Shown: positions 1 to 31,222 of the stretch, one piece after another
Position numbering within the stretch: position 1 is the stretch's first letter
Layout: each line of letters begins with the position of its first letter
IMG/VR virus record: IMGVR_UViG_3300044630_005824
Location: 1-31,222 of that record
From: a virus
DNA length: 31,222 nt
Direction: 5' to 3' (one strand)
Notes under the pieces: generated by a model
What the model was told of the DNA's origin: nothing
The model's input: only the letters and a program-made list of their open reading frames with translations
Database searches by the model: none
Program-made: the position numbers and the translations under genes

Positions 1-501
1 AACTTGCATGCTGATCGTGACATCAACATGTATGCCGGCCGCAATTTAAAAATGAAGGCCATGTCCAATATCAATTTGGAAGCCGATGCTGATCTCACTG
101 CCACAGTGAAAAAAGACATAACCATCTACAGCAAAGCCAAGATAGGTATCAAGGCCGACGGATCAATGGCATTGCAAAGTGCAGGTGGATCTTGGAACGG
201 CGGTGAATCATTGTTGTTCACCGCCGGCGGTATAGACTTAAATGGTCCTGCAGCACCCACAGTGACCGCACCCAAACCCATACAAAAAACCACCATGGAC
301 GATGTGACGTTCAGCACAAGTAAAGGATGGAAAGTACAAAAAGACAAACTAGAAAGCATTGTCACACGAGCACCCACACATGAACCGTATCCTTATCACA
401 ACAAAGGGGTGGCTGTGGAAACACAGTTTGAGCCAGGCAAACCAACACCGCCACCGGGTGCTACGCCTGTGCCTGCTGGGGTGGAGATTTCGGCCAAATG
501 A
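1..501 (+). CDS. 5: Baseplate hub / tail spike protein, gp5-like C-terminal part (5' truncated by window)
   Basis: The reading frame is already open at base 1 and ends with TGA at 499-501, so only the C-terminal 166 residues are seen. A TTG at position 4 is unlikely to be the true start. The first ~85 residues are a run of short alternating beta repeats (DRDINMYAGRNLKMKA, then NINLEADADLTATVKKDITI), the pattern of the triple-stranded beta-helix in T4 gp5 and VgrG spikes. The last ~80 residues carry THEPYPYHN and a Pro-rich tail (KPTPPPGATPVPAG), which I associate with gp5-like hub proteins of T4-like aquatic phages. The spike would sit at the centre of the baseplate and pierce the outer membrane. 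Any lysozyme domain would lie upstream, outside the window. The stop overlaps the next start (ATGA), and gp25 and gp6 follow, which supports the hub call. VgrG-like spike is the alternative name for the same fold. Confidence 0.75.
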   Translation, partial: NLHADRDINMYAGRNLKMKAMSNINLEADADLTATVKKDITIYSKAKIGIKADGSMALQSAGGSWNGGESLLFTAGGIDLNGPAAPTVTAPKPIQKTTMDDVTFSTSKGWKVQKDKLESIVTRAPTHEPYPYHNKGVAVETQFEPGKPTPPPGATPVPAGVEISAK

Positions 502-1898
502 GTATTTTTACTTTTACTAATCCTGTCAATGGACAACCTTTTGAAATCAAAGGTCCGCCAAGTCTCAGCCAGGCTCAAGCCAAGGCCATATTTGACAAAC
601 AAGTCAGTGCCGGCAGTTTGGTGGGATTCAAAAAAGGTGATGTACTCAGTGCTGCCACACAGGCTGCTGATGGACTGTCCGGTGCTCAAGCACAACTGGC
701 ACAAGCAGCCAAGGGCATTGGTGGCGACTTGTCAGGAGCCATTAAAAATATACCCGGGGTTGGTGACATAGCGGCACAAGCACAGTCTGTGGCCAGCAAA
801 ACACTGTCAGGAATATCATCTGTCGTAAGTAACTTGCCAGTGGCCAATGGCATTAATGTAGCAGACTTTGCCAAGCAAGGTGCGTCTCTTGTGCCCATAC
901 AAGGATTAGGTATCTCTGATGTGACAGCTGCCATGAGTTCGGCCAGCAAACTTGTGGGACAAGCATCGAGCGCAATATCAGACACTCTGGGCGCAGGAAA
1001 ATTTGGATTTGATGCATCACAATTAGAATCTGTTGGAGTACTCAAACCAGGCACCGCAGCCACGTATTTGAAACAAGGCATCAATTCACTAACTGACGTA
1101 TTGAAAAGTCCAGCAGTGTTCACTGGCAAAGATGGTATCAATAGTCTAGATAGTTTGTTGGGTTCGGTGCCAACCCAAGACGGCATTCAGCAACAACTTA
1201 TGAGTCAAGGACTCAATGCAGTCAAGCAATTGGGCATACCGACAGACAAACTAAGCACCGCATCATTGGCCGGCCTGGCCAACGCCGCTGCCAAAAGTAT
1301 ACCCACCACACTGGATTGGGCCAAAGGGCTACCGTTGCCAGCAGACGTCAAGTCTAAATTAGACACCGCAGTAAGAGACGGAGCATTTGCAGCAGATTTT
1401 GCAAATTTCAAAATAGACGATCCTATGAAAGCAGTGATCACACCATTGCCGGCAGTTGACACAGTCAACAGACAAACTGTAGATGCAGCCAGCAAACGCA
1501 TTGTGGGCAATGACAAAGTGCCCACAGTAAAATACACTGTGTCAGATCAAATCAATGCACAAAATGAATCACTAGCATTGGTTAAAAAATTACAAGAAGC
1601 CAGCAAAGAACTTAACAGAATAGAATTGCAACTGGTTGAAATTAGAAAAACTGTTGTGCCATCAAACGCAGCAGAAGGTGTTAAAATATTGGAAGACGTG
1701 TTAGGAGAATTACTGCTGTTAGACAGTAAGTATTTAGAATACCGCCGCATATCTGAACAACTTGGCAAAATTGATCCGTTGTATAGCATCACAGCAGAAA
1801 TTGAAAAAGACGTTGCAAGATTGGTTGGTATCCGAAAACGTATTGAAACAACCATCGAAAAACTCCGAGAAATCATTGCACAACGCACCACCGCCTAA
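498..1898 (+). CDS. Baseplate/tail-associated protein of unknown function with C-terminal coiled coil
   Basis: This encodes 466 residues, with its ATG overlapping the hub stop in an ATGA. I do not recognise a named family. Residues ~1-60 form a compact start (FTNPVNGQPFEIKGPPS, then an AQAKAIFDKQ helix). Residues ~60-330 are rich in Ala, Ser, Gly and Leu, with repeated amphipathic stretches such as GIGGDLSGAIKNIPGVGDIA. Residues ~345-466 are strongly charged and heptad-like (LVKKLQEASKELNRIELQL, later IEKDVARLVGIRKRIETTIE), predicting a long coiled coil. No signal peptide or clear membrane helix is seen. Its place between the hub spike and gp25 implies a virion role at the hub or tail-tube end, but that is inferred from position only. 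A tape-measure or tube-cap role is possible and unproven. The sequence just after the stop holds a late promoter box. Confidence 0.6.
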   Translation: MSIFTFTNPVNGQPFEIKGPPSLSQAQAKAIFDKQVSAGSLVGFKKGDVLSAATQAADGLSGAQAQLAQAAKGIGGDLSGAIKNIPGVGDIAAQAQSVASKTLSGISSVVSNLPVANGINVADFAKQGASLVPIQGLGISDVTAAMSSASKLVGQASSAISDTLGAGKFGFDASQLESVGVLKPGTAATYLKQGINSLTDVLKSPAVFTGKDGINSLDSLLGSVPTQDGIQQQLMSQGLNAVKQLGIPTDKLSTASLAGLANAAAKSIPTTLDWAKGLPLPADVKSKLDTAVRDGAFAADFANFKIDDPMKAVITPLPAVDTVNRQTVDAASKRIVGNDKVPTVKYTVSDQINAQNESLALVKKLQEASKELNRIELQLVEIRKTVVPSNAAEGVKILEDVLGELLLLDSKYLEYRRISEQLGKIDPLYSITAEIEKDVARLVGIRKRIETTIEKLREIIAQRTTA

Positions 1899-1902
1899 CA
1901 GC

Positions 1903-1910
1903 CATAAATA
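1903..1910 (+). promoter_or_regulatory. Putative T4-type late promoter box (CATAAATA) upstream of gene 25
   Basis: CATAAATA fits the T4 late consensus TATAAATA and the NATAAATA form described for cyanophages. It lies in the 17-base gap between the coiled-coil gene and gene 25. If the box occupies -13 to -6 as in T4, transcription would start at about 1916, the A of the gene 25 ATG, giving a leaderless message. No Shine-Dalgarno sequence is visible here. Confidence 0.5.
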
Positions 1911-1915
1911 TTGTC

Positions 1916-2290
1916 ATGACCACATTTATTGGCTTCAACACCATCAATCAATTCAAAAAGTTCACGCTCACAGACTTTGATCTAATTCAGCGAGACCTAC
2001 TAAATGCCTTTAGCATTCGCCAAGGTGAACTGCCCGGGCGTCCAGGTTATGGCACTGCACTGTATGATTTTGTGTTTGAGAATCAAGTTGAACAATTGTC
2101 ACAACAAATACGTGCCGAAGTACAACGTGTGGCTGGAGGTGATCCAAGATTCACAGTCAATGACATACAGATGTTTCCTCAAGAAAATGGCATACTGATA
2201 CAACTTCAGATCACGGTTATCAATACCACTAACGCTGAAATTCTCAGCATATTCTTTGACGAACAAACTCGCAATGCCAGCTACGTATAA
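1916..2290 (+). CDS. 25: Baseplate wedge protein gp25
   Basis: This encodes 124 residues, close to the ~132 of T4 gp25. It belongs to the gp25/GpW-gp25-like baseplate family, whose members form the sheath-interacting core of the wedge with gp6 and gp53. Supporting features are a start leading straight into FTLTDFDLIQRDLLNAF, the family hallmark GRPGYGTALYDFVFE (residues ~41-55), and a C-terminal strand pattern (GILIQLQITVINTTNAEIL). The gene lies just before gene 6, the usual order in T4-like aquatic phages. It has no recognisable Shine-Dalgarno sequence, and the late box lies only 5 bases before the ATG, so a leaderless or coupled start is possible. No anomalies are seen in the protein itself. 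Confidence 0.9.
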   Translation: MTTFIGFNTINQFKKFTLTDFDLIQRDLLNAFSIRQGELPGRPGYGTALYDFVFENQVEQLSQQIRAEVQRVAGGDPRFTVNDIQMFPQENGILIQLQITVINTTNAEILSIFFDEQTRNASYV

Positions 2291-2309
2291 CTGCGCCGTT
2301 TTTATTATT

Positions 2310-2317
2310 AATAAATA
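2310..2317 (+). promoter_or_regulatory. Putative late promoter box (AATAAATA) upstream of gene 6
   Basis: AATAAATA sits in an AT-rich 46-base gap between genes 25 and 6. With T4 spacing, transcription would begin near 2323, leaving a leader of about 14 bases that contains GGACGAG (2324-2330), a plausible ribosome binding site 6 bases before the ATG. Confidence 0.6.
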
Positions 2318-2336
2318 AAGCACGGACGAGACAAAA

Positions 2337-5300
2337 ATGGCAACAACCACAAGACAGACAGCAATATTTGGCGTAGAAGATTGGAAACAAATCTACCAAA
2401 CTTACCGCGAAGCCGACTTCCAAAGTTACGACTTTGAAACTCTTCGTAAAAGTTTCATTGACTATCTGCGCTTGTACTATCCTGAAACATTCAATGACTA
2501 CATTGAATCAAGCGAATTTATTGCCTTGCTGGACGTCATGGCGTTTATGGGACAGGCACTGGCATTCCGTACTGACCTAAACACTAGAGAAAACTACATA
2601 GACACTGCTGAACGCAGAGATTCAGTGGTACGTCTTGCTAACTTAGTAAGTTACACAGCCAAACGCAATGCAGCGGCTGAAGGATTCCTCAAAGTATTCA
2701 ACGTTACTACTACTGAAAATGTTGTGGATTACAACGGTGTAAACTTGAGCAACGTCACTATTAATTGGGCTGATCCCACCAATGTGGACTGGCAAGAACA
2801 ATTCACAGCCATTATCAATGCCAGCCTGGTTGACAGTCAAAAAGTAGGCCGCCCAGGCAATCGTCAAACCATCTTAGGAGTAGACACTGCTGAATATGGT
2901 ATCAATTTGGTGTCAGGATTTTTGCCTGTGATTCCTTACACCGCCACAGTGGACGGCATCAGCATGCCGTTCGAAGCCACAACTTCTACTTCGGTCGGAA
3001 GAGATTATGTGTACGAACCTGCTCCTACGCCCAACACAGTGTTCAATATGCTGTTTAGAAACGATCAACTGGGGTTTCAATCAGCCAATACAGGCTACTT
3101 TTTCTTTTTCAAACAAGGCATTTTACAAAATCAAGATTTTAATTTAGCCGAACGCATTGCCAATCGCACAGTGGACATCAATGTTGAAGGTGTAAACAAT
3201 GACGATCGCTGGTTGTTTCAACTGGACAACATTGGCAACATCAGCCGTGAGTGGCAATTTGTTGAAAACGTTTATACTGCGGCCGAACAACGCAACAATA
3301 TTTTACAACCTATCTACAGTGTGACCAGCAGAGCCAATGATCAAATCACCATGGTGTTTGGCGATGGTGTGTTCTCAGAAATTCCTGTGGGCATATTCCG
3401 TGCTTATGTTCGTGCATCAAACGGTTTGCAATATATCATCAACCCTGAAGAAATGCAAAACGTTGTGTTGCCCATCAGTTACACTGATCGCAACGGCAAC
3501 TTGCAAACTATCACATTCACTTGCGGCATTACTCGTCCTGTTTCAAACAGTCAGGCACGTGAACCCATTGGCGAAATCAAACAACGTGCTCCTGCACGTT
3601 ACTACACTCAAAATCGCATGGTCAACGGCGAAGATTACAATCTCTTTCCTTACACACAGTATAACTCGATCATCAAAAGCAAGGCCTTGAACCGTGCATC
3701 AATTGGCACCAGTCGCTATCTTGACTTGGTAGACAACACAGGCAAGTACTCATCAACCAACACATTTTCAAGTGATGGCGGTATATGGCGTCAAAATATT
3801 CTGCCCACTATTTTGTTTTCATACACAAACCGTAACGAGATTGCAGACATCATTACCAATCAAGTACAGCCAGACATTGACGGCGACACTGTGCGACAAT
3901 TTTATTATTCAAATTTTCCACGCATCACAAGCACTAATCAACCCACAGGAATTACCTGGTTGAATGGTTATACCTGGAATCAAAGTACAACAATGGCAAA
4001 TGAAACCACTGGCTATTTTAGAAACACTACCACTAGTGCCATCTGGCCTGATGGTACTCCTATTCCTGTGGGAGATACCACTACCACAATGTTTAAATAT
4101 GTGATACCAGGCAGCCTGATTAAATTTGTACCACCCACCGGCTATTACTTTGACCGCAACAACAAGTTGGTTCAAGGTACTCCCATGAAAGCCGACGAAC
4201 GCATGGAAATTTGGGCCAGTCCCCAGCAAATTGTAGGTGATGGTTACAATGGTGGTCTGGGCAATCTAAGCACAGGTGCTGGCCCAGTCACAATCAATAA
4301 CTTTGTGCCATCTGGCGCTATTGTAGACACTATTATTCCGTTGTTTGTGACAGATCTTCCCAATGATGTTGAACAAGCCATGGCTGAACAAATACTGTTG
4401 TACCGTAACTTTGGTCTAGGGTATGACAGCAATGGTGATATAACTGGCACCCCTTACACTTGGTACATCATATACAGTACCAATCTTGACGCATATTCAC
4501 AAAGTAATCCTGCGCCATGGAGTCAGCAATATGCCGGTAATACTTCAGGCGCCAATCTTGACGCTTCGTGGTTGATACAGTTTGTTGTACAAAATCAAAA
4601 CTACACTATTACATTCCGCGGTTTAAGTTACAACTTTGGGTCAGTACTGCAAACAAGATTTTTCTTCTACGAAGATCAACTGGTGTACGACAGCCGCACA
4701 GGCACCATCATCAAAGACTTTATCAATGTGCTGGCAGTTAACACACAGCCTAATTCAACAGCACCTCTGCCTGGTGATATCTATACCACAATCATTGGAC
4801 AACCTGTAGAAAGCGACGGTTATGTTGATGACTTCCAGGTCCTAGTGAGTTATCGTGACAGTGACAATGATGGTGTGCCAGACAATCCTGATTTCTTTGA
4901 TGAGATTGTAGGTCCTGCTACCACTGCTGGACCATTTGTGTTCTTGCAACAAACAGTGGACTTTGACAACTTGCAACGTTACTTGCTGGTAGAACAAGGC
5001 ATTGTGATATATGACTATGGTACATTGGACGAAATTGAACTGGCCAAAACTGAATGGACACCAGGACAAATATTTTATGCCTACGAAGAAGACGCTTTTT
5101 ATCAACTCAGTATTACTGTAACTGGTGTGCGTACTATCATTTCAGTCACTGGGTGGATTGCAAAAACTGGCAGACAAAGTTTGTATTTTCAATACCGTCA
5201 CAACTCACCATTGACTAATCGTATTGACCCAGGCTCTACCAACATCATTGATCTGTACGTGGTCACATTGAGTTATTACACCGCATATCAAAATTGGTTG

Positions 5301-5813
5301 AGAGATACTACTGGCACCGTTACGGAACCAGCATTGCCCACTATTGATCAGTTGTCAACTGATTACCAGGCACTGCAAGATTACAAAATGATTTCAGATA
5401 ACATTGTGGTCAACTCAGTGATATTCAAACCACTGTTTGGTCCCAAGGCTGCACAAGAACTACGTGCCACTATCAAAGTCATACGTGCGCAGAATAGCAC
5501 GGCCAGTACCAGCGAGATCAAGAGTTCAGTATTGGCAGAGATGAACACATATTTCAGCATTGACAAATGGAGTTTTGGCGATACTTTCTATTTCTCAGAG
5601 TTGGCAGCGTATTTGCACCGTCAACTAGGAACCATTATCAGTTCAGTGGTGTTGGTTCCCTTGGACCAACAAAAGAGTTTTGGTGACTTGTACGAAATTC
5701 GTAGTCAGCCCAACGAAATTTTTGCCAATGGTGCTACCATTGACAACATTGATGTGATTGAAGCATTGACCAGTACCAACTTGCGTACTGCACCAGGCAG
5801 CGGAGTAATTTGA
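2337..5813 (+). CDS. 6: Baseplate wedge protein gp6 (enlarged)
   Basis: This encodes 1,158 residues, against about 660 for T4 gp6. The N-terminal signature is clear: YIESSEFIALLDVMAFMG, AFRTDLNTREN and DTAERRDSVVRLA (residues ~55-102), typical of gp6/baseplate-J-like wedge proteins. The C terminus also fits, with an FGDTFYFSEL segment, FGDLYEIRSQPNEIF and a final LTSTNLRTAPGSG. gp6 dimers form the ring that joins the wedges and triggers baseplate opening. The extra length lies in the middle (about residues 480-960), which is Asn/Thr/Tyr-rich and beta-like. That insert includes DSDNDGVPD (residues 841-849), a thrombospondin-type-3-like calcium motif. The ATG follows GGACGAG and a late box. The TGA stop shares one base with the start of the giant gene. 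Confidence 0.93.
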   Translation: MATTTRQTAIFGVEDWKQIYQTYREADFQSYDFETLRKSFIDYLRLYYPETFNDYIESSEFIALLDVMAFMGQALAFRTDLNTRENYIDTAERRDSVVRLANLVSYTAKRNAAAEGFLKVFNVTTTENVVDYNGVNLSNVTINWADPTNVDWQEQFTAIINASLVDSQKVGRPGNRQTILGVDTAEYGINLVSGFLPVIPYTATVDGISMPFEATTSTSVGRDYVYEPAPTPNTVFNMLFRNDQLGFQSANTGYFFFFKQGILQNQDFNLAERIANRTVDINVEGVNNDDRWLFQLDNIGNISREWQFVENVYTAAEQRNNILQPIYSVTSRANDQITMVFGDGVFSEIPVGIFRAYVRASNGLQYIINPEEMQNVVLPISYTDRNGNLQTITFTCGITRPVSNSQAREPIGEIKQRAPARYYTQNRMVNGEDYNLFPYTQYNSIIKSKALNRASIGTSRYLDLVDNTGKYSSTNTFSSDGGIWRQNILPTILFSYTNRNEIADIITNQVQPDIDGDTVRQFYYSNFPRITSTNQPTGITWLNGYTWNQSTTMANETTGYFRNTTTSAIWPDGTPIPVGDTTTTMFKYVIPGSLIKFVPPTGYYFDRNNKLVQGTPMKADERMEIWASPQQIVGDGYNGGLGNLSTGAGPVTINNFVPSGAIVDTIIPLFVTDLPNDVEQAMAEQILLYRNFGLGYDSNGDITGTPYTWYIIYSTNLDAYSQSNPAPWSQQYAGNTSGANLDASWLIQFVVQNQNYTITFRGLSYNFGSVLQTRFFFYEDQLVYDSRTGTIIKDFINVLAVNTQPNSTAPLPGDIYTTIIGQPVESDGYVDDFQVLVSYRDSDNDGVPDNPDFFDEIVGPATTAGPFVFLQQTVDFDNLQRYLLVEQGIVIYDYGTLDEIELAKTEWTPGQIFYAYEEDAFYQLSITVTGVRTIISVTGWIAKTGRQSLYFQYRHNSPLTNRIDPGSTNIIDLYVVTLSYYTAYQNWLRDTTGTVTEPALPTIDQLSTDYQALQDYKMISDNIVVNSVIFKPLFGPKAAQELRATIKVIRAQNSTASTSEIKSSVLAEMNTYFSIDKWSFGDTFYFSELAAYLHRQLGTIISSVVLVPLDQQKSFGDLYEIRSQPNEIFANGATIDNIDVIEALTSTNLRTAPGSGVI

Positions 5814-8800
5814 TGGCACGAACTAGATCAGTTGATTTTTTACCAGAAATTTTTAGAACTCCAGTAAACAAGCAATTCCTGGCAGCTACTCTTGACCAAA
5901 TGGTTCAAGAACCAAAATTTAAAAAGACACAAGGTTTTATTGGGCGCACTGTGGGACCTGGTGTGAATCCCAATGACAGTTATGTTGTGGAACCAGATAT
6001 CACCAGACAAGACTATCAACTGGAACCAGGAGTTATTAGTCTTGAACCAGATACTCAAAATGTCAAGAACGTGATAACTTATCCTGGCATGAATGATGCC
6101 ATTGGATTTCAAGGTGGTGATCAGGCTCGTGCTGATCAACTGTACAACAGTGAATATTATACCTGGGATCCATTTGTTGATTACGATGCTTTCATCAATT
6201 TCAGTCAGTACTTTTGGTTGCCTAGTGGACCAGAAACAGTGGATGTACGATCGCTTGGCATCCCAACCAATGACAATTTTGTGGTCACAAGAGAAAATGG
6301 TGTTTATACTTTCTCAGGCCTATCCGGTAACAATCCCACAATTGATGTAGTACGAGGCGGTAGTTACACATTTCAAGTAGCGCAAAACGCCAAAGAGACT
6401 GTGAACTATCGGGTCACAAACAACGGCACCACCGCATACTTAATTGACTTCCAGGCCAATCCAACACTGACTCTGGCACGTGGTAATACCTATGTGTTCA
6501 ACATCACACTCAATGGTGTGTATCCTTTCTGGATCAAAACTGCGTTGAGTCTTGGCACAGGTGATGCATACAATTCGGGAGTGTTGCGAAACGGCAGCAG
6601 TTTTGGTCTTGTGACATTTACAGTGCCACAAGATGCTCCTGACACATTGTATTATGTGAGTGAGAATCAAACCAACTTGCGTGGTACCATTAATGTTGTC
6701 GATGGTACCCCAGGAACTGGCCCAGGATTTTGGATTCAGACTGCTCCAGGAGTGGCAGGGGTAGTACCTACAACTCCCAATCTCAGTAACCGCGGTGTTT
6801 ATGGTGTGACCAACAACGGTGAAGACCTGGGTATAGTAACGTTTGACGTGCCACAAAAAACTGCACAAGAATTTTACTATAATCTCACAGATGTAGGTCC
6901 AATTGATTTGTTGACTGAATTAAAATTCAATCAAATCAACAATCAGCCATTGGAACAATTTATCGCAACCTATGGCGGCATTGACGGCACCACGTATCTC
7001 AGTGGTCGTACACTGGTGTTTACAAACGATATTGCAGATGCTGAAGATGGAGGTTGGGTTGAAACTACATTGTTTGATCCGTTACCTAGATTAGATTCAT
7101 TCAACGGTGCAGTGGGCAGTTATGATTCTATCAACTTTGATCAGTCTACTGAAGTACCACTGTCAGATCGATATCAGGTATGGCAAATCAGCATAGTAAA
7201 TCGCAATGGCATTGACTATATTAGCCTGGCAAAAATTGCTGATATTGATATCAATGAAAAATTTACCATCAGTTATGGTAACACATACAGCAACACCAGT
7301 TGGTATAAAAATGCTGTTGGTTACTTTCAACGCATACCTTTGTTGACAGCGTTGTTCAACGAGTTGTATTATCAGGATGGCACTGATCCAGAAATTTTTG
7401 GCAAAATTCGTCTGCTGGATCAGACAGAAACCAGTACAATTTTTGTTGATCAAATTATTGGACAAAAAACTTATACCAGCCCCAATGGTGTGGCGTTTAC
7501 CAACGGTCTCAAAGTGCGTTTTACTGGTGATGTACTGCCAGTAAGTTACGGTTCAGGTACTACCACATTCACTTGCACTGCCACCCAGGCCGGCAGTAAT
7601 TACATCACATGCAGTTCAACTGTGGGATTGTACGAAGGCGAAGAGATTGTGTTTTCAGGCACTACCGCAGGTGGTATCATTGCTGGCCAAAGTTATTATA
7701 TCAAATCCTTGGCGGCTAATGGTATTCAATTTTCAATAGCCACAGTGGCTGACGGTGCAACATTTGAATTGAGTACTGCCACTGTGGTGGGATTTACTGC
7801 TGTGGCCATTGCCAACAATGAGTTTTATGTAGCAGGAGTTGGCACAGCAATTGAATTGCTGCCAGTGCGAAACTTTATCACTCCTGAAACTTATGTGGTC
7901 GATGCTAGAGATAGCACCATTGCCACAGAACCTGGGGAAGTAGACTATCTCACCATTGATCGCGCCAGTAAAGATTTGAACGCATGGACTCGTAGCAATC
8001 GTTGGTTTCACATAGAAGTTATCCAAGCCAGTGCTACCTACAACAACAACGTGGCCACGCTGGACAACAACTATCGTGCCAAACGTCCTATCATCAACTT
8101 TAGACCTGACATTAGATTGTACAACATGGGCACTGAAGGCAAACAGCCAGTGGACATCATTGACTTCTCAGAATCTGACGCACTCAGCAACATTGAAGGT
8201 AGCACCGGTTACTCAGTGGACGGCTATACATTTGTTGACGGCAGTCGAGTGATCTTTGCTGCTGATTCAGATCCTGAAGTTCGTAATAAAATTTATGTGG
8301 TTCAATTTATCACACCTGACAGTGTGGCACCGTTGATTGCACAACCAATCATCAATCTTGTAGTGGCCAGCGACGGCACAGTATTGCTGGATCAAAGTCT
8401 GGTATGTCTCGAAGGCACCACGCAAAAAGGCGTGAGTTTTTGGTACGATGGTGTGCAATGGACTCAAGCACAACAGAAAACCGGAGTACAACAAGCACCG
8501 TTGTTTAATGTGTATGATTTGACAGGCATCAGTTTTGGCGACAGAGCCAAATACCCATCCAGCACATTTACGGGCAGCAAGTTGTTCAGTTATGCTGTGG
8601 GCGATACTGGCATTCTTGATCCCATTTTACAATTCCCATTGCAATATTTGAACATCAACAACGTTGGTGACATTGTATTTGAAAACAACTTGTACAAAGA
8701 CACATTCTTGTATGTTGAAGACAATGTGTCAATCACATCAGACATCAGTTCAGGTGTGGCCAGAGAATACGTGGATCGTAATGTATTTGGCAAACTCATT

Positions 8801-11800
8801 GGTTGGCAAACTGCTGCGGCAAGCAGTCAGCAATATCAACAATTTAAATTTACATACACTGGACAAACACTAAAACTTGACGTGGCAGTTGGTACTGCTA
8901 CAGTGCTGCCACCGATGAAAATTTATGTAAGTTCAGATTTCTTGGCGCCAGACGAATACAGTTATGTTGTGAGCACCGACAGCACAACTATCACACTGCT
9001 TAACACTTATTTGCCCACTGACATCATTGAAGTGTTGGTATTGAGTGATCAAACTAGTGCTACTGCGTTTTATCAGGTGCCAATTAATTTACAAAACAAT
9101 CCGTTGAATACCAACAGTCCCAGTTTTACACTGGGTACCATTCGTACTCATTATGAAAGCATCTGCGAAAACTTGATGACATTGTCTGGACCAGTTAATG
9201 GTGCAAACAACACCAGAGATCTGGGTAATCTTGTGCCTTACGGTGCAACCATACTGCAACAAAGTTCTCCGTTGACCTTGGCTGGGTATTTTTTGCGCAG
9301 TGAAAAATACAACATATTCTCTAGCCTGCAATACAACAGCAATGAATATTTGAAATTCAAAGGCCAGATGCTGAACACTGCAATTCAACAAGTGGTTCAA
9401 TTTCAAACTGCTGGCGAAATATTAGATATTGCCATGGCAGATATCACACTGGGACGTATTGAAACACAGCCATTCTACTGGAGCGACATGATACCTGCAG
9501 GTGCAGTGTATCAAACCACAACATATACCATATCAAATACCACCAACGATACATTTGATATTATTAATGTGTACAATTACACATCAGCCAACTACCTGGG
9601 TATGAATGTGTATTTGAATGGAGTAATTCTCACCAGAGATCTTGATTACGCAGTGGCCACAGATGGTCCTAGAATTGTTGTATCAGTGACATTGACATTA
9701 GGTGATGTTCTCACCATAAATGAGTACTCTGCTACCTATGGTAGTTTTGTGCCCAATACTCCTACAAAACTAGGCTTGTATCCTGCTTACCGTCCAGAAA
9801 TTGTCACACAGAAGACCAGTTCAGGCACACAAACAGTGATTGTTGGGCACGATGGCAGCATTACAAAGACATTTGGCGACATTAGAGATGATGTGTTATT
9901 GGAATTCGAAACTAGAATATACAACAACTTGAAATTGGATGGAAATCCCGTGCCCATCAGCATTGCAGAAGTGCTGCCTGGACAGTTTAGAACCACCGGC
10001 TACAGCACAACTGATATCAACAACATCCTGGCCACAGACTTTTTGAGTTATGTGGCCTGGAACAAACTGGATTACAAAACACAAGATTACTCAGCTGTCA
10101 ATGAATTCACTTGGAACTACAGTGGAAGTACCAGTCGATTAGATAATGATGCATTGCCCGGCGCATGGCGCGGGATCTATCGTTACTACTATGACACTCA
10201 ACAGCCTGCAGAAACACCGTGGGAAATGTTGGGATTCTCAATTCGTCCAGTCTGGTGGAATCTGGTGTACGGCGATGGTCCATACACTCAAGACAACTTG
10301 GTGTTGTGGGACGACTTGGAAGCAGGTTACGTGGCAGACCCTGTTGCATCATATTATCTTCCTGAATATGCAAGACCTGGACTAACGTCAGTCATTCCCA
10401 CTGGCACAGAAGGCGAGTTGTCAAGCCCGTTTGATTCGGTTGTGGGCACATATAATGATACCACATTCCGCAAGAGTTGGAGTGTAGGTGACGGCGGCCC
10501 TGTAGAAGCATCGTGGTGGAACTCTAGTGCATATCCATTTGCTGTCATGCGACTGTTGGCGCTTACCCGTCCTGCCAAATTCTTTGCATTGTTTGCAGAT
10601 CGTGACTTGTACAAATTTGACGCAGACCTTGATCAGTACCTTTACAACAAGCGTTATAGATTGAATGCCAATGATTTGGAAATATACGGCAACGGAGTCA
10701 GCAAGGCCAGTTACATTGACTGGATTGTGGACTTTAATCGACAAAGTGGAGTAGACAGCACTGCTGACCTCACTGCTGACCTTGGTGCATTAGATGTGAG
10801 ATTGTGCTACAGAATGGCCAGTTTCTCAGACAAACAGTACATCAAAATTTACACTGAAAAGTCCAGCCCCAACTCAACCAACACAACTTTCTTGATTCCT
10901 GACGAAAGTTATGACTTGGTATTGTACAAGAATCAGCCATTTGATCGAGCCAGTTATTCAGCAGTGGTAATACAAAAAGTTGCAGGTGGCTACGCAGTGT
11001 TTGGCTACAGCACATCACAACCGTACTTCAACATAATTCAAAGTATCTACGCTGGACGTTTGCAAACTTACAGTGCAGGCGGCATCAGTGTACAAGTACC
11101 TACGTTTTACACAAACAATGTTACACAAATTCCATATGGATTTATTTTTGCTAGTGAAACCGCAGTGTCAGACTTTTTGTTGAGTTACGGACAATACCTG
11201 GAGCGACAAGGCTTGATATTCGACAATCGTGTCAATGGGTATGAATTAAACTGGGCACAAATGGTCAATGAGTTCCTGTACTGGAGTCAGCAGGGCTGGG
11301 ATGAAAATGCTTTGATCAATTTGAATCCATTGGCATTCAGACTCAGCATTTTTCGTGAGCAGGCTGTGGTAGACAGCATTGCTGCACAAACATCTGACAA
11401 CATATTGTTGGATCAGAATCGTAGAGAGTTGCCCACACGCAATCTCATTATCACACGACTGGACAATACATTTACAACAGAACCAGCTACAGATCAAACA
11501 CTGAGTTATATTGATTTAAAATACACTTCATATGAACACATGATTGTGTTGAAAAATACCAGTGTGTTTGGCGATCTGATTTATCAACCTGTGACCGGTG
11601 CTCGTCAAAGTCGACTAAATTTGATTGCTGTGACCACCACCGAATGGAATGGCTCAGTAGATGCTCAAGGCTTTATTCTCAATCAAGATAACATTCAAGA
11701 GTGGAACTCATACACAACATATACCAAAGGCGAAATTGTCAAGTACAAAGGTGCTTATTGGTCTGCTGCATCTATCGTCCAACCCACAGCAGTGTTCAAT

Positions 11801-14800
11801 GCCAATGATTGGTTGGCCAGCGACTATACACAAATAGAATTAGGGCTGTTGCCCAACTTGGCCAACAAAGCCAATCAATTGCAAAACAGTTACAACATTA
11901 ACGGTGCCAATCTTGAAAGCGACAACGATTTGTTGAGTTATGGCTTGATTGGATTCCGTCCACGACAATACATGACATCATTGAACCTTGATGATGTGAG
12001 TCAATTGAATGTGTATCGACAGTTCCTGGGCAGCAAAGGAACCATACTCAGTGCTGAATTATTTGCTCAGGCCAACCTGGGCAAGGAGTCTGCAGACTAC
12101 AGCATTTACGAAAATTGGGCGGTACAACGTGCAGTGTACGGTGCCAATGCCAATCGCAGCTTCTTCCAGTTACGATTGAATCGTGCGTTGTTGGATTCCA
12201 ACCCCAGTTTGATACAAATTGTCAATCCGCAAGAGACCAGTCAAGCAGACCAAACTATTTTGGTGTCAGATTTGTGGCGTCAAAGTTACAATATTACTTC
12301 TCCAGATATCCTACCAGTTACTACCACATTGCCCACAGATATTGCATTGCCCACAGCAGGTTATGTGAATCTTGACGATGTGGACATCACAGTGTTTGAC
12401 ATTGATAACACCGATAGCCTGGCCGCAAACATCAACTCAATTGGTGTTGGTACAAATGTATGGGTAGCAAAAATCAATGCATACGACTGGGCCATTTACA
12501 GAACTCAATCAGTGCCAGGCACTATCAATCATGTGTGTGACAACTTAGATGGAACCAGTTTGGTTATATTCTCTGGACAGCACGGACTCACGGTCAACGA
12601 CAAACTGGTCATACGATTCTTTGACACTGAAGTGGATGGTGTGTACACTGTACTCAGTGTGGTAAGTCTTGACACAATTACCGTAGCATTTAGTTTCACT
12701 GGCGACCGCACTGTGGTCAACGGTACAGGACTAGGTTTTACTTTGCAAACACAACGTGTTGCACAAGCCAGTGACATATTGAATCTTCCTTATGCCAATA
12801 CAATTGAACCAGGGGCCAAAGTCTGGGTAGACGACAACGGCAATGGTTTATGGACAGTGCTTGAAAAACAAGAAGTGTTCACTGAACTGTTAGGATTGAG
12901 TCCTTCAGAAGTTGACCAAGGCGAACAATACGGCAGTTCAATAGCACAAGCACAAAACCGATTTGCTGCCTTGGTAGGCAGTCCAAGATATCGTTTCCCA
13001 GTGGGTGCTACCGAATGGGCTATTGCCAATGAGTATGTGACAGGTGCAATTGTGTATGTGCCAGATCCACTACAAACAGAATTTTTCTATGCACCTGCTC
13101 CTGTGCCACAAGGCATCAGTATCTATAACACTGCATACTGGACTCCGTATCCATTGACCAACTTGCCACCACGTGGCGGAGTTTATGTGTACGTCAAAAG
13201 CGACAGCAATGTATACGCACCAGTCAGTGCCCTGGCACCCAATGACGCTGTGTTAAGTCTTGATGTATTAGATGTCAGCGGCGGGCCATTCAACGGCCAA
13301 ACTGCGGCACGTGAGTATGGCACCAGCGTAGATTTTGGCGATCAAACCTGGGCAGTAGCAGGGGCTCCAGGCAGCCTGGGATCAACTGGCGCTGTGGACA
13401 ATGGATATGCTGTGGTGATTTTTAGAGATCCACAACTAGCAGCACCAGGCAATATTCCTTATGGACAATGGCAATTGCTGACCAGCCCAGGGTCTACCAC
13501 TGGTGCTGAAGAATTTGGATACAGCGTGGCAATCAGCCAAGATGAACGTTGGATTTATGTTGGCGCACCTGGTGCAAACGCGGTGTATGCATACGGTCGA
13601 GTGGACTGGCAATTACAAAATCTCAAAGCAGTTGGCGACGGAGTTACTACTAATTACTTTATTGGTGACGTAATCAAAATTGATGCTGACACCCAACTCA
13701 CTGTCAGCGTTGATGGTGATGAACAAATCTTGGGTGCAGACTACACAGTGGTAAACTCATTTACCATGGTTGTGTTTACTACACCACCTGCAGAAGGCAA
13801 TGCTGTTGAAATTATTAGAACCAGTCGTAAGATTCTTGACTATCAAGCCACTTACGATGTAAGTCAATCAGCAACCTCAGGGTCAGGCACAGGAGCCAAG
13901 TTTACTGTGGTGTATCAACGCAATGAAGTTGGTCAACCAGCAGCCGGCAAAGGTCTTGTTTCCGTCACAACGCCTGGCACAAACTACACAGTGTCTGACA
14001 CTATAACTCTTAGTGCCGCCGGTTTTGGCGGAGATGTGGCCAATGGCAACATCACCCTCACAGTTACCAGCATTGGTGCTGGTGGAGCAGTTACTGGATT
14101 TTCTACAGCCTATGCGCCGTCGGTGTTGGCAACCACATTCTCATTGAATCAATACTTGTTCAGTGCTGACAACATTTACAGTTTTACATTGTTGGTAGAT
14201 GGCGTATTGCAACGTCCCAATATTGATTACACATTCAACAACTCCACATATGATGTGACATTTGCCGCAGCATCCAACCCACCTGCAGGTGCAAGTATTC
14301 TTGTACGTGCCGAAGGGTACTTTGAGTATGCTGGTACAATTACACATGCAGGATCTCAAGCAGGCGATAGATTTGGCCATAGTGTTAGTACCAGCACAGA
14401 CGGTCGACAAGTGCTTGTTGGCGCACCTTATACTACAGAATCCAGTTCTGCTGAGGCAGGCACAGTTTATGTGTTTGATCGAGACGTACAAAGATTCTTC
14501 TACGGCACAGAAGGATCAACTGTGTCATTCACAGTATTAGGATCTGTTGCAGAACCAGTGAGTGTGCTGGTCAACAACACTTTCTTTGTGAACGAATTGA
14601 GTGCAGCCCCTGACGAAACTGATACATTCTCCGTGAGTGGTAATACTGTTACCATACTTGGTGACTTGCAAGTAGGCGACATCATTGAAATTGAAACCAA
14701 TGATTTCCAATTTGTGCAATCTGTTAATCAAAACATAGTAGAAGAGTTCTCTAACTTTGGTTATGCTACAGACCTGTGCAGTTACAATTGCAGTTTGTAT

Positions 14801-17800
14801 GTTGGCGCACCAAACAGCAGTCTGCAACAATTAAAAGGTGGCATAGTTGAACGCCATATCAACCAAAGTCGTGCATACGGTATTACCACTGCCACAGTAG
14901 CCAATCCCAATTTAACCAATGGCAATACCATTAGAATTAACAATCAAGATGTTGTGGTTCCGGGTGCCTGGAACAATACCTCATCTTATGCAACAAATAC
15001 TGTGATTTACAATTTCAGTGCTGCCACTGCGGTGACCACAGTGTATCTAAGTTTGCAAAGTGTTCCGGCAGGAACTGCACTGTCCAACATATCATATTGG
15101 ACAACAATCACAACAACCACAGTCACAGCCAGTGCAGAAGTACGTGCGTTGGCCGCACAGATCAATGTGGATGTGCCCAATGTGCAGGCCACTGTAGATG
15201 CAGACGGATACTTAACTGTGGCAGTTAAAAACTCAGCAGCAGCACCAGTAGGCGATAAGTTAAATGTTGCTCCAGGCAGTGTTGGCACTACTTTTGCTGA
15301 CCTTGGTTTTGAAACTTATGTGTTTACTCAAACAATCAAGAGTCCTTATCCTGCAGACTATGCTGGATTTGGCAGCAGTTTGAGCATAGAGGACAGTGCT
15401 ATAAATTTAGTGGTTGGCGCACCACGAGGCACACTGTACTTGATCACAATTTTTGATCTCAACAACACAGTGTTTGACGAGGACGCCACAGACTTCTTTG
15501 ATCAAACTGTACAAAGTGGCGCTGTTTACACTTACGACTTGTTGGCCAGTGCTGCTCCATCAGTCAGCAATCCAGACAAATTTGTGTTTGGCCAACAAAT
15601 TGACAACCCCGATGTGGTATCATATGATCAATATGGCACAGCAGTAAACTATACTGATGGAGTGTTGTTTACAGGTGCTCCTGGCAACGAATTTGAAGAC
15701 AGCACACTTACTGCAAACTATGGACGAGTTTTTGTAAGCACTAACGAAACTCGCACTCCTTCTTGGTCTGTGTTGCGTGAACAAAAACCAGTGGTAGACG
15801 TGAGATTGTTAAACTCTGTTTATTCTTATGACCGACTTACATCAGCAACCACACAGTACTATGACTTTTTTAATCCACTGCAAGGCAAGATTCTTGGCGC
15901 AGCCAGACAAAATCTAGACTACATTGGTGCGGTAGACCCTGCCAGTTACAATGTTGGTCCAGTTGGTATACGTGGCACCACTTGGGGACAAAATCGTGTT
16001 GGCGAAACATGGTGGGATACTAGTTCAGTGCGATTTATTGATCCCAATCAAGATGACATTGTGTACGCAAGTCGTCGTTGGGGGCAAGTGTTTCCTGGCA
16101 GCACAGTAGATGTTTACCAATGGATTGTGAGCGCAACACCGCCTGCAGATTACACCGGTGAGGGAACTCCATACAGCATTGATAGTTATGTGATAAACAC
16201 TGTGTTGAGTGCCAATGGTATTTTTAATACTGAATATTATTTCTGGGTACGTGGCATAACTGCCACTGCCACACAAAAAGGCAAAACATTGCCAGTCAGC
16301 ACAGTGGCCAACTACATTGAGAATCCCAGAGCATCGGGCATAACTTATCTTGCACCCATTGATGCCAGCACAATTGCACTGTACAATGCTGGTGATTACA
16401 TCAATGCACAAGATACTATTATCAGCATTGAGTTTGACAAAGAATTAACCAATGACAATGTTCACGTTGAATATGAGTTGATTGCGCAAGATCGTGAAGA
16501 TGCATTTATCAGCAAGAATTTATACCGCAAAATGCAAGATAGTTTCTGTGGTGTTGATACCAACGGCAGTCTAGTGCCCGACATCAATCTTGGTGTGGCA
16601 GAACGGTATGGTGTGCAGTTCCGCCCGCGCCAAAGCATGTTTGTGGATAGATTTGCAGCGTTAAGAAACTACTTGACTCGTGCCAATGCAGTGCTGGCAA
16701 GATATACTATATCCGAAAGCCGACAATTTGTATTGTTAAACAGCAGCGAACCTGAGCCATTGCCAAGGTCGGGAGCATGGGACAAGCGTGTGGAGAATTT
16801 AGAAATACTAGAGTTTCAAAATATCAATATTGTGGCACTAGGATACAAATATCTAGTAGTCAGTGATTCCCGCAACAGAGGGCTGTGGACAATTTACACT
16901 GTTGAAGAAAGAGATACTGGTGCTGGCATTGTAAGAGTTTTGCAATTGACTCAGGTACAAAATTATGACACCACACAGTACTGGAGTTATGTCAATTGGT
17001 ATCGACCAGGATACAACAGTAGTAGTAAAATTATTGCCGAAGTTCCAAATGTGGCTGGGCTAGATACATTGAATGTATCTGTTGGAAGCAGTGTAAAAGT
17101 TACTGCCAACAGTCTGGGTAAATTTGAAATTTATCTACGTGGTGCTGCTGGATTTGAACGTGTGGGATTGCAAGATGGCACCATTGAATTTTCTGCACAA
17201 TTATGGGATTACCAACTAGGACGCTTTGGGTTTGACGTTGAAGTGTTTGACGCTCAGTATTATGACCAAGAACCTGTTATTGAAACACGCAAGATCATAC
17301 AGGCCATCAACGAAGAATTGTTCATTGATGACTTGCAAATTGAACGCAATCGTCAACTGACATTGATGTTCAACTTTGTGCTCAGCGAATTCGCTGCTCC
17401 TGAATGGCTGGTCAAGACCAGTTTGATTGACGTGGAACACAGAATTCGTAGTCTGACTAAATTTCAAAACTACAGTCGCGACAACCAAGAATTTGTGTTG
17501 GACTATATCCAAGAAGTCAAACCTTATCATGTTCAAGTCAGAGAATTTAATCTGAGATACAATGGTTTTGATCAATGGCTTGGGGACATGACTGACTTTG
17601 ATTTACCAGCATACTATAATACCAGTTTGCAGATACCTCAATTTACCAGCCCTATTTTGTTACCATATGCTCAGAGTACCGCATTTAATTCTGAAACCAA
17701 CACGCTAAGTGACTTACCAGCCAACTCCACAGTATGGGCATCTTGGCCATACAGCCAATGGTTTGAAAATTATCTGTTGAGATTAGATTCTGTACAATTA

Positions 17801-20800
17801 ATTGAAACAGGGTCTGGCTATACCGAACCCCCTGAAGTTGAGATTACTCCCAATCCTAACGATCCTGCACCAGAAGTTCTTGCTCAGGCTGTAGCAGTCC
17901 TTAATGGTGCAGGACAAGTGGTTGCTATAAATGTCACGGTCAATGGTGCAGGTTATCATTCCACACCAACAGTTACTTTCATTGGAGGCAACGGCACAGG
18001 TGCAGTGGCATATCCACGCATGACAAATGATGTTGTTCGACAATTCCGCACAGTAATTAGATACGATAGATTCCAATATCAAACCATAATCCAGACCTGG
18101 AGCAGTGAAGGTACTTACGAAAACGGAACTTTGGTTCGCTATGAAAATCGTGTATGGTCCGCACTCAATGCTGACGGAAGTTCAGCAGTGGTGGGCCCAA
18201 CGTTTGATCTAGAAAATTGGGTAATAGTCAATGCAGCCACATACACTTATCCAGGCAGCACACAAGCCACTGGATTGACCGGTGTTGACCGTACCATGGG
18301 CCTGTATGTGCCCGGCGCCAACGAATTTGGACTAGAATTACCATTGCTGGTAGATGGTGTTGACTATCCTGGTGTACAAGTTTGGGGCGATTACTTCACA
18401 GGTACGCAAACACTGGACGCAAACTATCAAAGCGAGTTCGCTGACATTTATCTTGGTGAACGTTTCAGTGACATCAACGTAGATGGCGGTGAGTTTGTTG
18501 GACCATATGAAGGTCATGCACCAGAAGAACTAGTAAATGGATCAGAGTACGACACATTGGACATGCGTATCTATACTCGTCCAGGTGCAGACTGGCAAAA
18601 CGACGGTCACGGTTTCCAAATTGGTACAATTCGTTACACATTTGAACCAGGCATTACATTTGATTACAGTTGGGCCGGGATTGTGGATCATCCATTCAAC
18701 ATCGTTGTGTCTAACTTGACTACTGGTCGAGTATTGGCCAGTGGTATTGATTATGTTGTTAATTGGGACGAAAGCACAATTACCATTGCTATCACTCCCA
18801 ACGTCGACTCGGGTGACATTATCAGTATAGATGTTTATGAAATTGGCGGCGGAAGTCAGTTGTTCAAAGGCAACTACACGGGCGTAGACGTAATAGCAGA
18901 CAACAAAACAATAATTGTTCCAGTTGGGTACAAAGAAATTGTAAACGTCTATGTATTTGTAAATGGCAACTTGGTAGCAATTCCAGAAGTTGCGCCATAC
19001 ACTGACAGCCAGGCATACAACATAAATGACACATATCAATCCATTGACATTGTATTCAACAACAATGCACTGGCAGTGACCAATACCGGGAATAATCTAG
19101 TCACTTGTAATAGTACCAGTGCGTTGACAATTGGGCAACCAATTGTTTTCTCTGGCACAGTTTTTGGTGGAGTTGTTGCAGCACAAGAATACTATGTGCA
19201 AAGTATTCTTAATGGAACACAGTTTTACATAACAGATATTGCAGGATCTACTGCCCCGTTGGCATTGACCACAGCGTCAGGACTAATGACTGGATCACCA
19301 AAAGGCGCATACTATCGTGCTGTTCAAACAGTTCCCCCTGGTATATTGTTGACCGATACGGATTATTGGATACCATTTGTTCCGTCTGTTCGCAGTAAAG
19401 TAACTATCACAGCTACCATCACAGCCACAGACGAGATATCAATGTTGATATCAGGAAACGCAACCAGTATCACAGTGACTGATACGCAAGCATTGGGCAA
19501 TGCCATTGTGTTGCTGGGATCAACTGCATCGTTGAGTGTGGGACAAACTGTCACATTCTCAGGTTATAGTTTAGGTGGGGTGTTAACAGGTACTACTTAT
19601 AATATTCTTAGCATTGTTGATGACTCAATGAGTGCTGTTACCATCACAGAGGACGGTGTCACGGAAGTTTCTTTGATTGATGACGAAGCTGCATGGGCTG
19701 GAGAACTGGTGGCAAAATTTGTTCCTACAACTTATCAAAGTTGGAGCACCCCAGTGATTGAAACGTTTGTTGTAGATCAAGAAATTATTGACAACAGTTC
19801 TGTAGAAATTGACAACGCACCTACTTTCAGCAATCCAGCTAACATGATCGTCATGATCAATGGATATAGAATACTTGGCCCAAGTTGCTTAGAATGGATC
19901 GGTGATGGCACCACAGCCAGTTTTGGACTACCACAACGTATGGGCACAAGTTTCTTACAGTCAACAATTGATGCTGTGAACGACATTCAAGTATATGTAA
20001 ATGGTGTTCTACAGAAACAATCATTTGGTGCAGAAGACGGAATGTATAGTGTTACCAACTGGGATGGTAGCAATACTCCTGGGCGACAAGTTGTGTTTGA
20101 GTCCGTTCCCGCTGATGGTACAGTTATTTTGATTGCAGTGAGCACTATTGCCGATTGTGAATTCGCATACAACCCTGTTGTGCCGGAATGTACATCTACA
20201 TTGCAAATTTCCAGCACACTTAACCTAGGCGATATTGTACAGGTTATTACCTGGAATGATACCAGACAACAAAATGCATTGACATTGACATTTGCCGGAC
20301 CGGTACAAACAGGTACAACAATTTTTCAAGCATATGATACCACAGACTATGACAGCCCAACACTGAATGATCCAACACAACCACTGCCTGGCGAGTTTGC
20401 TTTCGAAGTTGGCACATCAAGTCCAGTTAATGATTTTGACTTGTTACGTACCAACATTGATGCCAGCAGATTATGGGTAACATTAGACGGCTTGAGATTG
20501 TTCGAAGGCAGTGATTACACAATTCAAGGGCAATATTTGATACTAGCACAAGGTGCAATTGGTGCGGCTGAACAATTAATTGTAACTGAGTTCACTAATT
20601 CTGTTGTGCCTGAAGCAATAGCATTCCGCATTTTCCAAGACATGCGAGGAATACAAGCCACCTATAGAATGACCACAGCCACTACTACACAAGTGGCACA
20701 AGCAGTCAGTGCCACTGCTGATATAATTTATGTAGAAAACGCAGCGTCGTTGAGTGAACCTGACTTGCCTTCTGGAGTGTTTGGCATCATAACCATCGAC

Positions 20801-21334
20801 GGCGAACGCATCATGTACAGATATCGTGATTTGGTTGCAAACAGTGTGTCCGGGTTACAACGTGGCACAGCCGGAACAGCAACTAGTAGTCATGCAGTGG
20901 GTGCAGATGTTTATGACATTGGCCGTGGCAACTTGTTGAACGTTCAGTACCAAGATTATGTGGTCAAAGACACAGGCATGGGCGATGGCACGACTGCTGT
21001 GTTCTATGCTCCTAGCATTGACATTGCAGACTTTGGTGATTCAAGTACAGTATACGTAGAAAGTATAGAAGTTTATGTAGGCGGTATACGCCAATACAAC
21101 TACAGTGATACTGGAGCAAATAGTGAATATCGATATATTGTGTCACTATTTGATCCACTGGCTATTGAGTTTATAGTTGATGATACGTACCCAGCACCAG
21201 CAGCAGGCAGTGAAGTAACCATACTACAACGTCGCGGTAAGAGCTGGTATCAACCTGCTGACGGTAACCCCAGCAACGGAATTGCATTGCAAGAAACTGA
21301 TACAATAGCCGCAAGGTTTTTGTGTGACAGATAA
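5813..21334 (+). CDS. Giant baseplate-associated multidomain structural protein (5,173 aa)
   Basis: This is a single uninterrupted frame of 5,173 residues. I chose ATG 5813, which shares a base with the gp6 stop (TGATG) and has GGAG at 5802-5805, over the in-frame TTG at 5810. The N terminus (FLPEIFRTPVNKQFL, TQGFIGRTVGPGVNP, YYTWDPFVDYDAF) matches a large structural protein that follows gene 6 in many T4-like aquatic phages, where T4 has genes 7 and 8. Approximate order by residue: 1-140 conserved head; 215-360 two cupredoxin-like repeats; 585-663 a beta repeat recurring at ~4420 and ~4562; 1240-1750 conserved Trp/Tyr-rich core; chitin-binding-like motifs at ~1961, 2397, 3048 and 4092; FG-GAP blades at 2501-3290; QFRPRQSMFVDRFAALRNY near 3605; several 'VDGVLQ'-type repeats, the last near 5100. 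It is probably a wedge-linked adhesin or fibre scaffold. That role is inference. Confidence 0.85.
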   Translation: MARTRSVDFLPEIFRTPVNKQFLAATLDQMVQEPKFKKTQGFIGRTVGPGVNPNDSYVVEPDITRQDYQLEPGVISLEPDTQNVKNVITYPGMNDAIGFQGGDQARADQLYNSEYYTWDPFVDYDAFINFSQYFWLPSGPETVDVRSLGIPTNDNFVVTRENGVYTFSGLSGNNPTIDVVRGGSYTFQVAQNAKETVNYRVTNNGTTAYLIDFQANPTLTLARGNTYVFNITLNGVYPFWIKTALSLGTGDAYNSGVLRNGSSFGLVTFTVPQDAPDTLYYVSENQTNLRGTINVVDGTPGTGPGFWIQTAPGVAGVVPTTPNLSNRGVYGVTNNGEDLGIVTFDVPQKTAQEFYYNLTDVGPIDLLTELKFNQINNQPLEQFIATYGGIDGTTYLSGRTLVFTNDIADAEDGGWVETTLFDPLPRLDSFNGAVGSYDSINFDQSTEVPLSDRYQVWQISIVNRNGIDYISLAKIADIDINEKFTISYGNTYSNTSWYKNAVGYFQRIPLLTALFNELYYQDGTDPEIFGKIRLLDQTETSTIFVDQIIGQKTYTSPNGVAFTNGLKVRFTGDVLPVSYGSGTTTFTCTATQAGSNYITCSSTVGLYEGEEIVFSGTTAGGIIAGQSYYIKSLAANGIQFSIATVADGATFELSTATVVGFTAVAIANNEFYVAGVGTAIELLPVRNFITPETYVVDARDSTIATEPGEVDYLTIDRASKDLNAWTRSNRWFHIEVIQASATYNNNVATLDNNYRAKRPIINFRPDIRLYNMGTEGKQPVDIIDFSESDALSNIEGSTGYSVDGYTFVDGSRVIFAADSDPEVRNKIYVVQFITPDSVAPLIAQPIINLVVASDGTVLLDQSLVCLEGTTQKGVSFWYDGVQWTQAQQKTGVQQAPLFNVYDLTGISFGDRAKYPSSTFTGSKLFSYAVGDTGILDPILQFPLQYLNINNVGDIVFENNLYKDTFLYVEDNVSITSDISSGVAREYVDRNVFGKLIGWQTAAASSQQYQQFKFTYTGQTLKLDVAVGTATVLPPMKIYVSSDFLAPDEYSYVVSTDSTTITLLNTYLPTDIIEVLVLSDQTSATAFYQVPINLQNNPLNTNSPSFTLGTIRTHYESICENLMTLSGPVNGANNTRDLGNLVPYGATILQQSSPLTLAGYFLRSEKYNIFSSLQYNSNEYLKFKGQMLNTAIQQVVQFQTAGEILDIAMADITLGRIETQPFYWSDMIPAGAVYQTTTYTISNTTNDTFDIINVYNYTSANYLGMNVYLNGVILTRDLDYAVATDGPRIVVSVTLTLGDVLTINEYSATYGSFVPNTPTKLGLYPAYRPEIVTQKTSSGTQTVIVGHDGSITKTFGDIRDDVLLEFETRIYNNLKLDGNPVPISIAEVLPGQFRTTGYSTTDINNILATDFLSYVAWNKLDYKTQDYSAVNEFTWNYSGSTSRLDNDALPGAWRGIYRYYYDTQQPAETPWEMLGFSIRPVWWNLVYGDGPYTQDNLVLWDDLEAGYVADPVASYYLPEYARPGLTSVIPTGTEGELSSPFDSVVGTYNDTTFRKSWSVGDGGPVEASWWNSSAYPFAVMRLLALTRPAKFFALFADRDLYKFDADLDQYLYNKRYRLNANDLEIYGNGVSKASYIDWIVDFNRQSGVDSTADLTADLGALDVRLCYRMASFSDKQYIKIYTEKSSPNSTNTTFLIPDESYDLVLYKNQPFDRASYSAVVIQKVAGGYAVFGYSTSQPYFNIIQSIYAGRLQTYSAGGISVQVPTFYTNNVTQIPYGFIFASETAVSDFLLSYGQYLERQGLIFDNRVNGYELNWAQMVNEFLYWSQQGWDENALINLNPLAFRLSIFREQAVVDSIAAQTSDNILLDQNRRELPTRNLIITRLDNTFTTEPATDQTLSYIDLKYTSYEHMIVLKNTSVFGDLIYQPVTGARQSRLNLIAVTTTEWNGSVDAQGFILNQDNIQEWNSYTTYTKGEIVKYKGAYWSAASIVQPTAVFNANDWLASDYTQIELGLLPNLANKANQLQNSYNINGANLESDNDLLSYGLIGFRPRQYMTSLNLDDVSQLNVYRQFLGSKGTILSAELFAQANLGKESADYSIYENWAVQRAVYGANANRSFFQLRLNRALLDSNPSLIQIVNPQETSQADQTILVSDLWRQSYNITSPDILPVTTTLPTDIALPTAGYVNLDDVDITVFDIDNTDSLAANINSIGVGTNVWVAKINAYDWAIYRTQSVPGTINHVCDNLDGTSLVIFSGQHGLTVNDKLVIRFFDTEVDGVYTVLSVVSLDTITVAFSFTGDRTVVNGTGLGFTLQTQRVAQASDILNLPYANTIEPGAKVWVDDNGNGLWTVLEKQEVFTELLGLSPSEVDQGEQYGSSIAQAQNRFAALVGSPRYRFPVGATEWAIANEYVTGAIVYVPDPLQTEFFYAPAPVPQGISIYNTAYWTPYPLTNLPPRGGVYVYVKSDSNVYAPVSALAPNDAVLSLDVLDVSGGPFNGQTAAREYGTSVDFGDQTWAVAGAPGSLGSTGAVDNGYAVVIFRDPQLAAPGNIPYGQWQLLTSPGSTTGAEEFGYSVAISQDERWIYVGAPGANAVYAYGRVDWQLQNLKAVGDGVTTNYFIGDVIKIDADTQLTVSVDGDEQILGADYTVVNSFTMVVFTTPPAEGNAVEIIRTSRKILDYQATYDVSQSATSGSGTGAKFTVVYQRNEVGQPAAGKGLVSVTTPGTNYTVSDTITLSAAGFGGDVANGNITLTVTSIGAGGAVTGFSTAYAPSVLATTFSLNQYLFSADNIYSFTLLVDGVLQRPNIDYTFNNSTYDVTFAAASNPPAGASILVRAEGYFEYAGTITHAGSQAGDRFGHSVSTSTDGRQVLVGAPYTTESSSAEAGTVYVFDRDVQRFFYGTEGSTVSFTVLGSVAEPVSVLVNNTFFVNELSAAPDETDTFSVSGNTVTILGDLQVGDIIEIETNDFQFVQSVNQNIVEEFSNFGYATDLCSYNCSLYVGAPNSSLQQLKGGIVERHINQSRAYGITTATVANPNLTNGNTIRINNQDVVVPGAWNNTSSYATNTVIYNFSAATAVTTVYLSLQSVPAGTALSNISYWTTITTTTVTASAEVRALAAQINVDVPNVQATVDADGYLTVAVKNSAAAPVGDKLNVAPGSVGTTFADLGFETYVFTQTIKSPYPADYAGFGSSLSIEDSAINLVVGAPRGTLYLITIFDLNNTVFDEDATDFFDQTVQSGAVYTYDLLASAAPSVSNPDKFVFGQQIDNPDVVSYDQYGTAVNYTDGVLFTGAPGNEFEDSTLTANYGRVFVSTNETRTPSWSVLREQKPVVDVRLLNSVYSYDRLTSATTQYYDFFNPLQGKILGAARQNLDYIGAVDPASYNVGPVGIRGTTWGQNRVGETWWDTSSVRFIDPNQDDIVYASRRWGQVFPGSTVDVYQWIVSATPPADYTGEGTPYSIDSYVINTVLSANGIFNTEYYFWVRGITATATQKGKTLPVSTVANYIENPRASGITYLAPIDASTIALYNAGDYINAQDTIISIEFDKELTNDNVHVEYELIAQDREDAFISKNLYRKMQDSFCGVDTNGSLVPDINLGVAERYGVQFRPRQSMFVDRFAALRNYLTRANAVLARYTISESRQFVLLNSSEPEPLPRSGAWDKRVENLEILEFQNINIVALGYKYLVVSDSRNRGLWTIYTVEERDTGAGIVRVLQLTQVQNYDTTQYWSYVNWYRPGYNSSSKIIAEVPNVAGLDTLNVSVGSSVKVTANSLGKFEIYLRGAAGFERVGLQDGTIEFSAQLWDYQLGRFGFDVEVFDAQYYDQEPVIETRKIIQAINEELFIDDLQIERNRQLTLMFNFVLSEFAAPEWLVKTSLIDVEHRIRSLTKFQNYSRDNQEFVLDYIQEVKPYHVQVREFNLRYNGFDQWLGDMTDFDLPAYYNTSLQIPQFTSPILLPYAQSTAFNSETNTLSDLPANSTVWASWPYSQWFENYLLRLDSVQLIETGSGYTEPPEVEITPNPNDPAPEVLAQAVAVLNGAGQVVAINVTVNGAGYHSTPTVTFIGGNGTGAVAYPRMTNDVVRQFRTVIRYDRFQYQTIIQTWSSEGTYENGTLVRYENRVWSALNADGSSAVVGPTFDLENWVIVNAATYTYPGSTQATGLTGVDRTMGLYVPGANEFGLELPLLVDGVDYPGVQVWGDYFTGTQTLDANYQSEFADIYLGERFSDINVDGGEFVGPYEGHAPEELVNGSEYDTLDMRIYTRPGADWQNDGHGFQIGTIRYTFEPGITFDYSWAGIVDHPFNIVVSNLTTGRVLASGIDYVVNWDESTITIAITPNVDSGDIISIDVYEIGGGSQLFKGNYTGVDVIADNKTIIVPVGYKEIVNVYVFVNGNLVAIPEVAPYTDSQAYNINDTYQSIDIVFNNNALAVTNTGNNLVTCNSTSALTIGQPIVFSGTVFGGVVAAQEYYVQSILNGTQFYITDIAGSTAPLALTTASGLMTGSPKGAYYRAVQTVPPGILLTDTDYWIPFVPSVRSKVTITATITATDEISMLISGNATSITVTDTQALGNAIVLLGSTASLSVGQTVTFSGYSLGGVLTGTTYNILSIVDDSMSAVTITEDGVTEVSLIDDEAAWAGELVAKFVPTTYQSWSTPVIETFVVDQEIIDNSSVEIDNAPTFSNPANMIVMINGYRILGPSCLEWIGDGTTASFGLPQRMGTSFLQSTIDAVNDIQVYVNGVLQKQSFGAEDGMYSVTNWDGSNTPGRQVVFESVPADGTVILIAVSTIADCEFAYNPVVPECTSTLQISSTLNLGDIVQVITWNDTRQQNALTLTFAGPVQTGTTIFQAYDTTDYDSPTLNDPTQPLPGEFAFEVGTSSPVNDFDLLRTNIDASRLWVTLDGLRLFEGSDYTIQGQYLILAQGAIGAAEQLIVTEFTNSVVPEAIAFRIFQDMRGIQATYRMTTATTTQVAQAVSATADIIYVENAASLSEPDLPSGVFGIITIDGERIMYRYRDLVANSVSGLQRGTAGTATSSHAVGADVYDIGRGNLLNVQYQDYVVKDTGMGDGTTAVFYAPSIDIADFGDSSTVYVESIEVYVGGIRQYNYSDTGANSEYRYIVSLFDPLAIEFIVDDTYPAPAAGSEVTILQRRGKSWYQPADGNPSNGIALQETDTIAARFLCDR
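6440..6900 (+). repeat. Two tandem cupredoxin-like repeats inside the giant protein, metal ligands lost
   Basis: Copy 1 spans about residues 213-296: NPTLTLARGNTYVFNITLNG, PFWIKT, GLVTFTVPQDAPDTLYYV, then LRGTINVVD. Copy 2 spans about residues 303-360 and repeats the core as GFWIQT...GVYGVTNNGEDLGIVTFDVPQ...FYYN. This is the pattern of a cupredoxin-like domain common in aquatic phage virion proteins. The usual Cys-x-x-His-x-x-Met end is replaced by SENQTNL in copy 1 and is absent in copy 2, so copper binding is unlikely. The domain name is from recall of the pattern. Confidence 0.55.
13313..15690 (+). repeat. Six FG-GAP (integrin-type beta-propeller) blades within the giant protein
   Basis: Each unit pairs an F/Y-G-x-x-V/L strand with a V/A-G-A-P turn 14-18 residues later. 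The pairs are YGTSV...AGAP (2501-2519), FGYSV...VGAP (2568-2586), FGHSV...VGAP (2854-2872), FGYAT...VGAP (2982-3000), FGSSL...VGAP (3186-3204) and YGTAV...GAP (3274-3290). Most units end with a G-x-V-Y-x-F/Y strand (AGTVYVFDRD, SGAVYTYDL, YGRVFVS). This matches the FG-GAP repeat of integrin alpha chains and bacterial adhesins. Other beta domains of 60-200 residues are inserted between some blades. A seventh blade was not found. Confidence 0.65.
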
Positions 21335-21338
21335 CACG

Positions 21339-21346
21339 GATAAATA
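21339..21346 (+). promoter_or_regulatory. Putative late promoter box (GATAAATA)
   Basis: GATAAATA lies in the 19-base gap after the giant gene. With T4 spacing, transcription would start near 21352, two bases before the ATG of the 50-codon gene, so that message would be close to leaderless. The next gene has its own strong ribosome binding site at 21491-21496 and would be served by the same transcript. Confidence 0.55.
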
Positions 21347-21353
21347 AAAGACC

Positions 21354-21506
21354 ATGTCAAACACAGCACCAAACCAGGCTATCCAAGCACAAAAAACTGC
21401 ACCACAGTCGCGCCGACCAAACGAAACTGGCACAATCAGTGTGCAAGCGCACATGAGAATTTTTGATCCAAAAACACAAAAAACTTATGTGGAGGGACGA
21501 GCATGA
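21354..21506 (+). CDS. Small protein of 50 aa related to the start of the next gene product
   Basis: ATG at 21354, TGA at 21504-21506, 50 residues. It starts MSNTAPNQAIQAQKTAPQSR and ends GTISVQAHMRIFDPKTQK followed by TYVEGRA. The end resembles residues ~10-30 of the next protein: MRIFDPKTQKTYVEGRA here versus VKIHDPKTGEVLVDKKNA there. The stop overlaps the next ATG in an ATGA, and a late promoter box lies just upstream. No Shine-Dalgarno sequence is visible. Packing, promoter and the shared motif support a real gene, but it is short. It would be a minor virion or assembly protein. The function is unknown. Confidence 0.6.
   Translation: MSNTAPNQAIQAQKTAPQSRRPNETGTISVQAHMRIFDPKTQKTYVEGRA
21491..21496 (+). 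promoter_or_regulatory. Ribosome binding site of the 201-aa structural gene
   Basis: GGAGGG lies 6 bases before the ATG at 21503, inside the end of the 50-codon gene. It is one of the strongest Shine-Dalgarno matches in the window and fixes this start. It merges with a GGACGAG element (21495-21501). Confidence 0.65.
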
Positions 21507-22108
21507 TTCAGCCTGGACTGTGCAAAATTGAAGGTTTTGTCAAAATACACGATCCCAAAACTGGCGAAGTGTTGGTGGACAAAAAGAACGCAATTCACTA
21601 CGAAAATATCAGCCTGGCCATGGCACAAACACTGAGTGATCGTAACATTGGCTATATTTACGAAATGGCATTTGGCAATGGTGGATCCAGCGTGGATCCC
21701 ACAGGTGTTATTACATATTTGCCCCCAAATACCACAGGTCAAAACGCCGACTTGTACAATCAAACTTATTCTAAAGTGGTCAACGACAATTCTGCTGCTG
21801 ATACCGACCCTGAAAACAACAAAATGACACCGTTGCATGTGAGTGGCACCGTTTACAGTGATATTTTGGTAACATGTTTGCTGGATTACGGTGAACCACC
21901 AGAACAACAAGCATTTGACAATTCAACCAATTTCAGTGGTGAATTTGTGTTTGACGAACTTGGATTAAAAACATGGAATGGGTCAGTAGATAATTTACGC
22001 TTGATCACACACGTGATTTTTCACCCAGTACAAAAGAGTTTGAATCGTCAGATTCAAATTGATTACACCCTGCGTATACAGACGCTGAGCAACATAAATG
22101 CTGTATAA
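21503..22108 (+). CDS. Conserved virion structural protein of T4-like aquatic phages (201 aa)
   Basis: The ATG is fixed by GGAGGG at 21491-21496. The protein opens with KIEGFVKIHDPKTGEVLVDK and NAIHYENISLAMAQTLSDRN, continues with YEMAFGNGGSSVDPTGVITY and ends in a beta-rich part (FSGEFVFDELGLKTW, RQIQIDYTLRIQT). I recall this pattern from structural proteins of T4-like aquatic phages but know no experimentally assigned role. The position after the giant wedge-region gene and before fibre genes suggests a baseplate or fibre-attachment part. No signal peptide or membrane segment is seen. The stop TAA lies inside the late promoter box (22104-22111) of the next gene. Confidence 0.7.
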   Translation: MIQPGLCKIEGFVKIHDPKTGEVLVDKKNAIHYENISLAMAQTLSDRNIGYIYEMAFGNGGSSVDPTGVITYLPPNTTGQNADLYNQTYSKVVNDNSAADTDPENNKMTPLHVSGTVYSDILVTCLLDYGEPPEQQAFDNSTNFSGEFVFDELGLKTWNGSVDNLRLITHVIFHPVQKSLNRQIQIDYTLRIQTLSNINAV

Positions 22109-22111
22109 ATA
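22104..22111 (+). promoter_or_regulatory. Late promoter box, exact T4 consensus (TATAAATA)
   Basis: This is a perfect TATAAATA that includes the stop codon of the preceding gene (TAA at 22106-22108). With T4 spacing, transcription would start near 22117. That leaves a 19-base leader carrying AGGAACAGG (22119-22127), a good ribosome binding site 8 bases before the ATG at 22136. It is the best-formed late promoter in the window. Confidence 0.7.
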
Positions 22112-22135
22112 TAAGACTAGGAACAGGTAACTGAC

Positions 22136-23923
22136 ATGGCATATACAATCAATCTAACCGACGGCACAGTTTTTGCTACCATAAGTGATGGTACAATCAA
22201 CACATCAAGTTCAATGATCTTGGTGGGCAAAAACTACGCTGGATACGGTGAATTTTTGGACGAAAACTTTATCCACTTGTTGGAAAATGGTTCAAACACC
22301 ACTGCACCAGCTTCCCCACTGACGGGGCAATTATGGTGGGACAAAACCAATAACTTGCTGAAAGTTTACAACGGTTCTATTTTCAAAACAATTAGTGCTG
22401 CCACGGCTTCTGCCAGTCAGCCCGCCAGCAACGTCACAGGTGACCTGTGGTATGATACCACAAATCAACAGTTGAAAGTTTATACTGGTGCAAGTTTCTT
22501 GGTTGTGGGTCCTGGATATTCTCAAGCACAAGGTACGTCAGGTGCTATTCCTGAAACAATTTTAAACAACGTTGGCGCCACACGATACATCACTAGTTTG
22601 TATGTGAACAACGTTCGAGTGGCCATTGTGTATGATGGCGCTAGTTTTACACCTGAGGCCGCGCTGGTCACTGCTTTCCCAACCATCTTCCCAGGCATGA
22701 CATTGAGTGCTTCGGTATCAGGTGCTGTGTTTGCTGGATCAGCCACTAACGCACAGTTGTTGGACAGTTTGGACAGTAGTCAATTCATGCGCACCGACAC
22801 AGCCACTTCTACCACTGGCGTGTTGCGAGTACAAAATAACACTGGGTTATTTGTGGGCGTGGCCAATGTGTTCAACGTCAACACCACAAGCACAGATGCC
22901 AATATAAAGAGCAATATTTCAGGTGGTAATTTGATCATCCAGGCCAATGTCAGCGGCACAACATTCAATGTAGCCACAGCATTAGGAGCCAGCGGTACAT
23001 TTGCTATTGCTAATGCTGCCACTGTGGGAACTACATTGACTGTAACTGGCAACAGTTCAGGTGGTAATTTAACCACGGGCGGACAAGTATCAGCAATTGG
23101 TAACATTACTGGTGGTAATCTTAATACCCTAGCGTTGGTCCAAGCCAATACTGTCAGCGCCACAGCCAATGTGCAAGCAGGTAACTTGCGAACTGTTGGT
23201 CAAGTGAGTTCTACAGGTAATATCACATCAGCGGCCAATATTGCAGGCACATTCTTCTTGGGCAATGGGTCACAGCTCACAGGCTTGAGCCTGGGGGTTA
23301 GCGTTACTAAATTTGTCAATGGTACAACCGAGGGCAACATTGGCGTGTCTGGCGGCAACGTTAACTTTGACGTGGGCGGGACTGCCAACGTGCTAGTTCT
23401 CACCACAGGCACAGCATTCTTTGCTGGCAATGTGAGCACAATTGGTATTGAGAAAACCGGCACAAACGCAATTGGCAACATTGGATCTAGTTCAAACTAC
23501 TTCAACCGGGTGTTTGCCACTGCTACCACAGCACTGTACGCTGACGTTGCAGAACGCTTTGCAGCAGATGAATTATTGGAACCTGGCACAGTTGTGGAAT
23601 TGGGCGGTACTAAAGAAATTACTCGTTCTACTGTAGATTTAAGCGAAAATGTATTTGGTGTTATAAGTACAAGACCAGCCTACACCATGAACGGCGGAGC
23701 CGGCGAAGACGACACTCATCCAGCGGTTGCAATGACAGGTCGAGTTCCTGTAAAATGTGTGGGCACAATACGCAAAGGTGATCGATTGGTCAGTGCTGGT
23801 GAAGGAGTCGCAAGAGCAGCTCAACCAGGAGAAGCCACAGCATTCAATGTGATTGGTCGCTCATTGGAAAACAAACACACACCAGAACTAGGAACAATCG
23901 AAGCGATTGTAACGATCAAATAA
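22136..23923 (+). CDS. Tail-fibre-like virion protein with repeat shaft and conserved C-terminal domain (595 aa)
   Basis: The N-terminal ~125 residues carry SSSMILVGKNYAGYGEFLDE, LTGQLWWDKTNNLLKVYNG and its near-repeat VTGDLWYDTTNQQLKVYTG, a conserved head in fibre proteins of T4-like aquatic phages. Residues ~215-385 form a low-complexity shaft of short Gly/Asn/Thr repeats (GNLTTGGQVSAIGNITGGNL). The C-terminal ~135 residues (ALYADVAERFAADELLEPGT, VFGVISTRPAYTMNG, HPAVAMTGRVPVKCVG, KGDRLVSAGEG) match the domain that ends many phage fibres. It is related in pattern to Peptidase_G2-like intramolecular chaperone domains, though no cleavage site can be proved here. The start has a good ribosome binding site and a consensus late promoter. 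The likely role is an adsorption fibre or collar/whisker-like appendage. The exact fibre class is unknown. Confidence 0.78.
   Translation: MAYTINLTDGTVFATISDGTINTSSSMILVGKNYAGYGEFLDENFIHLLENGSNTTAPASPLTGQLWWDKTNNLLKVYNGSIFKTISAATASASQPASNVTGDLWYDTTNQQLKVYTGASFLVVGPGYSQAQGTSGAIPETILNNVGATRYITSLYVNNVRVAIVYDGASFTPEAALVTAFPTIFPGMTLSASVSGAVFAGSATNAQLLDSLDSSQFMRTDTATSTTGVLRVQNNTGLFVGVANVFNVNTTSTDANIKSNISGGNLIIQANVSGTTFNVATALGASGTFAIANAATVGTTLTVTGNSSGGNLTTGGQVSAIGNITGGNLNTLALVQANTVSATANVQAGNLRTVGQVSSTGNITSAANIAGTFFLGNGSQLTGLSLGVSVTKFVNGTTEGNIGVSGGNVNFDVGGTANVLVLTTGTAFFAGNVSTIGIEKTGTNAIGNIGSSSNYFNRVFATATTALYADVAERFAADELLEPGTVVELGGTKEITRSTVDLSENVFGVISTRPAYTMNGGAGEDDTHPAVAMTGRVPVKCVGTIRKGDRLVSAGEGVARAAQPGEATAFNVIGRSLENKHTPELGTIEAIVTIK
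22919..23285 (+). repeat. Coding short-repeat shaft in the fibre gene
   Basis: Similar DNA words recur in frame, for example ggtggtaat at 22922, 23060 and 23112. They encode units such as SGGNLIIQANVSG, SGGNLTTGGQVSAIGNITGG and AGNLRTVGQVSSTGNITSA, roughly 15-20 residues apart. This is a typical beta-structured fibre shaft and a place where recombination could change shaft length. It is part of the reading frame, not a noncoding repeat. Confidence 0.6.
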
Positions 23924-23935
23924 TAGGAACGAGAT

Positions 23936-24919
23936 ATGACATATTCAAGTGGCGGCTTAATTCAAGCAGCAGATTACAATGGTTTTGTAAGTACCAACGT
24001 TGGCGCCAATCTCAATGCTGTGTTGAACACAGCATACGGACAAACTGCCATAGCCACAGTGAGCACTGCTGGCACGGTCACTGCCACACAATGGGCTAGT
24101 TTGGTCAATAGCACCGCCAGCATGGGCGCACACACAAACACCGCAATCACTGCAAGATCTGCACCCACCACAGGGGCAACCATCAACGTGTTGGCCGCTG
24201 TGAACACTGATTTGACCAACATTTTTAACAATCGCTACAATGCTGTTTCATTGGGCTCGCAATACACAGCATGGACTGGTACCAACAGCAAAACTTCACA
24301 AACTGGCAGCTCTGGGGGAGGTACGTGGACCATTACATTTACCAATGTAGTGACCTGGGCTTCGGCAGCCGCTGCAGGTTATTTCTTCAATGCTGGCGGA
24401 TTAATCAAAATTGATGTGGCCAAATCAAGTACTGGGCTAACAGGTGATCCAGAATGGAATGACTTGGCCACCACGTTATGCGGTGACATTTTCGTTTCTG
24501 GCCTGGCCACTGCACATACCATTGCTGGTGTTTCACGCACAGGCGTAACCAAAACTGGCGGTACTGGTATCCCTAACACATTGAGTACAGGCACTGGATG
24601 GGACGCCTTGGTAGCAGGGGCAGCCGCCACCATTGTCTACAAACAATTTGCTGATACAGCACCGTATACATCGAACTTTATTCAACACACTCTCGCTAAA
24701 AATGGTGCCAGCACTGCATTGACTATCACCACTACTTGGGTAGCAGTAGATACCAATGTGCCACCCACAGGCGGTACTGATCCAATTTCGGGCGGTACAG
24801 CCGCATCGGGCGCCTCACCAGGCACAGCACCTTGTACTATTGTTACCTATTTTCCACCAGAAACAACCAATCTTTCCAACAGTTGGGGTACACCCACTGT
24901 TACTGCTTCAGTAGTGTAA
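23936..24919 (+). CDS. Virion structural protein, fibre-associated type (327 aa)
   Basis: The start ATG has GGAACGAG (23926-23933) a few bases upstream. It opens with YSSGGLIQAADYNGFVSTNV, a 'sGxLIqAaDYN' beginning I associate with small structural proteins beside fibre genes in T4-like aquatic phages. The rest is Thr/Ala/Gly-rich and beta-like (TVSTAGTVTATQWASLVNST, GGGTWTITFTNVVTWASA, AGYFFNAGGLIKIDV). Near the C terminus is a Gly/Ser/Pro linker (GGTDPISGGTAASGASPGTA), then a last strand ending SWGTPTVTASVV. No enzyme motif, signal peptide or membrane helix is seen. It is the last gene before the strong terminator, so it closes the late structural block. The exact function is unknown. An appendage or head-decoration role is possible. 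Confidence 0.65.
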   Translation: MTYSSGGLIQAADYNGFVSTNVGANLNAVLNTAYGQTAIATVSTAGTVTATQWASLVNSTASMGAHTNTAITARSAPTTGATINVLAAVNTDLTNIFNNRYNAVSLGSQYTAWTGTNSKTSQTGSSGGGTWTITFTNVVTWASAAAAGYFFNAGGLIKIDVAKSSTGLTGDPEWNDLATTLCGDIFVSGLATAHTIAGVSRTGVTKTGGTGIPNTLSTGTGWDALVAGAAATIVYKQFADTAPYTSNFIQHTLAKNGASTALTITTTWVAVDTNVPPTGGTDPISGGTAASGASPGTAPCTIVTYFPPETTNLSNSWGTPTVTASVV

Positions 24920-24922
24920 CCA

Positions 24923-24950
24923 AAAGGGGCAACAGCCCCTTTACTTTTCT
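24923..24950 (+). terminator. Rho-independent terminator closing the structural block
   Basis: AAAGGGGC (24923-24930) pairs with GCCCCTTT (24935-24942) around the loop AACA, giving an 8-bp stem with five G:C pairs and a four-base loop. A T-rich tail (TTACTTTTCT, starting within the stem's 3' arm) follows. It begins 4 bases after the stop of the 327-aa gene. Confidence 0.85.
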
Positions 24951-24968
24951 CCACATTCTCTGTATAAT
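24940..24968 (+). promoter_or_regulatory. Putative sigma70-type promoter for the accessory operon
   Basis: A perfect -10 TATAAT lies at 24963-24968. TTTACT (24940-24945, 4 of 6 to TTGACA) lies exactly 17 bases upstream and overlaps the terminator. Expected transcription start is near 24975, at the ATG of the next gene (24974), so the first gene may be translated leaderless. No late NATAAATA box was found downstream. This suggests the accessory genes are expressed by host-type polymerase, early or throughout infection. Confidence 0.55.
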
Positions 24969-24973
24969 GCATT

Positions 24974-25282
24974 ATGAATACTGATGCCTTGGTTGCTCAT
25001 GCACGAGCAAGATTTGATCACGCAGCCGCTCGCCGGGTGCTAAAAGAAAAGTACGAAGCACGAATGGTGTTTGCTCATGCCGGTGGAATGTGGCGTGCTG
25101 GTCCAGAATTGCTTACTACATTATTAAGTTGCGCACAGGATAAGGATGTTGTGATACTAGACCTGTACGAAACACCAGTGCAAATCGTCGTGACAGACTT
25201 GTTTGCTCTAGCACACGAACGTTGGCAAGAACAAATGAACGCATGGAAAGTGGAATGGCAAGATTTAAATCAAAAACGTTGA
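24974..25282 (+). CDS. Small conserved-type protein of unknown function (102 aa)
   Basis: I do not recognise a functional domain. The protein has an N-terminal charged helix (ALVAHARARFDHAAARRVLK), a central FAHAGGMWRAGPELLTTLLS segment, a strand DVVILDLYETPVQIVV, and a C-terminal helix (RWQEQMNAWKVEWQDLNQKR). This is a small mixed alpha/beta fold with no membrane segment. There is no Shine-Dalgarno sequence before the ATG, and the -10 hexamer ends only 5 bases upstream, so a leaderless start is likely if the promoter call is right. It is the first gene of the accessory operon, and its end overlaps the next gene by 28 bases (start chosen at 25255). I recall similar small proteins in T4-like aquatic phages but no function. 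Confidence 0.65.
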   Translation: MNTDALVAHARARFDHAAARRVLKEKYEARMVFAHAGGMWRAGPELLTTLLSCAQDKDVVILDLYETPVQIVVTDLFALAHERWQEQMNAWKVEWQDLNQKR

Positions 25283-26076
25283 GCCAAGGTGTGTTGATCT
25301 TTGCCTTCAACAACGAAGCAACAGATTACATTGCTATGGCTGCGTGGTCGGCACGGAACATTCGCAGGCATTTGAATTTGCCAGTGGCCTTGGTTACCGA
25401 TGATCCAGAAGTGGCCGCACAGTATGATTTTGAACACGTCATTGCAACTGTGCCCGATACTGGTGGCTCACGATACTTTGCAGATTATGGCGCCACGGTG
25501 ACTTGGCACAATGCCGGACGAATCAACGCCTATGAGTTATCTCCATTTGATCAAACCATAGTGCTGGACGCTGACTATGTTGTGGCCAGTGACTCACTGT
25601 TGGATGTATTAAAAATACCGCAACAGTTTGCAGCCTTTCGGGATGGGTTTGACCCCAGCAGCATGTCTAATCTTGAAACATTTGGTGAGTTTAAGATGCC
25701 CATGTGGTGGGCCACTGTGATGATGTTTCGTCGTGGCAATATCAGTCAGTTTATATTCGATAGCATGCAAATGATACGCAACAATTGGCAACACTACCGA
25801 GACTTGTATGGCATACATCAAAGCAACTATCGCAATGACTATGCCTTGAGCATTGCCTTGGGACTGGTAGCAGGTGCCGAACAATCAGTGCATGAAATAT
25901 TCTTTCCCATGCTCAACGTCATGCCAGATCATGGATTGACTTGGGTGGAACAAGATCATTATGAAATTGAATACACCAACACTGAAGGTAGGCGGAAAAC
26001 CCTGAGTTGGGCCGGATTAGACTTTCATGCCATGTGTAAAAAGCATTTGGAGGCCATAGTTGCAGCCGATAGATGA
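25255..26076 (+). CDS. Putative GT-A-type glycosyltransferase, copy 1 (DAD motif)
   Basis: The start chosen is ATG 25255 (273 aa), with GGAAAG just upstream, rather than the in-frame TTG at 25222. The N-terminal strand-helix GVLIFAFNNEATDYIAMA and VALVTDDP (residues 12-51) resemble the nucleotide-binding half of GT-A sugar transferases. FDQTIVLDADYVVASDSLL places a DxD metal/nucleotide-sugar motif at residues 105-107. The middle part (MPMWWATVMMFRRGN, NYRNDYALSIALGLV) and the His near the C terminus (LDFHAMCKKH) fit a GT8-like layout. The next gene is a paralogue with the same order of motifs. It overlaps the upstream gene by 28 bases. The donor and acceptor sugars are unknown. The neighbouring kinase and nucleotidyltransferase suggest an activated heptose-like donor, which is inference. 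Confidence 0.68.
   Translation: MARFKSKTLSQGVLIFAFNNEATDYIAMAAWSARNIRRHLNLPVALVTDDPEVAAQYDFEHVIATVPDTGGSRYFADYGATVTWHNAGRINAYELSPFDQTIVLDADYVVASDSLLDVLKIPQQFAAFRDGFDPSSMSNLETFGEFKMPMWWATVMMFRRGNISQFIFDSMQMIRNNWQHYRDLYGIHQSNYRNDYALSIALGLVAGAEQSVHEIFFPMLNVMPDHGLTWVEQDHYEIEYTNTEGRRKTLSWAGLDFHAMCKKHLEAIVAADR
26049..26053 (+). promoter_or_regulatory. Ribosome binding site deciding a TTG start
   Basis: GGAGG ends 6 bases before TTG 26060, within the end of the preceding gene. No ATG in this frame lies near the conserved first strand, and no comparable site precedes the GTG at 26087. The TTG start is therefore preferred. Confidence 0.65.
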
Positions 26077-26830
26077 ACAAGGTTATGTGATTGTTGCTGT
26101 CAACAGCAATACAGTTGATTACCTGGACTGTGCCAAAACTTTGGCCAAGACCATACGCTACTGGGATCCGTCAGCAAGAATCTGTTTGATCACAGACAGC
26201 CCTTACACTGATCCCTTTTACGATCACCACAGACAACTTGTGCCCGAAGCAAATCCTTATGCCAATGACGCACAACTGTTTAGACTCACGCCATTTCGTG
26301 AAACTATCAAACTAGAGGCGGATATGTTGATTGTATCACCTATTGCACATTGGTGGACACAGTTTAGACATAGAGATGTTGTGATATCAACAGGCTGTAG
26401 AGATTGGCAGGATCGTGTGAGCACAGCAAGACATTATCGCAGAGTGTTTGATGCCAACAACTTGCCTGATGTGTACAATGCTGTCACATACTGGCGGCGC
26501 AGTGAAACAGCAAAAGAGTTCTTTGGCTGGGTCAGCAACATATTTGCCAACTGGGTAGAGTTTAAGAAACTCATAAAGTTTCCGGATGAAGTGCCGTCTA
26601 CTGATCTAGTGTACGCCATGGCCGCTGAAATCATGGGACGAGAGCGTGTAACAATGCCATTCAGCACATATCCCAAAATAGTGCATATGAAACGACACAT
26701 AGCAGGAACACACACTGAACACTGGCTGGATGAATTGGTGTGGGAATATCAGGACCTGAGACTGCGCATTCAAACTGTGCCACAAACAGGTGCGTTTCAT
26801 TACCATGTCAAAGATTGGCAGGCACGATGA
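26060..26830 (+). CDS. Putative glycosyltransferase-like protein, copy 2 (EAD in place of DAD)
   Basis: This encodes 256 residues, starting at TTG 26060 behind GGAGG, and overlaps the previous gene by 17 bases. It is a paralogue of the upstream gene: GYVIVAVNSNTVDYLDCAKT and ICLITDSP align with GVLIFAFNNEATDYIAMAAW and VALVTDDP. TPFRETIKLEADMLIVSP aligns with SPFDQTIVLDADYVVASD. The canonical first Asp of the DxD is Glu here (EAD, residues 86-88). Metal binding may be kept, altered or lost. Further features are DVYNAVTYWRRSETAKEFF, PSTDLVYAMAAEIMG and a His-rich C terminus (KIVHMKRHIAGTHTEHW, GAFHYHVKDW), which keeps candidate metal or catalytic residues. Its TGA overlaps the next ATG. Sugar specificity is unknown. 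It may form a pair with copy 1. Confidence 0.65.
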   Translation: MQPIDEQGYVIVAVNSNTVDYLDCAKTLAKTIRYWDPSARICLITDSPYTDPFYDHHRQLVPEANPYANDAQLFRLTPFRETIKLEADMLIVSPIAHWWTQFRHRDVVISTGCRDWQDRVSTARHYRRVFDANNLPDVYNAVTYWRRSETAKEFFGWVSNIFANWVEFKKLIKFPDEVPSTDLVYAMAAEIMGRERVTMPFSTYPKIVHMKRHIAGTHTEHWLDELVWEYQDLRLRIQTVPQTGAFHYHVKDWQAR

Positions 26831-27219
26831 AAACAGTGTTTGTGAATGGCACATTTGATATACTACACGTAGGACACATTGCCTTGCTTGACTACGCAAA
26901 AAGCCTGGGTGACCAGTTGGTTGTAGGGATTGACAGTGATGACCGAGTTAGGTTGTTAAAAGGTTCCAATAGGCCTATAAATTCTCAACTTGAACGAGGC
27001 ACACTACTCAGCGCATTTAAAAGTGTAGACAAAGTGTTTGTATTTGACACAGACGATGAATTGAGAAGTCTCATTCAAGCGTGTGACATCATGGTAAAAG
27101 GTTCTGATTACCGAGACAAACATATAGTTGGTGCAGATGTTTGCAAAGAAATAATTTTTTTCGAAAGATTAAATGGATACTCAACAACAGAAAAAATTCA
27201 ACATATTGTTAATTGGTGA
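26827..27219 (+). CDS. rfaE2: RfaE2/HldE-C-type sugar-phosphate nucleotidyltransferase
   Basis: The start is ATG 26827, in an ATGA with the previous stop. An open frame extends upstream to 26740 but would start well before the family's first residues. The 130 residues match the stand-alone second domain of HldE (heptose-1-phosphate adenylyltransferase) in length and motifs: VFVNGTFDILHVGH with the HxGH nucleotide site (His14, His17), VGIDSDDRVRLLKG, RPINSQLER, DIMVKGSDYRDKHIVGAD, and a terminal YSTTEKI in place of the family's STT-x-I. The reaction would be NTP + sugar-1-phosphate to NDP-sugar + PPi in the cytoplasm. ATP and heptose are the family precedent. Glycerol-3-phosphate cytidylyltransferase-type enzymes share the fold and are the main alternative. 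The last 15 codons overlap the kinase gene in another frame. Confidence 0.8.
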   Translation: MKTVFVNGTFDILHVGHIALLDYAKSLGDQLVVGIDSDDRVRLLKGSNRPINSQLERGTLLSAFKSVDKVFVFDTDDELRSLIQACDIMVKGSDYRDKHIVGADVCKEIIFFERLNGYSTTEKIQHIVNW

Positions 27220-27928
27220 TGCCTGTGAAGACACATACACTTATGGTTATGTGAATCGCATCAGCCCCGAAGCACCTGTGCCCATATTTGAACCGCACTA
27301 CACTATCAATCATGATGGTATGGCTGGCAATGTACGCAAGAACTTGGAAGCACTAGGATGTACAGTCACCTTCTTACATGGTGAAGTAAGCAAAAAGAAC
27401 CGACTGATAGACCATCGCACCAAACAACAGCTTCTGCGTATAGATCACGATACTGAAAGCAAGCCTATCACATTTGAAACAGTGATCCCTCCAGGGTATG
27501 ATGCTGTAGTGATCAGCGACTACAACAAAGGCACAGTCAGCTATGAGTTGATTGAGGACTTGGTCAGAGAAGTAACTGTGCCTGTGTTTGTTGACACAAA
27601 GAAAACTGAACTGGCTCGGTTGGCAGGCTGTTATGTAAAAATCAATGCACTGGAAAAAAGTCGTGCAACCAGTTTACCCAACAAAGATCACTTGATTGTT
27701 ACTCATGGCGGTCACGGCGCAGAATGGAACAGTTGGGTTTTTCCTGCAGAAACAGCAGGTGATGTAACTGATGTGTGTGGTGCAGGAGATACATTCTTAG
27801 CGGCCTTGGCGTATAAGTTTTTAGAATCTAAAGACATGAAAGAAGCAGTTAAATTTGCAAACAAAGCAGCCGCGGTAACAGTACAGCATGTGGGTGTGTA
27901 CGCACCTAGATTGGAACAAATCAAATGA
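27173..27928 (+). CDS. rfaE1: RfaE1/HldE-N-type PfkB sugar kinase, short form
   Basis: This encodes 251 residues, against roughly 315-330 for HldE kinase domains. The N terminus has the HldE-specific run RISPEAPVPIFEP (residues 29-41) after FNILLIGDACEDTYTYG. GMAGNVRKNLEALG (49-62) replaces the usual GGAxNVAxNxxxLG. The PfkB signature is DVCGAGDTFLAALAYKF, with Asp206 the expected catalytic base. KQQLLRID (84-91) is kept, but the stretch before it is about 40 residues shorter than in HldE, removing much of the region with the TxTKxR element. The expected reaction is phosphorylation of C1 of a heptose-7-phosphate-like sugar, with specificity uncertain. ATG 27173 is needed to keep the first strand, so the gene overlaps the nucleotidyltransferase by 47 bases. 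The stop overlaps the cupin start. Confidence 0.8.
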   Translation: MDTQQQKKFNILLIGDACEDTYTYGYVNRISPEAPVPIFEPHYTINHDGMAGNVRKNLEALGCTVTFLHGEVSKKNRLIDHRTKQQLLRIDHDTESKPITFETVIPPGYDAVVISDYNKGTVSYELIEDLVREVTVPVFVDTKKTELARLAGCYVKINALEKSRATSLPNKDHLIVTHGGHGAEWNSWVFPAETAGDVTDVCGAGDTFLAALAYKFLESKDMKEAVKFANKAAAVTVQHVGVYAPRLEQIK

Positions 27929-28284
27929 CCAGACTGACAGGTAGAGTAGAAAAAGGTTGGGGCTCAGAAGAAATCTGGGCAACCAACGACTGGTACTGTA
28001 GCAAATTCATGCACTTCAACACAGGTGCAAAATTCAGTATGCACTTTCATCGAGAAAAAGAAGAGACTTGGAGAGTAATGAGTGGTAAGTTTTTACTGAG
28101 ATTCATTGACACCAACGATGCAAAGGTATTTGAATATGAAGGCACAGAGGGCAAGGTATTTCATATTGCACCACTTACCCCTCATCAGGTTGTGTGTATA
28201 GAAGCAGGAACCATATTAGAAGTTAGCACATCTGACTCAGTAGAAGACAATTATCGTGTGCTACCTGGAGACAGTCAGCAATGA
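27925..28284 (+). CDS. Cupin, mannose-6-phosphate isomerase type II-like
   Basis: This encodes 119 residues, a single cupin barrel. It opens with [20 protein letters not shown], typical of cupins related to the C-terminal domain of ManC/type II phosphomannose isomerase. Motif 1 is [20 protein letters not shown] (His40, His42, Glu46 or Glu47), and motif 2 holds [14 protein letters not shown] with His87. Together these make a plausible metal site. The end, [20 protein letters not shown], is also family-typical. It could isomerise or epimerise a sugar phosphate feeding the adjacent kinase and nucleotidyltransferase, but small cupins of this type also occur with other sugar-nucleotide genes, so the reaction is not assigned. 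It is coupled on both sides by ATGA overlaps. Confidence 0.78.
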
Positions 28285-28616
28285 CACCTGAACAGTTTTG
28301 GTCCATCCTACACAACATGCCGGAGCCCCTTTCAGTATCATACCGGTTGTACCATGATGATCAGGGTCGGCCTTTATTCTACAGCATGGAAGATTGTCCT
28401 GGTACATACATTGAGATTGACCAAGCGACTTTTGCTCGCAGTGCCTCTAACGTGCGTGTGCGAAACGGTCGGTTGGTAGAAATAACGTGGACAACCACAA
28501 CAAAATTGGTCCCTGGCAACTCTGGATCCCCTTGTCATCCTGACAATGTCGCTGTAATCGTTGCTGAGGATCAACTTCATACTCGCTGGAGCAAACAAAC
28601 ATATGAAACAAATTGA
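28281..28616 (+). CDS. Protein of unknown function found in a phage sugar operon (111 aa)
   Basis: The start ATG overlaps the cupin stop (ATGA), with GGAG at 28267-28270. I recognise no enzyme motif. The protein starts with [16 protein letters not shown] and [19 protein letters not shown], continues [20 protein letters not shown] and ends with a segment holding one Cys ([16 protein letters not shown]). It looks like a small beta-rich cytoplasmic protein. Similar sequences occur in T4-like aquatic phages as far as I recall, with no known role. Its last 14 bases overlap the next gene. Position alone hints at a link with sugar modification. Confidence 0.62.
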
Positions 28617-29529
28617 CATTGCAGATTTAGACTGTGTATACTTGAGTTACGACGAGCCCGAAAAAGAAGAGTTTTGGGTCCGGATCAAGAACATGGTGCC
28701 ATGGGCTACTAGAGTAGATGGTATCAAAGGATCAGATGCAGCACACAAAGCCGCTGCCGCTGCCAGCACCACTGAACGTTTCATACTCATCGACGGTGAC
28801 AACATTCCTGACGCTGAGTTTTTTAATCAAACATTAACATTTGAAACGCCTAACTGGGAACAAGCAGTGTTTCGTTGGCGTGCTAGAAATCACATCAATG
28901 GACTCATGTATGGCAATGGCGGACTATCTAGTTGGACTCGTGAATTTATAATGAACATGCGTACACACGAAGCCACAGATGGGCGTGTAGAAACCGAAGT
29001 GGAGTTTTGTTTTGATCCGCTATATTGGGCCATGTACGACTGCTACTCGACCACATATCCCAATGGCTCCCCTTTTCAAGCCTGGCGTGCTGGATTTCGT
29101 GAAGGCGTAAAAATGTGCCTGAACAAAGGTGCAAAACCCACAGTGGAAGAATTCCAACAACAAGTGCATCGACGCAACCTAGATCACTTGACCATATGGC
29201 ACAATATTGGTGCAGATGTCAACAACGGCCCCTGGGCCATGGCCGGTGCCAGACAAGGCACATACATGACCATGCTCACAAACTGGGATCATCGTGAAGT
29301 TCAAGACTTTGATGCACTTGCTGAGATTTGGGATACGGTGAAAGATTCAGAACCAAGATTGTTGAGCGGACGTGTGGCGGATGATTTACACAGCCAGTTG
29401 GACTTGCCCATGGCCATATTTGAAGGTGAACAAAGCCGGTTCTTCAAACAACATTATCGGTCAAACTGGCATAACCGTGGGATTATGGTGCGAGAGATTG
29501 ATGTTATTAGACAACAAGAAGGCTGGTAA
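28603..29529 (+). CDS. Putative glycosyltransferase-like protein with DGD motif (308 aa)
   Basis: The start chosen is ATG 28603, with TGGAG at 28587-28591, 11 bases upstream. An in-frame TTG at 28561 would lengthen the overlap with the previous gene. The N-terminal part reads [39 protein letters not shown] and [16 protein letters not shown], giving a DxD motif at residues 64-66 in the right place for a GT-A nucleotide-sugar transferase. Downstream are [56 protein letters not shown] and [20 protein letters not shown]. This layout recurs in a phage glycosyltransferase-like family that I recall without a tested substrate. It differs from the two paralogues upstream, so the operon carries two transferase types. 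The stop lies 1 base before the next ATG. Confidence 0.66.
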
Positions 29530-29530
29530 G

Positions 29531-30616
29531 ATGTCCTGGAAATGTGCAGCAATAGATCATGGAATTACTATTTTTTCAAATGGGAAGATAGGCCCATGTT
29601 GCCAAATTCAAGCAGACTACCTCAAACCCATTAATGAACTGCGTGATCCACATCGATTTGCTGATCTAAAAACTGAATATCCGCCATCGGCTTGTGAAAA
29701 ATGTATCAGCGACGAAGAAAACAATCTTCCTAGTTATAGGAATATGTTTAATCAACTAGAGAAAACAACAACAGGATTACAGTTTGTTGATATACGCAAT
29801 ATCAATCATTGTAATTTAAAATGTCGATATTGTGGACCTCATTTCAGTAGTAGTTGGGCTAAAGAGTTAGGCGAGCCAACAACACGCTATCAAGACATAG
29901 GACAATACAAAGATGTGTTAATTACTAACGATTTGCATTGGATGTATTTCACTGGAGGCGAGCCATTGATCAATCCTGAACATTGGATCTTGCTACAGGA
30001 ACTAATAGATTCTAATCGTGCTGGTAATATATCATTAAGGTATAATACCAATTTAACTACTATTAAATACAAAGATGTTGACATAATAAATCTTTGGAGT
30101 CGATTTAAATCAGTTGAAGTTTTATGTAGCATTGACGCAATTGGCGATCCCCTTGAATATATACGTTCTGGTTGTGAATGGGCAAAGATCGAAAACAATT
30201 TACAAGCATTATTACAATCTACACACAACTCAAAAATTACTGTAAAATTCACGCCAGTCTTGAGTATTTTGAATATTTGGTTTATTGCTGAGCTGTTTGA
30301 TTATGCAGAAAAATATCATATACCAGTGAATCTCACAGTATTGACTGGTCCAGATTATCTAGCATTGGATGTCATTCCGGATCAATTAAAAGAACAAGCA
30401 TTGTCACAACTAAATGCAATCAAACAGCATCTAACATCTACAATGTTTGAATACATTTCAAAACTAATACACAACAATATCAATAACTGTTTGTTCAATC
30501 ATACTATCAATCATACACTATTATTAGATAATAATCGAAATGAAAAATTGTTTAACCTTCTTCCGTTTAAAGAAATAGCAAGAGACCAGTTGCTAAAAAA
30601 TTATGAGTATGAATAA
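29531..30616 (+). CDS. Twitch-domain radical SAM protein, copy 1 (AT-rich gene)
   Basis: The start chosen is ATG 29531 (361 aa), one base after the previous stop. The frame is open upstream to 29372, but that part lies inside the glycosyltransferase gene. The N terminus has a twitch/SPASM-like Cys set: Cys5, GKIGPCCQIQ (Cys23, Cys24) and SACEKCISDEEN (Cys55, Cys58). The radical SAM 4Fe-4S motif is CNLKCRYC (Cys94, Cys98, Cys101), followed by YFTGGEPLINP (GGEP at 142-145) for SAM binding. This fits the phage family of radical SAM proteins with an N-terminal twitch domain. The reaction and substrate are unknown. The gene is far more AT-rich than both neighbours and prefers A/T-ending codons, pointing to a separate origin. 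It overlaps the next gene by 14 bases. Confidence 0.85.
   Translation: MSWKCAAIDHGITIFSNGKIGPCCQIQADYLKPINELRDPHRFADLKTEYPPSACEKCISDEENNLPSYRNMFNQLEKTTTGLQFVDIRNINHCNLKCRYCGPHFSSSWAKELGEPTTRYQDIGQYKDVLITNDLHWMYFTGGEPLINPEHWILLQELIDSNRAGNISLRYNTNLTTIKYKDVDIINLWSRFKSVEVLCSIDAIGDPLEYIRSGCEWAKIENNLQALLQSTHNSKITVKFTPVLSILNIWFIAELFDYAEKYHIPVNLTVLTGPDYLALDVIPDQLKEQALSQLNAIKQHLTSTMFEYISKLIHNNINNCLFNHTINHTLLLDNNRNEKLFNLLPFKEIARDQLLKNYEYE
29540..30600. other. AT-rich island coinciding with one gene
   Basis: Hand counts of G+C: 15 of 60 bases at 30061-30120 and 14 of 60 at 30481-30540 inside the island, against 36 of 60 at 29221-29280 and 31 of 60 at 30661-30720 on either side. The change falls close to the boundaries of the first radical SAM gene. 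No insertion sequence, flanking repeat or integrase was seen. Confidence 0.7.
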
Positions 30617-31222
30617 AGGCGACGAGTTAGTTGGGACTAAAAGCAAGTTCTTGACAGCCGCAGAAAAAATGCAGGCCAATCTTGGCCCTGCACTGTGTTT
30701 GGCCAAGTGGAAGCAGGTCAGCCTGCATCTCACCACGGGCATGAACAACTCATGTTACCATCCTCCACTGCACCCAATCAATCCTGAAGAGATTGTTGTA
30801 GATGTGTCAGCATTACACAACACTGCGTATAAAAAACAACAACGTCGGATGATGTTGGCCGGAGAAAAACCCTCAGAATGTTCTTACTGCTGGAACATGG
30901 AAAATGAAGGTAAGTTGAGTGATCGACACTATCGTTCAGGAGAACCCTGGGCCGCAGTGGATTTTGAAAAGATAAAAAACAGCACAGGAGCGGAAGATGT
31001 TATCCCCAGTTATGTTGAAGTTAATTTTAATCACGCTTGTAATCTTAAGTGTAGTTATTGTAGCCCTCAGTTTTCGAGCTCATGGGCAGATGAAATTGCA
31101 CGACTGGGCGCTTTTCCTACTAGCAGTCCACACAACTCTCCTGATCATTTTATGGGTCAGCGTAGACCAATACCTGCCCGAGAATCAAATCCTTATGTTG
31201 ACGCCTTCTGGGCCTGGTGGCC
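30603..31222 (+). CDS. Twitch-domain radical SAM protein, copy 2 (3' cut by window)
   Basis: ATG 30603 opens a frame that stays open to the end of the window (206 full codons). A second ATG at 30609 is also possible. It starts inside copy 1, overlapping by 14 bases. The motifs match the same phage family in its longer form: ALCLAKWKQVSLHLTTGMNN with SCYHPPLHPI, ALHNTAYKKQQRRMMLAGEK, ECSYCWNMENEGKLSDR (Cys93, Cys96), RSGEPWAAVDF, and the cluster motif HACNLKCSYCSPQFSSSW (Cys146, Cys150, Cys153). The GGEP-like SAM site should follow beyond the edge. G+C is back to the level of the other operon genes, unlike copy 1, so the pair is not a recent duplication. The substrate is unknown. Confidence 0.85.
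   Translation, partial: MSMNKGDELVGTKSKFLTAAEKMQANLGPALCLAKWKQVSLHLTTGMNNSCYHPPLHPINPEEIVVDVSALHNTAYKKQQRRMMLAGEKPSECSYCWNMENEGKLSDRHYRSGEPWAAVDFEKIKNSTGAEDVIPSYVEVNFNHACNLKCSYCSPQFSSSWADEIARLGAFPTSSPHNSPDHFMGQRRPIPARESNPYVDAFWAWW

Follow-up and report, generated by a model that had tools for sequence, protein, structure and literature searches.

We analysed a 31,222-nucleotide stretch of viral DNA (IMG/VR record IMGVR_UViG_3300044630_005824, here called the window), which carries in order genes for a gp25-like and a gp6-like baseplate wedge protein and for a giant virion protein (Table 1). The open reading frame of the giant comprises 5174 codons when counted from a TTG at position 5810, which is residue 1 in the numbering used here, and the likely start is an ATG at 5813 that shares the sequence TGATG with the gp6 stop codon. 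Four of five overlapping pieces of the giant matched the virion structural protein family phrog_10938 (1.5e-89, 3.5e-145, 1.2e-26 and 2.1e-47), and the last piece had no match to this family in the profile search. The gene is located directly 3' of the gp6 gene, in the position of gp7 in T4, and the same gp25/gp6-giant order was observed in PA5oct, Atu_ph07, Phosso and Munch; the record of the PA5oct homologue bears the note ESI-MS/MS. Since homology to T4 gp7 was undetected in an hhalign comparison of 14 giants with the single T4 gp7 (best probability 0.1%), the wedge assignment of the giant rests on synteny. A fibre-like gene is located downstream of the giant (22136-23923). A pattern search of cellular genome contigs matched 7 stretches, none of which was a relative, and therefore gave no hint of the host.

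Table 1. Genes, propeller parts and scaffold blocks in the window.
Feature	Position	Strand	Support
gp25-like baseplate wedge gene	1916-2290	+	phrog_43 6e-11
gp6-like baseplate wedge gene	2337-5813	+	phrog_10646 1.8e-274, phrog_219 4.9e-24
Giant virion protein gene, gp7 position	5813-21334	+	ORF; phrog_10938; TGATG overlap
Conserved scaffold block before slot, aa 1240-2354	9527-12871	+	A3; profile in 6/6 cultivated giants
Integrin-type FG-GAP propeller of seven blades, including inserts, aa 2355-3322	12872-15775	+	Pfam, model, superposition, blade profile
Blade 1 motif, YG..VGSP	12929-12985	+	blade profile; no Pfam match alone
Blade 1 insert, W..Y..W module	13001-13159	+	matched by profile of 14942-15124 module, 1.1e-7
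Blade 2 motif	13316-13369	+	blade profile; no Pfam match alone
Blade 3 motif	13514-13570	+	PF14312 3.5e-4, 21.1 bits, under cut-off alone; blade profile
Blade 3 insert, T7-fibre-N-like domain, Gly-rich module, second domain	13622-14359	+	PF03906 3.4e-5; self-match
Blade 4 motif	14372-14428	+	PF14312 3.7e-9; blade profile
Blade 4 insert, beta strands in model	14462-14719	+	model; no family match
Blade 5 motif	14756-14812	+	blade profile; no FG-GAP match alone
Blade 5 insert, flagellin-hook-IN-like	14837-15319	+	PF07196 0.0046, weak
W..Y..W module nested in blade 5 insert	14942-15124	+	related to blade 1 insert module
Blade 6 motif	15368-15424	+	PF14312 0.066, weak; blade profile
Blade 7 motif	15632-15682	+	PF14312 0.073, weak; blade profile
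Conserved scaffold block after slot, aa 3323-3960	15776-17689	+	A4; profile in 6/6 cultivated giants

The original prediction placed six FG-GAP blades in the giant, and all six motifs are found there, with the residue before GAP at aa 2517, 2584, 2870, 2998, 3202 and 3288 (spacings of 67, 286, 128, 204 and 86 residues) and the FG or YG starts at aa 2503, 2569, 2855, 2983, 3187 and 3275 (66, 286, 128, 204 and 88); the spacings first given (67, 286, 128, 204 and 88) were accurate to 2 residues or less. The strict pattern [FY]G..[VLT].{8,13}[VA]GAP occurs 5 times in the giant, as compared with a mean of 0.002 and a maximum of 1 in 2000 shuffles. The total of six did not stand: a further motif (YGSSIAQAQNRFAALVGSP, aa 2374-2392), which ends in VGSP, precedes the predicted interval (13313-15690), and a six-bladed ring was rejected based on this motif, a blade profile and superposition. 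The interval was accordingly too narrow, the boundaries in Table 1 being those given by the structure. GxVYxF strands had been described as accompanying the motifs; the strict form G.VY.[FY] is present at 2 of the 6 named blades (aa 2884 and 3237) and also at aa 2456 within the missed blade 1, the remaining strands being looser. When a blade profile was derived from the family, it identified 7 blades in the window propeller, partly by construction. This profile was applied to 17 of the best 80 of at least 575 loci, and on 10 propeller-bearing relatives it yielded 7 blades in L203, L222 and L223 and 3 to 6 in the others. In the blade 5 motif, Cys 2990 and Cys 2994 were invariant in all 61 sequences.

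Both a profile search and a structure prediction bore out the core reading of an integrin-type FG-GAP propeller with looped-out domains in a giant phage virion protein. Pfam FG-GAP_2 (PF14312) matched the propeller at 2.3e-15 (56.9 bits, cut-off 23) as well as all 22 members of alignment A1, which took 21 of 29 loci (L006, L010, L011, L015, L017, L022, L023 and L026, being partial or near-duplicates, did not enter it). Among the records of 13 loci searched, one propeller-bearing record (G003, of L097) had no FG-GAP_2 match. The AlphaFold2 model is a propeller (pLDDT 84.7, pTM 0.85) with a predicted closed ring of seven blades and superposes on integrin alpha propellers, the best match being to 9t3y_A (Z 38.8, 366 residues, 2.7 A). 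All 50 matches listed were integrins, with Z of 35.3-38.8 over 353-391 residues. The alignment to alpha-5 (4wk0_A) included 391 of 449 residues at 3.0 A and therefore covers nearly the whole ring. By sequence, the propeller profile had no significant match in the PDB, the E-values being 0.2 for 3f5d_A and 0.43 for 7ceb_A, an integrin alpha-6. Calcium-dependent binding was rejected for the window blades since the calcium motif of integrin blades is absent: the only match to D.[DN].[DN]G in the window precedes the propeller. The pattern matched elsewhere in the region in 7 of the 61 sequences, as counted irrespective of placement relative to the hairpins.

We assigned the inserted domains to loops by DSSP of the model and the integrin topology. 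The three large inserts fall in the loops between strands 3 and 4 of blades 3, 4 and 5, which would place them on one face of the propeller, in line with the original prediction, and smaller inserts in blades 1 and 6 fall in the 2-3 loops in the same strand register. The first domain of the blade 3 insert resembles PF03906, the domain attaching the T7 fibre to the tail, with a score of 24.0 bits that is just under the cut-off of 25.2; PF03906 matched 8 of the 22 members of A1 at E <= 0.01 (best 1.1e-7). The second domain of this insert partly matches the first (2e-5). The Gly-rich module (aa 2690-2785) is 40% identical over 73 residues (E 6e-8) between the window and L018, but blade 3 carries it in the window and blade 4 in L018, in both cases within the insert. 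Thus, as judged from sequence comparison, modules in the loops between blade strands shift place among relatives. Carbohydrate modules were considered for two inserts, but the resemblance was weak or absent in the profile search: CBM5/12 gave weak matches under the cut-off to 2 of 8 stretches (L021, 0.0036; L027, 0.013) and none to the 2 stretches of the window.

The propeller is located between two scaffold blocks, with a mean column identity of 72% in the block before the slot (49 sequences) and 68% in the block after it (45 sequences). For these same 45 sequences, identity to the window was 71% and 73% in the scaffold, 61% in the blade cores and 54% at other propeller positions. The sequence set of 83, which 63 of 78 loci entered (15 repeats or partial loci were left out), was thinned to 61 by removal of near-identical sequences (>=93%) and of L091, in which the frame was broken in the match; A3 took 49 of 61 located regions and A4 45 of 57.

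To score slot contents we used the 80 loci, of at least 575, that were best by similarity to the PA5oct block, which is not a random sample and includes near-identical contigs. The slot was measurable in 77 of these (all except L156, L175 and L198), and it contained a propeller in 66 and none in 11. The filled slots span 425-1362 aa, and 32 of the 66 are 425-520 aa, about the size of the integrin propeller; a lenient motif pattern matched 5 to 8 times per slot in these 32. In L168 this pattern matched 7 times, whereas shuffles of L168 averaged 0.9 matches and never exceeded 5. Within the slot alone, a trimmed profile scored 65 of the 66 propellers, and the remaining one, L205, was scored by its 6 motifs. 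An earlier profile, A2, which included about 78 residues of the post-slot scaffold, gave a split of 61 by profile and 5 by motif; the tallies of 66/77, 28/28 and 0/6 were unchanged with the trimmed profile. The flanks of the empty junction are joined with 0 residues in between in L178 and 2 in L177, both with homologous scaffold. The profile domains flanking the junction had E-values of 1.1e-22 and 4.9e-135 before it and 1.7e-57 and 6.8e-58 after it in L178 and L177, respectively. With the 156 residues that immediately precede the slot, pairwise BLAST was weak (E 0.26 to L178, 0.045 to L177), and the pre-slot side of this junction rests on the profile.

Taken together, the computations show the propeller to be a cassette: it interrupts a giant structural protein of the phage as one complete unit, with a conserved block on either side, and its insertion is optional: the junction is empty, holds a compact propeller or, as in the window, a propeller with further loop domains. 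The profiles of the flanking blocks found nothing relevant in the PDB. The pre-slot scaffold was poorly modelled (pLDDT 61.6, pTM 0.36); the 50 matches listed in its fold search, which spanned about 94-191 columns, were to phage endosialidases and to ubiquitin-activating enzymes, with no baseplate chain among them, and were too weak to suggest more than that a small beta domain may precede the slot.

Both flanking profiles matched the phrog_10938 giants of all six cultivated jumbo phages, PA5oct, Atu_ph07, Phosso, SCTP-2, Munch and Vibrio phage 2.275.O. These giants share the homologous scaffold on both sides with the window but differ from it in that the intervals of about 95, 1064, 902, 399, 78 and 128 aa, respectively, have other or no content; for PA5oct and Atu_ph07 the placement of the pre-slot end is weak. 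None of the six was matched by the propeller profiles, whether or not these included scaffold ends. A LamG-like content of the SCTP-2 slot had no Pfam support. Among 50,697 phage records no embedded propeller was found by the propeller queries at the E-value limits applied. One query matched three records, essentially in the post-slot block: two of Atu_ph07 at aa 3319-3385 and one of Phosso at aa 3282-3386, which reaches into the end of blade 7. Another propeller query had 11 weak matches (E 0.06-0.5), 10 of which were to one stretch resembling the blade 3 insert. The only match of a compact propeller was to a second Phosso giant (24% identity over 79%, E 3e-4). A scan led by the Atu_ph07 block yielded only one contig, 100% identical in the block.

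Comparisons with three close relatives yielded dN/dS values of 0.03-0.09 in all parts, indicative of purifying selection, and there was no sign of an arms race in the values averaged over the propeller domain.

What does the propeller do? That there is none, and that FG-GAP motifs occur by chance along separate beta domains, is very improbable. Blades 1, 2 and 5 taken singly have no FG-GAP match, and the inserts keep the Foldseek TM-scores for the model as a whole low (at best 0.28/0.61); however, the shuffles, the profile, the model and the superposition all contradict this explanation, as does the occurrence in distant relatives of about as many FG-GAP motifs within a single unbroken region the size of an integrin propeller. 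A ring without a binding role, which stiffens or widens the baseplate and is retained since it is costly to lose, would account for the lack of diversifying selection and for the occurrence of empty, compact and long slots. We nevertheless think this improbable, since it would be unusual for an FG-GAP propeller to serve as a spacer, and a mere spacer has no need of loop modules that vary, being missing or relocated in relatives.

Less improbable, though still unlikely, is a hub in which the propeller and its loop domains anchor the tail fibres or whiskers of the virion and not the host, with the T7-fibre-N-like loops as sockets. In its favour are PF03906 in 8 of the 22 members, a fibre-like gene downstream and a strong purifying selection that suits a fixed protein partner. 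Against this, the PF03906 match in the window is just under the Pfam cut-off, the 32 propeller slots of integrin size are close to a bare ring with little room for such domains, and relatives with empty slots occur.

We favour, with a probability of about 0.55, the reading that the propeller is an optional platform displayed on the baseplate and predicted to bind something outside it. If the giant is a component of the baseplate wedge, several propellers would therefore be displayed per virion, at the tail tip. The cassette would sit in a turn between the scaffold strands WTVLEK and WSVLRE, facing outward with little disturbance, as a rigid disc presenting exchangeable loop domains. The target would most likely be the surface of the host or glycans on it, contacted as the phage attaches firmly or earlier. 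As an optional part at one fixed site of a conserved protein, the cassette looks like an exchangeable binding device. More tentatively, jumbo-type phages may have a standard socket in the gp7-position giant, with the propeller as an exchangeable adhesion cassette and the loop domains as interchangeable tips, such that gain, loss and re-decoration would provide a route to altered host range that is distinct from tail-fibre swapping.

Integrin-type propellers are best known as the adhesion heads of animal cells and are also present in bacterial surface proteins. Here, common jumbo-type phages that are uncultivated have the complete ring as an optional insertion in a giant of the baseplate region, and cultivated models would miss it, given that no embedded propeller was found among the phage records searched. 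As a candidate for contacting the host, the propeller is well defined and open to test, and relatives that share the scaffold but have an empty socket are natural controls.

Beta-propellers of phage tails include the receptor-binding protein of Staphylococcus phages phi11 and 80alpha, which binds the host wall, and the T7-type nozzle; these are other kinds of propeller in other tail parts. In the Foldseek search, a tail chain of cyanophage A4 (9k09_U) ranked 33rd (2.2e-6). The presence of FG-GAP in phage proteins is already known as annotation and is not new as such: the viral FG-GAP_2 proteins A0A6J5S3H5 ('FG-GAP repeat') and A0A6J5L8L4 in BFVD, both from uncultured Caudovirales phage and named by the repeat or as uncharacterized only, had fold matches of 3.9e-15 and 2.2e-25, and some of the BFVD FG-GAP entries may belong to the same family as the window giant. 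The embedded, optional arrangement was not found in the literature searched, outside of which lie preprints and most subscription papers, and no paper there combined FG-GAP with jumbo phage, nor with both phage and tail fiber; by their titles, none of the papers on FG-GAP and phages concerned phage proteins. By term search, 'propeller' and 'FG-GAP' were absent from the passages searched of PMC7824862 and PMC6892783, as were 'propeller', 'FG-GAP' and 'hemagglutinin' from those of PMC6102473. The Atu_ph07 'hemagglutinin protein' gp320 resembles the window propeller (FG-GAP_2 2.3e-6, fold match 1.6e-8), but both gp320 and the second Phosso giant are encoded by separate genes, unlike the gp7-position giant of the window.

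The closest likeness by fold is to the N-terminal propeller of integrin alpha (alpha-M, alpha-X and alpha-5; 9t3y, 5es4 and 4wk0), which like the window propeller has seven FG-GAP blades in one ring. Solved FG-GAP propellers are mostly integrins, and non-integrin FG-GAP proteins could be as close. In integrins alpha-M, alpha-X and alpha-L the propeller likewise carries an insertion, the I domain, located between blades 2 and 3, whereas the large window inserts are in strand 3-4 loops, and DxDxDG, the calcium motif in the blade hairpins of integrin alpha, is absent from the window blades. The profile of the block after the propeller, which is phage scaffold, found no PDB integrin at E <= 1. The thigh, calf and membrane part of integrins are absent from the phage giant, and the window propeller sits instead in a phage tail protein.

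The FG-GAP motifs that had been predicted in the giant virion protein (encoded at 5813-21334, plus strand; residues counted from the TTG at 5810) were present, with spacings within 2 residues of those predicted, and the strict FG-GAP pair pattern occurred 5 times in the giant versus a mean of 0.002 in shuffled sequences. The original prediction of six blades at 13313-15690 was one too few, since an additional blade, YGSSIAQAQNRFAALVGSP, precedes that interval and brings the count to seven. The FG-GAP identity itself was borne out by Pfam FG-GAP_2, which matched residues 2300-3500 at 56.9 bits (cut-off 23) and was also matched in all 22 members of the alignment of propeller-region relatives. 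Searched singly against Pfam, blade 4 gave a strong FG-GAP match (3.7e-9), blade 3 a moderate one (3.5e-4), blades 6 and 7 weak ones (0.066 and 0.073), and blades 1, 2 and 5 none. Blade 5 (window 14756-14812) contains cysteines at residues 2990 and 2994, four apart and invariant in 61 of 61 sequences, possibly a disulfide or metal site.

The model of residues 2341-3400, inferred from a 61-sequence input (pLDDT 84.7, pTM 0.85), is a predicted seven-bladed propeller that superposes on integrin alpha chains, as expected for the proposed fold. In Foldseek, integrins took the top two places and most of the 50 listed (best 7.6e-8), interspersed with a few chains from large complexes of other kinds; TM-scores over the whole model were low. 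With VIA-align, which tolerates inserts, the 50 matches listed were all integrin alpha chains; the match spanned model residues 15 to 982, alpha-M aligned over 366 residues at 2.7 A (Z 38.8), and 391 of 449 residues of alpha-5 (4wk0_A) aligned in a nearly complete ring. Caution is needed here: a Z of 8 was attained in VIA-align by 884 of the 962 chains, and FG-GAP propellers with a solved structure are mostly integrins. The match of the predicted structure is evidence of fold and not of descent from integrins.

The propeller (residues 2355-3322) occupies a slot between two strongly conserved scaffold blocks (residues 1240-2354 and 3323-3960) with mean column identities of 72% before and 68% after the slot. 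Each of the six cultivated-phage giants tested contained both blocks, and the propeller profile matched none of the six. The intervals in these giants were measured from the last to the first aligned profile positions and thus include some unaligned scaffold.

Genes flanking the giant in the window and slot intervals in giants of cultivated phages
Feature	Window position	Interval	Remark
gp25-like gene	1916-2290		upstream side of giant
gp6-like gene	2337-5813		upstream side of giant
fibre-like gene	22136-23923		other side of giant
Munch giant		~78 aa	
PA5oct giant		~95 aa	pre-slot end is a weak piece
Vibrio phage 2.275.O giant		~128 aa	
SCTP-2 giant		~399 aa	
Phosso giant		~902 aa	
Atu_ph07 giant		~1064 aa	pre-slot end is a weak piece

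An IMG/VR scan with a PA5oct-led post-slot block yielded at least 575 relatives, and among the best 80 of these a propeller was present in 66 of 77 measurable slots (65 by the trimmed profile within the slot, 1 by motif) and in none of the other 11. Among these best 80, the shortest propeller slot measured 425 aa and the longest 1362 aa; 32 fell in the 400-520 aa bin and 21 in the 600-700 aa bin. The compact form is close in size to an integrin propeller, and FG-GAP_2 scored 70.4, 55.1 and 32.7 bits in the three scanned (L184, L153 and L172). A separate set chosen by the post-slot block of locus L031 had the propeller in 28 of 28 loci. FG-GAP_2 was matched in 9 of 13 records searched: eight of nine large propeller contigs, being absent from the record of L097, and one of four cultivated phages, Atu_ph07, in a different gene.

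Related giants also revealed the empty junction. In L178 the pre-slot match extends to position 1117 of the 1121-position profile, and the post-slot profile is matched from position 2, with 0 residues between; in L177 the two matches are separated by 2 residues. The junction reads WKVYQK-YG-VWFEYRSE in L178 and LWTVLEK, propeller, SWSVLRE in the window. Pairwise BLAST of the final pre-slot residues was weak at the empty junction, so the evidence for its pre-slot side comes from the profile (1.1e-22 for L178, 4.9e-135 for L177). The propeller-less slot of another relative (L195, 4333-6000) gave a weak match to a Gp18 tail sheath domain (6.4e-4, below the cut-off).

Inserts were placed in loops from the DSSP strand register of the model read against integrin blade topology. 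By this assignment, the 2-3 loop of blade 1 in the window holds a W..Y..W module, and the 3-4 loops of blades 3, 4 and 5 hold large inserts. The blade 3 insert contains a Gly-rich module and resembles the T7 fibre N-terminal domain in Pfam (24.0 bits, under the 25.2 cut-off; best 1.1e-7 among relatives). The blade 5 insert has a weak likeness to the flagellin hook IN motif and encloses a second W..Y..W module, related to that of blade 1 (1.1e-7). Loop content varies and modules relocate among relatives, as seen from the Gly-rich module of L018, which is in the blade 4 and not the blade 3 insert, and from an additional copy of the equivalent of residues 2766-2832 at the equivalent of residue 3131, within the blade 5 insert, in L132, L134, L135, L139 and L141.

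Across the 45 sequences that the three alignments have in common, the scaffold is 71% and 73% identical to the window, the blade cores 61% and the remaining propeller 54%. The dN/dS values against three close relatives were 0.03-0.06, 0.04-0.08 and 0.08-0.09, respectively, with no sign of diversifying selection in any part. By these values the domain is real and constrained, and its inserts are freer.

The window is the entire IMG/VR record of 31,222 bases, in which the giant is a single 5174-codon ORF between the gp25-like and gp6-like genes and the fibre-like gene; this synteny suggests a baseplate-wedge component. The PA5oct homologue has a record note of ESI-MS/MS. In Atu_ph07 the homologue, gp180, is within CDS 170-215, one of the gene clusters that code for most virion proteins (PMC6102473). 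Propeller-bearing contigs reach 364 kb, and hence derive from jumbo-type phages. An adjacent gene pair (window 26740-27928) resembles the ADP-heptose-forming enzyme HldE/RfaE, one gene for each of its halves (TIGR02199, 2.3e-34; TIGR02198, 4.7e-41; both below NCBI's cut-off), and is followed by a cupin gene, possibly a phage-borne sugar pathway beside the tail genes. Radical SAM genes (window 29372-30616; PF04055, 4.3e-10) lie downstream of the tail cluster and are similarly placed by annotation in Atu_ph07 and Phosso (L035 26704-32865; L116 23483-30607).

The fold, the blade number, the optional insertion at a single junction and the differing loop modules were all demonstrated computationally. 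To judge by its domain type, and by its being optional and decorated, the propeller may serve as a binding platform. Such a platform would more probably contact the host surface, to which we assign a probability of about one half, than other fibres, the docking of which we consider rather unlikely.

FG-GAP domains in phage proteins are already known, and the BFVD holds both FG-GAP proteins of uncultured phages and giant-virus proteins whose folds are FG-GAP or similar. A literature search of limited breadth turned up no account of a phage baseplate giant with an embedded FG-GAP propeller, and likewise none of the slot. The FG-GAP-like proteins of Atu_ph07 and Phosso are encoded by genes other than that of the slot giant: gp320 of Atu_ph07, the "hemagglutinin" (L115 3019-4200), is a standalone FG-GAP protein whose gene adjoins a tail sheath gene, and a second giant of about 3,690 aa in Phosso (L227, record 57900-68978) matches a compact propeller (E 3e-4).
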